A DNA stretch of 64,000 nt from Mycolicibacterium poriferae (GTDB taxonomy: Bacteria > Actinomycetota > Actinomycetes > Mycobacteriales > Mycobacteriaceae), in contig NZ_AP022570.1 of NCBI RefSeq assembly GCF_010728325.1, positions 5,270,001 through 5,334,000 of the forward strand. The letters are read 5' to 3'. Shown piece after piece: positions 1 to 64,000 of this stretch. The stretch's first letter is position 1. Each line of letters starts with the position of its first letter. Position numbers and translations under genes: made by a program. The notes under the pieces were generated by a model. It had not been told where the DNA came from, searched no databases, and saw nothing but the letters and a program-made list of their open reading frames with translations.

Positions 1-819
1 CGACGCCAACGGTTGCACCGGTTCGCCGCGTCGGTGCTCCTCGAGTGCGGTCATCACACAGCCGCGGACCAGCGCGGCGAACGTGACCGACTCGGCGACC
101 GTGGCGGGCACGTCGGCGACCCTGACCTCGATGGTGGGGAAGTTGCGGGAGGGCCGCACATCCCAATAGACCATGCCGTCGTCGCGGATCACCCCGGAAT
201 GGCACAGCATGTCGACCGCGGCGTCGTACTCGTCGGCCGAGGCGAACTGCGGCGGCGGACCGGCGCTGGGCCAGCGCGCCCACAGCACACTGCGCCAGCT
301 GGCGTGGCCGGTGTCCGCGTTGCGGTAGATCGCCGAGTTCGCGGTCAGCGCGAGCAGCAGCGGCAGCCAGGGCCGCAGCCGGTTGCTGACACCGATGGCC
401 GCATCCCGGTCCGGCACCGCGACGTGCACGTGGCAGCCGCAGATGCCCTGCTCGTGAGCGATCATCCCGAAGCGCTCCCCGATGTCGCGGTAACGCGGGG
501 TGTCGGTCACCGGGAACTGCGAGGGCAGGGTGGGCGGCAGGCCGACCGCCAGCAACTGCGCACCCGCGGCCTCGGCGGCGCCGGCCGCCACCGTGCGCAA
601 CCGCAGCAGCTCGTCGCGCAGGTCGGAGGTGTTCTCCACGACCGAGCTGGTGGTTTCGACCTGGCAACTGGTCAGTTCGAGTTGCAGCTCGACACCGTCG
701 CGCGCGGCCCGGTCGGCCACCGCGCGGTTGAGCGCGACAGGGGCGCCCGACGTCGGGTCGACGAGCAGGAACTCTTCCTCGACGCCGAGCGTGGGTGTCG
801 ACCCCGTCGAAGACGCCAC
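1..819 (-). CDS. Glutamate-cysteine ligase-like carboxylate-amine ligase (YbdK/GCS2 family), 3' part outside window
   Basis: Translation from a GTG at 819 gives an N-terminus with the LGVEEEFLLVD motif typical of GCS2-type ATP-grasp-like carboxylate-amine ligases, followed by QLELTSCQVET, CGCHVHVAVPD (His ligands) and a SAIYRNADTG/RPSRNFPTIEVR stretch, all family hallmarks. These enzymes join glutamate to cysteine or another amine using ATP in the cytoplasm; Rv0433 is a likely mycobacterial relative (from memory). An AGGGAG ribosome-binding site lies 5 nt before the GTG. The first 273 codons are present and the gene runs off the left edge, so its C-terminus is not visible. The exact amine substrate cannot be told. 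Confidence 0.85.
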   Translation of the reverse strand, partial: MASSTGSTPTLGVEEEFLLVDPTSGAPVALNRAVADRAARDGVELQLELTSCQVETTSSVVENTSDLRDELLRLRTVAAGAAEAAGAQLLAVGLPPTLPSQFPVTDTPRYRDIGERFGMIAHEQGICGCHVHVAVPDRDAAIGVSNRLRPWLPLLLALTANSAIYRNADTGHASWRSVLWARWPSAGPPPQFASADEYDAAVDMLCHSGVIRDDGMVYWDVRPSRNFPTIEVRVADVPATVAESVTFAALVRGCVMTALEEHRRGEPVQPLAS

Positions 820-936
820 CGAAACTCCCTGGAAGAAATTTGATCCGGCCCGTCGGAGTGTGCACAACGGGCCGGATCATCGTGAAAAGTCGAAACCCTT
901 TATGCCCACCGCCCCTCGGGCTCAAACCTCAGGTCC

Positions 937-949
937 TACGATCGATTTC
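937..949 (+). promoter_or_regulatory. -10 box TACGAT for a leaderless GTG start
   Basis: TACGAT at 937-942 is a TANNNT -10 element lying 7 nt before the GTG at 950. This spacing puts the transcription start on the start codon and is the reason for choosing GTG 950 over ATG 902. No convincing -35 box is seen. Confidence 0.55.
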
Positions 950-1774
950 GTGGCCAAAGGTTTCCGGTTCGGGGTCGGTGTCACGCGGGTGCGCTCGCTG
1001 GAGTCGTTGCAGGAGGCGGCGCGCCGCGCCGAGGATCTCGGGTTCGACGTGATGCACGTACCCGACCACCTCGGTGGCCCGGCGCCGTTCCCGGTCATGA
1101 CGGCCATCGCACTGGCGGCGCCTGCGCTGCGGGTCGGGACATTCGTCGTCAACTCGGCGTTCTACCGGCCGGCACTGCTGGCCCGCGATGTCGGCGCGCT
1201 GCACGAGCTCTCCGAGGGCCGCTTCGAACTGGGGCTCGGGACGGGCTACGTCAAGGAAGAATTCGACGCAGCCGGGCTGCGGTTCCCCAGCGCGGGTGAA
1301 CGGGTCGACCACCTGCGCGACACCTGCGAGTACATGGCCGAGCACCTGCCCGACGTGCCGATCATGATCGCCGGCAACGGTGACCGCGTGCTGCGCATCG
1401 CGGCGCGCTGGGCGAACATCATCGGCTTGACCGGGGGTGACCGGCCCGCCGAGCCCGGCGACGATCCACTGGCCGAGCGCATCGGGTTCGTCCGGGACGC
1501 GGCCGGTGAACGATTTGACGAGTTGGAACTCAACGTCGCCATCACCGCCATGCCGGTGGACGACTCCGGTGCGCCCGACCTGGCCATCGCCCGACGGTCG
1601 CTGCCCGGCCTGACCGATGAGCAGTTGCTGCGCCACCCCGGTGTCCTGTCGGGCAGCACCGACGAGATCGCCGAGCGTCTGCGCGGCTACCGCGACACCT
1701 ACGGCATCAGCTACGTCATCGTGCAGGCGCGCCACGTCGAGGCGTTCGGCAAGGTCATCGCTCTGTTGAAGTAG
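950..1774 (+). CDS. LLM-class F420-dependent oxidoreductase
   Basis: The 274-residue product resembles the luciferase-like (LLM) F420 enzymes of the TIGR03621 type: it opens with FRFGVGVTR, then DLGFDVMHVPDHLG, a strand-helix TIM-barrel pattern, GRFELGLGTGYVKEEF and PIMIAGNGDRVLRIAARWAN, and ends in a conserved VIVQARHVEAFGKVI-like tail. Members transfer hydride between reduced cofactor F420 and an organic substrate in the cytoplasm. The start is the GTG placed right after a -10 box; an in-frame ATG at 902 would add 16 residues that do not look like the family. The gene stands alone between a divergent ligase gene and a convergent oxidase operon, so the substrate is unknown. Confidence 0.85.
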   Translation: MAKGFRFGVGVTRVRSLESLQEAARRAEDLGFDVMHVPDHLGGPAPFPVMTAIALAAPALRVGTFVVNSAFYRPALLARDVGALHELSEGRFELGLGTGYVKEEFDAAGLRFPSAGERVDHLRDTCEYMAEHLPDVPIMIAGNGDRVLRIAARWANIIGLTGGDRPAEPGDDPLAERIGFVRDAAGERFDELELNVAITAMPVDDSGAPDLAIARRSLPGLTDEQLLRHPGVLSGSTDEIAERLRGYRDTYGISYVIVQARHVEAFGKVIALLK

Positions 1775-1810
1775 TCCGCGCTTCTGAAGTGGCCAGCCCT
1801 GGTGAACTGG

Positions 1811-2080
1811 TCACAGCCACAGGTAGAGCCCCGACAGCAGCGCCCACATCCCCACGCAGTACAGCTCGAACGCGGCGCGCAACGGGAGCGGCGCATGGCG
1901 CAGTTCCATGAAATCCAGCCCTACCAGCCGAACCTTGACCGCGGCGATGGCCAGCACCAGCACCGCCACCGCCGACCCCGTGCCGTGTTCGGCCCCGACA
2001 GCCCACGACACGATCGTCGCGGCGACCAGGATCAGCCAGGTGACCCCGGCGCGGTTGCTCAGCAGCTTCAGCGCAATCAT
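1811..2080 (-). CDS. Cytochrome c oxidase subunit IV-like small membrane protein (prokaryotic COX4/NorF type)
   Basis: This 89-residue protein has three predicted membrane helices (about residues 12-30, 36-54 and 68-88) and the ELRHAPLP loop common in the prokaryotic COX IV/NorF-like family. Its ATG directly follows the TGA of the subunit III-like gene (TGAATG), so the two are translationally coupled. Such proteins accompany a NorE-type subunit III and are thought to help assembly or stability of heme-copper oxidases or NO reductases. The catalytic subunit is not in this window. The family call rests on size, topology and partner rather than on a catalytic motif. Confidence 0.75.
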   Translation of the reverse strand: MIALKLLSNRAGVTWLILVAATIVSWAVGAEHGTGSAVAVLVLAIAAVKVRLVGLDFMELRHAPLPLRAAFELYCVGMWALLSGLYLWL

Positions 2081-2674
2081 TCAGCTCACCAGGTACAGCA
2101 GCGCGAACAGGACGATCCACAACAGGTCGACCAGGTGCCAGAAGCAGGCCGCCCCTTCGACCAGCGCGGTGCGGGTGGCGCCGAGCTCGTCCCGGCGGGT
2201 CTGGGTGGCCATGAAGGCCAGCGCGCCGAGCCCCAGGCAGACATGGAACAGGTGCAGCCCGGTGAGGATGAAGTAATAGAGATAGAAGTGGTTGGCGCCG
2301 GGACCGTGACCGGCGCCGGCCAGCGAAACGTATTCGAACGCCTTCAGCGCAATGAAGACCAGCCCGCACCCCATGGCGGCGACGACGGCGCGGGTGGCGA
2401 GGATGCGCGCGCCGGCGCGCGTCGCTGCCAGCGCGAGCACGACGAACAGCGAACTGGTCAGCAGCACCAGCGTGTTGAGCACGCCCACACCGAGGTGCAG
2501 GGTGGCGCGCGCGGCGTCGAACACATCGGGTTCTTTCGCCCGCTCGACCAGGAAGGTGACGAAGAACGCGCCGAAGACCAGCATGTCGCCGAACAGGAAC
2601 ACCCAGGTGCCGCTCTCCCCGGGAATCCGGCGGGCCTGCCCAGGCGGCGCCGCCGTGGCGGTCTTGCCGGTCAC
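2081..2674 (-). CDS. Heme-copper oxidase subunit III family protein (NorE-like)
   Basis: The 197-residue product begins with a GTG and shows PGESGTWVFLFGDMLVFGAFF, the signature start of the subunit III/NorE family, then five membrane segments including HFYLYYFILTGLHLFHVCLG and a final FWHLVDLLWIVLFALLYL. The His and Glu residues of those helices are present. It overlaps the upstream membrane-protein gene by 4 bp (GTGA) and abuts the subunit IV-like gene, forming a three-gene operon. Subunit III contains no redox metal; here it probably serves a terminal oxidase or NO reductase encoded elsewhere. Length is close to NorE (about 190-200) rather than full CtaE. Confidence 0.85.
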   Translation of the reverse strand: MTGKTATAAPPGQARRIPGESGTWVFLFGDMLVFGAFFVTFLVERAKEPDVFDAARATLHLGVGVLNTLVLLTSSLFVVLALAATRAGARILATRAVVAAMGCGLVFIALKAFEYVSLAGAGHGPGANHFYLYYFILTGLHLFHVCLGLGALAFMATQTRRDELGATRTALVEGAACFWHLVDLLWIVLFALLYLVS

Positions 2675-3375
2675 GCCGGTGCCAGCGCAGCCTGCTCGGC
2701 TTTGATCGACTTCAGCATCACCGCGGTGGTGGAGAACAGCCAGATCACCAGCACCAGGCCGGGGATGTAGAAGGCGAACACGCCGTTCCAGGCCAGCGGA
2801 CCGTCGTTGAACACCACGACGACGCAGCCGGGCAGCGACAGGATGGCGACCCACAGGTTGAGGTAGCCGTACCAGCGCGGGAAGGTCGGCGGGTCCCCCT
2901 GGTCGACGAACGCGGCGATGGCCAGCGTGACGTTCTGGACGATGATGGTGCCGACGATGCCGATGAACCACAGCCAGAACACGTCGTTGAGGGCCTGGGT
3001 CAGTTCGGCCGAGCGCTGCTCGGGCCGGTAGGCGGCCACTCCCAGGAAGAACTGCGGGAAGATCAACGCCGGGACGAACACCGTCGCGGCCATCAGCTGG
3101 GTCATCGACAGCATGCCGAAGCGCCCCTCGGCACGGCGGATGCGCAGCACGATCGTCGCCAGGAACGGCAGGGCCAGCGCGGCGGAGAGCAGCGCGCCGG
3201 ACACTCCGAAGCGCACCCAGAGCTTGTGGTCGGTGAAGAACGCGGCGATCTCGTCGGCCGAGGACACCGGCGACAGGGGCGGGAACAGCTGCGCGATGCC
3301 GGAGAAGCTGGTGCCGTAGAGAAGGATCATGACCGTGCCGGCCCACGCGCCGATTCGCTGCAGTGTCAGCTCCAC
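2671..3375 (-). CDS. Seven-helix membrane protein of unknown function, first gene of the oxidase-subunit operon
   Basis: The 234-residue protein has about six to seven hydrophobic segments and no cofactor motif I recognise; the first helix contains MILLYGTSFSGIAQLFPP and a later one FWLWFIGIVGTIIVQN. The GTG at 3375 is preferred because a TAGCCT -10 box (3383-3388, minus strand) stands 7 nt upstream, a leaderless arrangement; a longer in-frame start would pass through the promoter. It overlaps the subunit III-like gene by 4 bp, so it is transcribed with it and probably works in the same membrane complex or its assembly. No function is assigned. Confidence 0.75.
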   Translation of the reverse strand: MELTLQRIGAWAGTVMILLYGTSFSGIAQLFPPLSPVSSADEIAAFFTDHKLWVRFGVSGALLSAALALPFLATIVLRIRRAEGRFGMLSMTQLMAATVFVPALIFPQFFLGVAAYRPEQRSAELTQALNDVFWLWFIGIVGTIIVQNVTLAIAAFVDQGDPPTFPRWYGYLNLWVAILSLPGCVVVVFNDGPLAWNGVFAFYIPGLVLVIWLFSTTAVMLKSIKAEQAALAPA

Positions 3376-3481
3376 GGCTGGCAGGCTACCGCCGCCGCTC
3401 CAAGTTTTGACACTTTTGCCACAACTCGCGATCGGCCGTTGTGGGCTCACCGCGTCGGCCGGGTAAGCTCCCAGCGGTCAT

Positions 3482-3554
3482 GCCCTCGTAGCTCAGGGGA
3501 TAGAGCACGGCTCTCCTAAAGCCGGTGTCGCAGGTTCGAATCCTGCCGGGGGCA
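3482..3554 (+). tRNA. tRNA-Arg (anticodon CCT)
   Basis: The 73-nt cloverleaf folds cleanly: acceptor arms GCCCTCG/CGGGGGC (one T-G wobble), D-arm GCTC...GAGC, anticodon stem CGGCT/AGCCG around the loop CTCCTAA, and the T-arm with GGTTCGAATCC. The loop places CCT at positions 34-36, reading AGG arginine codons. The 3' CCA is not encoded. No integrase gene or repeat of the tRNA 3' end is seen nearby. Confidence 0.95.
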
Positions 3555-3619
3555 CTCGTTCGATCCCAGGCCACCGCCCCATTCCGTGAACCGTCACCCC
3601 GGACTACCGTCAGGTGATC

Positions 3620-4528
3620 ATGGACATCCTGCGCACCCCCGAATCCCGGTTCGCGAACCTGCCCGGCTACCCGTTCGAGCCGCACTACGTCGACGTCTCG
3701 GCAGCGGACATGCCGACGGTGCGGATGCACTACGTCGACGAAGGGCCGCGCGACGGCGAGCCGGTCGTGCTGCTGCACGGCGAGCCGACGTGGAGCTACC
3801 TGTACCGGACGATGATCCCGCCGCTCGTCGCCGCCGGCTACCGGGTGTTGGCGCCCGATCTGATCGGGTTCGGCCGCTCCGACAAACCGACCCGCTTCGA
3901 GGACTACACCTATCTGCGGCACGTGCAGTGGGTGACGTCCTGGATCGAGACGCTGGATCTGACGGGAATCACCGCGTTCGTCCAGGACTGGGGTTCTCTG
4001 ATCGGCCTGCGCATCGCCGGCGAACACGGCCAGCGGTTCTCCCGCCTCGTCGTCGGCAACGGGTTCCTGCCCATCGCCGACCGCCCCACCCCGCCGGCAT
4101 TCCAGCTCTGGCGCGCCTTCGCCAAGTACTCCCCCGTCCTCCCGTCGGGGCGGTTGGTCGCGGTGGGGACCACGAGCAAGGTCCCCGCACCCGTGCGCGC
4201 CGCCTACGACGCGCCGTTCCCCGACAAGCGCTATCAGGCCGGAGCGCGCGCGTTCCCGCAACTGGTGCCGACCTCACCGGACAACCCGGCCATCCCGGCG
4301 AACCGGGCCGCCTGGGAGGCGCTCGGCCGCTGGGACAAGCCGTTCCTGGCGCTGTTCGGCAGCAAGGACCCGATCCTCGGACGCGCCGACGCGCCGCTCA
4401 TCCGGCACATCCCGGGCGCCGCGGGTCAGCCACACGCGCGGCTGCACGGCTCCCACTTCGTGCAGGAGGACTGCGGACCCGAGCTGGCCGATCGGATGAT
4501 CTCGTGGATGATGACCAAGACGTCATGA
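3620..4528 (+). CDS. Haloalkane dehalogenase (DhmA/DmbB-type alpha/beta hydrolase)
   Basis: The 302-residue enzyme has the haloalkane dehalogenase motifs: [11 protein letters not shown] oxyanion/halide loop (about residues 53-63), nucleophile Asp123 in VQDWGSLIG followed by halide-binding Trp124, acid Asp250 in GSKDPIL and base His279 in HGSHFVQED. These hydrolyse carbon-halogen bonds of haloalkanes to alcohol plus halide in the cytoplasm. The sequence reads very much like the M. avium DhmA subgroup. The ATG at 3620 lies 9 nt after a TACCGT -10 box (3605-3610), fitting a leaderless transcript; a GTG two codons earlier is possible. It is monocistronic, just downstream of tRNA-Arg. Natural substrates of mycobacterial dehalogenases are unknown. 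Confidence 0.92.
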
Positions 4529-4531
4529 CTA

Positions 4532-4560
4532 TGTGATCCAGCTCACAGCGGGCGTACGCT
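4532..4560 (+). promoter_or_regulatory. Perfect CRP palindrome TGTGA-N6-TCACA with downstream -10 box
   Basis: TGTGATCCAGCTCACA (4532-4547) matches the cAMP receptor protein consensus without mismatch. A TACGCT -10 box lies at 4555-4560, predicting transcription start near 4567. The palindrome centre would then be at about -28, overlapping the -35 position, which favours repression by Crp (Rv3676 type); this is inference. Confidence 0.7.
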
Positions 4561-4591
4561 GGAGGCATCTCTTCAGAAGAAAGGAGATGCC

Positions 4592-4909
4592 ATGAAAGGC
4601 GCGCATCGCGACCCGGTGGACCACGTCCGCACCACGCAACCGCACGCCGGCGAGTCGTTCATCGACACACTCTGGCTTCCGGGACTGATCCTCATCGGGA
4701 TCGGCACCGTGCTGATTGCCGGCACCGTCGCCGCGACCGCGTACGGCGAACGGGACGTGTCCATCGTGCTCGGTCTGATCGCCGGCGCACTGGTCACCGC
4801 CGGGGCATTACTGATCGCACTGGAGCACCAGAGGGTCAAGCGGGTGGAACGGCAATGGCTGGCCGATCATCCCGAGCCGCACCGACACCGACACCTGCAA
4901 GCCAGTTAG
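4592..4909 (+). CDS. Small two-helix membrane protein
   Basis: The 105-residue product has two hydrophobic segments (about residues 28-50 and 57-77) joined by a short loop, a polar N-terminus and a basic, histidine-rich tail ending HRHRHLQAS. An AAAGGAG ribosome-binding site sits 5 nt before the ATG. I do not recognise a family. It lies alone behind the CRP-type promoter and is convergent with the GAF-ANTAR gene. The control site suggests a role linked to carbon state or cAMP signalling, but nothing in the protein shows what it does. Confidence 0.7.
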   Translation: MKGAHRDPVDHVRTTQPHAGESFIDTLWLPGLILIGIGTVLIAGTVAATAYGERDVSIVLGLIAGALVTAGALLIALEHQRVKRVERQWLADHPEPHRHRHLQAS

Positions 4910-4937
4910 CCAGCGGAGTTACAGAACGCCGTCAGCA

Positions 4938-5624
4938 CTACGTGCCCCGCGTCTGGATCACCCGCTCGGCGATCTCGGTCAGCTTGGTGTTGCCGTCCTG
5001 GGAGAGTCGGCGCAGCATGTCGAACGCTGCAACGTCGTCGATGTTGTAGCGCTCCATGATGATGCCCTTGGCCTGACCGATCCGGTCCCGCGTCGACAGC
5101 GCCGACTCCAGCTGTTCGTTCTGTCGGCTGGCGATGATCGCGGCGGCGGCGTGGGCGGCGAGAACCGCACCGATCGTCTCGGCCTCGGCATCGAACGCGC
5201 CGGGCTCGAGCGCGAAAAGGTTCAGGGCGCCGGCCGTCTGCGAGCTGGTGTACAGCTTGAACGACAATGCGCTGCGCACTCCCAGCGCTGCGGCCGCCGC
5301 CGAGTACATCGGCCAGCGTCGCTCGGTGCGCAGGTCGTCGCTGCGCACGATCAGCTCGTCGACCGCCGCCTCCACGCAGGGGCCTTCGTGGTATCTCATC
5401 TGCAGTTCGTCGAGCCGCTGCGGCAGGTCCGAGGTGCCCCCGACCGACTGGAAACGTCCACCTTTGCCGATCAACAGGACGCCCGCGGCGTCGACCCCGG
5501 CGATCAGGTCCTTGGCCTCGGCACTGACTTCGGTCAGCACCTCGTCGACGCTGCGGGGCCCCGCGACCGTTCGGGCCAACTCGGCCATCCGGTGAGCCAG
5601 CTCGTGCTGGTTGGCATCAGTCAT
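4938..5624 (-). CDS. GAF-ANTAR transcription antitermination regulator
   Basis: The 228-residue protein has an N-terminal GAF domain (about residues 10-155, with RYHEGPCVEA and RSALSFKLY) and a C-terminal ANTAR domain (about 165-225) with RDRIGQAKGIIMERYNIDDVAAFDMLRRLSQD-like sequence. ANTAR proteins bind paired hexaloop hairpins in RNA and prevent termination; GAF domains sense small molecules or redox. The ATG at 5624 is chosen because GGAGGG is 10 nt upstream, while the ATG three codons earlier touches the ribosome-binding site. A TACCTT -10 box lies about 20 nt upstream. No kinase partner is adjacent and its RNA targets are not evident here. Confidence 0.88.
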   Translation of the reverse strand: MTDANQHELAHRMAELARTVAGPRSVDEVLTEVSAEAKDLIAGVDAAGVLLIGKGGRFQSVGGTSDLPQRLDELQMRYHEGPCVEAAVDELIVRSDDLRTERRWPMYSAAAAALGVRSALSFKLYTSSQTAGALNLFALEPGAFDAEAETIGAVLAAHAAAAIIASRQNEQLESALSTRDRIGQAKGIIMERYNIDDVAAFDMLRRLSQDGNTKLTEIAERVIQTRGT

Positions 5625-5777
5625 GACAAACATTCCCTCCGGTGAGCAAGGTACACGGAGTCGGGTTTGCCGGAGGCCGCCGCGGGCAATGCACGGTCGA
5701 GGCAGAGGCGGCGGTCGACCGTTGCTTCTGCTCAGGTTCCGTCGGTTCAGACACGCAGCCGACGGAGCCGCTTCCCT

Positions 5778-5811
5778 TTAGTCACTTTGTTAGTTGTAGT
5801 ACTGTTCGGCT
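5778..5811 (+). promoter_or_regulatory. Promoter of thiolase-carotenoid oxygenase operon (leaderless)
   Basis: TACTGT at 5800-5805 lies 6 nt before the GTG at 5812, and TTAGTC at 5778-5783 is a possible -35 box with a 16-bp spacer. The arrangement predicts a leaderless mRNA starting at the GTG. Confidence 0.5.
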
Positions 5812-7029
5812 GTGGCGTGGCCGGATGTCTGGGTGCTCGGCGGGTATCAGAGCGATTTCGCGCGCAACCTCCACCGTGAGGGGTGTGACTTCTCCGATCT
5901 GACGGACGAGATCGTTCGCGGCACACTCGAGTCCGCCGCCATCGGCGCACAGGACATCGAAACCGTGCACGTCGCAAACGCCTTCGGTGAGATGTTCGCC
6001 CGTCAGGGCCATCTCGGCGCCATGCCCGCCAGCGTCGACGACGGGCTGTGGGGCACGCCGGCGTCGCGTCACGAGGCGGCCTGCGCCTCGGGCAGCGTCG
6101 CGACCCTGGCGGCACTGAGTGAGTTGCGCTCGGGCGCCTGCCGGACCGCTCTGGTCGTCGGGGTCGAACTCGAGAAGACCGTTCCCGGTGACGTCGCGAC
6201 GACGATCCTGGGTGCGGCAGCGTGGACCGGCCACGAAGGCGACGACGCCAAGTACATGTGGCCGCACATGTTCGATCGGGTGGCCGCCGAGTACGACAGC
6301 CGCTACGGCCTCGACGAGGTCCACCTGCGGTCGATCGCGTCGCTGAACCTGGCCAACGCCCGCACCAACCCCCGCGCCCAGACCCGCGACTGGTCGGTTC
6401 CTGACCCCCTCACCGATGACGACGTGGTCAACCCGGTGGTCGAGGGGCGGCTGCGACGCTTCGACTGCAGCCAGATCACCGACGGCGGCGCCGGCGTCGT
6501 GCTGGTGACCGACGACTGGCTACGGACCCACCCCGGTGCCCGCCCGCTGGGCAGGATCGCCGGGTGGGGTCACCGCACCGTCGGTCTCGGCCTGCAGCAG
6601 AAACTCGACCGCTCACGCGAGAACCCCTACGTCCTTCCCCACGTGCGCGCGACGGTGCTCGACGCGTTCGACCGCGCCCACGTCACCCTCGATGACGTCG
6701 ACGGGTTCGAGGTGCACGACTGCTTCACACCCAGCGAGTACATGGCGATCGACCACATCGGGTTGACCGGTCCCGGTGAGTCGTGGAAGGCCATCGAGAA
6801 CGGCGAGATCGAGCGGGGCGGGCGGCTACCGATCAACCCCAGTGGCGGTCTGATCGGCGGCGGGCATCCCGTCGGCGCATCGGGAATCCGGATGCTGCTC
6901 GACGCCGCGCGACAGGTCAGCGGTACCGCCGGTGACTACCAGGTCGATGGTGCTGCGATGTTCGCGACCCTGAACTTCGGCGGCAGCACATCCACCACCG
7001 TCAGCTTCGTCGTAGGGAGTGTGTCGTGA
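5812..7029 (+). CDS. Thiolase family protein (Rv0914c-like)
   Basis: The 405-residue protein carries the thiolase pattern: nucleophile Cys91 in HEAACASGS, a substrate-loop region, GFEVHDCFTPSEY and the C-terminal GGLIGGGHPVGASG motif containing the catalytic His. It resembles the SCP2/type-III thiolases and, by order and neighbour, Rv0914c of M. tuberculosis (remembered). Thiolases cleave 3-ketoacyl-CoA or condense acyl-CoAs. The GTG start follows a -10 box by 6 nt. Its TGA overlaps the carotenoid oxygenase GTG by 4 bp, so both are made together. True thiolase chemistry is plausible because Cys and His are kept, but the substrate is unknown. Confidence 0.87.
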   Translation: MAWPDVWVLGGYQSDFARNLHREGCDFSDLTDEIVRGTLESAAIGAQDIETVHVANAFGEMFARQGHLGAMPASVDDGLWGTPASRHEAACASGSVATLAALSELRSGACRTALVVGVELEKTVPGDVATTILGAAAWTGHEGDDAKYMWPHMFDRVAAEYDSRYGLDEVHLRSIASLNLANARTNPRAQTRDWSVPDPLTDDDVVNPVVEGRLRRFDCSQITDGGAGVVLVTDDWLRTHPGARPLGRIAGWGHRTVGLGLQQKLDRSRENPYVLPHVRATVLDAFDRAHVTLDDVDGFEVHDCFTPSEYMAIDHIGLTGPGESWKAIENGEIERGGRLPINPSGGLIGGGHPVGASGIRMLLDAARQVSGTAGDYQVDGAAMFATLNFGGSTSTTVSFVVGSVS

Positions 7030-8546
7030 CCCACGCCGAGATCGTCGGCAAGTTCCTGTCGACGCTGCCCGAGGATGACGACCATCCCTACCGGACCGGT
7101 CCGTGGCGTCCACAGACGTGCGAGTGGGATTCCGACGACCTCACCGTCGTCGCCGGAGAGCTGCCGGCCGACCTCGACGGCGTGTATCTACGCAACACCG
7201 AGAACCCGCTGCACCCGGCACTGAAGAACTACCACCCGTTCGACGGCGACGGCATGCTGCACATCGTCGGCTTTCGGGACGGGAAGGCGTTCTACCGCAA
7301 CAGGTTCGTGCGCACCGACGGCTTCGACGCGGAGAACCGGGCGGGCGGGCCGCTGTGGCCGGGCATCGCCGAACCCGTCGAACTGGCCCGCGTCGACCAC
7401 GGCTGGGGTGCACGGACGTTGATGAAGGATGCATCGTCCACGGACGTCGTGGTGCACCGCGGGATGGCGTTGACGAGCCACTATCAGTGCGGCGACCTGT
7501 ACCGCACCGACCCCTGCACCGGCGCCGCGCTCGGCAAGGAGGACTGGCACGGCGGGTTTCCCTCGGACTGGGGGGTTTCCGCACACCCCAAAGTCGACGA
7601 GCGCACCGGAGAATTGCTGTACTTCAGCTACAGCAAGCAGTCGCCTTACCTGCGATACGGGGTGGTCAGCGCCGACGGTGACGTCGTACACCGCACCGAT
7701 GTGCCGCTGCCCGGGCCGCGGCTGCCCCACGACATGGCCTTCACCGACAACTACGTCATCTTCAATGACTTCCCGCTGTTCTGGGATCCCGCGTTCCTCG
7801 AGCACAACGTGCATCTCCCCCGCTTCCACCGCGACATCCCCTCCCGGTTCGCGGTGCTGCCCCGGCGCGGTGACACCTCCCAGATCCGCTGGTTCGAGGC
7901 CGACCCCACGTACGTCCTGCACTTCCCGAATGCGTTCGAAGACGGCGACGAGATCGTGCTCGACGGCTTCTACCAGGGGGATCCCGAACCTGCCGACGAC
8001 GGCGCGGGAACCAAGTGGCAGCGCGCTTTCCGGTTCCTGGCGCTCGACCGCATGCAGGCGCGGCTGCATCGCTGGCGATTCAACCTGAGAACCGGTGCGG
8101 TGCGCGAGGAGCAGCTCACCGACACCATCTCCGAATTCGGGATGATCAACCCCGTCCACGCCGGACGCCCCTACCGCTACGCCTACGCCGCGACCGCGAA
8201 ACCCGGGTGGTTCCTGTTCGACGGCCTGGTCCGCCACGACCTGCAGACGGGGGCGGAGGAGTCGTTCACCTTCGGTGACGGCGTCTACGGCAGTGAGACA
8301 GCGATGGCTCCCCGCCCCGGCGGCAACGCCGAGGACGACGGATACCTGGTGACCTTGACGACCGACATGGCCGCGGACGCGTCCTTCTGCCTGGTCTTCG
8401 ACGCCGCCCGGGTGGGCGACGGTCCGGTGTGCACCATCGCGCTGCCCGAACGTATCTCGAGTGGAACCCACTCGACGTGGGTCGCGGGTGCCGAGCTGCG
8501 GCGGTGGCGCGACACCGACACCGCTGCTGCGGCGATCGGACTCTGA
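7026..8546 (+). CDS. Carotenoid cleavage oxygenase (RPE65 family, Rv0913c-like)
   Basis: The 506-residue protein shows the seven-bladed propeller pattern of carotenoid oxygenases and the four iron-binding histidines: His187 (SAHPKVD), His235 (RLPHDMAF), His299 (YVLHFPNAFEDGDEIVLDG) and His482 (SGTHSTWV). The family uses Fe(II) and O2 to cleave conjugated double bonds in carotenoids, retinoids or stilbenes. Length is normal for the family. It overlaps the thiolase gene by 4 bp and is followed immediately by an HxlR-type regulator gene, so it belongs to one operon. The partner thiolase suggests that the cleaved product enters CoA metabolism; this is inference. Confidence 0.92.
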   Translation: MTHAEIVGKFLSTLPEDDDHPYRTGPWRPQTCEWDSDDLTVVAGELPADLDGVYLRNTENPLHPALKNYHPFDGDGMLHIVGFRDGKAFYRNRFVRTDGFDAENRAGGPLWPGIAEPVELARVDHGWGARTLMKDASSTDVVVHRGMALTSHYQCGDLYRTDPCTGAALGKEDWHGGFPSDWGVSAHPKVDERTGELLYFSYSKQSPYLRYGVVSADGDVVHRTDVPLPGPRLPHDMAFTDNYVIFNDFPLFWDPAFLEHNVHLPRFHRDIPSRFAVLPRRGDTSQIRWFEADPTYVLHFPNAFEDGDEIVLDGFYQGDPEPADDGAGTKWQRAFRFLALDRMQARLHRWRFNLRTGAVREEQLTDTISEFGMINPVHAGRPYRYAYAATAKPGWFLFDGLVRHDLQTGAEESFTFGDGVYGSETAMAPRPGGNAEDDGYLVTLTTDMAADASFCLVFDAARVGDGPVCTIALPERISSGTHSTWVAGAELRRWRDTDTAAAAIGL

Positions 8547-9437
8547 TTGCCCGACCAGCCCAATGCGGTCGCGCGGATGCTGGGCGTCCTGGGCGACGAG
8601 TGGACGCTGTTGATCGTCCAGCAGGCCCTTCTCGGCGCCCGCCGCTACGCCGAGTTCGCTGCGGCCCTGCCGATCTCGAGTGCGGTATTGACCTCACGGC
8701 TGCAGTCGATGGTCGGCGACGAGCTGCTGATCCGACGGGAGTATCAGACCCGCCCGTCCCGCTCGGAGTACCTCACCACCGCTCGCAGCCGCGCGCTGTG
8801 GCCGATGCTCACCTCGGTCTGGGCGTGGGAACGCGCCTGGGTTCCCGACCACGCCCAGCCGCTACCGTCCATGCGGCACAGTCTGTGCCGGAGCAGCTTC
8901 GAACCGCGAGTGGCCTGCCGGTCCTGCAGTGAGCCCGTCGTCCACGGCGAGGTCAGCGCCCGGTGGGGGCCGACCGGGTCGTGGCAGCGGTCGATCCCCG
9001 CGTCGGCCAACCGCCGTCGGTCGCCACATCGGCGGTCGAGCGCGGGCGTGCTCTTCCCCCAGACCATGAGTGTGATCGGCGATCGGTGGGCATTCGCTCT
9101 CCTGGTGGCGGCCTTCGTCGGTGTCTGCCGGTTCACCGACTTCCAACAGCAGCTCGGCGCGCCACCGGGCACCGTCGCGGCGCGGTTGTCGACGTTCACC
9201 GCAGAGGAGATTCTGGCCCGCCACGACGACGGGTACGTCCTGACGGAGAAGGGCCGGGCGTTCTTCCCGGTGTTGGTGTGCGCGCTGCACTGGGCGCAGA
9301 ACGTGTTCGGCGGTGCGCAGGGACCGGCGGTCGTGCTCACCCACAACAGGTGTGGCCGCCGCTTCGTTCCGGTGCTGGAGTGCAGCCGGTGCGGCGAACG
9401 TCTGCGTGGTTCGCACATCATGCCCGTGGCTGGGTGA
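8547..9437 (+). CDS. Tandem HxlR-type winged-helix regulator with two HxxC-x9-CxxC clusters
   Basis: The 296-residue protein contains two HxlR helix-turn-helix units, about residues 5-95 (LGDEWTLLIVQQALLGARRYAEF) and 170-260 (IGDRWAFALLVAAFVGVCRFTDF). Each unit is followed by the same H-x2-C-x9-C-x2-C pattern (RHSLC...CRSC and THNRC...CSRC), which looks like a zinc-binding knuckle. HxlR proteins normally are single-domain dimers of about 110-140 residues that respond to aldehydes, quinones or redox; here the dimer seems fused. The TTG at 8547 follows the stop of the carotenoid oxygenase directly, giving a full first domain; an ATG at 8577 would truncate it slightly. It probably regulates this operon. 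Confidence 0.8.
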   Translation: MPDQPNAVARMLGVLGDEWTLLIVQQALLGARRYAEFAAALPISSAVLTSRLQSMVGDELLIRREYQTRPSRSEYLTTARSRALWPMLTSVWAWERAWVPDHAQPLPSMRHSLCRSSFEPRVACRSCSEPVVHGEVSARWGPTGSWQRSIPASANRRRSPHRRSSAGVLFPQTMSVIGDRWAFALLVAAFVGVCRFTDFQQQLGAPPGTVAARLSTFTAEEILARHDDGYVLTEKGRAFFPVLVCALHWAQNVFGGAQGPAVVLTHNRCGRRFVPVLECSRCGERLRGSHIMPVAG

Positions 9438-9489
9438 CAAACACCGCTGCGGCGCAACCGTGCCATCGGAGAATTTCCCGCTTGCAGTG

Positions 9490-9516
9490 CTGGCACTCTC
9501 GGTCCGAGAGTGCTAA
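9490..9516 (+). promoter_or_regulatory. CIRCE element (HrcA operator) upstream of hsp20
   Basis: CTGGCACTC at 9490-9498, nine bases, then GAGTGCTAA at 9508-9516 matches the CIRCE inverted repeat TTAGCACTC-N9-GAGTGCTAA with two mismatches in the outer left arm. It lies 73 bp before the Hsp20 start and implies repression by HrcA and induction by heat. Confidence 0.85.
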
Positions 9517-9589
9517 TCTCGCTGGTGCACAGTGATTTGGCTGCCCGCCGGGGTGGCGGGCTCTGACGTGACATAGGAGGTGGATTGCT

Positions 9590-10039
9590 GTGCTTCGCTT
9601 TGATCCGTTCAGTGACCTTGACGCTCTGACCCGGGGCTTGCTGACCAGCCAGACCGGATCGAATCGCTCCCCCCGGTTCATGCCCATGGACCTCTGCAAG
9701 ATCGACGACCACTACGTCCTGACCGCCGACCTGCCCGGCGTCGACCCCGGCTCGGTGGACGTCAACGTCGACAACGGCACGTTGACGATCTCCGCGCACC
9801 GCACCGCCAGGTCTGACGAGTCCGCCCAGTGGCTGGCCAACGAGAGGTTCTTCGGCACCTACCGGCGCCAACTCTCCCTGGGTGACGGGGTCGACTCCGC
9901 GGCGATCTCGGCGACCTACGAGAACGGCGTGCTCACGGTGACGATTCCGGTGGCCGAGAAGGCCAAACCGCGCAAGGTCGAGGTCAGCCATTCCGGCAAT
10001 CAGAAGTCCATCCAACCGACGACGGTCGAATCCGAGTAA
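9590..10039 (+). CDS. Small heat-shock protein, Hsp20/alpha-crystallin family
   Basis: The 149-residue chaperone starts LRFDPFSDLDALTRGL, has an alpha-crystallin domain at about residues 30-130 with VLTADLPGVDPGSVDVNVDNGTLTI and the terminal strand motif YENGVLTVTIPV, and ends in an acidic tail. Such proteins hold unfolding proteins in oligomers without ATP. A strong AGGAGG site lies 9 nt before the GTG start. The CIRCE element upstream indicates HrcA control, shared with the groE genes. It is related to the mycobacterial 18-kDa antigen group more than to HspX, judged from the N-terminus. Confidence 0.92.
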   Translation: MLRFDPFSDLDALTRGLLTSQTGSNRSPRFMPMDLCKIDDHYVLTADLPGVDPGSVDVNVDNGTLTISAHRTARSDESAQWLANERFFGTYRRQLSLGDGVDSAAISATYENGVLTVTIPVAEKAKPRKVEVSHSGNQKSIQPTTVESE

Positions 10040-10048
10040 CCGGCCCGG

Positions 10049-10645
10049 TCAGCCGTTGCGGTCCAGCCGGAAGAGCAGGTTGGACCGCACGGCCGGCCAT
10101 TCGATGTCCAGGATCGAATAGACCATCGTGTCGCGACGAGATCCGTCGGGCAGCAGCTGGTGGCTACGCAGGACGCCGTCCAGTTTGGCGCCCAACCGTT
10201 CGATGGCGGCACGGCTGGCCGCGTTGAAGAAATGGGTTCGGAACTCGACAGCGACACAACCCAATTCGTCGAATGCATGTCCCAGCATCAACAGCTTGGT
10301 CTCGGCGTTGACGCCGGTTCGGCGCGCCGGCGCGGCGTACCACGTGTGACCGATCTCGAGGCGACGGTTGGGTCCGTCGACATTCAGGTAACTCGACGAA
10401 CCGATCAACGTGCCGCCCATGTCGCGCACCACGAACGTCAGGCCGGTCGCCGGGCTCTGCACCGTCAGCCGCGCATCGACCCATTGCGCGGCCGAGCCGG
10501 CCTTGGGCGCGCCGGTGAACCACAGTCCGCCCAGCTCGCCGTCGGCAGCCACTGCGTCGATCTCCGGAAGGTGCTCACGGCCAAGCGGTTCCAGATTCAC
10601 CCAGCGCTGCCCGGTCAGTGCCACCGGCTCGACGAGCATCGTCAC
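10049..10645 (-). CDS. GNAT family N-acetyltransferase
   Basis: The 198-residue protein resembles RimJ/RimL-like acetyltransferases: EPVALTGQRWVNLEPLGREHL at the start, FVVRDMGGTLIGSSSYLNVDG beta strands, RLEIGHTWYAAPARRTGVNAETKLLMLGHAF (acetyl-CoA loop region) and VEFRTHFFNAASRAAIERLGAKLDGVLRSH, a very typical closing motif. It would acetylate an amino group using acetyl-CoA. The GTG start overlaps the TGA of the upstream membrane-protein gene by 4 bp, so the two form one transcription unit convergent with hsp20. The acceptor substrate cannot be predicted. Confidence 0.87.
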   Translation of the reverse strand: MTMLVEPVALTGQRWVNLEPLGREHLPEIDAVAADGELGGLWFTGAPKAGSAAQWVDARLTVQSPATGLTFVVRDMGGTLIGSSSYLNVDGPNRRLEIGHTWYAAPARRTGVNAETKLLMLGHAFDELGCVAVEFRTHFFNAASRAAIERLGAKLDGVLRSHQLLPDGSRRDTMVYSILDIEWPAVRSNLLFRLDRNG

Positions 10646-11088
10646 GAGGCTCCGCGCACGGACGACGGCGTCGACCGCCAGACCGCCAGCATCGTCCACA
10701 CCGACAGTACCGCGGCGACCAAGGCCACCGACCCGGCCACGTAGAGTCCGTAGGCAGCCGATACCGGAGGGTAGACGTAGAGCCGGTAGTACCAGACGGC
10801 CAGGACCACGATCGCCACCGAAATGGTCAGCGCACCAGTAGAAGCCATTCGTGCGGATATTCCGCGAGCCGCCATCGCCCCGGCAACGACCAGCGCCGCC
10901 GCCAACAAGACGATCAGCTGTCCGACGCCGAAGCCGGGCGGGGGCACCGGCATGGCGCCGGCGACACCGCCGATGCCGTTGGCGCGTCCGCCGCCCGCGG
11001 CCGACGACCGCAGCCACGGCAACCATGCGCTGATGGCGACCACCAGCGCACACAGCGCGACCAGCCAACCCGGATACGCGCGAACCAT
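10642..11088 (-). CDS. Four-helix membrane protein (Rv0912-like)
   Basis: The 148-residue protein has four hydrophobic segments (about residues 5-25, 50-72, 80-98 and 112-134) and a Gly/Pro-rich periplasmic loop (AMPVPPPGFGVGQ). Position next to the Rv0913c/Rv0914c homologues and size suggest the equivalent of Rv0912, from memory. No function is known. The ATG at 11088 follows a TAGTCT -10 box by 6 nt on the minus strand, an apparent leaderless start; a start two codons further upstream would lie inside that leader. It is co-transcribed with the GNAT gene. Confidence 0.75.
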   Translation of the reverse strand: MVRAYPGWLVALCALVVAISAWLPWLRSSAAGGGRANGIGGVAGAMPVPPPGFGVGQLIVLLAAALVVAGAMAARGISARMASTGALTISVAIVVLAVWYYRLYVYPPVSAAYGLYVAGSVALVAAVLSVWTMLAVWRSTPSSVRGAS

Positions 11089-11113
11089 GGGCAAAGACTA
11101 CTAGGGTGAACCG
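11089..11113. promoter_or_regulatory. Back-to-back leaderless promoter pair (25 bp)
   Basis: The gap between two divergent ATG codons holds a minus-strand -10 box TAGTCT (11095-11100) and a plus-strand -10 box TAGGGT (11102-11107), each 6 nt from its own start codon and separated from each other by one base. The same geometry recurs at 61464-61488. Confidence 0.6.
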
Positions 11114-11560
11114 ATGAGCGATCTCCCCGAATGGGCGCGTCGGCTGGACCTTTCCCCGCACCCCGAGGGCGGCTGGTTCCGTGAGACCTGGCGCAGCGAT
11201 CTGAGGATTCCGCAATCGGTGCTCCCGCCCGACTACACCGGTCCCCGCAACGCCGGAACCGCGATCCTGTTCCTGCTCATGCCCGGCCAACAGTCCGCCT
11301 GGCACACCGTTCGCAGCGCCGAGCTGTGGCTGTATCACTCCGGGGGTCCGCTACTGCTCGAGGTCGGCGCCGAGCAGCACGACGCGACGACGCACGTGCT
11401 GGGGGCCGACATCATGGCCGGTGAGAGCCCGCAGTACGTCGTGCCGCCCGGACATTGGCAGCGCGCCGTGCCACGCGGCGACGAGCCCTGCCTGGTCAGC
11501 TGCGTCGTCGTGCCCGGGTTCGATTTCGCCGACTTCGTCCTGGGCGCGTCTACCGACTGA
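11114..11560 (+). CDS. Cupin protein of the DUF985 family
   Basis: The 148-residue protein matches DUF985 cupins: LDLSPHPEGGWFRETWRS at the start, TAILFLLMPGQQSAWHTVRSAELWLYHSG in the first cupin half (His ligands in WHTV and YH) and PPGHWQRAVPRGDEPCLVSCVVVPGFDFADF in the second. Members are single-domain beta-barrels, in some cases binding a sugar or metal; a catalytic role is not established. The ATG follows a -10 box by 6 nt, so the mRNA is probably leaderless. Its 3' end overlaps the convergent BKACE gene by 11 bp. Confidence 0.85.
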   Translation: MSDLPEWARRLDLSPHPEGGWFRETWRSDLRIPQSVLPPDYTGPRNAGTAILFLLMPGQQSAWHTVRSAELWLYHSGGPLLLEVGAEQHDATTHVLGADIMAGESPQYVVPPGHWQRAVPRGDEPCLVSCVVVPGFDFADFVLGASTD

Positions 11561-12275
11561 GCAGCTCGACCGCGGCGGACACCAGCGCAGCGTTGTCCTC
11601 GGCGGTGGATCCGTCGGGCAGCCGCAGGGTGTCCTCCATGCCGATGCGGGTCTGCACTCCCCTCACCCCCGCGTGTTCGAGCAGTGGCCAACAACTTTCG
11701 TCGAGACCGTGCAGCAGAACCGGCGCCGGTGAGCCCGCCGCGCCCACCAGTGAGATCAGTTCGTCCGCCGTCGCCACGTCACCGTCGGGACCCAGCTCGA
11801 TCATCACCCGCATGCAGTGCGGGGCGATGTCCGACGCGGCCCACGACTCGGCGGCCTCGGCATGGAAGATGCCCACCTCGACACCCAGACCCCGGCCGAG
11901 GATGACCTCGGCGAGCTCGGGTGACCCGGGCTCGTGCCAGTTCAACGACGTGAAGTCGGGCAGCACGGTCCAGCTCTCGACGGCGCGCAGCCGCTGCTGG
12001 GCATCGGGCAACGCCCAATACCCGGTCGTCACCCCCAGCGGCAGCCCCGGAGCGGCATGGCGCACCGCGGACACCGCCGCATCCACCTCAGCAGCCATCA
12101 GCGAGTCCACCCCGTCGGCGTTCTTGGGATGCATGTGCACCGCCAGCGCCCCCGCCCGGTGTGCGGCCACCGCTTCGGAGGCGAGTTGCTCGGGCGTGAC
12201 GGGCAGGTGCGGATGCTGGTCCGGAGTGCGGGCACCGTTGATGCACGCCTTGACATAGATCTTGGGACTGGCCAT
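11550..12275 (-). CDS. BKACE family enzyme (3-keto-5-aminohexanoate cleavage protein-like)
   Basis: The 241-residue TIM-barrel protein begins PKIYVKACINGARTPDQHPHLPVTPEQLA, keeps the HMHPKNADG metal-binding motif, then LPLGVTTGYWALPD, DFTSLNWHEPG, VLLHGLDESCWPLLEHA and RIGMEDTLRLPDG. BKACE enzymes use Zn2+ to condense a beta-keto acid with acetyl-CoA. It is somewhat shorter than the usual 270-310 residues. Upstream, the reading frame runs back into a relic of a ketoacyl synthase tail, so the true start is the ATG at 12275, preceded by a GGTGAAG/GGGGAG purine stretch. A second damaged copy of its 5' end lies at 13027-13075. Confidence 0.85.
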   Translation of the reverse strand: MASPKIYVKACINGARTPDQHPHLPVTPEQLASEAVAAHRAGALAVHMHPKNADGVDSLMAAEVDAAVSAVRHAAPGLPLGVTTGYWALPDAQQRLRAVESWTVLPDFTSLNWHEPGSPELAEVILGRGLGVEVGIFHAEAAESWAASDIAPHCMRVMIELGPDGDVATADELISLVGAAGSPAPVLLHGLDESCWPLLEHAGVRGVQTRIGMEDTLRLPDGSTAEDNAALVSAAVELLSR

Positions 12276-12335
12276 CTCCCCATCTTCACCTCTACCGGCC
12301 GTCGCGCGCAGCGTGCCGGGCACGCTCTGGTAGCG

Positions 12336-12392
12336 ATCGAAGGCCAAACACACGTTGTGGCCACCGAAGCCGAACGAATTGCTCATCGCAAG
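12336..12392 (-). pseudogene. Relic of a beta-ketoacyl synthase 3' end
   Basis: The minus strand encodes SNSFGFGGHNVCLAF, the same tail as the intact ketoacyl synthase at 16707-17957, with only a few base differences over about 50 bp. Upstream of it the similarity stops abruptly. It is a leftover of a duplicated synthase-BKACE gene pair, not a gene. Confidence 0.8.
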
Positions 12393-12453
12393 GCCTGGCC
12401 GTCAGGCTCGTCGTTCCAGGTGAACGTCGCGATGCGGGTGACGGACGTTCCGC

Positions 12454-12465
12454 TACCGTGGCACG
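12454..12465 (+). promoter_or_regulatory. -10 box TACCGT for leaderless SnoaL-like gene
   Basis: TACCGT at 12454-12459 is 6 nt before the ATG at 12466, predicting a leaderless transcript. Confidence 0.5.
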
Positions 12466-13011
12466 ATGTCGATGGCGCCACCAGACCCGGTCCTGCAGGA
12501 GATGCTCGACGAGCATGCGCTGCGCAAGTTGGTGCACGGATACTGCCGCGCCGTGGACCGCGGCGACACCGAGACGCTGCGCGGGATGTACCACCCCGAC
12601 GCGGTGGACGGGCACGGGGCTTTCTCGACGGGTTCGGTCGACGACTTCCTCGGCAGGCTCGCCGCTTCCCGTAAGCATCTGAGGTCGATGCAGCATCACA
12701 TCACGACCGTGAACTTCGCGATCGACGGCGATCGCGCGGAGGGTGAGATCTACAGCATCGCCACCCACACTTTCGCCGCGAAACACGGTGAGACCGAGGT
12801 CATCGTCGGTGGGCGGTACCTCGACAAGTACCAGAAGCGCGACGGCACCTGGAGATTCCTCGAGCGGACCATCGTCACCGATTGGGCCCACGTGCATGAC
12901 CCGTCGTCGGTGGACCTCCGTCACCCGATGGTCAGGGATTCTCCGAAAGGCAGCCTCGGCCCGGATGATCCGTCGTTCGCGTTGTTCTCGCTGCTGGGCG
13001 GCCGTGCGTGA
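12466..13011 (+). CDS. SnoaL-like/NTF2-fold protein
   Basis: The 181-residue protein shows the SnoaL-like domain found in polyketide cyclases and small dehydratases: HALRKLVHGYCRAVDRGDTETLRGMYHPDAVDGHG, a central HHITTVNFAIDGDRAEGEIYSIATH and GGRYLDKYQKRDGTWRFLERTIVTDW. Conserved Asp and His residues of the family pocket (CRAVDRGD, HHITT) are present, so an enzymatic role on a cyclic ligand is possible. It sits in the opposite direction to its neighbours, bracketed by fragments of a ketoacyl synthase and a BKACE gene, which suggests that it arrived or was trapped during rearrangement. Its own leaderless promoter is visible. Confidence 0.82.
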   Translation: MSMAPPDPVLQEMLDEHALRKLVHGYCRAVDRGDTETLRGMYHPDAVDGHGAFSTGSVDDFLGRLAASRKHLRSMQHHITTVNFAIDGDRAEGEIYSIATHTFAAKHGETEVIVGGRYLDKYQKRDGTWRFLERTIVTDWAHVHDPSSVDLRHPMVRDSPKGSLGPDDPSFALFSLLGGRA

Positions 13012-13026
13012 GGTAAGCGTGGCCGC

Positions 13027-13075
13027 CTTGACGTAGATCTTTGGATCTCCCCATCTTCACCTCTGGCCTGGGTCA
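13027..13075 (-). pseudogene. Relic of a BKACE gene 5' end
   Basis: On the minus strand this segment repeats the ribosome-binding region GAGGTGAAGATGGGGAG and the first codons (KIYVKA) of the BKACE gene at 11550-12275, with about 10 bases missing around the ATG. It ends where the IS30 side begins and is not functional. Confidence 0.7.
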
Positions 13076-13105
13076 CGCACAGAGATCGTCGCAACTAGGG
13101 CGGAT

Positions 13106-13914
13106 TCAATCGGTTGTCGCAACACCGGCTTGTTGGAGCAAGCGTAGCTGGTCGTTGAATGCCTCCGCGGGCGTTTTCCAGCCGAGTGTCTTGCGGGGTC
13201 TGGTGTTGAGGGCGTGAGCGACGGCTTCGATGTCCTCTGCGGTCCATCGGGAGAGGTCGGTTCCTTTCGGAAAGTACTGCCTTAAAAGACCATTGGTGTT
13301 CTCATTCGTTCCGCGTTGCCATGGTGATTGCGGGTCGGCGAAGAACACAGGTATACCCGTCTCCACCTTGAACTGGGCGTGCGCGGACATCTCCTTGCCT
13401 CGGTCCCAGGTCAGAGATCGCGCCAGCTGATCAGGCAGAGTCGACATCGTCTCGGCCAGTGTGTTTTTCATGGTGATCGCGCCGTAGCCAGCCAGGGCTG
13501 GACCGTTCTTGATCGTGTGCTTGTGCCGGTAACCCTGCTCGCGGGCAGGTGGACGAGCATGGTGAATCGCGTTGTGCGTTCGACGACGGTGCCGATGGCT
13601 GAGCGCTCCAGTCCGATCAGTAGATCGCCTTCCCAGTGCCCAGGAACCGCGCGATCAGCAACTTCTGCGGGGCGTTCGCTGATCAGCGTCTCCGGTGTGA
13701 CGTGCGCCCAGGCCTTGCGGCGGGACCGCTCCCGTGGCGCGCGTAGAGCTCGCCCGGTGCGAAGACACCAGACCAGCTCGCGCTTGAGCGCACCGCGGCC
13801 TTCAATGTAGAGCGACTGATAGATCGCCTCGTGGCTGATACGCATGGACTCATCATCGGGGAAGTCGAGCTTGATCCGGTTGGCAATCTGCTCTGGACTC
13901 CAGGCCTGCACCCA
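13106..13914 (-). pseudogene. IS30 transposase, C-terminal part with an internal frameshift
   Basis: Reading from the IS21 junction, QAWSPEQIANRIKLDFPDDESM and HWEGDLLIG (first catalytic Asp) are in one frame; near 13540-13546 one base appears to be missing (a CCC where CCCC would keep the frame), and the protein continues in another frame with TWDRGKEM (second Asp) and [14 protein letters not shown] (catalytic Glu). Joining 16658-16069 with 13914 leftwards restores an uninterrupted RAWVQAWS. The transposase is therefore broken twice: by IS21 and by the frameshift. Confidence 0.85.
13910..13914. repeat. Left target-site duplication of the IS21 element (ACCCA)
   Basis: ACCCA precedes the TG terminus of the element and is repeated at 16069-16073 after its CA terminus. 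Removing the element plus one copy restores the IS30 reading frame, which confirms the boundaries. Confidence 0.9.
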
Positions 13915-13977
13915 TGTTGACGACGGTCGAAACGTAGGCCGGTGGCGACGGTCGAAAAGTAGGCCACGTGGTCGTGG

Positions 13978-14766
13978 TTATTGTGCCGTGTTGTCTGCCC
14001 GTGCGGAGGGCAGGGTGTCGATTCCGGTGTCTTTGAGGCGGTAGCTGGATCCTTTGAGGGTCAGGACCTCGGCGTGGTGGACGATGCGGTCGATCATCGC
14101 GGCCGCGACGACCTGGTCGCCGAAGGCGTCGCCCCAGCGGGCGAAGGGCAGGTTGGAGGTCAAGATCAGCGAGGCGTGTTCGTAGCGGCTGGAGACGAGC
14201 TGGAAGAACAGGTTGGCGGCGTCTTGTTCGAAGGGGATGTAGCCGACCTCGTCGACGACGAGGAGTCCGATGCGGCGCAGCTTGGCCAGCTCAGCAGGCA
14301 GACGCCCGGCGTGGTGGGCGGCTTTGAGGCGGGCGACCCAGTCCACGGCGGTGGCGAACGCGACGCGGTGGCCGGCTTGAGCGGCTTTGATCGCCAGTCC
14401 GATCGCCAGATGTGTCTTCCCGGTTCCGGGCGGCCCGAGCAGCACGACATTGCTGGCCTTGGCCAGGAATGCGCTGGTGCCCAGGTGGGCGATCATGTCC
14501 CGGTTCAGTGCTGGTTGATGATCGAAGTTGAAGTCCTCCAATGATTTACGGGTCGGGAAGCCTGCTGAACGGATTCGGATGGCCGCTCCGGAGGCCTCGC
14601 GCGCGGCGACTTCCCGCGAGAGGACCGCAGCCAGGTATTCCTCATGGCTCCAACCGCCGTCGCGGGCTTGGTCGGCCAGCCGTGCCGCGCTGTCGCGGAT
14701 GCGTGGCGCTTTGAGCACCCGCGCGTAGTGCAGCACCGCTTTGAGCGGATCCTCGGCCATGATCAC
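13978..14766 (-). CDS. istB: IS21 helper ATPase IstB
   Basis: The 262-residue AAA+ protein has Walker A GPPGTGKT at residues 111-118, Walker B LLVVDEVGYIP, sensor-1 LILTSNLPFARWGD, and the RKSLEDFNFDHQP segment characteristic of IstB. In IS21 transposition IstB selects and bends target DNA and activates IstA. Its ATG overlaps the istA stop by 4 bp (ATGA), the standard coupling of this family. The gene is full length with no disruptions. Confidence 0.95.
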   Translation of the reverse strand: MIMAEDPLKAVLHYARVLKAPRIRDSAARLADQARDGGWSHEEYLAAVLSREVAAREASGAAIRIRSAGFPTRKSLEDFNFDHQPALNRDMIAHLGTSAFLAKASNVVLLGPPGTGKTHLAIGLAIKAAQAGHRVAFATAVDWVARLKAAHHAGRLPAELAKLRRIGLLVVDEVGYIPFEQDAANLFFQLVSSRYEHASLILTSNLPFARWGDAFGDQVVAAAMIDRIVHHAEVLTLKGSSYRLKDTGIDTLPSARADNTAQ

Positions 14767-15998
14767 GCCACCTCACCGTCGGTGCCGGTGCCGGTGAAAT
14801 CGACTCCGAAGGCGCGGTCGTAGTCAGCCAGATCGCGGACCGGATGCTCGGGCTCTGTTACGCCGGTTCGGTGTTGGAACTGGTGGCGCAGCTGCGCGGC
14901 GGTCTGCACGTGGTCGGGATCGGTCAGGGTTTGACGAGCCGCCCAGCACCGCTGATGACGGGCCAGCACACGACCTGAGCGGGCGACGGTTACCTCAGCC
15001 AGGGTGGTGCGCACCTCGACCAGTTGACCGATCGCCGTCGGGTCGACCGAGTAGTCGTTGCCGGCCACCCGCACGTAGTAGTCACGGCCCAACCGCACCG
15101 CGGTGACGGTCTCGATGACCGGGGCCACTGGTGGCAGGGTCAACATGGCGTCTCGATCAACATCAACAACATCGACCGGGCGGGCGCCGAGTGCTCGCAC
15201 CGTGCGACTGTTCGCCGTCGGAAGCCACAGTGCCAGTTGTGCATTGAAGTCCAGTGGTGATTCGAACGTGCGGCCGGGCAGAAACGAGGTCTCCAAGTAT
15301 CGGTTGGCCCGCTCGACGATGCCCTTCGATTCGGGATCGTAGGGTTTGAGCTGCACCATGCGTGATCCCAGTGTGCCCATCAACGCCGTCACCGGCTCGG
15401 TGAGCCGGCCCCGGCGCCCGATCCCGGCTTCGTTGTCCCACCACAGCTCATGAGGCACCGCGGTGAAGCTGCCCGAGAGCAGCTGCCACATCCCGGCGAC
15501 CAGGTCCATCGTCTGGCGCGACGGCAGCATCACCGCGGCGATGAACCGTGAGAACGCCGCCACCATCACCAGCACCGGCAGCATCGCCTGCTGACCGAAC
15601 CCGACGGGCATCTTGACCGGCGGGAAGCACAGGTCACACTGCACTGCCCGCCCCGGGGGATGGTCGAGCCGATCAACAGGATCAGCGGGCAGGTATTCCG
15701 GCCGGATGGCCCGCACCCGCTCGCGGAACCACGAGATCGACCCCGTCCAGCCCACCCGCTCGGCGATCACCGTCGCCGGCATCTGCGGATACGCCATCAA
15801 CAGCGCCCTGACCTGCGGCTCGACCGCGCTAATCGCCGAGGGCGCCGGCGCCCGCTGATACTTCGGCGGCCCGTCACTGGCCAACGCATCCGCGACAGTG
15901 TCACGCGCGATGCGGAGCTGTCGTGCAATAGCCCGCTGCGACAAACCCTCGCTGCGGTGAAGATGCCGGATCAACGCCCAGTCCTCCAAGGAGATCAC
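14763..15998 (-). CDS. istA: IS21 transposase IstA
   Basis: The 411-residue transposase has an N-terminal helix-turn-helix (EGLSQRAIARQLRIARDTV), an rve-type catalytic core with Asp122 (VQCDLCFP), Asp188 (WWDNEAGIG) and Glu229 (KGIVERANRYLE), and a C-terminal DNA-binding beta-barrel region. It cuts and joins the IS21 ends. The gene appears intact. It starts shortly inside the right terminal repeats and runs left into istB. Insertion inside another transposase gene indicates that IS21 arrived after the IS30 element. Confidence 0.95.
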   Translation of the reverse strand: MISLEDWALIRHLHRSEGLSQRAIARQLRIARDTVADALASDGPPKYQRAPAPSAISAVEPQVRALLMAYPQMPATVIAERVGWTGSISWFRERVRAIRPEYLPADPVDRLDHPPGRAVQCDLCFPPVKMPVGFGQQAMLPVLVMVAAFSRFIAAVMLPSRQTMDLVAGMWQLLSGSFTAVPHELWWDNEAGIGRRGRLTEPVTALMGTLGSRMVQLKPYDPESKGIVERANRYLETSFLPGRTFESPLDFNAQLALWLPTANSRTVRALGARPVDVVDVDRDAMLTLPPVAPVIETVTAVRLGRDYYVRVAGNDYSVDPTAIGQLVEVRTTLAEVTVARSGRVLARHQRCWAARQTLTDPDHVQTAAQLRHQFQHRTGVTEPEHPVRDLADYDRAFGVDFTGTGTDGEVA

Positions 15999-16068
15999 CC
16001 ATCCAATCAGATCGGGTGGCCTACTTTTCAGCCGTCGTTTCTGGCCTGGTTTTCAACCGTCGCTAACA

Positions 16069-16658
16069 ACCCATGCTCGGTCTTTGCGGTGTGGCTTGTT
16101 GTTGCCGGTCCATCGCGGTCGCTGCGGCCCGGCCACGATCGAACCGTCGGGTCTGCTTATCTGGCCCGACAACCGTTCCTGGACATAGGCATGCAGCCTC
16201 TCATTGGTGACCAGTTTGGCCGGCTTCGGGCGCTTGGCGCTCAGCTCGGCCTTCCACTGTGCAACCGACGCGCGGTACTCGGATGTGTATCCGCGAGTGG
16301 CAGCGTTGCGGCGCAGCTCACGCGAGACGGTGGAGGGATCTCGACCAATCGCCCGAGCGATCCGGCGGACTCCAGCACCTTGGACCCTCAGCAGCGCGAT
16401 CTCCTCGCGCTCATGGAAAGACAGGTAACGTCCCGACAATGGCGTGAGATCGAACGGTGGCATGCCGCCAGCGTTGTGGAACCACCGCTGCCCGACCGGC
16501 GCCGACACGCCGACAGCGAGGGCAGCGACCGCCGGCAAGAGGCCCTTGGCAATCTCGATCCAAAACAACCGCTCGATCTCGCGCTGAAGCCGCGGCGCCC
16601 CCGGCGACCTCATCGCACGCGCAACCGCACGATCCGCTGCTTGCTGCCGACGAACCAT
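16069..16658 (-). pseudogene. IS30 transposase, N-terminal part (interrupted by IS21)
   Basis: The segment starts at an ATG with GGAGGG 6 nt upstream and encodes an unusual leader, then the IS30 helix-turn-helix YLSFHEREEIALLRVQGAGVRRIARAIGRDPSTVSRELRRN. It stops being IS30-like at HRKDRAW, exactly at the IS21 insertion point (target copy ACCCA, 16069-16073). The rest of the protein is at 13106-13914. Confidence 0.88.
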
Positions 16659-16706
16659 CGAACACCCTCCAAATTTCAGGGTGTTGCTTCGACCGGTTGA
16701 ACCTAG

Positions 16707-17957
16707 TTAGTACCGGCCGAACGCCAAACACACATTGTGGCCACCGAAGCCGAACGAATTGCTCAGCGCATAGCGGTAGTTGCCCGGGCGCGGCGAACCG
16801 GCGACGACGTCCAGGTGCACGTCGGGGTCGAGGTTCTTCAGGTTGCGTGTCGCCGGCACCACCCCGTGCCGCAGCGCCTGCAGCGTCAGCACCGCCTCCA
16901 CCGCACCGACCGCGCCTACGGAATGCCCGAGGGCGGCCTTGGGCGCGAACACTGCCGGGCGATGCTCGCCCATCGCGTTGTTGATCGCCACCGACTCGGC
17001 CACGTCCCCGACCGTGGTCCCGGTCGCATGGGCGTTGACGTGATCGATGTCGCTGGGCTGCAGACCGGCCAGCTGCATCGCCCGGGTCATCGCGAACCCG
17101 GCCCGTCTGCCGTTGGGATCGGGGGCCACCATGTGGAACCCATCGGACGTCACACTCGCCCCCATCAGGCGGCCCAGGATCCGGGCTCCGCGGGCCTTGG
17201 CGTGCTCCTCGGTCTCGATGACCATCAGCGCGCCGCCCTCGCCGAAGACGAAACCGTCGCGGTCCCGGTCGAACGGCCGGCAGGCACCCGCGGGATCCTC
17301 GTTGTTGCGCGACAGCACGATCCGCATCTTGGCGAATCCGGCGATCGACACCGCTTCGATTCGCGACTCCACGCCGCCGCAGATCGCGATGTCGGCCTCA
17401 CCGAGCACGATCTGGCGCCAAGCCGCCGCGACGCCCTCGGACCCCGACGCGCACGCCGACACCGGCGTGAAGACGCCGGCCCCCGCGTGCCGTTCCACCG
17501 CGACCGCGGTGGAGGGGCCGCTGGGCACATACATCGGCACCGTGTCGGGCGCCACCGCCTCGACACCGCCGGCGCGCAGGTCGTCGTAGGCGAACACGAG
17601 GCGCTCGACCCCGCCGGCGCCGGTGCCGATCGACACCGCCAGCCGACGGGTGTCGACCTCGGGTTCTCCGGCGTCGCGCCAGACCCTCCGCGACAACACC
17701 ATGGCCATCCGTTGCACATAGGACAGGTGTTCGACCTCGTGCTCGGATAACTGGTCGTCGAACGTCTCCAACAGATGTCCGCCGATCCGAACGGGCAGGT
17801 CGTAGCGCGTGATGGACTCGTCCTCGAGCAGCCGGATCCCGCTTCGGCCGTCCAGCAGCGCCTGCCAGGTCGTGTCGACGTCGGTGCCCAGCGCAGTCGT
17901 CATCGCGACGCCGGTGACCACGACGTCGGGCAGCTTCCGTTTTGTCGCATTCGTCAT
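16707..17957 (-). CDS. Beta-ketoacyl-ACP synthase (KasA/KasB/FabF type)
   Basis: The 416-residue condensing enzyme has the Cys-His-His triad: Cys169 in VSACASGSEG, His310 in NAHATGT and His345 in ALGHSVGAVG, with Lys340 in APKAALGH and the C-terminal NSFGFGGHN motif. It elongates acyl chains by decarboxylative condensation with malonyl-ACP, in fatty or mycolic acid synthesis or a polyketide-like pathway. Sequence is KasB-like, but the setting (BKACE, SnoaL-like, glyoxalase) is not the kas operon, so this is an extra paralogue. The IS30 element lies just after its TAA; upstream is a GGGGGTGA ribosome-binding stretch. A fragment of the same 3' end exists at 12336-12392. Confidence 0.9.
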   Translation of the reverse strand: MTNATKRKLPDVVVTGVAMTTALGTDVDTTWQALLDGRSGIRLLEDESITRYDLPVRIGGHLLETFDDQLSEHEVEHLSYVQRMAMVLSRRVWRDAGEPEVDTRRLAVSIGTGAGGVERLVFAYDDLRAGGVEAVAPDTVPMYVPSGPSTAVAVERHAGAGVFTPVSACASGSEGVAAAWRQIVLGEADIAICGGVESRIEAVSIAGFAKMRIVLSRNNEDPAGACRPFDRDRDGFVFGEGGALMVIETEEHAKARGARILGRLMGASVTSDGFHMVAPDPNGRRAGFAMTRAMQLAGLQPSDIDHVNAHATGTTVGDVAESVAINNAMGEHRPAVFAPKAALGHSVGAVGAVEAVLTLQALRHGVVPATRNLKNLDPDVHLDVVAGSPRPGNYRYALSNSFGFGGHNVCLAFGRY

Positions 17958-18086
17958 GACTTCGTCACCCCCTGCCTATCTTGGCGCAGGGGCTACCCGC
18001 CACGTCAAGCCTTACTCATCCGTCAACGAGCGACCTCATCAGTCCTCATTCGTCAACGAGGCATTATCGAGCGTAGGCGACCCATG

Positions 18087-18872
18087 TCATCTGTCGGCGA
18101 GCGAAGTCAGGTTGAACCCGGCGCCGGTCGGATCGGCCACGGCCGCCAACCGCCCGTACGGGGTGTCTTCCGCAGCGCGCAGAACGCTGCCACCCCGCTC
18201 GACGATCAGGTCGACGGTCTTGTCGACGTCGTCGGCGCCGAGGAACACCGTCCACGTCGATGTGGTTTGCTCGGGCAGCACCGATCCATCCATCACACCA
18301 AGCAGCGCGTCACCGTCGAACAGGGCGGTGCTGTAGCGGAATTCGTCGGTGTCAGAGACGGTCTCGGTCTGCCAGCCGAACACATCGCGGTAGAACTTCA
18401 GTGCCGCGCCGTAGTCGCGGGCGGTCAGCTGATGGTAAGCGGGCGCGCCGGCTTCTCCGACCACCTCGAAACCACGGTGCCCGCCGGGTTGCCACAGCCC
18501 GACCACCGCACCGGCGGGATCGACGAACACCGACATCCAGCCCTTGTCCTTGATCTCCATCGGCTCAGCGCCGCCCTCGGCGCACAGCACCGCGCCGGCC
18601 GCCGCGGCTTGTGCGAGGGTGGCACGGATATCGGCGGTGTGCAGATAGACGGTCCAGCCGTCCGGCATGTCCCACTGCGGATCGTTGGCCATCATCCCGG
18701 CGACCGGCCGGCCATCGCACAGGGCGTTGAGATAGCCGTGGTATTCGGGACCGTAGGACTCGAACGTCCAGCCGAAGACGGCGCCGTAGAACTCCTGCGC
18801 GGCGTCCAGGTCGGAGGTGGTGAGGTCGATCCAGATCGGTGCGCCGAGCGGGGCGGATTCGCGGACGGGCAT
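18087..18872 (-). CDS. Two-domain VOC/glyoxalase-fold protein (Rv0911-like)
   Basis: The 261-residue protein has two glyoxalase-type repeats: APIWIDLTTSDLDAAQEFYGAVFGWTFESYG near the N-terminus and PAYHQLTARDYGAALKFYRDVFGWQTETV in the second half, each ending in a VDPAG/ADPTG motif. It resembles the CFP32/Rv0911 group. Metal ligands of true glyoxalase I are not obvious, so binding rather than catalysis is possible. The ATG at 18872 has GAGGAG 5 nt upstream. In the remembered M. tuberculosis order this gene is next to Rv0910, whereas here about 36 kb separates the two homologues. Confidence 0.85.
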   Translation of the reverse strand: MPVRESAPLGAPIWIDLTTSDLDAAQEFYGAVFGWTFESYGPEYHGYLNALCDGRPVAGMMANDPQWDMPDGWTVYLHTADIRATLAQAAAAGAVLCAEGGAEPMEIKDKGWMSVFVDPAGAVVGLWQPGGHRGFEVVGEAGAPAYHQLTARDYGAALKFYRDVFGWQTETVSDTDEFRYSTALFDGDALLGVMDGSVLPEQTTSTWTVFLGADDVDKTVDLIVERGGSVLRAAEDTPYGRLAAVADPTGAGFNLTSLADR

Positions 18873-18952
18873 GGCAGCTCCTCGAAGGTCAGGGATCACG
18901 ACACCCGTGCTGACCGTCGCCGACCGGAAAACTCATCGACCCGTCGAAGGGT

Positions 18953-18991
18953 GGCGGCGCCCCGGGTCGCGGTTTCCGCCCCGGGGCCGCC
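18953..18991 (-). terminator. Strong GC hairpin after the twelve-gene operon
   Basis: GGCGGC at 18953-18958 pairs with GCCGCC at 18986-18991 and the adjoining CCC/GGG extends the stem around a loop of about 20 nt. It lies just past the aldehyde dehydrogenase stop on the minus strand. There is no U-tract, as is common in mycobacterial terminators. Confidence 0.4.
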
Positions 18992-19002
18992 GCAACCGTG
19001 GG

Positions 19003-20427
19003 CTACGCCGGCGCGTAACCCAGCGTGGCTTTCGTCTCCAGATACTCGTCGAAGCCGAAGCTGCTCCACTCGCGGCCGTTTCCGCTGCGTTTGTAGCCAC
19101 CGAAGGGGGCGTTCAGGTCGAAGCCGTGGTTGATCGCGACCGAACCGGCACGGATGCGCCGCGCCACCGCTCGGGCCGCGTCCAGATCAGCTCCCGAGAC
19201 GTAGCCGGCAAGGCCGTACTCGGTGTCGTTGGCGATCTCGACGGCCTGGTCGAGATCGTCGTAGCCGAGAATGCACAGCACCGGCCCGAAGATCTCCTCG
19301 CGCGCGATCGTCATGTCGTTGCTGACATCGGCGAACACCGTCGGTTTGACGTAGTAGCCGGTCTCCAGGCCCTCCGGCCGGCCGGTGCCCCCGGCCACGA
19401 CCGTGGCGCCGTCGTCGATGCCCTTCTGGAGCAACCCCTGGATCTTCTCGAACTGCGCCTGCGACGCCACGGGACCGATTGCCTTCTTGTCTGAGGGGTC
19501 GCCGACCTTGACGCCCTCGATGACGGCGCGGGCGATCTTCTTGGCCTCCTCCATGCGCGAGTTGGGCACCAGCATCCGCGAGGGCGCGTTGCAGCTCTGT
19601 CCGCTGTTGAGCATCATCGTGGCGACCCCGGCGGTCACGCTGTCGGCGAAGGCGTCGTCGTCGAGCACGATGTTGGGGCTCTTGCCGCCCAGCTCCTGCG
19701 TGACCCGTTTGACGGTGGGCGCAGCGTTGCGGGCGACCTCCACCCCGGCTCGGGTCGATCCGGTGAACGACACCATGTCGACGTCGGGGTGGCTGGACAG
19801 CGCCACGCCCACACCCGGCCCGTCGCCGTAGACCAGGTTGTAGACCCCGGCGGGAACGCCTGCGGCGTCAATGATCTCGGTGAAGATCTGCGCCGAGTAC
19901 GGGGCGACCTCCGACGGCTTGAGCACCATCGTGCACCCGGTCGCCAACGCCGGGAACACCTTGCACGCGATCTGGTTGATCGGCCAGTTCCACGGCGTGA
20001 TCAGTCCGCAGACCCCGATCGGCTCCTTGACCACCAGCGTGTTGCCGAGCTGCTCTTCGAACGAGAAGTTCTTCAGGACGTCGATGGCGGTCATGAGGTG
20101 ACCGGCTCCCATCGCCACCTGAGGTCCGGCCGCCAGCGACGGCGGAGCGCCCATCTCCTCGCTCACCGCGTCCGCCAGGTCGCCCGACCGTTTCTGATAC
20201 TCGGCCTGGATCGCCTGCAGCACATCGAGGCGCTCCTCGCGGGTGCTCTGCGACCACGAGGCGAACGCCCTGCGGGCCGCCTGCACCGCGACGTCGACGT
20301 CGGCGGCCGAGCCGATCGCGATGACGCCGGAGACCTGCTCGGTGGTCGGGTTGTCGACCTCGAGGGTGTTGGGCCGCACCGGATCGACCCAGGTGCCGTC
20401 GATGTAGAACTTCAGGTATTCGCGCAT
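19003..20427 (-). CDS. NAD(P)-dependent aldehyde dehydrogenase
   Basis: The 474-residue protein is a full-length ALDH: ITPWNWP and KPSEVAPYSAQ in the cofactor domain, FTGSTRAG, catalytic Glu245 in QELGGKSP, nucleophile Cys279 in NSGQSCNAPSR, and EEIFGPVLCILGYD. It oxidises an aldehyde to an acid in the cytoplasm. It is the last gene of the leftward operon, 27 bp after the TPP-dependent enzyme, so it probably oxidises an aldehyde released by that lyase or by lactone opening. No tag for a particular substrate is visible. Confidence 0.92.
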   Translation of the reverse strand: MREYLKFYIDGTWVDPVRPNTLEVDNPTTEQVSGVIAIGSAADVDVAVQAARRAFASWSQSTREERLDVLQAIQAEYQKRSGDLADAVSEEMGAPPSLAAGPQVAMGAGHLMTAIDVLKNFSFEEQLGNTLVVKEPIGVCGLITPWNWPINQIACKVFPALATGCTMVLKPSEVAPYSAQIFTEIIDAAGVPAGVYNLVYGDGPGVGVALSSHPDVDMVSFTGSTRAGVEVARNAAPTVKRVTQELGGKSPNIVLDDDAFADSVTAGVATMMLNSGQSCNAPSRMLVPNSRMEEAKKIARAVIEGVKVGDPSDKKAIGPVASQAQFEKIQGLLQKGIDDGATVVAGGTGRPEGLETGYYVKPTVFADVSNDMTIAREEIFGPVLCILGYDDLDQAVEIANDTEYGLAGYVSGADLDAARAVARRIRAGSVAINHGFDLNAPFGGYKRSGNGREWSSFGFDEYLETKATLGYAPA

Positions 20428-20454
20428 GACTCCACTCTCCCTCAGTCGGAACCG

Positions 20455-22170
20455 TTACTGGGTGCCTTCTGCATACCAGGTCCGGAAGCGGTCGTATTTG
20501 GGCATCTCTTCGGAGTTCGCCTTCGGGTCGATGCAGACGTGCACGACGGCCGGCTTGCCGCTGGCGTAGGCCCGCTGGATGGCCGGACCGATCTCGTCTT
20601 CCTTCTCGACATATTCACCGTGGCAGCCGAAGCCCTCACCGATCTTGTCCATCCGGACGTCCTTGCTCCAGTGCACACCGGGCTGCGGTGACGGTTGCTC
20701 GAAGGTGCGTTTGTACACGCCCACCTCCAGTCCCCACTGATGATCCACCCCCACCACGCACACCAACGGAAGCTTCTCCCGCACCGCGGTTTCCAGCTCG
20801 GCGACGTGGAACAGGAACGCCGAGTCGCTGGTCAGCAACATGATCGGCCTGCTGCGGCCCTCGGCCACCGACGCGCCGACCGCGTAGGGCAGGCCGGTTC
20901 CGAGGTGACCGAAGTTCTGATTCCAGATCACGTCGCGCGGCTTGGTCTGCGAATAGGTCCACTGGAAGATCACCGTGGCGCCCCCGTCGCGCACCATGAT
21001 GCCGTCCTCGGCGAACTCGTCGAACGCCTTGGTGGCCTCCACGACGAAGCGCGCCGGGTGTACCGGCGTGCGTCCGCTCGGCGCCTCGTCGGCGACCCGC
21101 GCCAGCTCGGCGTCGTTCGCCTTGATCAACGTGTCGAGGCTGTCGGACGGAGAACGCGGGCCGGATTTCAAGGCCTCGACGAGCTGGGGGACGACGCCGC
21201 GCAGATCACCCACCAGCGGGACGTCGATCCGGCGGTTCACACCGATGGCCGTCGGGTCCTGCTCGACCAGCACCCATTTGCGATTCGCGTCGTTGTCTGC
21301 CCAATGCTGGGTGCGCCCGTAGTGCATGGGTTCACCGAGTTCGGTACCCAACGCGACACACAGATCGGATTCCTCCACCGCCTGGTTGGCGGCCGGCGAG
21401 AACAGGTAGGGAAAGGTGCGGTCCTGCAGGCCGGGGATGAACGACGTTCCGCCCGAGGTCTGGATCACCGGGCAGGCCATCAACTCGGCCAGTTCCTTGA
21501 CCTGCTGCTGGGTGCGAGAGGTGTGCACCCCGTGGCCGACCAACAGCACGGGGCTCTTGGCCGCCCGGATCAGCTCCGCCGCCTCGGCGACCTCGCGGGC
21601 ACCCGCGCCCTGGTTCACCAGCCGGTAGGCCGAGGGCTCGGGCGCCTTCCCGAGATCGAGCTCTTCCAGGATGACGTGCGACGGGAACTCGACGTACGAC
21701 GGGCCGGGGGTACCGGACATCGACCTGCGAATCGCCTCGTGGATGATCTCGTCGGTCTGGTCGGCGTACTCGATGGAGCTGCTGTACTTGACCGACGGCG
21801 CGAACAGGCCTTCCTGCTGCACGAACTGGATTCGGCCCCGGCGGACCCGGCGTTCGGTGACGCGGGCCCGCTGCCCGCCGAGGAAGATCACCGGCGAGTT
21901 CTCCACCAACGCGCACATCATGGCCCCGGCGATGTTGGCCACACCCGGTCCCAGAGTCCCGATGCACAGACCCGGCCTGCCCGTCATCCGGGAGGCCGCT
22001 TCGGCCATGAACCCGGCACTGAGCTCGTGGTGCGGCGCGACCACGGACCAGCCACGCGCATGCGCCTCGGAGAACATGTGCACGAAGTTCGGGTCAGGAA
22101 TGCCGAACAGCGTGTTCACGCCCTCTGCCTCGAAGAGGTCGAGAATGCGTTTGTAGACAGGTACACCCAT
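20455..22170 (-). CDS. Thiamine diphosphate-dependent enzyme, acetolactate synthase-like
   Basis: The 571-residue protein has the three domains of the POX/acetolactate synthase superfamily: an N-terminal PYR domain with catalytic Glu49 (PHHELSAGFMAEA) and GTLGPGVANIAGAM, a central Rossmann-like domain (AKSPVLLVGHGVH), and a C-terminal PP domain. The usual GDGxF...NN Mg/ThDP signature is changed to SDSAFLFHVAELETA...VGVDHQW; the Asp is kept but the Gly residues and the Asn pair are not. This points to a divergent decarboxylase or carboligase, or a 2-hydroxyacyl-CoA lyase, rather than biosynthetic IlvB. AGGAA lies 6 nt before the chosen ATG; an ATG two codons upstream touches it. Confidence 0.8.
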   Translation of the reverse strand: MGVPVYKRILDLFEAEGVNTLFGIPDPNFVHMFSEAHARGWSVVAPHHELSAGFMAEAASRMTGRPGLCIGTLGPGVANIAGAMMCALVENSPVIFLGGQRARVTERRVRRGRIQFVQQEGLFAPSVKYSSSIEYADQTDEIIHEAIRRSMSGTPGPSYVEFPSHVILEELDLGKAPEPSAYRLVNQGAGAREVAEAAELIRAAKSPVLLVGHGVHTSRTQQQVKELAELMACPVIQTSGGTSFIPGLQDRTFPYLFSPAANQAVEESDLCVALGTELGEPMHYGRTQHWADNDANRKWVLVEQDPTAIGVNRRIDVPLVGDLRGVVPQLVEALKSGPRSPSDSLDTLIKANDAELARVADEAPSGRTPVHPARFVVEATKAFDEFAEDGIMVRDGGATVIFQWTYSQTKPRDVIWNQNFGHLGTGLPYAVGASVAEGRSRPIMLLTSDSAFLFHVAELETAVREKLPLVCVVGVDHQWGLEVGVYKRTFEQPSPQPGVHWSKDVRMDKIGEGFGCHGEYVEKEDEIGPAIQRAYASGKPAVVHVCIDPKANSEEMPKYDRFRTWYAEGTQ

Positions 22171-22183
22171 CGTCATTTCCTTT

Positions 22184-23191
22184 TCATCGGGTCGAATAGC
22201 GCTTCGCGAGCTTCTTGCGGTGCGCGGCAGGAGAACCGAACAGCGAACGGTTCAGCGCGGCGCGTTTGAGGAAGGCGTGGATGCCGCTTTCCCAGGTGTA
22301 GCCGATGCCGCCGTGCAGCTGCATCGCCTTGCCGGCCACGGCGACGGCCGTGGACGTGGCATGCGCCTTGGCCATGGCCGCCGCGATCTCGGTGTCCCCG
22401 CCGGCGGCCACCAGCGCCACCGCGTCGGCGACGAGCCGACGGGACACCTCGATGTCGACGAGCATGTCGGCGCAGGCGTGTTTGACGGCCTGGAACGAGC
22501 CGATGGGGCGCCCGAACTGATGGCGCACCCGCACGTAATCGACCGTGGCGGTGAGCATCCGCTCGGCGATGCCGAGGCTGTCGCATGCGATCGCGACGGC
22601 GGCGCGGTCCAGCAGCACGGCGGCCGCTCGATCGTCGGCGAAGCCCAGCACGGTGGCCACCGGAGCGGAGTCGGCCGTGACGGTGGCCAGGCGCCGCGTC
22701 TCGTCGAGTACCGGTTGCGCCGCGACGGTCAGCTCCCCGCTGGGCACGACGGCCAGACCGGCGCCGGTGGCGCTGCCGATGAGGACGAGCAGGTGGTCGG
22801 CGCCGACGGCATCCGGGACGAACTCGGCATGTCCCGACAGTCGGGTGCCGTCCAGCGCGAACTCGCCGAAGACCACCGCCATCCGCTGCTCGCCCCGGGC
22901 CACCTGGCCGAGCAGAGCCTCGCTGTCGGGTCCTGCCGCAGCCGCCAACGCGCCGACCGTCAGCACCCCGTTACCGAGGTAGCCCGTGGCACCGGCGGCG
23001 CGGCCGATCTGGTCGAGCAGTATCGCGGTCTCGGCGAAGGAGGCCCCGGCGCCGCCGAGGCCTTCGGGTACCTCGATGCCGACCCAGCCTGCGTCGACCA
23101 GCTCCTGCCACCCCGGCTCGCGGTCCTTGGCGAGCAGGTCGCCGGCCACCGCGCGTAGCTCGTCATGGAATTCGGTGAAGTCGTCTGCCAT
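22184..23191 (-). CDS. Acyl-CoA dehydrogenase, short subunit (FadE-like, pair 1)
   Basis: The 335-residue protein is shorter than a normal acyl-CoA dehydrogenase (about 380-400). It keeps the C-terminal helical features RVRHQFGRPIGSFQAVKHACADM and AMQLHGGIGYTWESGIHAFLKRA but lacks the FSEPEAGSD FAD motif of its neighbour. This long/short pattern is that of the heterotetrameric steroid dehydrogenases of mycobacteria (ChsE1-ChsE2 type), where the two chains share FAD. Its ATG overlaps the stop of the long subunit by 4 bp. It would introduce an alpha,beta double bond into a bulky acyl-CoA. Confidence 0.85.
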   Translation of the reverse strand: MADDFTEFHDELRAVAGDLLAKDREPGWQELVDAGWVGIEVPEGLGGAGASFAETAILLDQIGRAAGATGYLGNGVLTVGALAAAAGPDSEALLGQVARGEQRMAVVFGEFALDGTRLSGHAEFVPDAVGADHLLVLIGSATGAGLAVVPSGELTVAAQPVLDETRRLATVTADSAPVATVLGFADDRAAAVLLDRAAVAIACDSLGIAERMLTATVDYVRVRHQFGRPIGSFQAVKHACADMLVDIEVSRRLVADAVALVAAGGDTEIAAAMAKAHATSTAVAVAGKAMQLHGGIGYTWESGIHAFLKRAALNRSLFGSPAAHRKKLAKRYSTR

Positions 23192-24447
23192 CACGCCACA
23201 CTCGGCTCCCGCGGCAAACCCAGACCGCGTTCGGCGATGATGCTGCGCTGGATCTCGCTGGCTCCACCCGGAATCGTCCACTCCCACGAACCGACGAAAT
23301 CCAGTACCCAGGAGCCGGATTCCCATCCGCTGGACATCGGCTTGGTCAACGCGGTGTGTGCGTGTGGACCGCTGATCTCGACGGCGAAATCGGTGAGACG
23401 CTGCAGCAGCTCGCTGTAATACAGCTTGACGATCGACGCGTCAGCCGGTCCTCCGGCGGCGCCTTCGACCACGCGCCGGCACATCCCGCGCAGACCCGTG
23501 ATCTCGATCTCGAACTGCGCCAGCCGGTCTGCGACGACCGGGTCGTCGACGGGCGCGGTCTCCACCAGCCGGCGGAACCCGGCGTGGGCGAGACGCTCGG
23601 CCAGTTCCAGCATCGTCATCCCCCGTTCGGCGCCCAGCGTCGCCTGCGCCACCTGCCAGCCCGCGTTCTCCGCACCGATCAGGTTGTCGGCCGGGATCAC
23701 GACGTCGTCGAGGAAGATCTCACAGAAGTGGGAGTCGCCGACCGCGTTGCGGATGGGCCGCACGTCGACGCCCGGTGCCGACATGTCCATCAGGAGGTAC
23801 GAGATCCCCTTCCGTTTCGGGGCGTCGGGGTCGGTGCGGGCCAGCAGCAGGCACCAGTCGGCGTGCCGAGCGCCGCTGGCCCAGAGCTTCTGGCCGTTGA
23901 CGACGAAGCTGTCGCCGGTGCGGCGCGCGGTGGTGCGCAGCGAGGCGAGGTCGGATCCGGCTTCGGGCTCGGAGAAACCCTGGACCCAGATCTCCCCGTC
24001 GAGGATCGCCGGCAGATGCCGCCGACGCTGCTTCTCGGTGCCCGCCACCAGCAGCGTCGAAGCCGCGTGATGGATGCCGACGAACGCCAGCACCAGCCGC
24101 GGGGCATCGTGTGCCGCAAGTTCCTGGTAGAGCACCACCTGGTTCTCGACCGACATCACCGGATCGCCTCCTCGCGTGGGCGGCCCGCCGGCCCACTCCG
24201 CAGGCCAGTGCGGCACCGCGTACCCGGCACTGTGCAGTTCGGCGAACCACGCCTTCTGGAACCGGACGAATTCCGCTTCGTCGACCCCGGATTGGGTCAC
24301 CCGCCAGTCGCGCGGGATGTGTTCGCGGCACCACTGGCGGACCTCGCGCCGAAACCGGGCTTGTTGTGGGGAATCCGACGGATTGTGGTGCATTTCTTCA
24401 GCTTCGGCTGGTTCGGCTTCGGCTGGTTCGGCTTCGGCTGGGTTCAT
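23191..24447 (-). CDS. Acyl-CoA dehydrogenase, long subunit (FadE-like, pair 1)
   Basis: The 418-residue protein has the full FAD/acyl-CoA site, with WVQGFSEPEAGSDLASLRT, FVVNGQKLWASGARHADWCLLLART, and the C-terminal WTIPGGASEIQRSIIAERGLGLPRE. Residues 2-17 form three PAEAE repeats, an odd acidic N-terminal tail encoded by a 15-bp tandem repeat. The ATG at 24447 overlaps the stop of the preceding dehydrogenase by 4 bp and the end overlaps the short subunit by 3 bp, so all are translated as a block. It probably forms an alpha2-beta2 complex with the short subunit. Confidence 0.9.
   Translation of the reverse strand: MNPAEAEPAEAEPAEAEEMHHNPSDSPQQARFRREVRQWCREHIPRDWRVTQSGVDEAEFVRFQKAWFAELHSAGYAVPHWPAEWAGGPPTRGGDPVMSVENQVVLYQELAAHDAPRLVLAFVGIHHAASTLLVAGTEKQRRRHLPAILDGEIWVQGFSEPEAGSDLASLRTTARRTGDSFVVNGQKLWASGARHADWCLLLARTDPDAPKRKGISYLLMDMSAPGVDVRPIRNAVGDSHFCEIFLDDVVIPADNLIGAENAGWQVAQATLGAERGMTMLELAERLAHAGFRRLVETAPVDDPVVADRLAQFEIEITGLRGMCRRVVEGAAGGPADASIVKLYYSELLQRLTDFAVEISGPHAHTALTKPMSSGWESGSWVLDFVGSWEWTIPGGASEIQRSIIAERGLGLPREPSVA
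24401..24445 (-). repeat. 15-bp tandem repeat x3 coding PAEAE repeats
   Basis: Units GCTTCGGCTGGTTCG at 24401-24415 and 24416-24430 are identical, and 24431-24445 differs at the end. They encode (PAEAE)3 at the start of the long dehydrogenase, so copy-number change would alter the protein by 5 residues without a frameshift. Confidence 0.9.
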
Positions 24448-25361
24448 GCGAACAACCCCGCCAATCCTCGGCGGCCGGCGACGTTGGCCAGCTCCTCGCG
24501 CGTCGCCGAGAGCCCGAACGGCAGCCGCCGCAGCGGTTGGCTGTGCCGCGACAGCCACGACAGCGTCGTCTCGTCGCAGAACCCCACCGCGCCGTGCAGC
24601 TGGTGGCACACCCGGAACACGACGTCGGCGGCTTCGATGGCCGCCAGGCGAAGCGCCAGTGCATCCGCGATGGCGTCGGGACGGTTCCCGGTGGCGCTCC
24701 ACAGCGCGTGCTTGGCCAGGATGTCCAGGCCGCTGCGCTCCACCTCGGCGTCGGTCAGCTGGAACTGCACCCCCTGGAACGACGCCAGCGGCTGGCCGAA
24801 CTGCTTGCGCAGCGTGACGTGTGCGACGGTGAGTTCGATCGCGCGGTCGAGCATGCCGAGCAACGTCCAGCACGGCAACGTCAGGGCAAGGGCTACGTCA
24901 CCGGAGCCCGCATCGTCGACCGACGACAGCTCCAGCTCGGTGACGAAGCCCGGCTGGATCTCACCGTGCCCGCTCACCATGGCCCGATTTCCGGCCACGT
25001 CGACCGTCGCCCACCGCAGATCGAGCCCGGCCACCGCGGCCGCGGGACGTTTCCCGCCGACGACGATCACACCGTCGGCGTCGAGGTCGGTCGGTGCGGC
25101 CAGGCGTTCGGCCAGCGGGTACGGCACAGCCCAGTATCCGGCGGCGCGGCACAGCGCCGCGGCAGCCTCGACTCCGTCGGCATCCGAACGGGGGTCGAGT
25201 TCCCAGGCGCCGAGGCCGGCGAGCACGGGTCCCACCAGGGAGTCCCTTGCACCGGGCGCTTTTTCGGCCTGCAGAACGAGCTCGTCACCGCCGGCGGCGT
25301 CGAAGGCATGCCGGGCCTGCCGACCGTATTCCAGTGCGTCATCGCTGAGTTCGAGGATCAT
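24444..25361 (-). CDS. Acyl-CoA dehydrogenase, short subunit (FadE-like, pair 2)
   Basis: The 305-residue protein is another shortened acyl-CoA dehydrogenase. It has LRKQFGQPLASFQGVQFQLTDAEVERSGL and VCHQLHGAVGFCDETTLSWLSRHSQPLRRLPFG in the C-terminal helical domain, but no FSEPEAGSD motif. With the 388-residue gene just upstream it repeats the long/short arrangement of pair 1. ATGA overlaps join it to both neighbours. The N-terminus MILELSDDALEYGRQARHAFDAAG matches FadE chains that partner a larger subunit. Substrate is probably a branched or cyclic acyl-CoA; this is inference. Confidence 0.85.
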   Translation of the reverse strand: MILELSDDALEYGRQARHAFDAAGGDELVLQAEKAPGARDSLVGPVLAGLGAWELDPRSDADGVEAAAALCRAAGYWAVPYPLAERLAAPTDLDADGVIVVGGKRPAAAVAGLDLRWATVDVAGNRAMVSGHGEIQPGFVTELELSSVDDAGSGDVALALTLPCWTLLGMLDRAIELTVAHVTLRKQFGQPLASFQGVQFQLTDAEVERSGLDILAKHALWSATGNRPDAIADALALRLAAIEAADVVFRVCHQLHGAVGFCDETTLSWLSRHSQPLRRLPFGLSATREELANVAGRRGLAGLFA

Positions 25362-26524
25362 GTCCGCCCCGCCAACATAGCCCGGGACAACAGGATTCGC
25401 TGCATCTCGATGCTTCCCGACGACACGGTGGACGCCTGTGAGTAGCGCCAGTGGTCCTCGACTTCGCCGAGGAACCACCCCGCCCGGGCGTCGGTGCGGC
25501 GGACCTCGGCAGCGACATCCATCAACACCTCGGCGCTGTCCTGGTCGAGCTTCGTCACCGCGATGCGGTAGGCGGCGGCGTCACCCGGGGTGACCCGGCC
25601 GCTGTCCTGCAGCGCGACCACCCGATAGGCCAGCAGCCGGGCCCGGCGGCAGTGCATGAGCATCCGTATCCACCGTCCGCGCAACTCGTCCGACAGCTCG
25701 TCCCATCGCTCACCCAACACCGCGGGCGCGGCGGCCAGCAGCCGTTCGCAGCGCGCGTAGCGGGCGATGCCGACCCGTTCGAACGACATCACATCCTGCA
25801 CGATCGACCACCCCGCATCGACCGTGCCGAGCACGTCGGCCTCGGTCACGCGCAGGTCGTCGAAGAACACCTCGTTGAGGTGATGTGGCCCCAGCATGGT
25901 GCCGATCGGGCGAACCGTGATAGCGGGATCGTCCATCGGGACGAGGAAGATCGTCAGACCCTGTTGCTTCTTCGTGGTGGCGCCTTCTCCGATGCGGGAG
26001 GTGCGGGCCAGCAGGAAACACCACTGCGCCATCGTCGCGTAGGAGGTCCAGATCTTCTGACCGCTGACCAGCCAGCCGTCTTTGTCCGGGCGGGCGAATG
26101 TGCGCAGCGACGCCAGATCCGAGCCGGCCTCGGGCTCGGAGAACCCCTGACACCAGATCACCTCGCCCGCGGCGATCGGCGGCAGATGCCTGCGCTGCTG
26201 CTCGGCGCTGCCGTGGCGCATGATGATCGGCCCGACCCAGTTGACGCCCATGTACTGCGCGCCGCGCGGCTCGTGGGCCGCCCACATCTCTTCGCGCACG
26301 ACGGTCTGCTCCCACACCGATGCGTCGCCGCCGCCGAACTCCTGCGGCCAGGCCAGACACAACAGGTTGCGCTCGGCCAGCGTGCGGCAGAAGCGTTGCG
26401 CCGTCTCGAGATCGGCCGGGTCGTGCGTGAAGGCGCCCAGGAAGTTTTCGGGCACATGCTCGGCCACCAACTCGCGCAGCTCGCGGCGCAGGTCTCCGGC
26501 GCGCTTGCCCATGTCGAAATCCAT
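25358..26524 (-). CDS. Acyl-CoA dehydrogenase, long subunit (FadE-like, pair 2)
   Basis: The 388-residue protein has the canonical regions: CLAWPQEFGGGDASVWEQTVV, WCQGFSEPEAGSDLASLRTFARPDKDGWLVSGQKIWTSYA (FAD and acyl-CoA binding) and the C-terminal VSSGSIEMQRILLSRAMLAGR. It belongs to the group of actinobacterial FadE proteins found in steroid and terpenoid clusters. It is the first of four consecutive dehydrogenase genes and lies 9 bp after the CoA-transferase gene, in the same operon. It likely pairs with the adjacent short subunit. Confidence 0.9.
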   Translation of the reverse strand: MDFDMGKRAGDLRRELRELVAEHVPENFLGAFTHDPADLETAQRFCRTLAERNLLCLAWPQEFGGGDASVWEQTVVREEMWAAHEPRGAQYMGVNWVGPIIMRHGSAEQQRRHLPPIAAGEVIWCQGFSEPEAGSDLASLRTFARPDKDGWLVSGQKIWTSYATMAQWCFLLARTSRIGEGATTKKQQGLTIFLVPMDDPAITVRPIGTMLGPHHLNEVFFDDLRVTEADVLGTVDAGWSIVQDVMSFERVGIARYARCERLLAAAPAVLGERWDELSDELRGRWIRMLMHCRRARLLAYRVVALQDSGRVTPGDAAAYRIAVTKLDQDSAEVLMDVAAEVRRTDARAGWFLGEVEDHWRYSQASTVSSGSIEMQRILLSRAMLAGRT

Positions 26525-26533
26525 CGCGCTCCC

Positions 26534-27700
26534 CTATCCCGAGCCGACCGCGTCGGGCGTGCCCAGACCCAGCTCGTCGAGGACGGCGGCGGTGTCGGCG
26601 CCCAGTTCCGGTGCGGGTCCGCGTACCTTGCCGGGGGTGCGGGAGAACCACGTCGGCACACCCGGGAAGCGCACGGGGCCGTGCGGCGTGTCCACGGTTT
26701 CGAACAGGCCGACGGCGTTGAGGTGTTCGTCGTCGAACAAGGCGTCCGGGGTGTTCAACGGAGCTGCCGGAATCTCTAGCTCCCGGAACAGTTTCAGCCA
26801 TTCGTCGGTGGTGCGCTCGGCCATCGTTTGCGCCACCAAGCCGTAGACGGTGTCGATTTCGTTGGCCCGCGATTCCAGCGTGGCATACACGTCGGTGGCC
26901 CACGGCGGCGCGACGGCGTCGATGAACGCGCTCCAGTGTTTGTCGTTGTAGATCAACGCGGCGATGTACCCGTCCTTCGTCTGGTACGGGCGGCGATTGG
27001 GCGCAACGGTCCGCGGGTAGACAGCCGGGCCGAGCGGGGGGTCGAACATGGCACCGTTGGCATGCTCGACCAGCATGAAAGAGGCCATGGTCTCGAACAT
27101 CGCGACCTCGACCTCCTGACCCTCGCCGGTGCGTTCGCGGTGGAAGAGCGCCATCGTCGTGGCGTACAGCGCGGTGAGACCCGCGACCTTGTCGGCCATG
27201 ATGGTGCCGACGTAGTCGGCCTCGCCGGTCAGCTGCTTCTGCACCGCGGGCAACCCGCATTCGGCCTGGATGGTGTCGTCATACGCCGGCCGGTCGCGAT
27301 CCGGGCCGCGCCTGCCGTACCCGTAACAGTTGGTGTAGACGATCGACGGATTGATCGCCGCGACGTCGTCGTAGCCGAACCCCAGCTTGGCGATCGCCTT
27401 GGACCGCATGGAGTGGATGAACACGTCGGCCCGCTCGATCAGCGCACGCATCGCGGCCCTGCCGTCCTCGGAGCGCAGATCCAACACCACGCTGCGCTTG
27501 CCGCGGTTGACGTTGACGAACACGCCGCTCATCCCGGACACCGGGCCCACCGAGATGAATCGGGTGTTGTCCCCCTGAGGGGGTTCGACTTTGACGACCT
27601 CGGCACCCATGTCGGCCATGATCTGGGTGCAGTAGGGACCCATCACCATGGCGGTGAGGTCGACGACGCGGATACCCGCCAGCGGTCCGGCGTCAGGCAT
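26534..27700 (-). CDS. CaiB/BaiF family (class III) CoA-transferase
   Basis: The 388-residue protein opens LAGIRVVDLTAMVMGPYCTQIMADMGAEVVKVEPPQGD, the diagnostic family III start, and has RGKRSVVLDL, DVFIHSMR and the likely nucleophile Asp141 in RPAYDDTIQAECG. Family III enzymes move CoA between carboxylic acids through an Asp-CoA anhydride. The C-terminal small domain is complete. The ATG overlaps the 3' end of the upstream SDR gene by 8 bp. It may activate a pathway acid or recycle CoA from a product; similar enzymes occur in carnitine and bile-acid metabolism. Confidence 0.92.
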   Translation of the reverse strand: MPDAGPLAGIRVVDLTAMVMGPYCTQIMADMGAEVVKVEPPQGDNTRFISVGPVSGMSGVFVNVNRGKRSVVLDLRSEDGRAAMRALIERADVFIHSMRSKAIAKLGFGYDDVAAINPSIVYTNCYGYGRRGPDRDRPAYDDTIQAECGLPAVQKQLTGEADYVGTIMADKVAGLTALYATTMALFHRERTGEGQEVEVAMFETMASFMLVEHANGAMFDPPLGPAVYPRTVAPNRRPYQTKDGYIAALIYNDKHWSAFIDAVAPPWATDVYATLESRANEIDTVYGLVAQTMAERTTDEWLKLFRELEIPAAPLNTPDALFDDEHLNAVGLFETVDTPHGPVRFPGVPTWFSRTPGKVRGPAPELGADTAAVLDELGLGTPDAVGSG

Positions 27701-28622
27701 GAGCCGCTCCCTGGTTTTGTGCCGCCATCGCGAAGCTGTACCGAATGTGGTCGTTGTGACCGTCCGGCACCACCGGGAAAGTCAGGGGCTCGCTCCGGTC
27801 GCGGATCGCGCCCAGGCTCTCAGCGACCTCGGCGATGGTCCAGGACGGGCGGTACACACCCGGAGATTCGGTCACCGTGGCCGTCGCCACCCTCCCGGCC
27901 AGCGCGATGAACATCTCCCCTGTCACAGCGCAGCTTTCGTGGGCCAGGTAGCCCACCGCGGGAGCGACCAGTTCCGGGCCCATGGGCGGGTACGCCGAGG
28001 TGTCGATGCCCTCGGCCATGCGGGTCACCGCTGCGGGGACGATGACGTTGCTCTTCACGCCGTGCGCCGCGCCCTCCAACGCCGCGACGTTGGACAGCCC
28101 GATGACGCCGGCCTTGGCGACGGCGTAGTTGGCCACATCGTGGTTGCCGTACAGCCCGCCGATCGACGAGGTGAGCACGATGCGCCCGTAACCGGCCGCA
28201 CACATCACCGGGAACGCCGGCCGCACAACGTGGAAGGCGCCGCGCAGGTGCACGTCGAGGACCGCGTCGAAGTCGTCGTAGGTCATGTCCTGCAGCGAGG
28301 CCCGGCGCACGATGCCGGCGTTGTGCACGACGATGTCGACGCCGCCGAAGTTCTGCTGCGCGGTGTCGATGATCGCCCGTCCGCCGTTCGGTGTGCTCAC
28401 CGAGTCGGTGCTGACGACGGCTTGTCCCCCGGCGTCGAGGATCTCGCGCACCACGTCGTGCGCGGGCCCGGTGTCACCGCCTACTCCGTCGAGCGAACCA
28501 CCGGGGTCGTTGACCACGACCTTGGCCCCGAGAGCAGCCAACATCATCGCGTACTCGCGGCCGAGGCCGCGACCGGCACCGGTGACCACGGCGACGCGGC
28601 CGTCGAACCGACGATCGTTCAC
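27693..28622 (-). CDS. Short-chain dehydrogenase/reductase with repeat-bearing 5' end
   Basis: The protein has the SDR core: VAVVTGAGRGLGREYAMMLAALGAKVVVND (NAD-binding), HNAGI, SSIGGLYG and catalytic Tyr-x3-Lys in NYAVAKAG, plus a C-terminal extension of about 60 residues, as in multifunctional-enzyme type 2-like 3-hydroxyacyl dehydrogenases. Several in-frame GTG codons precede the core inside an 18-bp tandem repeat; the last one (28622) gives VNDRRFDGRVAVVTG and is taken as start, but any of three may be used. It likely oxidises a hydroxyacyl-CoA or ring alcohol. Predicted 309 residues from this start. Confidence 0.85.
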   Translation of the reverse strand: MNDRRFDGRVAVVTGAGRGLGREYAMMLAALGAKVVVNDPGGSLDGVGGDTGPAHDVVREILDAGGQAVVSTDSVSTPNGGRAIIDTAQQNFGGVDIVVHNAGIVRRASLQDMTYDDFDAVLDVHLRGAFHVVRPAFPVMCAAGYGRIVLTSSIGGLYGNHDVANYAVAKAGVIGLSNVAALEGAAHGVKSNVIVPAAVTRMAEGIDTSAYPPMGPELVAPAVGYLAHESCAVTGEMFIALAGRVATATVTESPGVYRPSWTIAEVAESLGAIRDRSEPLTFPVVPDGHNDHIRYSFAMAAQNQGAAHA

Positions 28623-28720
28623 GAGATCACCGTCGTTCACGAGATCACCGTCGTTCGCGAAATCACCGTCGTTCACGAAATCACCGTCGTTCGCGAAATC
28701 ACCGTCGTTCGCGAGATCAC
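28613..28720 (-). repeat. 18-bp tandem repeat, six units, across the start of the SDR gene
   Basis: Six 18-bp units (type CGTCGTTCACGAGATCAC on the plus strand) run without gaps, with a decayed seventh at 28721-28737. On the coding strand they read (V/A)NDGD(L/F), and units 1, 2 and 4 contain an in-frame GTG 5 nt after a GGTGA, so the array repeats a ribosome-binding-site-plus-start module. It fills the space after the TauD stop codon. Confidence 0.92.
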
Positions 28721-28740
28721 CGTTGTCGAAGAGACCCTGC

Positions 28741-29571
28741 TCAAGCGAACGGCTCCTCGCCCTGGAGTTTGGTGCGGTTGAGCAGCCGACCGGAATCCGC
28801 GTTGTAGGGCCGCGCACGGTGCAGGGTTCCGGTGTTGTCCCAGATCACCAGGTCGCCGACCGACCACTGATGGCGGTAGACGAACTGGGGCTGGGTGCAG
28901 TGCTCCCGCAACCGCACCAACAATTCGGTCCCGGCCCGACGGTCCATCCCGACGACGTGGCCTGCGGTGCAGCCCAGCACCAGTGACTTGCGGCCCGAGC
29001 GGTGCCGCCACACCAGCGGCAGTTCGCGTTCCCCGATGGCCATCATCGCCTGCAGCGTCTTCAGATCCGGCTCGGGCTCGTAGTACATCAGTGTCGTCCA
29101 CGTCGAATGCACGACCCGCAGATCGTCGATCGCGGCCTTGTCCTCTTCGGAGAGATCGTCGTAGGCGGCGTAGGTGTTGCAGAACTCGGTGTCTCCGCCA
29201 CCGTCGCTGGGCAGCACCTTGCTCGACAACAGCGACGCCAGGATCGGTACCTCGTTCATCGTGCCGTCGAGGTGCCAGTACAGCGAGCCCTTCAGATAGT
29301 CGGCTTGCTTGTTGACGGTGGTGTCGAGCGTGACGTTGTAGACCTTCTCGCCCTTGCGTTCGGTGGCCAGCGTGCCGAGCGTCTCGGTGAAGGCGACCTG
29401 TTCCTCGTCGGTGAAGCCGATCTGCGGGAATACCAGCACGCCGCGCAGTTCGAGTAGTTCGCGCAGGGCGCCGGCGTGGTCGCCGGACAGCAGATCGGCC
29501 TTGTCGGCGCGGATCTCGGTGCCGATGCGCAGGCTGATATCGCAGGTGGTCAACGCCGTCGAAGTGGTCAT
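28741..29571 (-). CDS. TauD/TfdA family Fe(II)/2-oxoglutarate dioxygenase
   Basis: The 276-residue protein has the facial triad His100-x-Asp102 (YWHLDGTMNE) and His251 (TLHRARPY) with the downstream Arg that binds 2-oxoglutarate (RLLNRTKL). Such enzymes hydroxylate or desaturate an unactivated carbon, releasing succinate and CO2. The ATG overlaps the stop of the monooxygenase gene by 4 bp. Set between a Baeyer-Villiger-like enzyme and an SDR, it probably hydroxylates a pathway intermediate; sulfonate use is not indicated because no transporter or sulfite gene is near. Confidence 0.9.
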   Translation of the reverse strand: MTTSTALTTCDISLRIGTEIRADKADLLSGDHAGALRELLELRGVLVFPQIGFTDEEQVAFTETLGTLATERKGEKVYNVTLDTTVNKQADYLKGSLYWHLDGTMNEVPILASLLSSKVLPSDGGGDTEFCNTYAAYDDLSEEDKAAIDDLRVVHSTWTTLMYYEPEPDLKTLQAMMAIGERELPLVWRHRSGRKSLVLGCTAGHVVGMDRRAGTELLVRLREHCTQPQFVYRHQWSVGDLVIWDNTGTLHRARPYNADSGRLLNRTKLQGEEPFA

Positions 29572-31418
29572 GGTGCCAGCTCCAATCCGTCCAGGTCACC
29601 CTTGGCGCGCCACTCGGCGATCAGCTCGTCGAAGGCGTAGAACCCCGGCGAGTAGAAGTCACCGAGAAAGGATCCGTTGCCCACCGCGCCGCCGCGGCCC
29701 TCGTTGTTGTAATAGCCGGGCGTACAGGACAGTTCGAAGGCAGAGTTGTCGATCGCCAGTTCGCGCACCGTCGCCACCCAGGCGTCCTGACCTTCCTTGC
29801 TGGGTTCGACCGTGGTGGCACCCCGGTTCTGCGCCTCGGCGACGATGTAGGCGATGTGCTGCGCCTGCTGTTCGAACATCGCTGTGGTGTTGGCCGATAC
29901 ACCGCCCTGGATGTAACCCATGAAGAACTGGTTCGGGAACCCGCGGCTCGTCATCCCGTGCAGCGTCTGATAGTTGTCTTTCCAGTACTCGAACAGCGAC
30001 AACCCGTCGCGGCCGACGATGCGGTCGATCGCATACCGGCGGCTGATCTCGGTGGAGATCTCGAAGCCACTGGCGAAGATCACGCAGTCGACGTCGTACT
30101 CGATACCGTTGGCGACGATGCCGCTGGGAGTCAGTCGTTCCACGCCTTTGCATTCCGACACGTCGACCAGTGTCACGTTGGGCCGGTTGAATGTGGCCAG
30201 GTACTGCTCGCTCGAACAGGGGCGCTTACACATGAACCGGTAGTAGGGCTTGAGCGCCTCGGCAGTGCCGGGATCGTCGACGATGGCCTCGATGCGGCGG
30301 CGCAGCCGCTCCATGATCTTGTAGTCCTCCTCTTCGCGGAAGGCCATGATCTGCTCGATGGTCACCGCGGTGGGATCGGCGCTGCCCGCGATACGGGCGG
30401 TGAGGTTTCGGCCCAGCTCGGTCCAGAAGTCGCACACCAGGTCCGGCTCACCGAACACCACGCCGACGAACGGTGACCAGTTGTGGAAGTTGCGCTTGCG
30501 TTCCTCCTGCCAGCCCGGCTGCAGCGCGGCTGCCCAGTCCGGGTCGGTAGGAGTGTTGGCCCGTTCGTCCACTGACGACGGGGTGCGCTGGAATACGAAC
30601 AGCTCCTTGGCGTCGCGGCCCAGGTGCGGCACCAGCTGGATGCCGGTCGCACCGGTACCGACGAGTGCGACCCGCTTGTCGGCGAGCTTGTCCAACCCGC
30701 CGTTGGCGTCACCACCGGTGTAGTCGTAATCCCAGCGCGCGGAGTGGAACACGTGACCGCCGGCCTCCCGGTACTCCTGGATACCGGGGATACCGGGCAG
30801 CTTCGGCCGGTTGTAGGAGCCCTGCGCCATCACCACGAACCGGGCCGCGATCTGGTCGCCGCGGTCGGTGCTGATGCGCCAGCGCTTCGCCGAGTCGTCC
30901 CAGTGCAGCTCACGAACCTGGGTGGAGAACAGCGCACCGTCGTACAGACCGAAATGCTTGCCCATGTTGCGGCAGTGCTGGAAGATCTCGGCGCCGTCGG
31001 CGAACTTCTTCGACGGCATGAAACCGAGTTCTTCGAGCATCGGGATGTAGCAGTAGGCGTCGTTGTCGCACTGGATGCCGGGAAACCTGTTCCAGTACCA
31101 GACGCCGCCGAAGTCGCCGGCCATCTCGATGACGCGGATGCCCTGGACCCCGGCCTTCTTGAGGTGGGCCCCGGCGAGCAGACCGGCGAATCCGCCGCCG
31201 AGGATGACGACCTCGGCGTTCTCGACGATCGGGTCGCGCGCGGTCACCGTGGTGTAGGGATCGACCTCGTAGAACTCGGCGAACTCGCCCTCGAGTTCCA
31301 GATACTGGTCCGCCCCTTCCGGCCGTAGCCGCTTGGCGCGTTCCTGCGCGTACTTCTCGCGCAGCGCGTCGATGTCGATGTCGGCCGGGGTGTCGGTCGG
31401 CCCGCAGGTCTCGGTCAT
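29568..31418 (-). CDS. FAD-dependent Baeyer-Villiger-type monooxygenase
   Basis: The 616-residue flavoprotein has an N-terminal extension, a first Rossmann motif VVILGGGFAGLLAG (residues about 71-84), GVWYWNRFPGIQCDNDAYCYIP, the BVMO fingerprint region GGHVFHSARWDYDYTGG, the second nucleotide motif VALVGTGATGIQLVPHL and VIFASGFE. This length and these motifs fit cyclododecanone/steroid-type BVMOs that insert oxygen next to a ketone to make an ester or lactone with NADPH and O2. It follows the Rieske gene by 64 bp and overlaps TauD. A lactone product would suit the SMP-30-like protein across the promoter. Confidence 0.9.
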   Translation of the reverse strand: MTETCGPTDTPADIDIDALREKYAQERAKRLRPEGADQYLELEGEFAEFYEVDPYTTVTARDPIVENAEVVILGGGFAGLLAGAHLKKAGVQGIRVIEMAGDFGGVWYWNRFPGIQCDNDAYCYIPMLEELGFMPSKKFADGAEIFQHCRNMGKHFGLYDGALFSTQVRELHWDDSAKRWRISTDRGDQIAARFVVMAQGSYNRPKLPGIPGIQEYREAGGHVFHSARWDYDYTGGDANGGLDKLADKRVALVGTGATGIQLVPHLGRDAKELFVFQRTPSSVDERANTPTDPDWAAALQPGWQEERKRNFHNWSPFVGVVFGEPDLVCDFWTELGRNLTARIAGSADPTAVTIEQIMAFREEEDYKIMERLRRRIEAIVDDPGTAEALKPYYRFMCKRPCSSEQYLATFNRPNVTLVDVSECKGVERLTPSGIVANGIEYDVDCVIFASGFEISTEISRRYAIDRIVGRDGLSLFEYWKDNYQTLHGMTSRGFPNQFFMGYIQGGVSANTTAMFEQQAQHIAYIVAEAQNRGATTVEPSKEGQDAWVATVRELAIDNSAFELSCTPGYYNNEGRGGAVGNGSFLGDFYSPGFYAFDELIAEWRAKGDLDGLELAP

Positions 31419-31482
31419 GTGTCTCCTCGTGGGAATTCGGCGCGCAAAGCGTCAGGCAGAGAGCGTGCGCGCGCCGGATTCG

Positions 31483-32895
31483 TCAGATCTCGCGGGGCTC
31501 GCCGACGCCCATGTACTTGGACAGTTGGTGGTGCAGGTTGACCGTGCTGCGCTCCCGGTACGGATTGGGCAGTGTGCCCGGGAAGCCGGCCGACTTCATC
31601 CCCTGCTGCACAGCGGCCATGTTGGAGAAGTCCTGCGGTAGCACCGACAGCCAATTCGGGGAGTCCTTCGGGGTGTAGGTCCACTCGGTGTGCGGCTCTT
31701 GGCCTTTCGGATACAGCTCGAACACCGCGACCTCGAAGATGCACTTGTCCGGGTTGTAGCTCGGATCAGGGCGGGCGCTGTAGCACAGCGCGCTGGTCAG
31801 CCCCTGGCCCACCTGGAAGTTCGGGAAGATCTGCCAGGCGGTGCCGCTCTGCCCGAGGATGTCGGGCGGGATCGTCGGCCAGATGACGCCGCGGGCCTCG
31901 TCGTCGCGGCGCGCCGAGGCCAGCCAGTGCTGCAGGACCTGATCGGCGGGGGTGCCCTCGGGCAGTTCGTCGACCAGTCGCTTGGCGGCGTTCACCAGCG
32001 TCTGCGTGGTGGTCGCGTTGGTCTCCTCCATCGTGTACACCTGCATCTCCGCGGTGGAGATACGCGGATCGCCGGTGCCGAGACGGATCTTGGACTTGGT
32101 CTCGTCCATGCCTTTCGGTGCGTCGTAGCCGATGTTGCTGTGGCGGCCCTGCGCCTTGGCCCAGCCCTTGAACTCACCGAACTTGTTGAACTCCGGGTGG
32201 GTGGTGAACACGTGGTAGGTCTCGTTGAACGCCTCCATCGCGACTTTCCAGTTGCAGTCGAAGTACAGCCATTTGCGCCACTTGTAGCGCATGTTCTCCA
32301 GACCGAACGGATCGAGGATCTTGTTGGCCGGGAACAGGTAGTCGGCGAGCGATTCGCACTCGGGGTCCATGTTGACGAACAACCACCCGCCCCAGGTGTC
32401 GACCTGAACCGGGGCGAGGTGGGTGTTCTCCCGCGTCAGCTTGCCTGCCCAGTCGTCCTGCTCGCGGATGTGGGTGCAGGATCCGTCGAGACCGTAGGTC
32501 CAGCCGTGGAATCCGCAGACGAACGACTTGCGTGCCCGCCCGACGGCGTTCTTCGCCCCGTCGGGGGTGTCGACGAGTTTGCGGCCGCGGTGCATGCACA
32601 CGTTGTGGTGTGCGGCAAACTCGTTGGGGCCCGTCCGGACGACGATGATCGAGTCGTCGAGGATGTCGTAGGTCAGGTAGCTGCCGACCTCGGGGATCTC
32701 CTCGACCCGCCCGACCTGCTGCCACACCTTGCGCCACAACTTGTCGCGCTCGGCGCGTGCGTAGTCTTCGGAGATGTAGGCGTCGACGGAGATCGTCGTC
32801 GGCTCGGACAGGTCCTCGGCGATCTGACCCGTCGAATCATCGGCGGGCGCTTCGCTTTCGATTGCGGCGTCGAGGTCGGACTCGGTGTGCGTCAC
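31483..32895 (-). CDS. Rieske non-heme iron oxygenase, alpha subunit
   Basis: The 470-residue protein has a Rieske cluster site Cys100-x-His102 ... Cys127-x2-His130 (NVCMHRGRK, FVCGFHGWTYGLDG) and the catalytic mononuclear iron site His228/His233 (NETYHVFTTHPEF). The inter-cluster spacing (24 residues) is longer than the common 15-17, and the residue in the usual bridging Asp position is Glu225, as known for CntA-type oxygenases. No beta subunit, ferredoxin or reductase is encoded nearby. It would hydroxylate or demethylate a substrate as an early step. It sits 12 bp after the SDR gene, second in the operon. Confidence 0.9.
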   Translation of the reverse strand: MTHTESDLDAAIESEAPADDSTGQIAEDLSEPTTISVDAYISEDYARAERDKLWRKVWQQVGRVEEIPEVGSYLTYDILDDSIIVVRTGPNEFAAHHNVCMHRGRKLVDTPDGAKNAVGRARKSFVCGFHGWTYGLDGSCTHIREQDDWAGKLTRENTHLAPVQVDTWGGWLFVNMDPECESLADYLFPANKILDPFGLENMRYKWRKWLYFDCNWKVAMEAFNETYHVFTTHPEFNKFGEFKGWAKAQGRHSNIGYDAPKGMDETKSKIRLGTGDPRISTAEMQVYTMEETNATTTQTLVNAAKRLVDELPEGTPADQVLQHWLASARRDDEARGVIWPTIPPDILGQSGTAWQIFPNFQVGQGLTSALCYSARPDPSYNPDKCIFEVAVFELYPKGQEPHTEWTYTPKDSPNWLSVLPQDFSNMAAVQQGMKSAGFPGTLPNPYRERSTVNLHHQLSKYMGVGEPREI

Positions 32896-32907
32896 GTCAT
32901 CTTCCTT

Positions 32908-33771
32908 TCAGAACCGGCTGATGGTGCTGCGGAACGACTCGTCCTTGAGGAACAAGGACGTGTTGTCCGCGCCGAGGTGGGTCCACTTCAAGTTCAGGCC
33001 GCCGTCGACGAGCAGGGTCTGCCCGGTGATGTAGCCGGACAGATCGGACAGCAGGAACAGGATCGCGCCAGCTTGTTCCTCCGGGGTGCCGCGGCGTCCC
33101 ATCGCGATGGCGGTGCGGTCGCGTTCGGGGTCGGCGTCGACATAGGTCGCCGAGGCGGCGGTCTCGGTGACGCCGGGCGCGACCGCGTTGACCCTGATGC
33201 CGTCGAGTGCGAGTTCCACCGCCATGGTGCGCGTCATGGCGACCACGGCGGCCTTGGCCGTGCCGTAGGCGATGTGGTACGGCGCGGTGTTCATCCCGCT
33301 GATCGACGAGATCGACACCAGAGAACCGGGGCCGCCGTTGTTCCGGATCTCGGCTGCGACCGCCTGGCTCATGAAGAAGGCCGTCTCCAGGTTTGCCGCG
33401 AACAGTGCCCGCCAGTCCTCGCGGGTGACCCGGGTGGACGGCATCCAGGTGGCCGGCGCGGCGCCGCCCGCGACATTGACCAGACCGTAGAGCCGGGCAC
33501 CGGTGTTCGCGGCGACGGTGCGCACCTGATCGAGCACGGTGGCGATGCCGTCGTCGGTGGACGCGTCGGCGGACACGGAGACGACGGACAGCCCCCGCTC
33601 TGCCAACGGCCCGACGTGTTCGTCGAGATTGGCCTTCGAGCGACTGACCGCGACGACGGTGGCGCCGGCCTCGGCGGCCATCCGCGTCACCGTCGTTCCG
33701 ATACCACCGCCGCCTGCGCCGGACACCACCACGATCCGGCCGTCCAGCCTCAGGCCCGCCTCAGCGACCAC
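32908..33771 (-). CDS. Short-chain dehydrogenase/reductase, first gene of the leftward operon
   Basis: The 287-residue protein has IVVVSGAGGGGIGTTVTRMAAEAGA (NAD(P)-binding), NVAGG, SISSISG, catalytic YGTAK (Tyr/Lys) and the C-terminal GYITGQTLLVDGGLNLKW. It is a classical SDR acting on an alcohol or ketone. The start is a GTG at 33771, 5 nt after the palindrome TTGTCCGGACAA. As first gene of a twelve-gene operon it probably acts early, for example oxidising a ring hydroxyl to the ketone needed by the monooxygenase; that order is inference. Confidence 0.88.
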   Translation of the reverse strand: MVAEAGLRLDGRIVVVSGAGGGGIGTTVTRMAAEAGATVVAVSRSKANLDEHVGPLAERGLSVVSVSADASTDDGIATVLDQVRTVAANTGARLYGLVNVAGGAAPATWMPSTRVTREDWRALFAANLETAFFMSQAVAAEIRNNGGPGSLVSISSISGMNTAPYHIAYGTAKAAVVAMTRTMAVELALDGIRVNAVAPGVTETAASATYVDADPERDRTAIAMGRRGTPEEQAGAILFLLSDLSGYITGQTLLVDGGLNLKWTHLGADNTSLFLKDESFRSTISRF

Positions 33772-33776
33772 GCGGC

Positions 33777-33788
33777 TTGTCCGGACAA
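33777..33788. promoter_or_regulatory. Palindrome TTGTCCGGACAA, candidate GntR operator
   Basis: A perfect 12-bp palindrome lies 5 bp before the SDR start codon. A possible minus-strand -10 box TATTTT (33794-33789) would place transcription start inside it, suiting repression. A related sequence is at 33872-33884 on the other side of the divergent region. Confidence 0.5.
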
Positions 33789-33871
33789 AAAATATGACTC
33801 TGCATAACGAAGAACACTATTCCGCAGGCTTTATGCGGGCGTCAAGGCTCTACCGCTCACTGACCGGCCTA

Positions 33872-33909
33872 TTGTCTGGACCAAATGGGCCTTGCTAACG
33901 TCCGTACCC
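33872..33909 (+). promoter_or_regulatory. Leaderless promoter with overlapping candidate GntR operator
   Basis: -35 TTGTCT (33872-33877), 18-bp spacer, -10 TAACGT (33896-33901) and then 8 nt to the ATG at 33910. The -35 box is part of TTGTCTGGACCAA (33872-33884), an imperfect palindrome similar to TTGTCCGGACAA at 33777. Confidence 0.5.
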
Positions 33910-35487
33910 ATGAAGCCCCGGTACGCCGCGCCGAATCCCGTCACCGCCGAGGGTTGGCAGCTGCAGACGGTGACCGGTCCGAGCCGGCTGTTCGGCGCCA
34001 ACGGGCTTCGCACCGGCCCCGACGGCCGCGTCTACGTCGCCCAGGTGACCGGCAGCCAGATCAGCGCGCTCGACCTCGACTCCGGAACACTGGAGGTCGT
34101 CAGCCCGAAGGGCGGCGACATCATCGCTCCCGATGACGTCGCGTTCGGCACCGACGGCACCCTCTACGCGACCGAGGTGATGGACGGACGGGTCAGCGCC
34201 CGCGACACTGCGGGTCGCACCCGGGTGCTGCGCGACGACCTGCCGTGCGCCAACGGCATCACCGTGCACGACGGGCGGCTGTTCGTCGGCGAGTGCCGCG
34301 ACGGCGGACGCCTGATGGAGCTACCACTCGACGGGGGCGAGCCGCGCGTCCTGCTCGAGAACCTGCCGTCCCCGAACGCCATGGAAGTGGGCCCCGACGG
34401 GTTGCTGTACTACCCGTTGATGACCGCCAACGAGATCTGGCGCATCGACCCGAACGGCGGCGAGCCGCAGCGCGTCGCCACCGAGCTCGGTGTGCCCGAC
34501 GCGGTCAAGTTCGACTCGGCCGGACACCTGGTCTCGACACAGGTGGCCAGCGGCCAGGTGCTGCGCATCGATCCGCGGTCGGGCGACAAAACGGTATTGG
34601 CACAGCTGAATCCGGGACTGGACAACCTCACCTTCGTCGGTGACCGGTTGCTCGCGTCGAACTTCACCGGCGAGATCACCGAGATCGGGCCTGACGGGCA
34701 GACATCGACGGTGCTGCCGGGCGGGCTGAACTGGCCCTTGGATCTCACCATCGCCGCAGGCACACTGCACATCGCCGACGGCACATACTTCTACCGACTC
34801 GGTGCGAACGGCGCTCTCGAGACGGTGGGCATGCTCTTCTCGCCCGGCTATCCGGGCTTCCTGCGCGGTGTCGACGCCGTCGGCGCCGACGAGTTCGTCG
34901 TCACGACGTCGGGTGGCCAGGTGGCGCGCTACCGACCGGGCACCGGCGAAACCGATTTCCTCGCAACCGACTTCGATCAGCTCTACGGTGTCGCCGCCGC
35001 CCACGGTGCGATCGTGTTCGCCGAGCTCGGAACCGGAAAGGTGCACTGCCTGCAGTCGGGGCGGGTCGAGACGATCTGCTCGGGTCTGCACGCGCCGGTC
35101 GGGATTGCGTTCGACGATGACGGCGCGGCGCTGGTGGCCGAATCCGGCGCCGGGCGGGTGGTTCGGCTGGGATCGGCGGGTCCGGACACCGTCATCGACG
35201 GACTGAAGTGCCCGCAGGGCATCCATGTCCGCGACGGCCGGCTCTACATCGTGGACGCAGGTGCCAAGGAACTCGTCGAGTTCGACCTGGGCAGCAAGGC
35301 GCGCACCACGATCGCCAGCGGCCTGCCCGTCGGCGCTCCGCCCGGTGTCGAGCCGAAACCGCTGAAAGGCATGCCGCCGTTCTCGGGCCCGCAGGGGCCC
35401 TTCGCCGGGGTGACCTCCGCGCCGGACGGCACTCTCTATGTGTCCGCGGACTCCGACGGCAGCGTCCTGGCGATCGGCCGGCGATGA
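33910..35487 (+). CDS. SMP-30/gluconolactonase-like beta-propeller protein
   Basis: The 525-residue protein is made of repeated propeller blades with PDGRVYVAQ, PDDVAFGTDGTLYATE, CANGITVHDGRLFVGECRDGG, PNAMEVGPDGLLYYPL, PDAVKFDSAGHLVST and later APVGIAFDDDGAALVAESGAGR-type motifs, about ten in all, so it may hold two propellers. SMP-30 and lactonases of this fold use Ca2+ or Zn2+ to hydrolyse lactones. No signal peptide is seen, so it is cytoplasmic. The ATG at 33910 follows a -10 box by 8 nt. Next to a Baeyer-Villiger enzyme, lactone hydrolysis is a sensible role, but a catalytic site is not proven. Confidence 0.8.
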   Translation: MKPRYAAPNPVTAEGWQLQTVTGPSRLFGANGLRTGPDGRVYVAQVTGSQISALDLDSGTLEVVSPKGGDIIAPDDVAFGTDGTLYATEVMDGRVSARDTAGRTRVLRDDLPCANGITVHDGRLFVGECRDGGRLMELPLDGGEPRVLLENLPSPNAMEVGPDGLLYYPLMTANEIWRIDPNGGEPQRVATELGVPDAVKFDSAGHLVSTQVASGQVLRIDPRSGDKTVLAQLNPGLDNLTFVGDRLLASNFTGEITEIGPDGQTSTVLPGGLNWPLDLTIAAGTLHIADGTYFYRLGANGALETVGMLFSPGYPGFLRGVDAVGADEFVVTTSGGQVARYRPGTGETDFLATDFDQLYGVAAAHGAIVFAELGTGKVHCLQSGRVETICSGLHAPVGIAFDDDGAALVAESGAGRVVRLGSAGPDTVIDGLKCPQGIHVRDGRLYIVDAGAKELVEFDLGSKARTTIASGLPVGAPPGVEPKPLKGMPPFSGPQGPFAGVTSAPDGTLYVSADSDGSVLAIGRR

Positions 35488-36227
35488 CGACGACCGCCGG
35501 CGATCACCGCTACCTCCAGGTCGCGCGCACGCTGCGCAAGGAGATCGTCGACGGCGTCTACCCGGTCGGCTCCCAATTGCCCACCGAACACGAGCTCTGC
35601 GAGAGGTTCGCCGTCAGCCGGTACACCGTGCGCGAGGCGCTACGGCGGCTGCGCGACGACAACCTGGTCACCTCCAGACCTCGCGCGGGCACACTGGTGG
35701 TCCCCCGGCCGACGAACAACTCCTACGCCCAGGACGTCGTCTCGATCGAGGACCTGCTCGCCTTCGCCCAGGGCGCGCGGTTCGCCATCGACTCCAACGC
35801 CATGGTCACGGTGGACGCAGCGCTGGCCGAACGCACCGGACTCGCACCCGGCACGGAATGGCTCGGAGTCGCCGGATATCGGCGCGTCGACGAGCGCACC
35901 CCGCCGGCATGTCGCACGGAGTACTACATCAACCGCCACTTCGCCGCCGTCGGCCGGCTCCTGCAGCGTCACAGCGGGCCGATCTTCCCGTTGGTCGAGG
36001 ACCTCTTCGGGGTCAGCGTCAGTGAGGTACACCAGGAGATCTCGGCGGTCGTGCTGGAGTCCGAACTCGCCGAGCATCTCGAGGTCGGGCGCGGGACTGC
36101 CGCGCTGCAGATGCGGCGCACCTACACCACGTCCGACGGCGAGGTCGCCCAGGTCACCGTCAACACCCACCCCTCGTCGCGCTTCCGGCATTCGATGACC
36201 ATGCGCCGAGTCCGGGACAACGGGTGA
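35484..36227 (+). CDS. GntR family regulator, HutC subfamily (UTRA domain)
   Basis: The 247-residue protein has an N-terminal winged helix (about residues 8-72) with HRYLQVARTLRKEIVDGVYPVGSQLPTEHELCERFAVSRYTVREALRRLRDDNLV, the diagnostic GntR sequence, and a C-terminal UTRA ligand domain (about 95-240) with RTEYYINRHF and LQMRRTYTTSDGEVAQVTVN. It overlaps the propeller gene stop by 4 bp and the next ligase gene by 4 bp. It probably represses both directions of the divergon through the palindromes at 33777 and 33872 until a pathway acid or CoA ester binds UTRA. Confidence 0.9.
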   Translation: MTTTAGDHRYLQVARTLRKEIVDGVYPVGSQLPTEHELCERFAVSRYTVREALRRLRDDNLVTSRPRAGTLVVPRPTNNSYAQDVVSIEDLLAFAQGARFAIDSNAMVTVDAALAERTGLAPGTEWLGVAGYRRVDERTPPACRTEYYINRHFAAVGRLLQRHSGPIFPLVEDLFGVSVSEVHQEISAVVLESELAEHLEVGRGTAALQMRRTYTTSDGEVAQVTVNTHPSSRFRHSMTMRRVRDNG

Positions 36228-37726
36228 ACGCCACACTGGCCGATGCGCTGCGCGCCAGCGCGCGTGACGCACCGGATCGGATCCTGGTGCGAGACGATGA
36301 CAGTGTTGTGACGGCTGCTCAACTGCTGGACCGGGCAACCGTCCTGGCGCACGCCTTGACGCGGCGAATGCCTGTCGGCAGCATCGTGTCCTTCACGCTG
36401 CCCAACTGGCACGAGGCGGCGATCATCTATCTGGGAACAACACTGGCCGGCATGATCGCCAACCCGATCCTGCCGTCGCTGCGCGATCACGAACTGTCGT
36501 TCATCCTCGCCGACGCGAACAGTCGGGCAGTCTTCATTCCGCAGGTCTTCGGCGGGCACGATTACGTCGCGATGCTCAACCGTGTCGTCGCCGGATTGCC
36601 CGACCCGCCCCACGTGGTGGTGGTGCGTGGCGACGCCGGCAGCCACACCGCGTTCGCCGACCTGCTCGGCGAACCCACTACCGGCACCCTGCCGGTTCTC
36701 GACCCGTCCCACATCCAGCTGATTCTGTACACCTCGGGGACCACCGGTCGACCCAAAGGCGTTCTTCACAGCCATGATTCACTACATGCATTGATCACCC
36801 AGCTCGGCCGGTACTGGCGCATCGAGCCCGGCGACACGTTCCTGGTGCCGTCCCCGGTCGCTCACATCGGCGGCTCGATCTACGCCTTCGAGTGCCCATT
36901 ACTGCTGGGCACGCAGGCAGTGTTGATGCAGCGCTGGGACCCTGACCGCGCCGTCGCGCTGATGCTCGAGCACGGCTGCACGCACATGGCCGGTGCGACC
37001 CCGTTCCTGGATGGGCTTCTGGCGGCGGCACAACGGGCCGATACCCGACTGCCCGACCTGAAGGTGTTCATCTGCGGCGGCGCCTCGGTCCCGCCGTCGC
37101 TGATCCGACGCGCCACGCAAGACCTGGACAAGGCGGCCGTCAGCCGGGTCTACGGATCGACGGAGGTTCCGGTGACCACGGTGGGATCACTGGACGACGC
37201 GGAGCGGGCCGCCGACACCGACGGCCGCCCCGGAGTCGCCGAGGTCGTCATCGTCGACGGCGAGATCCGCTCCCGCGGGCCGCAGATGTTCCGCGGGTAC
37301 CTGCACCCCGAGGATAGCGCCGGGGCCTTCGACGAGTCCGGCTATTTCCGCACCGGCGACCTGGGCCGGTTCACCGACGACGGGCACCTCGTCGTGACAG
37401 GCCGCGCCAAGGACATCATCATCCGCAACGGAGAGAACATCTCGCCCAAGGAAGTCGAAGACATCCTCGTCACGCATCCACAGATCGCGGAGATCGCGAT
37501 CGTCGGGGTCCCCGATTCCCGCACCGGGGAGCGCGCCTGCGCGACCATTGTCGCCGCCGGCGGCGGGGGGCCCGAGGTCGCCGACCTCCACGAGTTCCTG
37601 GTGGCGCACGGCGTGGCCAAGTTCAAGGTGCCCGAGCAGGTGCGGTTCGTCGACGCGCTGCCGAAGAACGACGCGGGCAAGGTGCTCAAGCACGTCCTGA
37701 GAGCTGAGCTGATCAAGGAGTCATGA
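36224..37726 (+). CDS. AMP-forming acyl-CoA synthetase (FadD-like)
   Basis: The 500-residue adenylating enzyme has the P-loop LILYTSGTTGRPKGVLHSHDS, the YGSTEVP motif, YFRTGDLGRFTDDGHLVVTGRAKDIIIRNGENISPKEVED and the C-terminal catalytic lysine region LPKNDAGKVLKH. It converts a carboxylic acid with ATP and CoA to the thioester. The GTG overlaps the GntR gene stop by 4 bp. It is more like cyclohexanecarboxylate and medium-chain ligases than long-chain FadD by its compact length. Probably activates the ring-opened acid of the pathway. Confidence 0.9.
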   Translation: MNATLADALRASARDAPDRILVRDDDSVVTAAQLLDRATVLAHALTRRMPVGSIVSFTLPNWHEAAIIYLGTTLAGMIANPILPSLRDHELSFILADANSRAVFIPQVFGGHDYVAMLNRVVAGLPDPPHVVVVRGDAGSHTAFADLLGEPTTGTLPVLDPSHIQLILYTSGTTGRPKGVLHSHDSLHALITQLGRYWRIEPGDTFLVPSPVAHIGGSIYAFECPLLLGTQAVLMQRWDPDRAVALMLEHGCTHMAGATPFLDGLLAAAQRADTRLPDLKVFICGGASVPPSLIRRATQDLDKAAVSRVYGSTEVPVTTVGSLDDAERAADTDGRPGVAEVVIVDGEIRSRGPQMFRGYLHPEDSAGAFDESGYFRTGDLGRFTDDGHLVVTGRAKDIIIRNGENISPKEVEDILVTHPQIAEIAIVGVPDSRTGERACATIVAAGGGGPEVADLHEFLVAHGVAKFKVPEQVRFVDALPKNDAGKVLKHVLRAELIKES

Positions 37727-37727
37727 C

Positions 37728-38513
37728 ATGCAGGTAGCGATCGTCACCGGCGCCAGCAGCGGCATCGGATTCGGCTGCGCCACAACGTTGGCCGCGCAGG
37801 GAATGGCCGTGTTGGGGGTCGGCAGGGACCCCGACCGATTGGACGACCTCGAGAACGCGGACGCGGGGCCCGGCGAGATCGCGACGCTGTCGGTGGACCT
37901 GACCGGCGACGACGCCCCGCAACGCATCGTCACCGCGGCCCTGGACCGGTGGGGCCGCATCGACTTCCTCGTCAACAACGCCGGCATCGGCAGCCCGAAG
38001 CCGTTGCACGAAACCGACGACGAGACGCTCGACCATTTCCTCGGCATCATGCTGCGGGCACCGTTCCGGCTGGCCCGCGACGTCATCGGGCACATGCAGC
38101 CCGGCTCGGCGATCATCAACGTCACGTCGACGTTCGCAGTCGTCGGCGGGCTGCGCGGCGGCGCCTACTCTGCGGCCAAGGGCGGGCTGACCGCGCTGAC
38201 CACCCACATCGCCTGCCAGTACGGCCCGCTCGGAATCCGCTGCAACGCCGTGGCTCCCGGCGTGACCCTCACTCCGATGGTGGCCCACCGGCTGGAGGAC
38301 GAGCGGTTCCGCAAGATCAACACCGAGATGACCCCGCACCAGCGCCTCGGCCGCGTCGAGGACATCGCCTCGACCGTGGCTTTCCTGTGTTCGGAGGGTG
38401 GCAGTTTCATCAACGGCCAGACGATCGTCGTCGACGGTGGGTGGAGCTCGACGAAGTACCTGTCCGACTTCGCCCTCACCTCCGAGTGGGTGCCTCGGGA
38501 GTCCGCCCGGTGA
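37728..38513 (+). CDS. Short-chain dehydrogenase/reductase
   Basis: The 261-residue protein is a classical SDR: VAIVTGASSGIGFGCATTLAAQGM, FLVNNAGIGSPKPL, INVTSTFAVVGG, catalytic YSAAKGG and GSFINGQTIVVDGGWSS. It starts at an ATG 1 nt after the stop of the first ligase and ends overlapping the second ligase by 4 bp, so it is translationally coupled. Given neighbours it is a candidate 3-hydroxyacyl-CoA or cyclic alcohol dehydrogenase. The family is too broad to name a substrate. Confidence 0.9.
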   Translation: MQVAIVTGASSGIGFGCATTLAAQGMAVLGVGRDPDRLDDLENADAGPGEIATLSVDLTGDDAPQRIVTAALDRWGRIDFLVNNAGIGSPKPLHETDDETLDHFLGIMLRAPFRLARDVIGHMQPGSAIINVTSTFAVVGGLRGGAYSAAKGGLTALTTHIACQYGPLGIRCNAVAPGVTLTPMVAHRLEDERFRKINTEMTPHQRLGRVEDIASTVAFLCSEGGSFINGQTIVVDGGWSSTKYLSDFALTSEWVPRESAR

Positions 38514-40003
38514 ACCTGTTCACGCTGCTCGACCAGGCCGCCGCGCGCCACGGTGACCGCGGCGCGGTGTACCACGGTGATCAGCAGGTCCACACCTGGG
38601 CTGCGCTGCGGGAGCGGGCGTTGCGGTTGGCCGGATCACTGCAGAAGTTCGGACCGGGTGCCCGGATCGCGGTTGCCAGCGAGAACAGCCCACAGATCGT
38701 GGAGCTGATGTTCGCGATCTGGGCGGCCGAGTGTGTGTTCGTCCCGCTCAACTACAAGCTGCATCCACGTGAGATGGGCCCGATCCTCGACGATGCCGGC
38801 GCCGCACAGGTGTTCGCGTCGGCGAAGATCGGCGCCGCGCTGTCGGGTGTCACGCCGGCACCGGTGGAAACCATCGGGGCGGTCGAGTACCAAAAGCGTT
38901 GCACCGCAGAGATGGCAGCCGTCCCCCGCGTCACCGATCCGGCGGAGCTGGCCTGGCTGTTCTACACCAGCGGGACCACGGGTCGCTCGAAGGGGGCGAT
39001 GCTGTCCCATCGCAACCTACTGGCGATGACGGTGTCGCACCTGGCCGACTTCGACTCCCCCGACGAGAACTCGAGCCTGATCCACGGGGCCCCGATGTCA
39101 CACGGCTCGGGCCTCTACGTGCCGCCGTACGTCCTGCGCGGCGCACGACAGGTGGTGCCGGCATCCGGGGCGTTCGACCCGGACGAGTTCCTCGACCTGT
39201 GCGACCTGCATCCCCGGTGCAGCGCATTCCTGGCGCCGACGATGGTGTCCCGGCTCGTCCAGACGGATCGGGACCGGCCGGCCAACCTCGAGACGATCGT
39301 CTACGGGGGCGGACCGATGTATGTCGACAGCCTGAAAAAGGCGCTCGCCGCGTTCGGCCCGATCTTCGTGCAACTCTACGGTCAGGGCGAGGCGCCGATG
39401 ACGATCACCGGCCTGCGCCGCGCCGACCACGTCGCCACCCAGGCCGACGGAGCCGGGTGGGCGCCCGACGAGGTGCTCGGCTCGGTCGGGTACGCCCGTT
39501 CGGGCGTCGACGTCGCGGTCCTGGGGCCGGGCGGGATGCCGGCAGCCGTCGGTGAGATCGGTGAGATCGTCTGCCGCGGCGACGTGGTGATGTCCGGCTA
39601 CTGGAACAATCCGGCGGCGACGTTGGCGACGCTGCGCGACGGTTGGTTGCACACCGGGGACCTGGGCTCCTTCGACGGCAACGGGTTGCTGACGCTTCGG
39701 GACCGGTCCAAGGACGTGGTGATCAGTGGAGGCAGCAACATCTACCCGCGCGAGATCGAGGAGGTGCTGCTCGAACACCCCGGTGTGGTCGAGGCGGGCG
39801 TCGTCGGCGCGCCGGATGAGGAATGGGGCGAGGTCGTGGTCGCGTTCATCGTCGGCGACGCCACACCCGAGGACCTGGACAAACTGCTGTTGCAGCGAAT
39901 AGCCCGGTTCAAGCGTCCGAAACGCTACGCGTTCGTCGACGAACTGCCCAAGAACAGCTACGGCAAAGTGCTCAAGCGTCAGCTGCGGGAACAACTGAGC
40001 TGA
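38510..40003 (+). CDS. AMP-forming acyl-CoA synthetase (FadD-like), second copy
   Basis: The 497-residue enzyme has LAWLFYTSGTTGRSKGAMLSHRNLL, YGQGEAPMTITGL in place of the more usual YGxTE, WLHTGDLGSFDGNGLLTLRDRSKDVVISGGSNIYPREIEE, and LPKNSYGKVLKRQLRE with the catalytic lysine. It activates a carboxylic acid to its CoA ester. Start is a GTG overlapping the SDR stop by 4 bp. Two ligases in one operon suggest that acids at two stages, or a side chain and a ring remnant, are activated. It ends the rightward half of the divergon. Confidence 0.9.
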   Translation: MNLFTLLDQAAARHGDRGAVYHGDQQVHTWAALRERALRLAGSLQKFGPGARIAVASENSPQIVELMFAIWAAECVFVPLNYKLHPREMGPILDDAGAAQVFASAKIGAALSGVTPAPVETIGAVEYQKRCTAEMAAVPRVTDPAELAWLFYTSGTTGRSKGAMLSHRNLLAMTVSHLADFDSPDENSSLIHGAPMSHGSGLYVPPYVLRGARQVVPASGAFDPDEFLDLCDLHPRCSAFLAPTMVSRLVQTDRDRPANLETIVYGGGPMYVDSLKKALAAFGPIFVQLYGQGEAPMTITGLRRADHVATQADGAGWAPDEVLGSVGYARSGVDVAVLGPGGMPAAVGEIGEIVCRGDVVMSGYWNNPAATLATLRDGWLHTGDLGSFDGNGLLTLRDRSKDVVISGGSNIYPREIEEVLLEHPGVVEAGVVGAPDEEWGEVVVAFIVGDATPEDLDKLLLQRIARFKRPKRYAFVDELPKNSYGKVLKRQLREQLS

Positions 40004-40088
40004 GCGCAACTCACGTGATCTGACCGAGGGCCGACCGAAACGCCGGTAGCGACCCTCCGACGACTGGTCCGCAGCTAACATGTTCGAG

Positions 40089-41876
40089 GTGGGGAGGGTG
40101 TCGGCCGTTCGGGCCGCGATCACACGCGCGCAGAAGTGGCCGGGCATTGCCCAGCCGGCGCTGTGGGCGCGCACCGCCGGGTCCAGTTTCGTGTTCGGCG
40201 GCGTGCTGGTGGCGCTGATCACCGCGCTGACCCCGACCTCGTTCGATCACGCCGTCCTGCAGTACGCCAACGCCGCGGTGGCCATGTCGATCGGGATCGC
40301 GGTCCTGCTCACGGGGCGGCGCGTCACGCTGGTGCAATTTCATCTGCTGGTGGTCACGGCGATCCTGCAGATCACGCTCTCGGTCACGTTCGCGACCGGC
40401 GCTGCGGCGGTGTCCTTCGCGACGCTGTACGTGTTCGTCGGCTGCGCCGCGTTTTTCGTGGCGTGGCCCACCGCGGTGCTCTATCTGGGCCTCGCCATGC
40501 TGTGTTCGACCACTGCGCTGGCGGTGACCGGGTCCGTGCCGTGGTGGACGGGTCTCGTCACGGCCGCGACCACGGCCGCGGTCGGAGTGATCATCCTCGC
40601 CCTCGGCCAGGTGGTGGCGAAGGCAGAACTCGACGAGGTGACCGGTCTGCCCAACCGGCGCGGGTTCGAGCGGATCCTCAGCGCCGAGGTCAGCAGGGCG
40701 TCATGGGAGAAGACCGGGCCGGCTGTGGTTCTGATCTGCGTGGACGCACGCGCGGCGGTGCAGCAGGCGTTCGGCGACCGGGCCGCGGACGCGTTGATGC
40801 AGCAGCTGACGTCAACCTGGCTCGGCGTGCTGGGCCCCGGCCACGTGCTGGCGCGGCGCAGTGACGGTGAACTCGCGTTGATGCTGCCGGCGACCACCGA
40901 GCACGACGCCTTCGCCCTGACCCAGCGACTCCGGCAGGAAGCCACCAGAGAATTCTCGGCCGGGGTCAGCGCCTGGGCGGCCGGTGAATCCTCCACCCCG
41001 GTCCTCGAGCGCGCCGATGCGGCGCTTCGGCGCGCGCAATCCATCGGACGAAACCGCACGATGCTCGAGTCCTCCGAGCTGCCGCCGCTGGCCGTTCAGC
41101 TCAGCGACGCACTTGCCGCCGAAGACATCGGGGTCTGCTACCAGCCGGTGATGCGCCTCGATGACCCCGATGTCGTGATCGGGGTCGAGGCGCTGCTGCG
41201 GTGGTCGCCCGCGCTGGGGCCCGACCTGAACGCCGGTGAGGTGATCAGGGTCGCCGAGGACCACGATCTGATCGCAGCCCTCGATCAGTTCGTGCTGCGC
41301 CGGGCGTGCCTGGACGCCGGCTGGGTGCAGGGCCGATTCCCCGGCCTGCCACTGATGTTGAGCGTCAACGTGTCCGGCCTCGAACTGGTCAAGCAGGGCT
41401 ATGCCGCCCGGGTCGTGGACACGCTGCGCACCACCGGCTGGCCCGCCGACCAACTCGTGCTGGAGGTCACCGAGACGGTCCTCGACGTGGACCGGCCCTC
41501 GTCGATCAACGCACTGCACGAGCTCCGCCGCCACGGAATCCGTGTCGCCATCGACGACTTCGGCACCGGATACTCGTCGTTGAGCCGGCTACACACGCTG
41601 CCGACCGACCTCCTCAAACTCGACGGCTCTTTCGTTTCGTCGATCATCTCGCCGTCTGCTCCGCGCCTGCTGCAGGCGGTCGCCGGACTCGCCGATGCCC
41701 TTCATCTGCCTATCGTGGTCGAAGGTGTCGAGACCGCCCGCCAGGCAGCGGTCCTGCGCGACATGGGCTTCACGATGGCCCAGGGTTATCATTTCGGCCG
41801 TCCGCAGAGCCGGGAAGACGTGGCGGAGTCGATAAGACATCAAGCCACGACCTCCGGGCCGGCGCTCGGCGGCTGA
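40089..41876 (+). CDS. Membrane GGDEF-EAL protein, probable c-di-GMP phosphodiesterase
   Basis: The protein of about 595 residues has five to six N-terminal membrane helices (to about residue 180), a GGDEF-type domain whose signature is degenerate (RRSDGELALML instead of GGDEF), and a C-terminal EAL domain with GVEALLRW, NVSGLEL, VTETVL, AIDDFGTGYSSLSRL, LKLDGSF and VVEGVET, all needed for catalysis. It therefore probably hydrolyses c-di-GMP, and the GGDEF part may only bind GTP. TAACAT (40076-40081) lies 7 nt before the GTG used here; an ATG three codons earlier overlaps that box. It is not linked to the catabolic genes. Confidence 0.88.
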   Translation: MGRVSAVRAAITRAQKWPGIAQPALWARTAGSSFVFGGVLVALITALTPTSFDHAVLQYANAAVAMSIGIAVLLTGRRVTLVQFHLLVVTAILQITLSVTFATGAAAVSFATLYVFVGCAAFFVAWPTAVLYLGLAMLCSTTALAVTGSVPWWTGLVTAATTAAVGVIILALGQVVAKAELDEVTGLPNRRGFERILSAEVSRASWEKTGPAVVLICVDARAAVQQAFGDRAADALMQQLTSTWLGVLGPGHVLARRSDGELALMLPATTEHDAFALTQRLRQEATREFSAGVSAWAAGESSTPVLERADAALRRAQSIGRNRTMLESSELPPLAVQLSDALAAEDIGVCYQPVMRLDDPDVVIGVEALLRWSPALGPDLNAGEVIRVAEDHDLIAALDQFVLRRACLDAGWVQGRFPGLPLMLSVNVSGLELVKQGYAARVVDTLRTTGWPADQLVLEVTETVLDVDRPSSINALHELRRHGIRVAIDDFGTGYSSLSRLHTLPTDLLKLDGSFVSSIISPSAPRLLQAVAGLADALHLPIVVEGVETARQAAVLRDMGFTMAQGYHFGRPQSREDVAESIRHQATTSGPALGG

Positions 41877-41894
41877 GCCCACCACGCCCGACGC

Positions 41895-42338
41895 TCAGAA
41901 CGCCCGCCAGTTCACCACGTTCAGTATCAGACCGTGACCGCTGTCGTCGTTCTTGACCCGCGCCCGGCCGGGCTCGTCCGTGACCGTCCAGCCGTTGGCC
42001 TGATGAGATTGACCGACCCCCAAGAACACCCTGTCCACCGCCGGCGGCATCGCCCCCGCAGCCCAGTAGGACTCAGCGTTGCCGGTCATCACCGCGAGAT
42101 TCAGCGGAGTCGAGGTCCCGGTGGAGTTGGGCGATGCGCCGAACGGGGCCCCGTCGGAGAGCCCGCAGATCGCCATGGGTCGGCCGCTGGCCCCGAACTG
42201 CGCGCTGATCAGGCACTGCAGCCGTCCGTCCTGGACGACGACGAGTTGGTCGCCGCCCGCCGCGGCCGCCAGCGGCGCCGGCAGGCACGCACCGGCAGCG
42301 AGCGTCATCGTCGCAGCCGCGACCAGGTTACGAAGCAT
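41895..42338 (-). CDS. Secreted protein of unknown function
   Basis: The 147-residue product has a Sec signal peptide (MLRNLVAAATMTLAAGACLPAPLAAAAGG; cleavage likely near residue 27), then a small Gly/Ser-rich domain with two cysteines (LQCLIS and AICGLSDG) that could form a disulfide. It resembles small mycobacterial exported proteins, but I recognise no family. A GGAG ribosome-binding site lies 6 nt before the ATG. It is convergent with the GGDEF-EAL gene and downstream of the molybdoenzyme gene, from which it is separated by 83 bp. Confidence 0.75.
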   Translation of the reverse strand: MLRNLVAAATMTLAAGACLPAPLAAAAGGDQLVVVQDGRLQCLISAQFGASGRPMAICGLSDGAPFGASPNSTGTSTPLNLAVMTGNAESYWAAGAMPPAVDRVFLGVGQSHQANGWTVTDEPGRARVKNDDSGHGLILNVVNWRAF

Positions 42339-42421
42339 GCTGTCTCCAGAAAGAGCGCGATTCCAAAGTCTTCTCCGATGCTGCCACGACCACTTCGCTC
42401 GGCGGCCTCGTTTCGGCGAAC

Positions 42422-44689
42422 TCAGCCCTGCCCCAAGGGCGCGATACGCACAGCGATGTTGCCCTGCCGAGGCAGACCGGTGATCGGGTCGTAGTCGACC
42501 TCGGTGGACACCAACCGGCCGACGTTGGTTCCGTGCGCGCGGAACTCGTCGTCCTCATCCGGCAGGCCGCCGAAGGCGTGGTGCATCGCCACGACGTCGA
42601 GCCGCACCGAGTCGTCGGCTTCCAGCACGGCCGGCACGCAGTCGTGCCGGGAGGTGACCAGGACCGAACTTCCAGGCCGCAGGCCGAGCTCCGCCGCGGA
42701 GTCGGGGTGCATGTACACCGGGTTGTAGGGCTTACCGCGATTCAAGGCGGCCAGCGCAGTGCCGGAAGAGTTCATGAAGTTGGGGTGACGACGCGGGATG
42801 AGCCGAAACGGAAACGCCGCATCGCCTCTCGCGCCCTCGGCCTCCTCGTCCAGAACAGTTGCCAGTTCGGCCAGCATGTACCCGTTCCCGACGTCGAGCC
42901 TCGCGGTGTTGTCGGCATCACGTTCCTGCACCACCGCGTCGACATCGAAGATCGCGCCGTGCGGGTGCCGCCGAACCTCGTCCAAGGGGATCCGCGACGT
43001 CGCGCACATCTGCTCGAAGAGCTCTTCGGTGCTCAGCTCGGTGTCACCGGTCATCTGCAGCACGATCGGCGGTGACTCCATGAACTTGCCACCGCCACCG
43101 CCGAAGAAGTTGACGAACCACAGCTCGAGATCCATCCGTTTGGTCAACCCGAGGAAGAACTTCCATTCCTCGATCAGGTCGGAGCCGGGCGGCGGGTCGA
43201 CCAGGCGCGGGGTGTACTGCGCGTAGGCGGCAGGGATTCCGGTGCCGCTGGTGTAGTACTTGATCAGCTCGCTGCCCATCGTCATGGCCGGGGTCTCCAT
43301 CTGCATCATCGGGGCGATGACGTAGTCGGCCAGCCGCGAGGTCAGTGACATCTCGGTGTCGAGGGTGACCAGCAGTTCGAGGCTCTGTAGCGCCCGGTGG
43401 GTCTTGCGCTGGTCGGGCCAGGCCGCCATCGGATTGCCGCCGATGCAGATCAACGCCTTGACCTGACCATCGCCCTCGAGCAGGATCTCGTCGGCCAGTG
43501 CGGCGGTCGGCATCCCGCACACGGCGTCGGTCAGGCCGCGTACGCGCAACCTCTCGCCGTAGCCCCATCCCTCGTACGGAGGGTGCGCCTGCGCTTTGGC
43601 GGTGAACGCCGGCAACAGCGCATTCGGGCGGGTCACCTTCTCACCGGCTCGTTGCCAGCGCCCGCAGATGGTCGTCAGGCACAGGCACAGGTACTCGACC
43701 AGGTTCCCGTGCATCGCGAAGTTCGCGCCGGTGCCGGCGTTGACCATCCCCCGCTTCGTTCCGTGCGTGGCGAAAAGCTCTGCCGCGGAGAGCAGCTGGG
43801 CTTCAGGGAGGTCCGCCCGCTCGGCCACGTATGCCGGAGTGAAGCCAGAGACAGCGCGGGCCAGGTCGTCGAAGCCGGACACGTTCTCGTCGACGAACGC
43901 CGCATCGTGCCATCCGTTGGCGATGATGATGTTGATGATTCCCGCCAGGATCGTCACGTCTTCGCCGGGGCGCGGCTGCAGATGGATGGCGGCGCGGGCC
44001 GCGGTCTGGGAGCGGCGCGGGTCGACGACGATCAGCTTCATGCCGCGTTCGGTGGCCGCTCGTAGACTCCGGGAAGGATTCTGACCGGGGATTCCGATAG
44101 CTTTGGAGACCAGGGGATTCGTCCCGATCAGCATCCAGCTGTCGGCCTCATGGAAGTCGACGTCGCCGCCCAGCCAGTGGCCGTGGGCGGCCAACGCAAT
44201 CTGCTTGCCGGGTTGATCGATCGTGTTGGCCGTGAAGAACATCGGTGACTCGATGCCCCGCATGAACGCGTTGCCCATCAATGCCGACGCCGGATACGGC
44301 AGGCCGTTGGTGCCGAGGTACATCGCCACCGACCGCGGTCCGTACCCGGAGATCAACTCCTGCAGCTTGGCGGCGATCTCGTCCATCGCCTGCTCGGATC
44401 CGATCTGCGTGTGGGTGCCGTCGGGTTGGCGCTTGCGGCTGTGTAGCAGCCGCTGCGGGTTGTTGTGGATCTCGGGCAATGCCCGACCCTTCGCGCAGGT
44501 GTAGCCCTGGAACATCGGGTTGTCCGGATCACCTGCGACCTTGGTCAATCTTCCGTCGGTGACGGTGGCCAGGACACCGCAGTGTGCCGAGCAGATTCGG
44601 CAGATACCAGGATGAGTGGTCGGTTGTGGCATGGAGTCCGCACTTCCGGAGGGCTGAGACGTGGCTTCGGTAGCCATCGCCGACGCCAT
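42422..44689 (-). CDS. Molybdopterin oxidoreductase with N-terminal [4Fe-4S] site
   Basis: The protein of about 755 residues has the N-terminal cluster motif CRICSAHCGV...CAKG, the central bis-MGD domains (MFFTANTIDQ, SWMLIGTNPLVS, IVVDPRRSQTA, CIGGNPMAAWPDQ) and the C-terminal dinucleotide-binding barrel (NPVYMHPDSAAELGLRPG, MHHAFGGLPD). It belongs to the DMSO reductase superfamily. There is no Tat signal or partner subunit, so it is a single-chain cytoplasmic enzyme. The substrate is not predictable. Several starts are possible (44704 GTG, 44689 ATG, 44677 ATG); the iron-sulfur domain begins after all of them. It lies 55 bp after the reductase gene and may share its promoter. Confidence 0.87.
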   Translation of the reverse strand: MASAMATEATSQPSGSADSMPQPTTHPGICRICSAHCGVLATVTDGRLTKVAGDPDNPMFQGYTCAKGRALPEIHNNPQRLLHSRKRQPDGTHTQIGSEQAMDEIAAKLQELISGYGPRSVAMYLGTNGLPYPASALMGNAFMRGIESPMFFTANTIDQPGKQIALAAHGHWLGGDVDFHEADSWMLIGTNPLVSKAIGIPGQNPSRSLRAATERGMKLIVVDPRRSQTAARAAIHLQPRPGEDVTILAGIINIIIANGWHDAAFVDENVSGFDDLARAVSGFTPAYVAERADLPEAQLLSAAELFATHGTKRGMVNAGTGANFAMHGNLVEYLCLCLTTICGRWQRAGEKVTRPNALLPAFTAKAQAHPPYEGWGYGERLRVRGLTDAVCGMPTAALADEILLEGDGQVKALICIGGNPMAAWPDQRKTHRALQSLELLVTLDTEMSLTSRLADYVIAPMMQMETPAMTMGSELIKYYTSGTGIPAAYAQYTPRLVDPPPGSDLIEEWKFFLGLTKRMDLELWFVNFFGGGGGKFMESPPIVLQMTGDTELSTEELFEQMCATSRIPLDEVRRHPHGAIFDVDAVVQERDADNTARLDVGNGYMLAELATVLDEEAEGARGDAAFPFRLIPRRHPNFMNSSGTALAALNRGKPYNPVYMHPDSAAELGLRPGSSVLVTSRHDCVPAVLEADDSVRLDVVAMHHAFGGLPDEDDEFRAHGTNVGRLVSTEVDYDPITGLPRQGNIAVRIAPLGQG

Positions 44690-44744
44690 GCTAAGCGATC
44701 GCACAGCATCGCGGAGCGCGATCGGCCCGAACCGGGGCGGACAG

Positions 44745-45818
44745 CTACCACATCAGGCCGCGGATCATCTCGGCCGGCGGGATGTCCTCGAGCCCGATCA
44801 GGCCGGCCGGGGCGCGGCACACCCAGTCGATGGCGTTGACCGCTCGCGCGGCGGTGGACACACAGCCGGCGTCGGTGACATCGAGAGTCGGATGTGAAAG
44901 GTGGGTGTTGACTTCCACCCGCGGCTCCCCCTCGACCACCACCTTGTGCACGCCGAGCGCGCCCCCGGGCGGGTACGGCCATGACGGCGCGGCAGCGGGG
45001 GTCAGCCGGTTGACGTGCTCGACGGTGAGCACCGGAGCATCCGCCCGGACACCTTCCACGGCGAACCGCACCGCGGCGACCCCGCCCGCTTCGACCGTCG
45101 TCATCCTGCACGTGATGCGTTCGGTGGCATACCAGGCTTCGTATCGCTCGCGGACGTCGTCGAGTTCGACGTCGAGCTGCCGGGCGAGGTTTCGCACCAA
45201 TCCGCCGAACAGGGACGTGATCACGCCAGGTTGGAACGCCATGGGCACGTCGTCCTCGCAGGTACGGCCGAACCCCATCGCGGTCCCGGTGTACTCGTAG
45301 TCGTCGTAATTTCCGTAGTCGAAGATCTCCTGCACGGTCACCGACCGTGCGCGGGCGACCAGGCTCAGTGCCGAGTGCACGGCAGTGTCCGCGGAGTACC
45401 CGGGGTCGATTCCGTTGACGTACAGGGAGGCACCTCCGGCGGCACAGGCCTGCTCCAATGGCGTGCGCAACCAGTCGTCAGCCTGCCGGGGCACCACCAG
45501 CCACACCATCGAGGTCCCGACGACGTTGATGCCCGCCCTCAGGAAGGTCGACATCTCCTCGATTGCCTCGATCGGACGGGTCTCCCCGAGGGCCGTGTAG
45601 ACGACGCAGTCGGGCCGCAGCGCGATCAGCGCGTTGATGTCTGCGGTGGCGGTGATACCGGTCGGTTCCCCCAACCCGCACAGCTCGGCGGCGTCGCGCC
45701 CGACCTTGGCCGGGGTCGCTGCGTGTACGCCGACCAGCTCGAGGTCAGGGCGGCCGATGATGGCCCGCAGCGAATGGACACCGACATTGCCGGTGGAGAA
45801 CTGCACCACTCTGCGCAT
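44745..45818 (-). CDS. NAD(P)-dependent reductase of the diaminopimelate dehydrogenase-like family
   Basis: The 357-residue protein begins RRVVQFSTGNVGVHSLRAIIGRPDLELVGVH, a dihydrodipicolinate-reductase-like Rossmann fold with G-N-x-G, and has NVVGTSMVWLVVP, GIDPGYSADTAVHSALSLVARARSVTVQEIFDYGNY and a C-terminal domain of the 2,4-diaminopentanoate dehydrogenase type. Such proteins are frequent in mycobacteria, often with lipid or steroid genes, and their substrates are unknown. The gene is divergent from the TetR gene; an inverted repeat that I propose as its operator lies in between. A second family member closes the TetR-controlled operon region at 52450-53508. Confidence 0.82.
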   Translation of the reverse strand: MRRVVQFSTGNVGVHSLRAIIGRPDLELVGVHAATPAKVGRDAAELCGLGEPTGITATADINALIALRPDCVVYTALGETRPIEAIEEMSTFLRAGINVVGTSMVWLVVPRQADDWLRTPLEQACAAGGASLYVNGIDPGYSADTAVHSALSLVARARSVTVQEIFDYGNYDDYEYTGTAMGFGRTCEDDVPMAFQPGVITSLFGGLVRNLARQLDVELDDVRERYEAWYATERITCRMTTVEAGGVAAVRFAVEGVRADAPVLTVEHVNRLTPAAAPSWPYPPGGALGVHKVVVEGEPRVEVNTHLSHPTLDVTDAGCVSTAARAVNAIDWVCRAPAGLIGLEDIPPAEMIRGLMW

Positions 45819-45866
45819 TGACGGGCCTCCGTTCCGTCGAGGTGCTGCCCATTCAACGGCTGCACT

Positions 45867-45880
45867 TGACTCAAGTCAAT
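45867..45880. promoter_or_regulatory. TetR operator candidate, site 1 (TTGACT-CA-AGTCAA)
   Basis: A perfect 6-2-6 inverted repeat in the divergent region between the reductase and TetR genes. It matches site 2 (46551-46566) and site 3 (47321-47334) at nearly every arm position. Confidence 0.65.
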
Positions 45881-45915
45881 GACGATCGACTGCCCCGGCG
45901 GTGCAGCAGCGCGGC

Positions 45916-45927
45916 TATTGTTGTCGG
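45916..45927 (+). promoter_or_regulatory. -10 box TATTGT, leaderless tetR start
   Basis: TATTGT at 45916-45921 is followed by 6 nt and the ATG at 45928, fixing the start choice for the TetR gene. Confidence 0.55.
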
Positions 45928-46530
45928 ATGGCCGTGTCGGACAAGCCTTCAGCCCGAGAGACCAAGCGACTCCAGACCCGCGAGCGCCTGATGGGCGCTG
46001 CGGTGGCCGAATTCAAGAGGTCCGGCATCGCCGCCGCAGATGTGGGTGCGATCGTAGCTGCGGCCGGCGTCGCCCACGGGACCTTCTTCTTCCACTTCCC
46101 GACCAAGGAACACGTCCTGCTGGAACTGGAACGCCGCGAAGAGGAACGCATCGCCAAACAGCTCGCACGTTTCGCCGCCGACAACCACGACCTGGCGCAG
46201 ACGTTCGGTGAGGCCATCCGGTTGATCGTGGGCTTGGAGCGACGACTCGGCGGGATACTGTTCAAAGACTTTCTCGCCCTGCACTTCTCTCAGACACGCC
46301 CCCAGACCGACGGCGAGAGCCAACATCCCGTGATCGTCGAGGTCGCCCGCGCGATCGAGCGCGCCCAGACACTCGAAGGCGTCGACGGGGACGTCGATCC
46401 GTTCAACAGCGCCGTGTTCTTCCTGCTCGGACTGTATGCGCTGCTCACCACCACGCACAACTGGCCCGAACAGAGCGCCATGCTCGACGACTACCTGCTC
46501 AGGAGTCTGCGCGGCATCGGCGCAAAGTAG
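45928..46530 (+). CDS. TetR family transcriptional regulator
   Basis: The 200-residue protein has the TetR N-terminal helix-turn-helix (about residues 12-60): RETKRLQTRERLMGAAVAEFKRSGIAAADVGAIVAAAGVAHGTFFFHFPTKEHVLLELE, where GTFFFHFPTKE is the classical recognition-helix end. The C-terminal ligand domain is unremarkable. ATG 45928 lies right after a -10 box. It precedes the membrane-protein operon by 40 bp, and the repeats at 45867, 46551 and 47321 look like its operators. It probably represses its own gene, the divergent reductase and the NorQD-like operon, until a lipid-like ligand binds. Confidence 0.9.
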   Translation: MAVSDKPSARETKRLQTRERLMGAAVAEFKRSGIAAADVGAIVAAAGVAHGTFFFHFPTKEHVLLELERREEERIAKQLARFAADNHDLAQTFGEAIRLIVGLERRLGGILFKDFLALHFSQTRPQTDGESQHPVIVEVARAIERAQTLEGVDGDVDPFNSAVFFLLGLYALLTTTHNWPEQSAMLDDYLLRSLRGIGAK

Positions 46531-46534
46531 CCGA

Positions 46535-46570
46535 TTGACTACTCACTCTCGCTGACTATAGTCAGCTGCC
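46535..46570 (+). promoter_or_regulatory. Strong promoter with TetR operator site 2 over its -10 box
   Basis: -35 TTGACT (46535-46540), 16-bp spacer, -10 TATAGT (46557-46562), then 8 nt to the ATG. The -10 lies inside the perfect 16-bp palindrome GCTGACTATAGTCAGC (46551-46566), so a repressor there would block the polymerase. Confidence 0.75.
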
Positions 46571-47302
46571 ATGAACCTGCCCACAGTTCGCGGAGGTCGA
46601 CGCCGTGCCAACGATGCTGCGCGTCACTCCTCCGGCAGCGGCCTGGACGAACACCTCGAGGCCTCGCAGCGCGCGCAGCGCCAGGCGGACAAGTGGTTGA
46701 TCTCCGGCAGTCTGCTCATCGGGACCGCTGCGTTGGGGATCTTCGGGCTACCGCTGTTCCTGCGCGGAGTGTGGCTTCTGCGCAAAGCCCAGCGCGACGG
46801 GCTGACGGTGCGACCGATGCTGGTCACGCTCCTCGGCTATCTCGTCATCATCGACGCGGCCATCAACACGGTCGGCTGGGCGCTCGACCTCGTGGCCAAT
46901 CACACGTTACTGGCCCGAGTTCTGTTGAACGGCTGGGGAAACATGTTCGATGCCGGCTACTTCTGGCACTACAACGAACTGTGGATCGGTGGTGCCGCAG
47001 GCCCCGGAGAGAAGGCGATGGAGGTGGGGATGATACTCACCGTCTTCACGATGCGTATCGCGGCTGCCATCGGCTTCCTGCAGATGAAGCGATGGGGCCA
47101 CCAGTGGATGATCATCACCTGCTGGATGGGCGTGCTGATCTGGTGCCTGTACGTGTTCAACATGACCATGTACGCCGACGTCCGCTTCGCCGGCGTCGTG
47201 TTCCCCGTCATCGGCTGGTGGCTCTACGACATCTTCTACATCACCCCGTTCCTCGCCATCCCCTACCTGCATTCGGTCAACCGCGAGATCTTCTCCGACT
47301 GA
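46571..47302 (+). CDS. Polytopic membrane protein A of the NorQD-like operon
   Basis: The 243-residue protein has a polar N-terminus of about 40 residues and six to seven membrane helices. Conserved with its paralogue at 50027-50725 are [49 protein letters not shown] and [19 protein letters not shown]; four His and several Asp/Glu in or near helices could bind metal. I recognise no enzyme family with certainty; the FxxYNxxW pattern faintly recalls AveC-like spirocyclases. It starts 8 nt after a -10 box under the TetR operator. Its downstream partners include a NorQ/NorD-type chaperone pair, which suggests that it is a metal-containing membrane enzyme subunit. Confidence 0.8.
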   Translation: MNLPTVRGGRRRANDAARHSSGSGLDEHLEASQRAQRQADKWLISGSLLIGTAALGIFGLPLFLRGVWLLRKAQRDGLTVRPMLVTLLGYLVIIDAAINTVGWALDLVANHTLLARVLLNGWGNMFDAGYFWHYNELWIGGAAGPGEKAMEVGMILTVFTMRIAAAIGFLQMKRWGHQWMIITCWMGVLIWCLYVFNMTMYADVRFAGVVFPVIGWWLYDIFYITPFLAIPYLHSVNREIFSD

Positions 47303-47320
47303 TATCGATGACTCAACTCA

Positions 47321-47349
47321 TTGACTTTGGTCAGCAATCAAACTAGAAA
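47321..47349 (+). promoter_or_regulatory. Second promoter with TetR operator site 3
   Basis: TTGACT-TT-GGTCAG (47321-47334) repeats the operator pattern; its left arm is also a good -35 box, 17 bp before TAGAAA (47344-47349). It sits before the 34-residue gene and may boost the NorD/NorQ part of the operon. Confidence 0.6.
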
Positions 47350-47403
47350 AGGGTGCACGACGAGGGCTCGGGCGGGACGCGTCCACGCCAAGGAGGACTG
47401 ACG

Positions 47404-47508
47404 ATGGATTGGGTCTGGGAGATCCTGCGCTACGTAGCCGCGTGGGGCGGTACCGGTCTCGTCATCTGGTTCTGGTACTGGATGTTCTCCAACCTCGGCA
47501 CATTCTGA
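47404..47508 (+). CDS. 34-residue single-helix membrane protein
   Basis: The short frame starts at an ATG with a strong AAGGAGG 7 nt upstream and encodes a Trp/Phe-rich helix (MDWVWEILRYVAAWGG then TGLVIWFWYWMF) ending NLGTF. It follows membrane protein A and precedes the NorD-like gene by 18 bp. Size and hydrophobicity are like small accessory subunits of membrane oxidases. Expression is supported only by the ribosome-binding site and the conserved layout, because a second tiny gene sits next to membrane protein B. Confidence 0.7.
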   Translation: MDWVWEILRYVAAWGGTGLVIWFWYWMFSNLGTF

Positions 47509-47526
47509 AAGCCTCCTGCCGTCAAC

Positions 47527-49059
47527 ATGTCCGAGCTGACCGATGCCGCCGCCATGGCGATGGAGCGTAGCTGTGCCCTGACCGCCGTGGCGCTGAGCGG
47601 CGGCCGCCGCTCCGGTGTGAACCTGGTGACCGGACAACATCGCCGTTTCGGCGTCAGCGTGTCGCTCGACCTCGTCTACGTGCCCCATCCGCCGACGGTC
47701 CGGGACTGGACCCGAAGAACCATCACATGTGGTGTGGCGCTGCAGTGTTCGCCGTCGAAAGAGGCTGTCGCCGGATACCGGCTCAACGAGCTGTCCGCCC
47801 GGGAACTACGCGCCCTCACGCTCGTCGAAGCCGGTGTCGCACTGGGCTGGATCACCTCGACCTGGCCCGGGCTGCTCCGTGAGATCGAGCGGATGATTCC
47901 CGGCCTACAGCCTCTGCCCGCGGACATGGACGCTACCGCGATGTTCAACTGCGCGGTCGAGAGGGCACAGGCCGGACCGGTCCCCGACCCGGACCCGTTG
48001 CTCGGCAGACTTCCGCTGGCGTTGACATCGGCGCAGGGCCTCACCGACAAGATGCGGCGAACGTTCGGCCGACTGCCCTGGACCACCGCACAGAAGAGAC
48101 TCCCGCGGGCACACTCCGTGCCGGCGGGTGGTGACGGCGGGGTACGTAACCCGAACCTCCCACCGCCCAGCAGACCGCACGACAACGACCTGGACATCAC
48201 CCCCGACCACCGTCCCGGCATCCCCTATCCGGAATGGAATGCGTGGACCGAGCGCTTCATGCCCGACCATGTCGCGGTCCTGGAACTGCCGCGCACCGGC
48301 GGCACTCGTCCACCCGGGACCGTCACGCCCGACATCAGGCGATGGTTCGAGAAGCACACCCACCGTGCCATGCACAGCCACCTCGAGGACGGCTCCGACC
48401 TCGACGTCGACCAGTACGTCGCTCACTTCATCGACGTGACCACCGGCGAAGCGGTCGAACCGCGAATCTTCCGGGAGCTGCGACCGGCGAGCCGCGACGT
48501 CACCACCGCGCTCCTTCTCGACGGCAGCTCCTCTCTCGGGGTACACGGCGGCCGAATCTTCAAGCTGGAGCTGGCCTGCGCCGATGCTCTGTCGCGCGCG
48601 ATGACCCTGGCGCGCGAACGACACGGGATCTTCACCTTCACCGGCAACACCCGCCACCGTGTCGAAGTCAGCTGTCTCAAAAACTTCGCGGACCGACGTT
48701 TCGTCCCACCTGGCGAGCTCGGACTGTCGACCGGCGGATACACCCGGCTCGGCGCTCCACTGCGCCACCTCACGAGCAGACTGCTCGATCAGCCGTCCGA
48801 GCGGCGGCTGGTAATCGTGATCGGGGACGGCCTGATCTCCGACGAAGGCTACGAGGGCCGCTACGCTTGGGCCGACGCGGCGCATGCCGTCCAGGAGGCC
48901 CACGATGCGGGCGTCTCGATGTACTACGTCGGCGTCGGTCCCGTCACGGTCGATCCACTTCCCGAAGTCTTCGGACCGCGCCGTTCCCAACGTATTCGGC
49001 GAGTGGAGGACCTTCCCCGCGTGCTCGCGCACGTGCATCGGGAGTTGGTGTCGGTATGA
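47527..49059 (+). CDS. NorD-like protein with C-terminal von Willebrand A domain
   Basis: The 510-residue cytoplasmic protein has a helical N-terminal half and a VWA domain from about residue 322, with MIDAS residues Asp332-x-Ser334-x-Ser336 (LLLDGSSSLG), Thr in LSTGGYTRLGAPLRHL and Asp in VIVIGDGLISDEGY. This is the arrangement of NorD/CbbO proteins, which work with a MoxR-type AAA+ ATPase to insert metal or remodel an enzyme. Its stop overlaps the NorQ-like ATG by 4 bp. No denitrification genes are adjacent, so the client is probably one of the membrane proteins in this operon. Confidence 0.87.
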   Translation: MSELTDAAAMAMERSCALTAVALSGGRRSGVNLVTGQHRRFGVSVSLDLVYVPHPPTVRDWTRRTITCGVALQCSPSKEAVAGYRLNELSARELRALTLVEAGVALGWITSTWPGLLREIERMIPGLQPLPADMDATAMFNCAVERAQAGPVPDPDPLLGRLPLALTSAQGLTDKMRRTFGRLPWTTAQKRLPRAHSVPAGGDGGVRNPNLPPPSRPHDNDLDITPDHRPGIPYPEWNAWTERFMPDHVAVLELPRTGGTRPPGTVTPDIRRWFEKHTHRAMHSHLEDGSDLDVDQYVAHFIDVTTGEAVEPRIFRELRPASRDVTTALLLDGSSSLGVHGGRIFKLELACADALSRAMTLARERHGIFTFTGNTRHRVEVSCLKNFADRRFVPPGELGLSTGGYTRLGAPLRHLTSRLLDQPSERRLVIVIGDGLISDEGYEGRYAWADAAHAVQEAHDAGVSMYYVGVGPVTVDPLPEVFGPRRSQRIRRVEDLPRVLAHVHRELVSV

Positions 49060-49883
49060 CCACATACGAGCAGTTGCCCGAGGAGCAGATGACCGGTCGA
49101 TACCTGGCCAACGGTGACGAAGTCCAGCTGTTCGAACGCGCCTTCCAGCGCCGGCTGCCGGTGATGCTCACCGGTCCCACCGGGTGCGGCAAGACGCGAC
49201 TGGTCGAGCACATGGGGACGCAGCTGAGGCGGCCCGTGGTGACGATCAGCTGCCACGACGACCTGACGAGCGCTGATCTCGTCGGGCGGTTCATGGTGAC
49301 CGGCGGGGATGTGGCGTGGACCGACGGACCCTTGACCAGGGCGGTCAAAGCCGGCGCGATCTGCTACCTCGACGAGGTCGTCGAAGCCCGGCACGACTCT
49401 CTGGCTGTGCTGCATTCGCTCACCGACCACCGCCGTACCCTCTATCTGGACCGGGCCGACGAGGTGGTGGCGGCACCCGAGACCTTCATGCTGGTCTGTT
49501 CCTACAACCCGGCGTACCGCAGCTCACTCAAGGAACTCAAACCGTCGTTCCGCCAACGCTTCGTCACGCTACCGATGAGGTATCTGCCGGCAGACCAGGA
49601 GGCTGCGGTCGTCGCGGCCGAGACAGGAGTCGATGGGGCAACTGCCGATCGGTTGGTGCGGTGCGCCAACGCTATTCGCACCGCCGACGAAGCATTCCAT
49701 TTCGAGCCCCCGTCGACGCGGGTTCTCGTCACCGCGGCGCACATGATCGCAGCGGGTGCCGCGGAGTTCGATGCCGCCGAGGCGTGCATCCTGGCGCCGT
49801 TGTCGGGCGACGGTGCCGTCGCCGAGGGCCTTCGCGAGATCACCGCGGCCAGCCTCGCCGACGCCGCGAACACACCCCGCTAG
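49056..49883 (+). CDS. NorQ/CbbQ-like MoxR-type AAA+ ATPase
   Basis: The 275-residue protein has Walker A GPTGCGKT (residues 40-47), Walker B ICYLDEV (102-108), sensor-1 MLVCSYNP and arginine-finger region SFRQRFVTL, with the C-terminal helical lid. The sequence ISCHDDLTSADLVGRFMV is typical of NorQ/CbbQ. These hexameric ATPases form a complex with the VWA partner and activate metalloenzymes such as NO reductase or Rubisco. Here the pair lies between two paralogous membrane proteins, which suggests a new client. The ATG overlaps the NorD-like stop by 4 bp. Confidence 0.92.
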   Translation: MTTYEQLPEEQMTGRYLANGDEVQLFERAFQRRLPVMLTGPTGCGKTRLVEHMGTQLRRPVVTISCHDDLTSADLVGRFMVTGGDVAWTDGPLTRAVKAGAICYLDEVVEARHDSLAVLHSLTDHRRTLYLDRADEVVAAPETFMLVCSYNPAYRSSLKELKPSFRQRFVTLPMRYLPADQEAAVVAAETGVDGATADRLVRCANAIRTADEAFHFEPPSTRVLVTAAHMIAAGAAEFDAAEACILAPLSGDGAVAEGLREITAASLADAANTPR

Positions 49884-49898
49884 GGAGGAGAACGACAC

Positions 49899-50030
49899 AT
49901 GGTGGACCAGAAGGAGAGAAAGCGCAAGAAGGCGCTGATCATCCTGCAGGTCGTGATCTACGGATATCTGCTGACGATGTTCCTGATCCAGCTGTACATG
50001 TCCTTCGCCAGAGGATGGTGGGACTTGTGA
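49899..50030 (+). CDS. 43-residue single-helix membrane protein
   Basis: The frame encodes a basic N-terminus (MVDQKERKRKK) and one hydrophobic helix ending ARGWWDL, so it is a type II one-pass protein. GGGAGGAG lies 8 nt before the ATG. Its TGA overlaps the GTG of membrane protein B by 4 bp, a strong sign of coupled translation. It mirrors the 34-residue protein next to membrane protein A, giving two membrane-protein/small-protein sets around the chaperone genes. Confidence 0.78.
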   Translation: MVDQKERKRKKALIILQVVIYGYLLTMFLIQLYMSFARGWWDL

Positions 50031-50725
50031 AACCGGTGACCGCACCGCCTGTCCCGGCGGGCGGCGTCGAGCAGCATCACGAACAGTCCAGGCTGGCACA
50101 GCGCCGTGCCGACAAGTGGATGATCACCGGCGCGGCACTGATGGGAATGTGGGCGCCGGGTCTGATCGGCTTCCCGATCTTCATGCGCGGAGTGTGGCTG
50201 CAGCGCCAGGCGCTGCAGGCGGGACTGTCCGTGCGCCCCATGATCGTCACGTTGATCGGCTACCTGGTGCTGATCGACGGGATGCTGAACAGTCTGGGCT
50301 GGGCCCTGGATCTCGTCGCCAACCACACCCTGATCAACCGCGTCCTGATGGTGGGCTGGGGCAACATGTTCGATGCCGGCTACTTCTGGCACTACAACGA
50401 ACTGTGGGTCGGCGGAGCGGCGGGGCCCGGTGAGAAGTCGATGGTGTTCGGGATGATCGTCACGGTCTTCGCGATGCGCTGTGCGGCCGCGATCGGCTTC
50501 CTGCAGATGAAGCGGTGGGGTCACCAGTGGATGATCATCACCTGCTGGATGGGCGTGCTGATCTGGTGCATCTATGTGTTCAACATGACCATGTACGCCG
50601 ACGTCCGCTTCGCCGGCGTCGTGTTCCCCGTCATCGGCTGGTGGCTCTACGACATCTTCTACATCACGCCGTTCCTGGCAATCCCCTATCTGCACACGGT
50701 GAACCGCGAGATCTTCTCGGACTGA
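50027..50725 (+). CDS. Polytopic membrane protein B, paralogue of protein A
   Basis: The 232-residue protein is closely related to the one at 46571-47302 throughout the membrane part and almost identical over the last 80 residues, including [36 protein letters not shown] and [13 protein letters not shown]. The N-terminal 35 residues differ. A 92-bp stretch is identical in DNA between the two genes. Start is a GTG overlapping the 43-residue gene. Two paralogues in one operon suggest a hetero-oligomeric membrane complex. Function unknown; see protein A. Confidence 0.82.
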
Positions 50726-50747
50726 GCCTCATTCAAGGAGTACCTTT

Positions 50748-51194
50748 GTGACCACCACCCCCGAAACCGACGCCGATCCCAAGTCCGAGGACCTGCCGCC
50801 CGGGACCACGCCGTACTACGCGCGCATGCACCGCTACATCAAGCGCGCCGTGCTGGTGTGCTTGGTAGCCCTCGTCATCGAAGGTGCCTTCACGCTGCCG
50901 TTCATGGCCGTGTACTACGGCTACCCCACGCTGAGCCTGACCGAGATCTGCAGCGAGCTGCTCAAAGTGCGGTACTCCGACGACACCCTCGAATGCCAGG
51001 TCCCCTATCCGGCCTTCGGACCGCCCGAAGGCGCGGAGGGCAAGGACACCGCGCAGGACGAGTGGGGCATCCAGCCGGTTCCGAAATACCACCGCATCGG
51101 ATTTCGTGAGTTGGTTCGCATTCATGAAGAGCGCGAAGCGCGACAGACGGCGAACGAGCGCGAAGCGCGAGACGCCGCCGAGCAGGAGCCCTGA
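50748..51194 (+). CDS. One-helix protein with an extracytoplasmic two-cysteine segment
   Basis: The 148-residue protein has a charged N-terminus, one membrane helix (about residues 34-58, [24 protein letters not shown]), then a segment with two cysteines (LTEICSELL and [14 protein letters not shown]) and a charged coiled tail ([21 protein letters not shown]). AAGGAG lies 7 nt before the GTG. I recognise no family. It is placed between membrane protein B and the P450 gene, 3 bp from the latter, and is probably a subunit or anchor for the same complex. Confidence 0.75.
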
Positions 51195-51197
51195 GAC

Positions 51198-52436
51198 ATG
51201 GCGCAAACGGCCGCGCACCACGCGCAGAACTGGGATCTGCGACACGAGGACTTCAACGATCCGAGCGAGCCCGACCTACTGTACGACGTCTACGCGGTGA
51301 TGCGGGAACGCTGCCCGTTCGCCCACACCGACACCCCCTTCCTCAGCGACGTCCCCGGCGGCGCCTGGGTCGCGACGCGATACGCCGACTGCCTGCGGAT
51401 CGCCCAGGACTGGGAACACTTCTCCAGCAATCCGGCCGCCGGTTCGGCCGACCACGTCGTCGGCGATCTGGTGGTCATGGTGGACCCGCCGCGACAGCAA
51501 CAGCTGCGCAGGATCCTGAACCCGTACTTCTCCCCCGCGCGGATGAAGGCGCTCCGTCCCCAGATCGCCGCCGAAACCGACTCGCTCATCGACGGTTTCA
51601 TTACCGATGGGGTCGGCGATCTGGCAGACGTCGCCTGGCGTCAGCCGGGGATCGTGCTGTTCAAGTACCTGCTCGGGATACCCACCGAGGAGATCGGAGT
51701 CTGTTTCGAGCTGACCGACACCGCGCTCAACGGTACGGCGGAACAAGAACGGTTGGCGGCCTGGGCCGGCCTCTATCAACGTGTCGACGCGCTCGTCGCG
51801 ACGCGCTCCCGCGAGCCCGGGGGCGACGACATGATCGACGTACTGCTGCGCGGCGAGATCGACGGCGAGAAGCTCGCGCACGTCGATGTCGTCGGAAACG
51901 CGATGTTGCTCGTGCAAGCCGGACTCGAGACCACGGCCAACGCCATGTCTTTCGCCTTCCACCATCTGGCCACCCACCCCGGGGAGCGCGATCGGATGAT
52001 CGCCGAACCCGACCTGGCGCCCCGCGCGGTGGAGGAGATGATCCGCTACGCCGGTTCGATCCACGGCCTGCATCGAACCGTCGTCAAGGACGTCGAGGTC
52101 GACGGCCACACCTTCCGTCGCGGCGAGACGGTGGTGGTGAACTTCGCCGCCGCCAACCGCGACGAGAGCGTTTTTCCCGGAGCCGACCACTGCGTGCTCG
52201 ACCGTCGCGACAACCGGCACCTCGGATTCGGCGCGGGCGTACATCGGTGTCTGGGGTCCAACCTGGCACGCCTCGAGTTTCAGATCGGAGTGGAGCGGGT
52301 GTTGCACCGGATGCCCGACTTCGAACTGCGGCCCGGTGCCGAACCGGAGTTCCACGGCAACTCCATCACCCGTGGATACCGTTCAATTCCGGTCGTTTTC
52401 AGTCCACCACGACGTAATGTCGGCGGCGTCGAATAG
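51198..52436 (+). CDS. Cytochrome P450
   Basis: The 412-residue P450 has the I-helix AGLETTANA, the ExxR motif in EEMIRY, the PERF-like region and the heme loop FGAGVHRCLGSNLAR with Cys351 as ligand. It is a soluble bacterial class I P450 that hydroxylates or epoxidises an organic substrate with electrons from a ferredoxin; no ferredoxin is encoded nearby. The acid-alcohol pair position has Glu-Thr, which is normal for many mycobacterial CYPs. It lies 3 bp after the one-helix protein gene, so it is part of the NorQD-like operon. Confidence 0.95.
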   Translation: MAQTAAHHAQNWDLRHEDFNDPSEPDLLYDVYAVMRERCPFAHTDTPFLSDVPGGAWVATRYADCLRIAQDWEHFSSNPAAGSADHVVGDLVVMVDPPRQQQLRRILNPYFSPARMKALRPQIAAETDSLIDGFITDGVGDLADVAWRQPGIVLFKYLLGIPTEEIGVCFELTDTALNGTAEQERLAAWAGLYQRVDALVATRSREPGGDDMIDVLLRGEIDGEKLAHVDVVGNAMLLVQAGLETTANAMSFAFHHLATHPGERDRMIAEPDLAPRAVEEMIRYAGSIHGLHRTVVKDVEVDGHTFRRGETVVVNFAAANRDESVFPGADHCVLDRRDNRHLGFGAGVHRCLGSNLARLEFQIGVERVLHRMPDFELRPGAEPEFHGNSITRGYRSIPVVFSPPRRNVGGVE

Positions 52437-52449
52437 AGACGGGGAAACA

Positions 52450-53508
52450 ATGTCGGACAAGACCTACCGGGTGATCCAGTGGATGACCGGAGACGTCGGC
52501 CAGGCCGGTATCCGCCATTTCGCCGCTTGCCCGACGTTCGACCTCGTCGGTGTCCTGGTCCACAGCAAGGACAAGGTCGGCAAGGACGCCGGCGAGATCG
52601 CCGGCATCGAACCGATCGGCGTCATCGCCACCGACGACGTCGGCGCGGTAGTCGCCACTGACGCCGACTGCGTGTTCTACACCCCGATCATCATGGATGT
52701 AGCGACGGTGTGCCGGCTGCTTCGATCGGGCAAGAACGTCGTCACCACCGCCGGTTTCTTCCACCCCACCGAGGACTTCCGCGCCGCAGGCGACCAGATC
52801 CGCGCGGCGTGCACCGAAGGCGGCGCATCGTTTCATGGCGGCGGAATCCATCCCGGGTACGCGGGGGACGTCCTGCCGCTCACGCTCGCCCGGGTCATGA
52901 GCAGGATCGACACCATCCACCTCTACGAGGTGGTCGAAGTGCTCAAGGACGCCCCGCTGGACCACATCGACTGGATGGGGTTCGGCAAGGACAAAGACGC
53001 GTTTCTGAGCGAACCGACGATTCTCGGCCTCGGCCTGCCGTACTTCGCCCAGTCGATGCACATGCTGGCGGACGGACTCGGAGTCGCGATCGACGAAATC
53101 ACCGCGGCCGAGGTCGATGTCGCGGTGGCGGTCGAGGACATCGCGCACGACGAGGGCGCGATCGCCCGCGGAACGGTCGCCGCCCAGCGCCACCAGTGGA
53201 CCGCATGGGTGGACGGGCGGCCACTGATCGTGTTCCACGCGATCTACGTCACCGGTGGCCCCGACGTGCTGGAACCGGCCTGGGATTGGGGCGCCACCCG
53301 GTACCGGATCGTCATCGACGGGGACCCGCCCACCGAGCTGACGATGCAGGGGCTGAGACAGCCCGACGGCACCATGTCTCACCCCGGATACCCCTGGACC
53401 GCGATGGGCGCCATCAACGCCATTCCCGAGGTGTGTGACGCACCGGCCGGCTGGCTCACCCATTTCGACCTCGGCCTGGTCAAGCCGCGAGGGCTGGTGC
53501 GCAAGTGA
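52450..53508 (+). CDS. NAD(P)-dependent reductase of the diaminopimelate dehydrogenase-like family, second copy
   Basis: The 352-residue protein starts YRVIQWMTGDVGQAGIRHFAACPTFDLVGVLVHS, the same Rossmann type as the gene at 44745-45818, and has NVVTTAGFFHPTEDF, GGGIHPGYAGDVLPLTLARVMSRIDTIHLYEVV and a related C-terminal domain. It presumably reduces a carbonyl or imine, or oxidises an alcohol, on a lipid substrate. A GGGGA stretch lies 5 nt before the ATG. It overlaps the ERG2-like gene by 4 bp, so these two are tightly coupled. Confidence 0.83.
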   Translation: MSDKTYRVIQWMTGDVGQAGIRHFAACPTFDLVGVLVHSKDKVGKDAGEIAGIEPIGVIATDDVGAVVATDADCVFYTPIIMDVATVCRLLRSGKNVVTTAGFFHPTEDFRAAGDQIRAACTEGGASFHGGGIHPGYAGDVLPLTLARVMSRIDTIHLYEVVEVLKDAPLDHIDWMGFGKDKDAFLSEPTILGLGLPYFAQSMHMLADGLGVAIDEITAAEVDVAVAVEDIAHDEGAIARGTVAAQRHQWTAWVDGRPLIVFHAIYVTGGPDVLEPAWDWGATRYRIVIDGDPPTELTMQGLRQPDGTMSHPGYPWTAMGAINAIPEVCDAPAGWLTHFDLGLVKPRGLVRK

Positions 53509-54074
53509 GTCACCGCTTCGACCCCGATGTTCTGCAGCAGATGGTCGAACACGTCGCCGGCCTGCAGCTCGACAGCCGCGATTTGATTTCCCGCACCGTC
53601 GAGTTGCTCGCCGAGGAGTATCCCGACCTGATCGACCCGACGCCGGGCCGCTGGGTGGGCAGCAAGGCCGGCGGAGTCCTCGGCAAGGTGCGGTTCCTGT
53701 ACTTCAGCACCCGCGAGTACTTGGTGATATTCGGTTCTCCGACTGGTACACAAGGCTTTTCGGGCCGCTACAAGCACGTGGACATCCACAAGTTCCTGCT
53801 GACCGGCCAGATCGACTCCTACGACCTCGAGTCCGAGGACATCGAGCCCCTGCCTGCGTTGCTGCCCGGCGGACACACCTGCCTGCAGCGCGGACACGCG
53901 CGCGGTCTGACCATCCACCCCGGTTCCTGGCACCTCGAGTACGGCCGGGGCGCCGTCGTCACCACGCTGCCGTTCGCGATGGTAGACACGTTGGCGGTAT
54001 CCCTGGAATTCGAATCGGTGCGTCGCTCGACAATCGAGTTCAGCCGGCTCATCGGGCGGCGCCGAAGGAGGTAG
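53505..54074 (+). CDS. ERG2/sigma-1 receptor-like protein (C-8 sterol isomerase family)
   Basis: The 189-residue protein matches the ERG2/sigma-1 family in order: FDPDVLQQMVEHVAGLQLDSRDL and LLAEEYPDLI at the start, FSTREYLVIFGSPTGTQGFSGRYK, LLPGGHTCLQRGHARG and WHLEYGRGAVVTTLPFAMVDTL. Glu145 in LEYGRG corresponds to the ligand-binding Glu of sigma-1 (Glu172). Eukaryotic ERG2 moves the sterol 8(9) double bond to 7(8). No N-terminal membrane helix is present, so this form is soluble or peripheral. It suggests that the operon handles a sterol- or terpenoid-like molecule. GTG start overlaps the reductase stop by 4 bp. Confidence 0.85.
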   Translation: MSHRFDPDVLQQMVEHVAGLQLDSRDLISRTVELLAEEYPDLIDPTPGRWVGSKAGGVLGKVRFLYFSTREYLVIFGSPTGTQGFSGRYKHVDIHKFLLTGQIDSYDLESEDIEPLPALLPGGHTCLQRGHARGLTIHPGSWHLEYGRGAVVTTLPFAMVDTLAVSLEFESVRRSTIEFSRLIGRRRRR

Positions 54075-54077
54075 CTC

Positions 54078-54740
54078 ATGCGGGTCGTCATCGCCGGTGG
54101 ACACGGCAAGATCGCGGTGCTCACCGAGAGACTCCTGGTCGACCGCGGCGACTCGGTCGCCGGCTTCATCCGCAACCCCGACCATGCCGCCGACCTGGAG
54201 GCGGCCGGTGCCGAACCGATCGTGGTGGACCTGGAGAGCAGCAGCGCCGACGAGGTCGCCGGACACCTGACCGGCGCCGATGCCGTCATCTTCGCCGCCG
54301 GCGCGGGGCCGGGCAGTGGAGCGGCGCGCAAGCAGACCGTTGACCACGACGCGGCGGTCCTGCTGGCCGATGCCGCCGAAGCCGCCGGGGTGCGCCGCTA
54401 TGTGATGGTCTCCGCGATGGCCGCCGACTCCGCCGCGCCGGACGACGCCGGTGACGAGGTGTTCGTCACCTACCTGCGGGCGAAGGGCGCCGCCGACGAC
54501 AACATTCGCGCGCGGGACGGGCTGCAGTCCACCATCGTGCGACCCGGACGTCTCACCGACGACCCAGCCGCGGGCAAGGTTGCCGCGGGAACAGACACCG
54601 GGTACGGCAGCATCCCGCGCGCCGACGTCGCCGCGGTGCTGGTCGCCGTGCTCGACGCCCCCCAGACCGCCGGCCTGACATTCGACGTCATCTCCGGGGA
54701 CACCGACATCACTGAAGCGGTCGCCGGGCTGGGTGACTAG
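54078..54740 (+). CDS. NAD(P)-binding atypical SDR (NmrA/SDR-a5-like)
   Basis: The 220-residue protein has the Rossmann start MRVVIAGGHGKIAVLTERLLVDRGDSVAGFIRNPDH, VVDLESSS, ADAVIFAAGAGPGSG, YVMVSAMAAD and the late TIVRPGRLTDDP and IPRADVAAVLVAVLD motifs of atypical SDRs. The classical YxxxK is not evident, so it may be a sensor, an isomerase or a reductase. A GGAGG site lies 6 nt before the ATG. It is the last gene of the operon starting at 46571, before a convergent junction. Confidence 0.87.
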   Translation: MRVVIAGGHGKIAVLTERLLVDRGDSVAGFIRNPDHAADLEAAGAEPIVVDLESSSADEVAGHLTGADAVIFAAGAGPGSGAARKQTVDHDAAVLLADAAEAAGVRRYVMVSAMAADSAAPDDAGDEVFVTYLRAKGAADDNIRARDGLQSTIVRPGRLTDDPAAGKVAAGTDTGYGSIPRADVAAVLVAVLDAPQTAGLTFDVISGDTDITEAVAGLGD

Positions 54741-54761
54741 GCCGCTGTCAGGCAGGGCCGG

Positions 54762-54777
54762 CCGGTGGAGCCACCGG
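54762..54777. terminator. Hairpin CCGGTGG-AG-CCACCGG at a convergent junction
   Basis: A 7-bp perfect inverted repeat with a very short loop lies just after the operon end and before the convergent toxin-like gene. It could stop transcription from either side; no U-tract follows. Confidence 0.4.
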
Positions 54778-54793
54778 GCGAGGTCTGGCGGGT

Positions 54794-54845
54794 TCGTCAG
54801 CCTGATTCGTCAGGGAAAGTCGTCAGGCGGGATCGTCAGGTGGAG
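54794..54845. repeat. 13-bp direct repeat, four units with TCGTCAG core
   Basis: TCGTCAG occurs at 54794, 54807, 54820 and 54833, exactly 13 bp apart. The last unit contains the TGA stop of the minus-strand SRPBCC gene. The other 6 bases of each unit vary. Confidence 0.85.
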
Positions 54846-55276
54846 GGGGCGAAGACCGCCTTGAAGCGGTTCAACGACTCCTGGATGTCACCCTTGAGCG
54901 CCCCGGCCACCACCATCCCGATCGGACCGAACAACGCCGGACCACCGAGGTGCACGTCGAACGTCACCGTCGAGCCCATGTCGCTCGGCTTGATCTTGCC
55001 CATCAGCTTGACCTTGACGCCGCCCTTACCGTCACCGTTGAGCGTCATCGACTCCGGCGGCCGGTAGTGCACCACGGTCCAGCTCACCCGGTTCGGCATG
55101 CCCTTGACCTCGACGATCGAGTCCAGTTGGGTGCCCTTCTCGATGGTCTCGGGCAGTTTCGAGCGCCACACCCGGTGGATGGACAGCCACTCCTTGTAAC
55201 GGGACAGGTCCGACGCGCTCTCCCACGCCTGCTCGGGAGGCATGGGCACGTCGACGGAAACCGACAGTTTTGCCAT
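54836..55276 (-). CDS. SRPBCC-fold protein, Rv0910-like toxin
   Basis: The 146-residue protein reads closely like Rv0910: AKLSVSVDVPMPPEQAWESASDLSRYKEWLSIHRVWRSKLPE, VEVKGMPNRVSWTVVHYRPPESMTLNGDGKGGVKVKL and FDVHLGGPALFGPIGMVVAGALKGDIQESL. It has the START-like hydrophobic-pocket fold. In M. tuberculosis Rv0910 was reported as the toxin partner of Rv0909. It begins 14 bp after the antitoxin-like gene in the same direction, keeping the known order. Confidence 0.9.
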   Translation of the reverse strand: MAKLSVSVDVPMPPEQAWESASDLSRYKEWLSIHRVWRSKLPETIEKGTQLDSIVEVKGMPNRVSWTVVHYRPPESMTLNGDGKGGVKVKLMGKIKPSDMGSTVTFDVHLGGPALFGPIGMVVAGALKGDIQESLNRFKAVFAPST

Positions 55277-55290
55277 GCCAGGAATTGTGC

Positions 55291-55569
55291 CTAGGACGTC
55301 GGCGGGGCCGTCGGGGGGTCCTGCTTGCGGGGCGCAGCCGGTGGCGGCGAAGCAGGCGGCTCCTGACCGGAGTGCTGGCCAGGCGGTACCTGACCCTGCG
55401 CGGCGTTGTCGGCGACCGCCTTCTTGGCCGCGTCCTGCACCTTGTTCACCTGCGAGGCGTACTTGCCCTGCGTTCTCTTGTCGACCAGATCGCCGGCCTT
55501 GTCGATCGCGCTGTCCACTTTGTCGGAGTTCTTGGCGAGAAGATCCTTCGCCTTGTCCAGAAATCCCAT
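55291..55569 (-). CDS. Rv0909-like antitoxin
   Basis: The 92-residue protein begins MGFLDKAKDLLAKNSDKVDSAIDKAGDLVDKRTQGKYASQVNKVQDAAKK, the hallmark of the MT0933-type antitoxin family, followed by a Pro/Gln-rich tail (PPASPPPAAPRKQDPP) longer than in Rv0909. The N-terminal part should form amphipathic helices that bind the SRPBCC partner. It lies 9 bp downstream of ctpE, so the pair is probably in the ctpE transcription unit. Confidence 0.9.
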   Translation of the reverse strand: MGFLDKAKDLLAKNSDKVDSAIDKAGDLVDKRTQGKYASQVNKVQDAAKKAVADNAAQGQVPPGQHSGQEPPASPPPAAPRKQDPPTAPPTS

Positions 55570-55578
55570 GACCTCACA

Positions 55579-57966
55579 CTACCGTTCACGGACCCGCCAC
55601 AACCGGCGTTGTTCACCCAGCAGGGCGCCTTGGACCCACCAGATCACCTCCACGGCGATCGCGCCGAGCAGACCGATGCCCAGCGCCGTCGACGTGATCG
55701 CGACGTTCGACGGATCGAGGATGAACAGCTCGCGGGCCGCCGGCATCGAGAAGATGACCACATACGCCAGACCTGAGATCGCGACCAGGGCGATCCGCCA
55801 CCATTCGTAGGGCCGCGCCACCACCGCCAGCACCCACAGCGCCGCCACCAGCAACGTGATCAGCGCCGCCGTCGACGCCTGCGTCTGCTCGGTCTCGGTG
55901 GCCGCCCGTCCTTCATAGGCCAGCAGATACGACGTGAATGTCGCGGCACCGACGGCCAGCCCGGAGGGCAACGCGGCGGTCATGACACGCCGGACGAAAC
56001 CGGGCCGGGCTCGTTCGTTGTTGGGGGCCAGCGACAGGATGAACGCGGGGATGCCGATGGTGAACCACGCCGCGATGGTGACGTGGATCGGCTGGAACGG
56101 GAACAACAGCGGGTCGGAGCCGAACAGTTTGGCCGACAATCCCGCGAGCCCGACCAGGATCGCGAGCAGCACCGAGTACACCGTCTTGGTCAGGAACAGG
56201 TTCGACACACGTTCGATGTTGCCGATCACCCGCCGGCCCTCGGCGACGACATGGGGAAGCGTGGCGAACCTGTTGTCCAGCAACACGATCTGCGCGACCG
56301 CACGCGATGCCGAGCTGCCCGAACCCATCGCCACCCCGATGTCGGCGTCCTTGAGCGCGAGCACGTCGTTGACGCCGTCGCCGGTCATCGCCACTGTGTG
56401 TCCACGCGATTGCAGGGCGTGCACCATCGCGCGTTTCTGGTCGGGTCGCACGCGTCCGAACGTGGTGTGCGACTCCAGCTCGTCGGCCAGCGCGGCCGGC
56501 TCCTCGGGCAGGTGGCGGGCGTCCATGCACTCGCCGTGCAGACCGAGCGAGCCGGCCACCGCGCCGACCGACACCGCGTTGTCCCCGGAGATCACCTTGA
56601 TCGAGACCTTCTGGGCGGCGAAGAAATCCAGCGTGTCGCGCGCGTCGGGCCGCACACGCTGCTCGAGAACCACCAGCGCCGCCGGTGTCACCGTGCCCGG
56701 GGCGCGGGGGTCGTCCACCGGCAGGTCCGAGGATCCGAGCAGGAGGACCCGCAGCCCCTGAGCACCGATCCGCTCCGCCTCGGCAGCCGCCGCCGAGGCG
56801 GGGTCGAGCAGCACGTCGGGTGCTCCGATCACCCAGTTGCCGTGCTCGCCGTAGGAGGCACCACTCCACTTGGTCGCCGACTTGAACGGGGCGGTAGCGG
56901 TGGCCGTCCAGCCCGGCGGCATCCGGTGGGCCTCCGCGATGGCGGCGATGCTGGCGTTCGGTCGGGGATCGTCGGCCGCCAACTGCGCGAGGACGTCGGC
57001 GACACCACTGCTGCCGATCTTCTCGACATCGCTGACCCGCATGCCGTTTTCGGTCAGCGTGCCCGTCTTGTCCGCGCACACCACGTCGACACGGGCGAGC
57101 CCTTCGATGGCCGGCAGCTCGTTGACCAGGCATTGCCGCCGGCCCAGCCGCACCACACCGACCGCGAACGCGATCGAGGTCATCAGTACCAGCCCTTCGG
57201 GCACCATCGGCACCAGCGCCCCGACCATCCGCAGCACGGACTGCTGCCAGCCCGCATCGGTGGTGAACAACTGGGTGTAGATGGTCAGCAGCCCCGCCGG
57301 GATCAGCAGGTAGGTGATGAACTTCAGGATCTTGTTGATGCCGCTGCGCAGTTCGGAGCGCACCAGCGTGAACTTGCTGGTTTCCTCGGCGAGCTTCGCG
57401 GCGTAGGCTTCCCGACCCACTTTAGTGGCGCGGTAGGCGCCGGTCCCGGCGACGACGAAGCTGCCCGACATCACCGTGTCGCCGGCGTCCTTGGGGATGG
57501 GATCGGCTTCCCCGGTCAGCAGGGACTCGTCGACTTCGAGGTTGGCCTCCTCGAGGATCTCGCCGTCCACGACGATCTGGTCACCGGGGCCGAGCTCGAT
57601 GACGTCGTCGAGCACCACCTCGCTGGGAAGTCTCGGCTGCGTTCCGGATTGCCGGCGCACCAGCGGTTTGGCCTGCCCGACGATGGCCAACCGGTCCAGG
57701 GTCTGTTTGGCGCGCAGCTCCTGGATGATGCCGATGGCGCTGTTGGCGATGATGAGCAGTCCGAACGCGCCGTTGATCACCGAGCCGGTGGACAACACGA
57801 TGATCAGCAGCACACCCAGAATCGCGTTGATGCGGGTGAACACGTTGCCGCGGACGATCTCCGAGACGCTGCGCGCCGCCCGGGTCGGTACGTCGTTGGT
57901 TTTCCCCTCGGCGACCCGTGCCGCGACATCGTCGTCGGACAGCCCACCGGCCAGCGACAGGGTCAC
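55579..57966 (-). CDS. ctpE: P-type cation-transporting ATPase CtpE
   Basis: The 795-residue pump has the actuator motif LLTGEAD, phosphorylation site [12 protein letters not shown], the hinge [24 protein letters not shown] and about ten membrane helices, including [18 protein letters not shown]. Length and the distinctive C-terminus, plus the Rv0907/Rv0909/Rv0910 neighbours, identify CtpE (Rv0908), reported as a Ca2+ transporter in M. smegmatis. It imports or exports divalent cations across the plasma membrane using ATP. GTG start overlaps the lipoprotein gene stop by 4 bp. Confidence 0.93.
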
Positions 57967-59591
57967 TTCACGAACACTCCGTTGTCGTCGTCGTCGAAAT
58001 ACTCCAGTGTCAGCAGGGGTCCGTCGAACGTCGCCCGCGACACCGTCCCCGGCGGCGCGTTCTCGCTGCTGATGTCGAAGACGAACACATCGCCGTCCCA
58101 GGGCTTCAACTCGTACACGCCCTTCGGGCCGAGCGTGAGCTCGAGCCTGCCGTCCCGTTGGGTGACCGTTGCCGGACCCCAGAAGTCATTCCGGTAGGTG
58201 CCGGTGTAGGACGCCAGTGGCGCCGGTGGCTTCGGATCAGCGGGACGCTGCTTGCCGGCGAGCTCGCCTTCGGGTTTCTCCATCTGCTTGTACAGCCCGG
58301 AGTACAACGCGAACCAATCCTGCCGCACGTCACCGAACTGCACGAGGTCGGCAAACGACGCGGTCAACGCCTCGGGCACGCCGATCGGGGTGGCATTGGT
58401 CAGCACCACGATCCCGACGTCGGCCGAGGGCAGGATGACGAAGTTCGAGTTCGCACCGAGTTCGAAGGCGCCGGAGTGGCTGAGCTCGGTGCGCGCCCCC
58501 GACGTCGTCCCGACGTTGAACCCGTACCCGTAGAAACCCGACCGGGCCGCGGGCTGGTCACCCCGCGAGGACACCACCTGGGGGGTGATCGCCGGCAGCA
58601 GCGCCTCGGAGTCGATCAGCTGCTTACCGTCGTGCTGCCCATCGGCCAGCACCATCGCCAGCCATTTGGTCAGGTCGTTGACCGACGAGCTGGCCCCGCC
58701 GGCCGGGGACTGCTGCTGCGGATCGCGCACGTAGCGCGGGGTGTAGCCGCCGTCGAGGTGGATATGGCCCACGGCACGGTCCGGCCGGGCCACCCAGTCG
58801 CTGAATTCGTAGCTGGTGGAGGTCATTCCGAGAGGACGCAGCAGCGCCTCCTCGGTGAGCTCCTCCCAACTCTTGCCTGCGCTGGCGGCGACCGCCTCAG
58901 CACCGGCCGTCAACCCGTAGTTGGTGTAGGCGTAGGAGATCCGGAATGGGTCGAGCGGCAGTTGCCGCAACCTCTCGAGCACGTAACGGCGGTCGTAGCC
59001 GAGGTCCTCGAGCTGGTCGCCGGCGTGGTCGGGCAGCCCGGACCGGTGGGAGAACATGTCGCCGACGGTGACCATCTGTGTGACAGAGGGATCCGAGAGC
59101 GCGAACCAGGGCAACTTCGACACCACCGGCGTATCCCAGTCGAGATCGTTCTTGCCGATCTGCTGAGCCACCACCGTGGCGCTCAGCGACTTCGACACCG
59201 ACGCGATCTGGAACACCGTGTCGGCATCGACACGATTGTCTCCCTCGTTCGGCAGCTCGTTGTTCTTGACCCCGAACCCCTTGGCGTAGACGGTCTTTCC
59301 GTCGTGCACCACGGCGACCGCCATCCCGGGGATGCCGGATTTCTTCATCAGGTCCTCAGCCATGCCGTCGAGGGCGCCCACCGCGTCGGCGACGGCGTTC
59401 TCGGGCAGCGGCATCGCCGGCATCAGCGGAGGTGGCACCGCAGACGTCGGAGCACCGGCCTGACCCGTCGGAGCCGACTGGGGTGCCGACGCGGACGTCG
59501 CGGAATCACCGGAATCCGGATTCGTGGCGGCGCAGCCGCCCAGCAGCGACACCGACACTGCGAACGCGACGAGGCGCGCCGAGGGTTTCAT
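57963..59591 (-). CDS. Serine beta-lactamase-fold lipoprotein (Rv0907-like)
   Basis: The 542-residue protein has a lipoprotein signal (VSLLGGC, lipidated Cys20), a Ser/Thr/Pro-rich linker, and a class C beta-lactamase/DD-peptidase-like domain with Ser131-x-x-Lys134 (ASVSKSLS) and the Tyr-x-Asn motif in [10 protein letters not shown]. The third motif (HSG in [14 protein letters not shown]) replaces KTG, as in esterase-like members. A C-terminal lipocalin-like domain (about 430-542) follows. It is probably an outer-face esterase or peptidase rather than a resistance enzyme. It overlaps ctpE by 4 bp. Confidence 0.9.
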
Positions 59592-59619
59592 GGTCGAAAC
59601 GGTAGCGCGTCGCCGCGCC

Positions 59620-60732
59620 CTACAACTGCCACCACGGATCGAATTCCGACTCCGGGTCGACCCGGCCGCCTGGGATGGGCACAGCGATGCGGACCTGTTC
59701 GATCTGGGAAGCGCCGAGCAGCCGGTCCGCCGGTTCGCCCCACCGGTGCGGCGCCAACCGGAACGTCGCCCAGTGGATCGGCACCAGCAGGCTGCGGTCG
59801 CGCTCCGCCAGGTCCAGGTGGGCCCGCACCGCCTCCTCGGGGTTCATGTGGATGTCGGAGAAGGCCGGGTGGTAGGCGCCGATGGGCAGCAGCGTCAGGT
59901 CGAAGGGCCCGAATTCGGCTCCGATCTCGGCGAAGCTCTTCGTGTAGCCGGTGTCACCCCCGAAGAAGGCTTTGTTGGTCGGGCCGGTGATCACCCACGA
60001 CGCCCACAGCGTGGTGTCCCGGGTCAACAGCCGGCCGGAGAAGTGCCGGGCGGGGGTACACACCAGGGTCAGGTCGGCGATCCGGTGGGATTCGTTCCAG
60101 TCCAGTTCGACGATCCGGCTCTCCGGGATGCCCCATTTGCGCAGGTGGGCACCGATTCCGAGCGGCACGACGAACGGCGCGCGCTGGGTGCGGGCCAGCG
60201 CGATCACCGTGTCGATGTCCAGGTGGTCGTAGTGGTCATGGCTGATCACCACCGCGTCGACCGCCGGCAGCGCCTCCAGCGGCACCGGCACCTCGTGCAT
60301 CCGCTGCGGGCCCACAGTGCGTGACGGCGAGCAGCGCTCGCTCCATATCGGGTCGGCCAGCACCCGGTAACCGTCGACCTCGATCAGCACGCTGGAGTGG
60401 CCGAACCAGGTCGCGGCGGCCGCGGCGGGGACGATCTCGGCAGTCGGCGGCTCGGCCAGCGGGATCGGGCGCGGCGGCTTGCCGTGCGACCCGGCGTTGG
60501 CCAGGTCACGGATCAGTGCGCGCTGTACCTCACCGGTCGTCTCCGACGGAGGCTCCAGGTTGACGAACTTGCCGTCGCGGAAGTTCGGTGAATGGCGGGC
60601 CACCGGCATGATCTCGGCCGGGGCAGCACCCAACGAGGCGGGTGTGCCCTGCAGCGCGCGCAGCACCCAGCCACCCGCGAACAGCGACACGGTGCCGAAA
60701 CCGAAGCGCAGCGCCGACCCCAACACCGTCAT
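59620..60732 (-). CDS. Metallo-beta-lactamase-fold hydrolase (Rv0906/NAPE-PLD-like)
   Basis: The 370-residue protein has an N-terminal hydrophobic segment, [30 protein letters not shown], the metal site [32 protein letters not shown] and [12 protein letters not shown], which are the features of the UlaG/NAPE-PLD type. It likely hydrolyses a phosphodiester or lipid at the membrane. The ATG at 60732 overlaps the echA6 stop by 4 bp; longer in-frame starts run into echA6. It belongs to the conserved echA6-Rv0906-Rv0907-ctpE unit. Confidence 0.88.
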
Positions 60733-61463
60733 GCTCCCCGGAAGTTGGGCGGACGCTTCTCGATGCGGGCGACCTGCGCTTCGATGATGTCCTGGCTGGC
60801 CCACGCGCGGTCGAACAGCTCCTGATGCGCCGGCCACGGATCCTCGTAGGCGCCGTCGTCGTTGAGGACACGCTTGGCGTGCTGCAACGCCAGCGGCGCG
60901 TACCCGGCGATCTCCTGCGCCCACGCCTGCGCGTCGGCGAGGGTGCCGATGCGGTTGGCCATCCCGGTCTGCAACGCCGCGTCGGCGGTGAGCCGCTCAG
61001 CGGCCAGCAGCATGCCGCGGGCCCGCCCGGCGCCGACCAGCGACGTCAACCGCCGGATGCTCCAGTTGTCCAGGGCGATGCCGTACTTGGCGACCGGGAA
61101 CTGGAAGTACGCCTCGGGGGCCACGACGCGGAGATCGCAGATCATCGACAGGATGACCCCGGCGCCGATCGCGGGGCCGTTGACCGCCCCGATGACCGGG
61201 ATCGGCGCGGAGTCGATGGCGAGGTTCAGCGCGCGCGCCTTGTCGGGCAGCTCATCGGCCACCCCCTGCCCGCCGGACAGGTCCGCTCCGGAACTGAAGA
61301 CGTGGCCACCGCCGGTCAGGATGACCACCCGGACGTCCTCGGCGGCCGCCTTCTCGATCGCGTCCCGCAGGCCGTCGACCAACTCGGCGTTGAGCGCGTT
61401 GCGTCGTTCGGGACGCTGCATCTCCAGGGTCATCACGTGGCCGTCACGGGTCACTGAAATCAT
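60729..61463 (-). CDS. echA6: Enoyl-CoA hydratase-fold protein EchA6
   Basis: The 244-residue crotonase-fold protein has [30 protein letters not shown] (oxyanion loop) and [19 protein letters not shown]. The usual catalytic Glu pair is not evident; M. tuberculosis EchA6 (Rv0905) likewise lacks hydratase activity, binds acyl-CoA and feeds mycolic acid synthesis, and is the target of THPP inhibitors. Synteny supports the name. The ATG lies 6 nt after a TAGTGT -10 box shared in a back-to-back promoter with accD3. Confidence 0.9.
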
Positions 61464-61488
61464 GTCCCCACACTATTAGCCTTTTCCT
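61464..61488. promoter_or_regulatory. Back-to-back leaderless promoter pair echA6/accD3 (25 bp)
   Basis: The minus-strand -10 TAGTGT (61470-61475) and plus-strand -10 TAGCCT (61477-61482) are separated by one base, and each is 6 nt from its own start codon. The layout is identical, base for base in spacing, to 11089-11113. Confidence 0.65.
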
Positions 61489-62961
61489 GTGAGCCGGATC
61501 GGTGCCCTGGAACTGCGCGACGCGCTGTTCGACGACGGGTCGTTCGTCAGCTGGGACGCCTCGGCGCTGGCCATCCCGATGTCGCAGTCCTACCGCGACG
61601 AACTGGACGGCGCCGCCGCCCGCACCGGCCTCGACGAGGCCGTGGTGACCGGCGAAGGCCGCGTGTTCGGACGCCGGGTGGCGCTCGTGGCCTGCGAGTT
61701 CGACTTCCTGGCCGGGTCGATCGGGGTAGCCGCGGCCGAACGCATCGTCACCGCCGTGCACCGGGCCACCGCCGAAGGACTACCGCTGCTGGCGTCGCCG
61801 AGCTCCGGGGGCACCCGCATGCAGGAGGGCACCGTCGCCTTTCTGCAGATGGTCAAGATCGCCGCCGCCGTCGAACTGCACAAACAGGCCCACCTGCCCT
61901 ACCTCGTCTACCTGCGACACCCCACCACCGGTGGGGTGTTCGCCTCCTGGGGTTCCCTGGGACACGTCACCGCGGCCGAGCCCGGCGCGCTGATCGGCTT
62001 CCTCGGCCCGCGGGTCTACGAGCACCTCTACGGTGAACCGTTCCCGGCCGGGGTGCAGACCGCCGAGAACCTGCAGCGCCACGGCGTGGTCGATGCGGTG
62101 CTGCCGCTGGCCACCCTCCGTGCCACCCTCGATCGCGCGCTCACGGTGGTGTCGGATCCTCCGGGCGAATCGCCCGAGCTGCCGGCCCCCGAGCCACTGC
62201 CCGACATACCGGCCTGGGAGTCGGTGGAGGCGTCGCGCCGCCCCGACCGGCCCGGCATCAGCCATCTGCTGCGGCACGGGGCCACCGACCGCGTGCTGCT
62301 GTCGGGGACTGGATCGGGGGAAGCCGCGACCACGCTGTTGGCGTTGGCCCGCTTCGGGGGGCAGCCGGCCGTCGTCGTCGGCCAGCAACGGGTGGTCGGC
62401 GGCGTCGTCGGGCCGGCAGCACTGCGCGAGGCCCGACGCGGCATGGCGCTGGCGGCGGGGCTGCGGCTGCCGCTGGTCCTGGTCATCGACACCGCCGGGC
62501 CCGCGCTGTCCACCGAGGCCGAACAGGGTGGGCTGGCCGGTGAGATCGCGCACTGTCTCGCCGAGCTCGTCACGCTCGACACCCCGACGGTGTCGGTCCT
62601 GCTCGGGCAGGGCAGCGGCGGACCCGCACTGGCGATGGTGCCCGCCGACCGGGTGCTGGCCGCGCTGCACGGGTGGTTGGCACCCCTGCCGCCGGAGGGG
62701 GCCAGCGCGATCGTCTACCGCGACCTCGAACACGCCCCGCAACTGGCCGGCGCGCAAGGCATCCGCTCGGCCGATCTGCTGCGCGACGGCATCGTGGACG
62801 CGATCGTGCCCGAGCATCCCGACGCGGCCGACGAGCCCAAGGCGTTCACTGCGCGGCTGTCGGCGATCATCGCCGTCGAGTTGCACCGGCTGCGTTCGGT
62901 GCCCGCCGAGCAACGCCTTGCCGCTCGCCTGGAGCGCTACCGCCGCATCGGCCTGCCCTGA
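61489..62961 (+). CDS. accD3: Acyl-CoA carboxylase carboxyltransferase subunit AccD3
   Basis: The 490-residue protein has two crotonase-type halves of a carboxyltransferase: GEGRVFGRRVALVACEFDFLAGSIGVAAAERI and SPSSGGTRMQEGT in the N-half, and GQQRVVGGVVGPAALREARRGMALAAGLRLPLVLVIDTAGPALSTEAEQGGLAGEIA in the C-half. With a biotinylated partner it carboxylates acyl-CoA. Divergence from echA6 matches Rv0904c. The start is a leaderless GTG. Function of AccD3 in mycobacteria is less settled than AccD4-6. Confidence 0.9.
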   Translation: MSRIGALELRDALFDDGSFVSWDASALAIPMSQSYRDELDGAAARTGLDEAVVTGEGRVFGRRVALVACEFDFLAGSIGVAAAERIVTAVHRATAEGLPLLASPSSGGTRMQEGTVAFLQMVKIAAAVELHKQAHLPYLVYLRHPTTGGVFASWGSLGHVTAAEPGALIGFLGPRVYEHLYGEPFPAGVQTAENLQRHGVVDAVLPLATLRATLDRALTVVSDPPGESPELPAPEPLPDIPAWESVEASRRPDRPGISHLLRHGATDRVLLSGTGSGEAATTLLALARFGGQPAVVVGQQRVVGGVVGPAALREARRGMALAAGLRLPLVLVIDTAGPALSTEAEQGGLAGEIAHCLAELVTLDTPTVSVLLGQGSGGPALAMVPADRVLAALHGWLAPLPPEGASAIVYRDLEHAPQLAGAQGIRSADLLRDGIVDAIVPEHPDAADEPKAFTARLSAIIAVELHRLRSVPAEQRLAARLERYRRIGLP

Positions 62962-62992
62962 GTGAGGTCGGCCTGCCAGCCCGCGATTACGT

Positions 62993-64000
62993 TCAAACCT
63001 CGATGGGCGGGTGCAGCCGTTCCATCGTGTACTGCCGATTGCGCCGGGCCGCCCACGCGCTGGCGGCCACAGATGCCACCAACAGTCCGGCCAGCACCGC
63101 GATCGCGACCCACAGCCGGGAATCCACCCCACCGACGGTCAATTGCCGTAACCCGTTGACCGCATAGGTCATCGGGTCGAACGGATGCATGATCTGGAAC
63201 GGTTTCGCGGTGGTCTCGACCGGATAGATGCCGCCGGCGGAAACCAGCTGCAGCATCAGGAAGGCCAGTGTCACGACGCGGCCGACCGCCACGCCGAACA
63301 GGGCGTTGAACGCCTGGATGATCGCCAGGAACGTGCCGGCGACCAAGACCAGGAAAGCCACGGTCGCCAGCGGGTATTCGGCGTTCAACCCGACGCCGAA
63401 GTGCACGACGGCGTACATCACCGCGACCTGGCACACCGCGACCAGAAGACCGGGCCAGTAGGACGCCAGCACCACCCGCAGCGCGCCCAGACCGTTGACG
63501 ATGGGCCGGGACTGCAACGGCGTCAACAACATCCAGATGATCAACGCACCGATGAACAGTGCCAGCGGCATGAAGAACGGGGCGAAACCGGTGCCGAAGG
63601 TCGCCGCCGGGTTGGTGTTGACGATGTCCAGACCGACCGGAGCAGCCATGGTCTTGGCCACCTCGGTGCGTTGTTGCGGGGTCCACGAGGGGATCAGCGT
63701 GGTGCCCTCCCGCAGCTTGGTCGCCAGCTCCTGACCACCGGCCTGGAGACGGTCGGTGCCGGCGGCGAGTCGGTTCGTCCCGGCCGCGAGTTCGTCGCCG
63801 CCGTCGCTCAACTGGACCAGTCCCGCGTTGAGCCGCTGGGCACCGGCGTTCAGCTCGTCCACCCCGTCATGCAGCCGCGCGACGTCCGCGCGTAACCCCC
63901 CGTCGAGGGCTTTGGCGAGGAAGACCCGCAGCGAGCTGTTCGGGTCGCCGAGTTCGTGTTCGAGCTGGGCGGCGCTGTCGCGAAGCCGGGTGAGGCCCTC
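62993..64000 (-). CDS. YhgE/Pip-like membrane protein (ABC-2-type), 5' part outside window
   Basis: The visible 335 codons contain heptad-like LxxGxxxL repeats (LNAGAQRLNAGLVQLSDGG and LAAGTNRLAAGTDRLQAGG), typical of the periplasmic stalk of YhgE/Pip proteins, then six membrane helices, including GFAPFFMPLALFIGALIIWMLL and IYPVETTAKPFQIMHPFDPMTYAVNGLRQL of ABC-2 permeases. The C-terminus is complete; the N-terminus lies beyond the right edge. Relatives are involved in secretion or phage entry; in mycobacteria the role is unknown. It is convergent with accD3, with 31 bp between. Confidence 0.85.
   Translation of the reverse strand, partial: EGLTRLRDSAAQLEHELGDPNSSLRVFLAKALDGGLRADVARLHDGVDELNAGAQRLNAGLVQLSDGGDELAAGTNRLAAGTDRLQAGGQELATKLREGTTLIPSWTPQQRTEVAKTMAAPVGLDIVNTNPAATFGTGFAPFFMPLALFIGALIIWMLLTPLQSRPIVNGLGALRVVLASYWPGLLVAVCQVAVMYAVVHFGVGLNAEYPLATVAFLVLVAGTFLAIIQAFNALFGVAVGRVVTLAFLMLQLVSAGGIYPVETTAKPFQIMHPFDPMTYAVNGLRQLTVGGVDSRLWVAIAVLAGLLVASVAASAWAARRNRQYTMERLHPPIEV

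Follow-up and report, generated by a model that had tools for sequence, protein, structure and literature searches.

To our knowledge, few clients of MoxR/VWA chaperones have been described, and the operon studied here raises the question of which protein such a pair serves when NorB/NorC and Rubisco are both absent from the gene set. The window that we analyzed is a 64,000-nucleotide stretch of the Mycolicibacterium poriferae genome (GCF_010728325.1, NZ_AP022570.1:5,270,001-5,334,000, forward strand), and all coordinates below are positions within it. A preliminary description of this DNA reported ten rightward, tightly packed genes after a second promoter, and this layout was borne out. Genes for sp1, a VWA protein, NorQ, sp2, MP2, a 148-amino-acid protein, a cytochrome P450, a DAPDH-like oxidoreductase, an ERG2-like protein, and an NAD(P)-binding protein follow one another at intergenic distances of -4 to +22 bp, and all operon genes lie on the plus strand. 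The range 46571-54740 holds eleven genes: MP1 precedes the 101-bp gap before sp1 that contains the second promoter, and it is itself separated from a TetR gene by 40 bp.

The Pfam matches confirmed that the operon encodes a NorQ/NorD-type pair, a P450, a DAPDH-like protein, and an ERG2-like protein, as had been claimed. The NorD-like VWA protein (510 amino acids, 47527..49059) matches PF00092 at 1.1e-5 (26.1 bits, cutoff of 23.8), and the NorQ/CbbQ-type MoxR AAA+ ATPase (275 amino acids, 49056..49883) matches PF07728 and PF08406 (AAA_5, 6.8e-36 and 123.8 bits, cutoff of 22; CbbQ_C, 4.1e-22 and 78.6 bits, cutoff of 20.6). The top NCBIfam match of NorQ was the gas vesicle protein GvpN, far under its cutoff (82.6 versus 266.8 bits). 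The Walker A Lys/Thr and Walker B Asp/Glu residues of NorQ were present in 85/85 loci, as was the C-terminal VWA MIDAS (DxSxS-T-D; D332, S334, S336, T406, and D434, with T406 and D434 picked by their place in the sequence). As in NorQ/NorD (cytochrome c nitric oxide reductase) and CbbQ/CbbO, a MoxR AAA+ protein with CbbQ_C adjoins a protein with a C-terminal VWA domain and MIDAS. As with NorQ/NorD, small membrane proteins lie in the gene cluster and the client would be a polytopic membrane protein; unlike in both known systems, that client would be EXPERA-like, and the VWA protein has 510 amino acids, compared with about 69 to 70 kDa for NorD. About half of the genomes of the genus (92 of 178) have a NorQ orthologue, NorQ co-occurs with MP, and VWA and NorQ were found together in all 80 loci surveyed.

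Three one-helix proteins accompany the pair. The peptides sp1 (34 amino acids, 47404..47508) and sp2 (43 amino acids, 49899..50030), previously noted beside the membrane proteins, are real genes: both were matched in 80/80 relatives and are therefore not chance open reading frames. TM148 (148 amino acids, 50748..51194) is a conserved subunit, also present in 80/80 loci, and its helix aligns weakly with an 82-amino-acid gene adjoining remote MP homologues.

Next, we examined the polytopic proteins MP1 (243 amino acids, 46571..47302) and MP2 (232 amino acids, 50027..50725). They had been called paralogues; they are 76% identical and have in common the motif KRWGHQW and the second motif quoted in the preliminary description. 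Copper membrane monooxygenases (pMMO/AMO) have polytopic and one-helix subunits; unlike these, MP1 and MP2 matched no Pfam family at E values up to 1. The AF2 model of MP2 (pLDDT, 82.5; pTM, 0.79) was compared with PDB structures, and after realignment of Foldseek's 428 best chains, EBP and the sigma-2 receptor gave the top structural alignments among the matches listed. The EXPERA family (EBP sterol delta8-delta7 isomerase, TMEM97/sigma-2 receptor, and TM6SF; PF05241) holds the closest solved folds among these matches, and on the strength of this model the MP subunits, MP1 by its relationship to MP2, probably have a fold like that of human EBP and the sigma-2 receptor. The curated PF05241 cutoff of 25.7 bits was not reached: the MPs of the window had no match, and a remote homologue, L141, matched weakly at 19.2 bits. 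Unlike EXPERA proteins, the MPs have extra N-terminal helices, and their gene set includes one-helix subunits and the AAA+/VWA pair.

In an alignment of 40 MP sequences, D84, N88, D95, D116, E136, and K137 were invariant, and H100 was His in 37. If a +8 register, set by residue count only, holds, MP2 D116 would occupy the position of the conserved acidic residue EBP D108 (D56 in TMEM97). In EBP, H76, E80, E122, T125, N193, and W196 are required for catalysis, according to PMC4263179. This catalytic set is not kept in MP: by residue count only, D84, N88, and F216 stand at the places of H76, E80, and W196, and EBP E122 aligns with G130 or, if a longer loop is allowed, perhaps with E136.

Because the Foldseek and HHalign scores of the MPs were weak and MP1 and MP2 themselves lacked a Pfam match, MP could be an unrelated six-helix membrane protein whose resemblance to EXPERA is a chance similarity of helical bundles. 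We regard this as doubtful, since two methods, the Pfam profile of the remote homologue and the structural alignment of the MP2 model, agree on the superfamily and since EBP and sigma-2 receptor entries outrank all others among the matches listed. A comparably tentative place belongs to the explanation that MP1 and MP2 receive metal from NorQ/NorD and work in the membrane as metal-dependent enzymes, such as an oxygenase, through conserved His/Asp/Glu residues. The MIDAS residues and those of the ATPase are retained in 85/85 loci, and the invariant D84, D95, D116, and E136, together with H100, could make a carboxylate-rich site. In Paracoccus, nitric oxide reductase cannot acquire FeB without the NorQ/NorD pair, and a NorD-type finger enters the NorQ pore (PMC13036017 and PMC9976466). 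However, MoxR/VWA pairs can also be Rubisco activases (CbbQ/CbbO; PMC4660213), in which role they are not known to insert metal. The metal-ligand motif proposed earlier proved variable: H122 (His in 36/40), E125 (Glu in 35/40), and H166 (His in 34/40) were replaced in four remote homologues by D/N, A/R/S, and L, respectively, including in L141, which retains its own VWA/NorQ, and Q occurs at position 125 or 166 in a few of the closer members. Furthermore, EBP and the sigma-2 receptor, whose folds are the closest, are not known to be metalloenzymes; a structural match to a known non-metal family, named earlier as grounds for refutation, has in part been found. Of the earlier idea of a chaperone-matured, metal-dependent membrane enzyme acting on a cyclic lipid, two elements are supported, namely that the pair belongs with a membrane complex and that its context is likely one of lipids or isoprenoids, and the metal-ligand motif is weakened. 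We put insertion of a metal into the complex at slightly below an even chance.

The genes downstream vary among species. By orthologue counts, at the thresholds applied, from fetched stretches of 80 loci, 4 of which had less than 8 kb downstream, the P450 (51198..52436; PF00067, 6.1e-28) was present in 40, the DapB/2,4-diaminopentanoate-dehydrogenase-like oxidoreductase (DAPDH-like; 52450..53508; PF19328 and PF01113; DAP_DH_C, 5.1e-10) in 38, the ERG2/sigma-1-receptor-like protein (53505..54074) in 27, and the NAD(P)-binding (NAD_binding_10) protein (54078..54740; PF13460, 2.8e-42) in 20. The first three of these enzymes are therefore optional partners and not parts of one fixed pathway, and the NAD(P)-binding protein is optional as well. 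The top PDB sequence match of the P450 is named CYP125MRCA. The 189-amino-acid ERG2-like protein is a clear homologue of the ERG2/sigma-1 receptor family (PF04622, 2.5e-32, 112.4 bits, cutoff of 21; sigma-1 receptor PDB chain, 2.1e-16), a family matched in only 41/178 genomes of the genus. In 27 genomes, ERG2 and NorQ are no more than 12 kb apart; this and the gene neighborhood in the window would fit a chaperone pair serving the P450 or the ERG2-like protein, with the membrane proteins as mere anchors or transporters. This is very improbable, since 40/80 loci lack a P450 orthologue and 53/80 an ERG2 orthologue, yet retain VWA and NorQ, and since the single-MP modules L142-L144 and L193 had no P450 or ERG2 match.

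The TetR-type regulator (45901..46530, plus strand; start codon uncertain) has TetR-family NCBIfam matches that all fall under their cutoffs. A homologue occurs somewhere in 80/80 loci, at varying positions and copy numbers. Just 5' of MP1 lies a perfect 16-bp palindrome, GCTGACTATAGTCAGC (46551..46566), a putative TetR operator with a single match in the whole window when as many as 3 mismatches are allowed, versus 0.04 expected, and TGAC-N3..5-GTCA was found close to the MP1 start in 80/80 loci. A palindrome upstream of the TetR gene, TTGACTCAAGTCAA (45866..45879), shares its half-sites with the other two sites and is a putative operator for TetR autoregulation. The operator-like site TGACTTTGGTCAGC (47322..47335) lies inside the MP1-sp1 gap, and a similar site precedes sp1 in 22/80 loci.

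From the observed gene content, conservation, NorQ-MP co-occurrence, intact Walker and MIDAS residues, operator-like palindrome kept across loci, and MP2 model with its closest folds, we propose that this TetR-controlled mycobacterial operon encodes an EXPERA-like membrane complex of MP1/MP2 and three one-helix subunits with its own NorQ/NorD-type chaperone and optional enzymes, a proposal that we judge to have an even chance of being right as a whole. The probable ligand or substrate of the MP subunits would be a lipid within the membrane that is flat and hydrophobic, either an isoprenoid or steroid-like. The VWA protein may use its MIDAS site to dock on the complex, and the NorQ ring, by hydrolyzing ATP, may then remodel the complex for assembly or cofactor uptake and so activate it. 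Subsets of species also have the P450, DAPDH-like, ERG2-like, and NAD-binding enzymes, which could act alongside the complex on its substrate or on a related one. A bolder version, which we consider unlikely, is that the pair loads metal into an EXPERA-fold complex, which would make this complex the first in the sterol isomerase/sigma-2 receptor superfamily to depend on metal, perhaps for an oxidative reaction; in some species, where a CYP125-like P450 and a sigma-1/ERG2 homologue share its operon, both sigma receptor folds would then come together in one bacterial isoprenoid pathway. Judged by title and beginning of abstract, none of the open-licence papers listed in the literature search deals with this operon or with the combination of an EXPERA protein and an AAA+/VWA pair. 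The operon offers a compact, widely kept chaperone pair with a directly testable presumed membrane client. If the EXPERA reading is true, it also offers bacterial relatives of the sigma-2 receptor and of sterol isomerase, which some species encode in the same operon as a sigma-1/ERG2 homologue, and a means of probing the role of such folds outside eukaryotic sterol synthesis.

DAPDH-like genes were also seen elsewhere. The M. poriferae genome has 11 of them, two of which flank the operon core on opposite sides, less than 2 kb from an MP gene. Matches also adjoin the paralogue loci L189, L190, and L192, two at each (one of those at L190 is partial at the edge), and the flanks of these three loci look alike.

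In the 5.93-Mb genome that carries the window, a gene for a TetR-type regulator (45901-46530) and those that follow it all run rightward. They encode MP1, a polytopic membrane protein of 243 amino acids (46571-47302); sp1, a one-helix peptide of 34 amino acids (47404-47508); a NorD-like VWA protein of 510 amino acids (47527-49059); NorQ, a NorQ/CbbQ-type MoxR AAA+ ATPase of 275 amino acids (49056-49883); sp2, a one-helix peptide of 43 amino acids (49899-50030); MP2, a 232-amino-acid paralogue of MP1 (50027-50725); the one-helix, 148-amino-acid protein TM148 (50748-51194); a P450 (51198-52436); a DAPDH-like (DapB/2,4-diaminopentanoate-dehydrogenase-like) oxidoreductase (52450-53508); an ERG2/sigma-1-receptor-like protein (53505-54074); and an NAD(P)-binding protein (54078-54740). 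This gene content agrees with the preliminary description, and Pfam matches back the named enzymes, including the last four products. At E values of up to 1, MP1, MP2, sp1, and TM148 had no Pfam match and the sole match of sp2 was nonsignificant (E = 0.24); MP1, MP2, and TM148 also had no NCBIfam match at E values of up to 0.1. The operon most likely encodes a chaperone-activated membrane complex of EXPERA-like proteins (the fold of EBP and the sigma-2 receptor) with optional redox and ERG2-like partners. No description of this chaperone/EXPERA-like complex was found in the open-licence publications searched.

The preliminary description had proposed a metal-dependent membrane enzyme matured by the chaperones. 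This proposal is partly supported. The association of a NorQ/NorD-type pair with a membrane complex is supported; however, the Rubisco activases CbbQ/CbbO belong to the same chaperone class, and therefore metal insertion cannot be concluded from the pair alone. MIDAS residues D332, S334, S336, T406, and D434 and the Walker residues were identical in 85/85 loci (80 close relatives, L141 to L144, and L193). For the studied NorQ/NorD system, the proposal is that the VWA MIDAS binds acidic residues of the membrane client, which ATP hydrolysis opens for FeB insertion (PMC9976466; PMC13036017).

Scanning species genomes for MP2 relatives gave 320 stretches, and the best 80 of these were retained; they are close relatives and give an uneven picture of the genus, taken here as Mycobacterium after the nearest named relatives (Mycobacterium/Mycolicibacterium). 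MP1, sp1, VWA, NorQ, sp2, MP2, and TM148 occurred in the same order in all 80 loci, each of which also had a TetR homologue, in variable position (E values of up to 1e-3 for both). Of 12 loci inspected, 7 (L040, L041, L042, L054, L058, L066, and L092) had a TetR-like frame between the MP1 and sp1 genes, and some of these 7 had a further TetR match on the upstream side of MP1. Among 178 genomes drawn evenly from the genus, 96 had MP and 92 had a full-length NorQ orthologue (at least 75% identity), all within the MP genomes (Fisher P = 1.6e-46, uncorrected for phylogeny); one of the 92, G966, has an in-frame stop in NorQ. The other four MP genomes were G945 (a single MP match of the remote type), G031 (only a NorQ fragment, 83%), G005 (partial MP in an assembly 84% complete), and G1027 (a weak MP match).

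A single-MP version, sp1-VWA-NorQ-sp2-MP-TM148, was found in three genomes of other genera of the family (L142, L143, and L144), with an adjoining TetR match in two, and a Mycobacterium locus, L193, is of the same type. Paralogue sets of sp1-sp2-MP-TM148 occurred at L145, L189, L190, L191, and L192, and no VWA/NorQ match was found within these fetched stretches. A simpler type, an 82-amino-acid protein plus MP, was found on a Mycobacterium branderi plasmid (L149) and at L187 and L188; the alignment of the 82-amino-acid protein to TM148 was weak (E = 7e-4 to 0.008 across five loci). At L141, from another class of the phylum, a remote MP homologue (38% identical) is directly followed by VWA (35%) and NorQ (55%). 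Because of the conservation and the gene sets of these variant loci, we infer that MP, sp1, sp2, and TM148 would form one membrane complex served by the VWA/NorQ pair. Near the L141 genes is a further polytopic protein with a D/H/W-rich loop (5365-6219, plus strand) and no significant Pfam match.

A TGAC-N3..5-GTCA palindrome was present near the MP1 start, in the interval from 250 bp upstream to 40 bp downstream, in 80/80 loci and before sp1 in 22/80, from a total of 234 motifs in 1.30 Mb of loci. The window holds a perfect 16-bp copy, with like sites before TetR and sp1, and exact genome matches to TGACTWTRGTCAGC were confined to two places in this locus. Sites also lay 2.7 to 3.5 kb before MP in L142 to L144 and L193, but the region from 4.5 kb before to 1.5 kb after MP had none in L141, L145, L187 to L190, and L192. 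This distribution suggests that the putative TetR switch is private to the VWA/NorQ-bearing operon.

Orthologues of the downstream genes were found in fewer of the 80 loci: P450 in 40 (at least 60% identity), DAPDH-like in 38 (65%), ERG2-like in 27 (65%), and NAD(P)-binding in 20 (60%). Of these loci, 76 had 8 kb or more of downstream sequence, and in only 4 of the 76 were the P450, DAPDH-like, and ERG2-like genes contiguous as in the window. The sequence of the ERG2-like gene clearly marks it as a homologue of the sigma-1 receptor; genes of this kind occurred in 41/178 genus genomes, 37 of which also had MP, and lay within 12 kb of NorQ in 27 of these 37. Very strong ERG2/sigma-1 matches in two genomes of the genus, in G1003 (C1:1978842-1979396; E = 2.9e-65), a genome without an MP match, and in G928 (C1:658091-658516; E = 6.6e-54), away from NorQ, are possibly a second ERG2 lineage.

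The preliminary description proposed that the membrane enzyme acts with the P450, the DAPDH-like reductase, and the ERG2-like protein on a cyclic lipid. In PDB sequence comparisons, the best match of the window P450 was an entry called CYP125MRCA, a name that implies an ancestral CYP125. Upstream in the window are genes for acyl-CoA ligases, a Rieske oxygenase, and an FMO-like protein, and the paralogue loci hold acyl-CoA ligases, short-chain dehydrogenases, a class III CoA transferase, luciferase-like oxidoreductases, and P450s. These neighboring genes suggest a setting of breakdown or modification of an isoprenoid or steroid-like compound.

The 3' ends of MP1 and MP2 appear to undergo concerted evolution. 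Third-position identity over the last 60 codons was 0.775 for MP1-MP2 within a genome versus 0.738 for MP2-MP2 between genomes, whereas for codons -180 to -120, further upstream, it was 0.562 versus 0.677. In G028, the matches to both MP copies (C62:207411-208170 and 211731-212487) were split and overlapped at the same point, which could be an assembly effect of near-identical 3' ends. Bacterial EXPERA proteins in Actinomycetota included one at L152 (1450-2202, minus strand) that retains the EBP motifs H-x3-E, D-x-RY, E, and N-x2-W; an EBP-like one, by its look, at L156, in a Mycobacterium (1126-1896, plus strand; Pfam match below the cutoff); and two that look TMEM97-like in our reading, at L150 (1267-1842, plus strand) and L151 (1300-1839, plus strand).

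A second DAPDH-like gene (44745-45818, minus strand), 1 of 11 in the genome, lies in divergent orientation next to the gene for TetR, at a distance of 0.75 kb from MP1. Also near the operon are genes for a GGDEF/EAL protein (40080-41876), a Polyketide_cyc2 protein (54836-55276), and an MT0933-like antitoxin (55291-55569).
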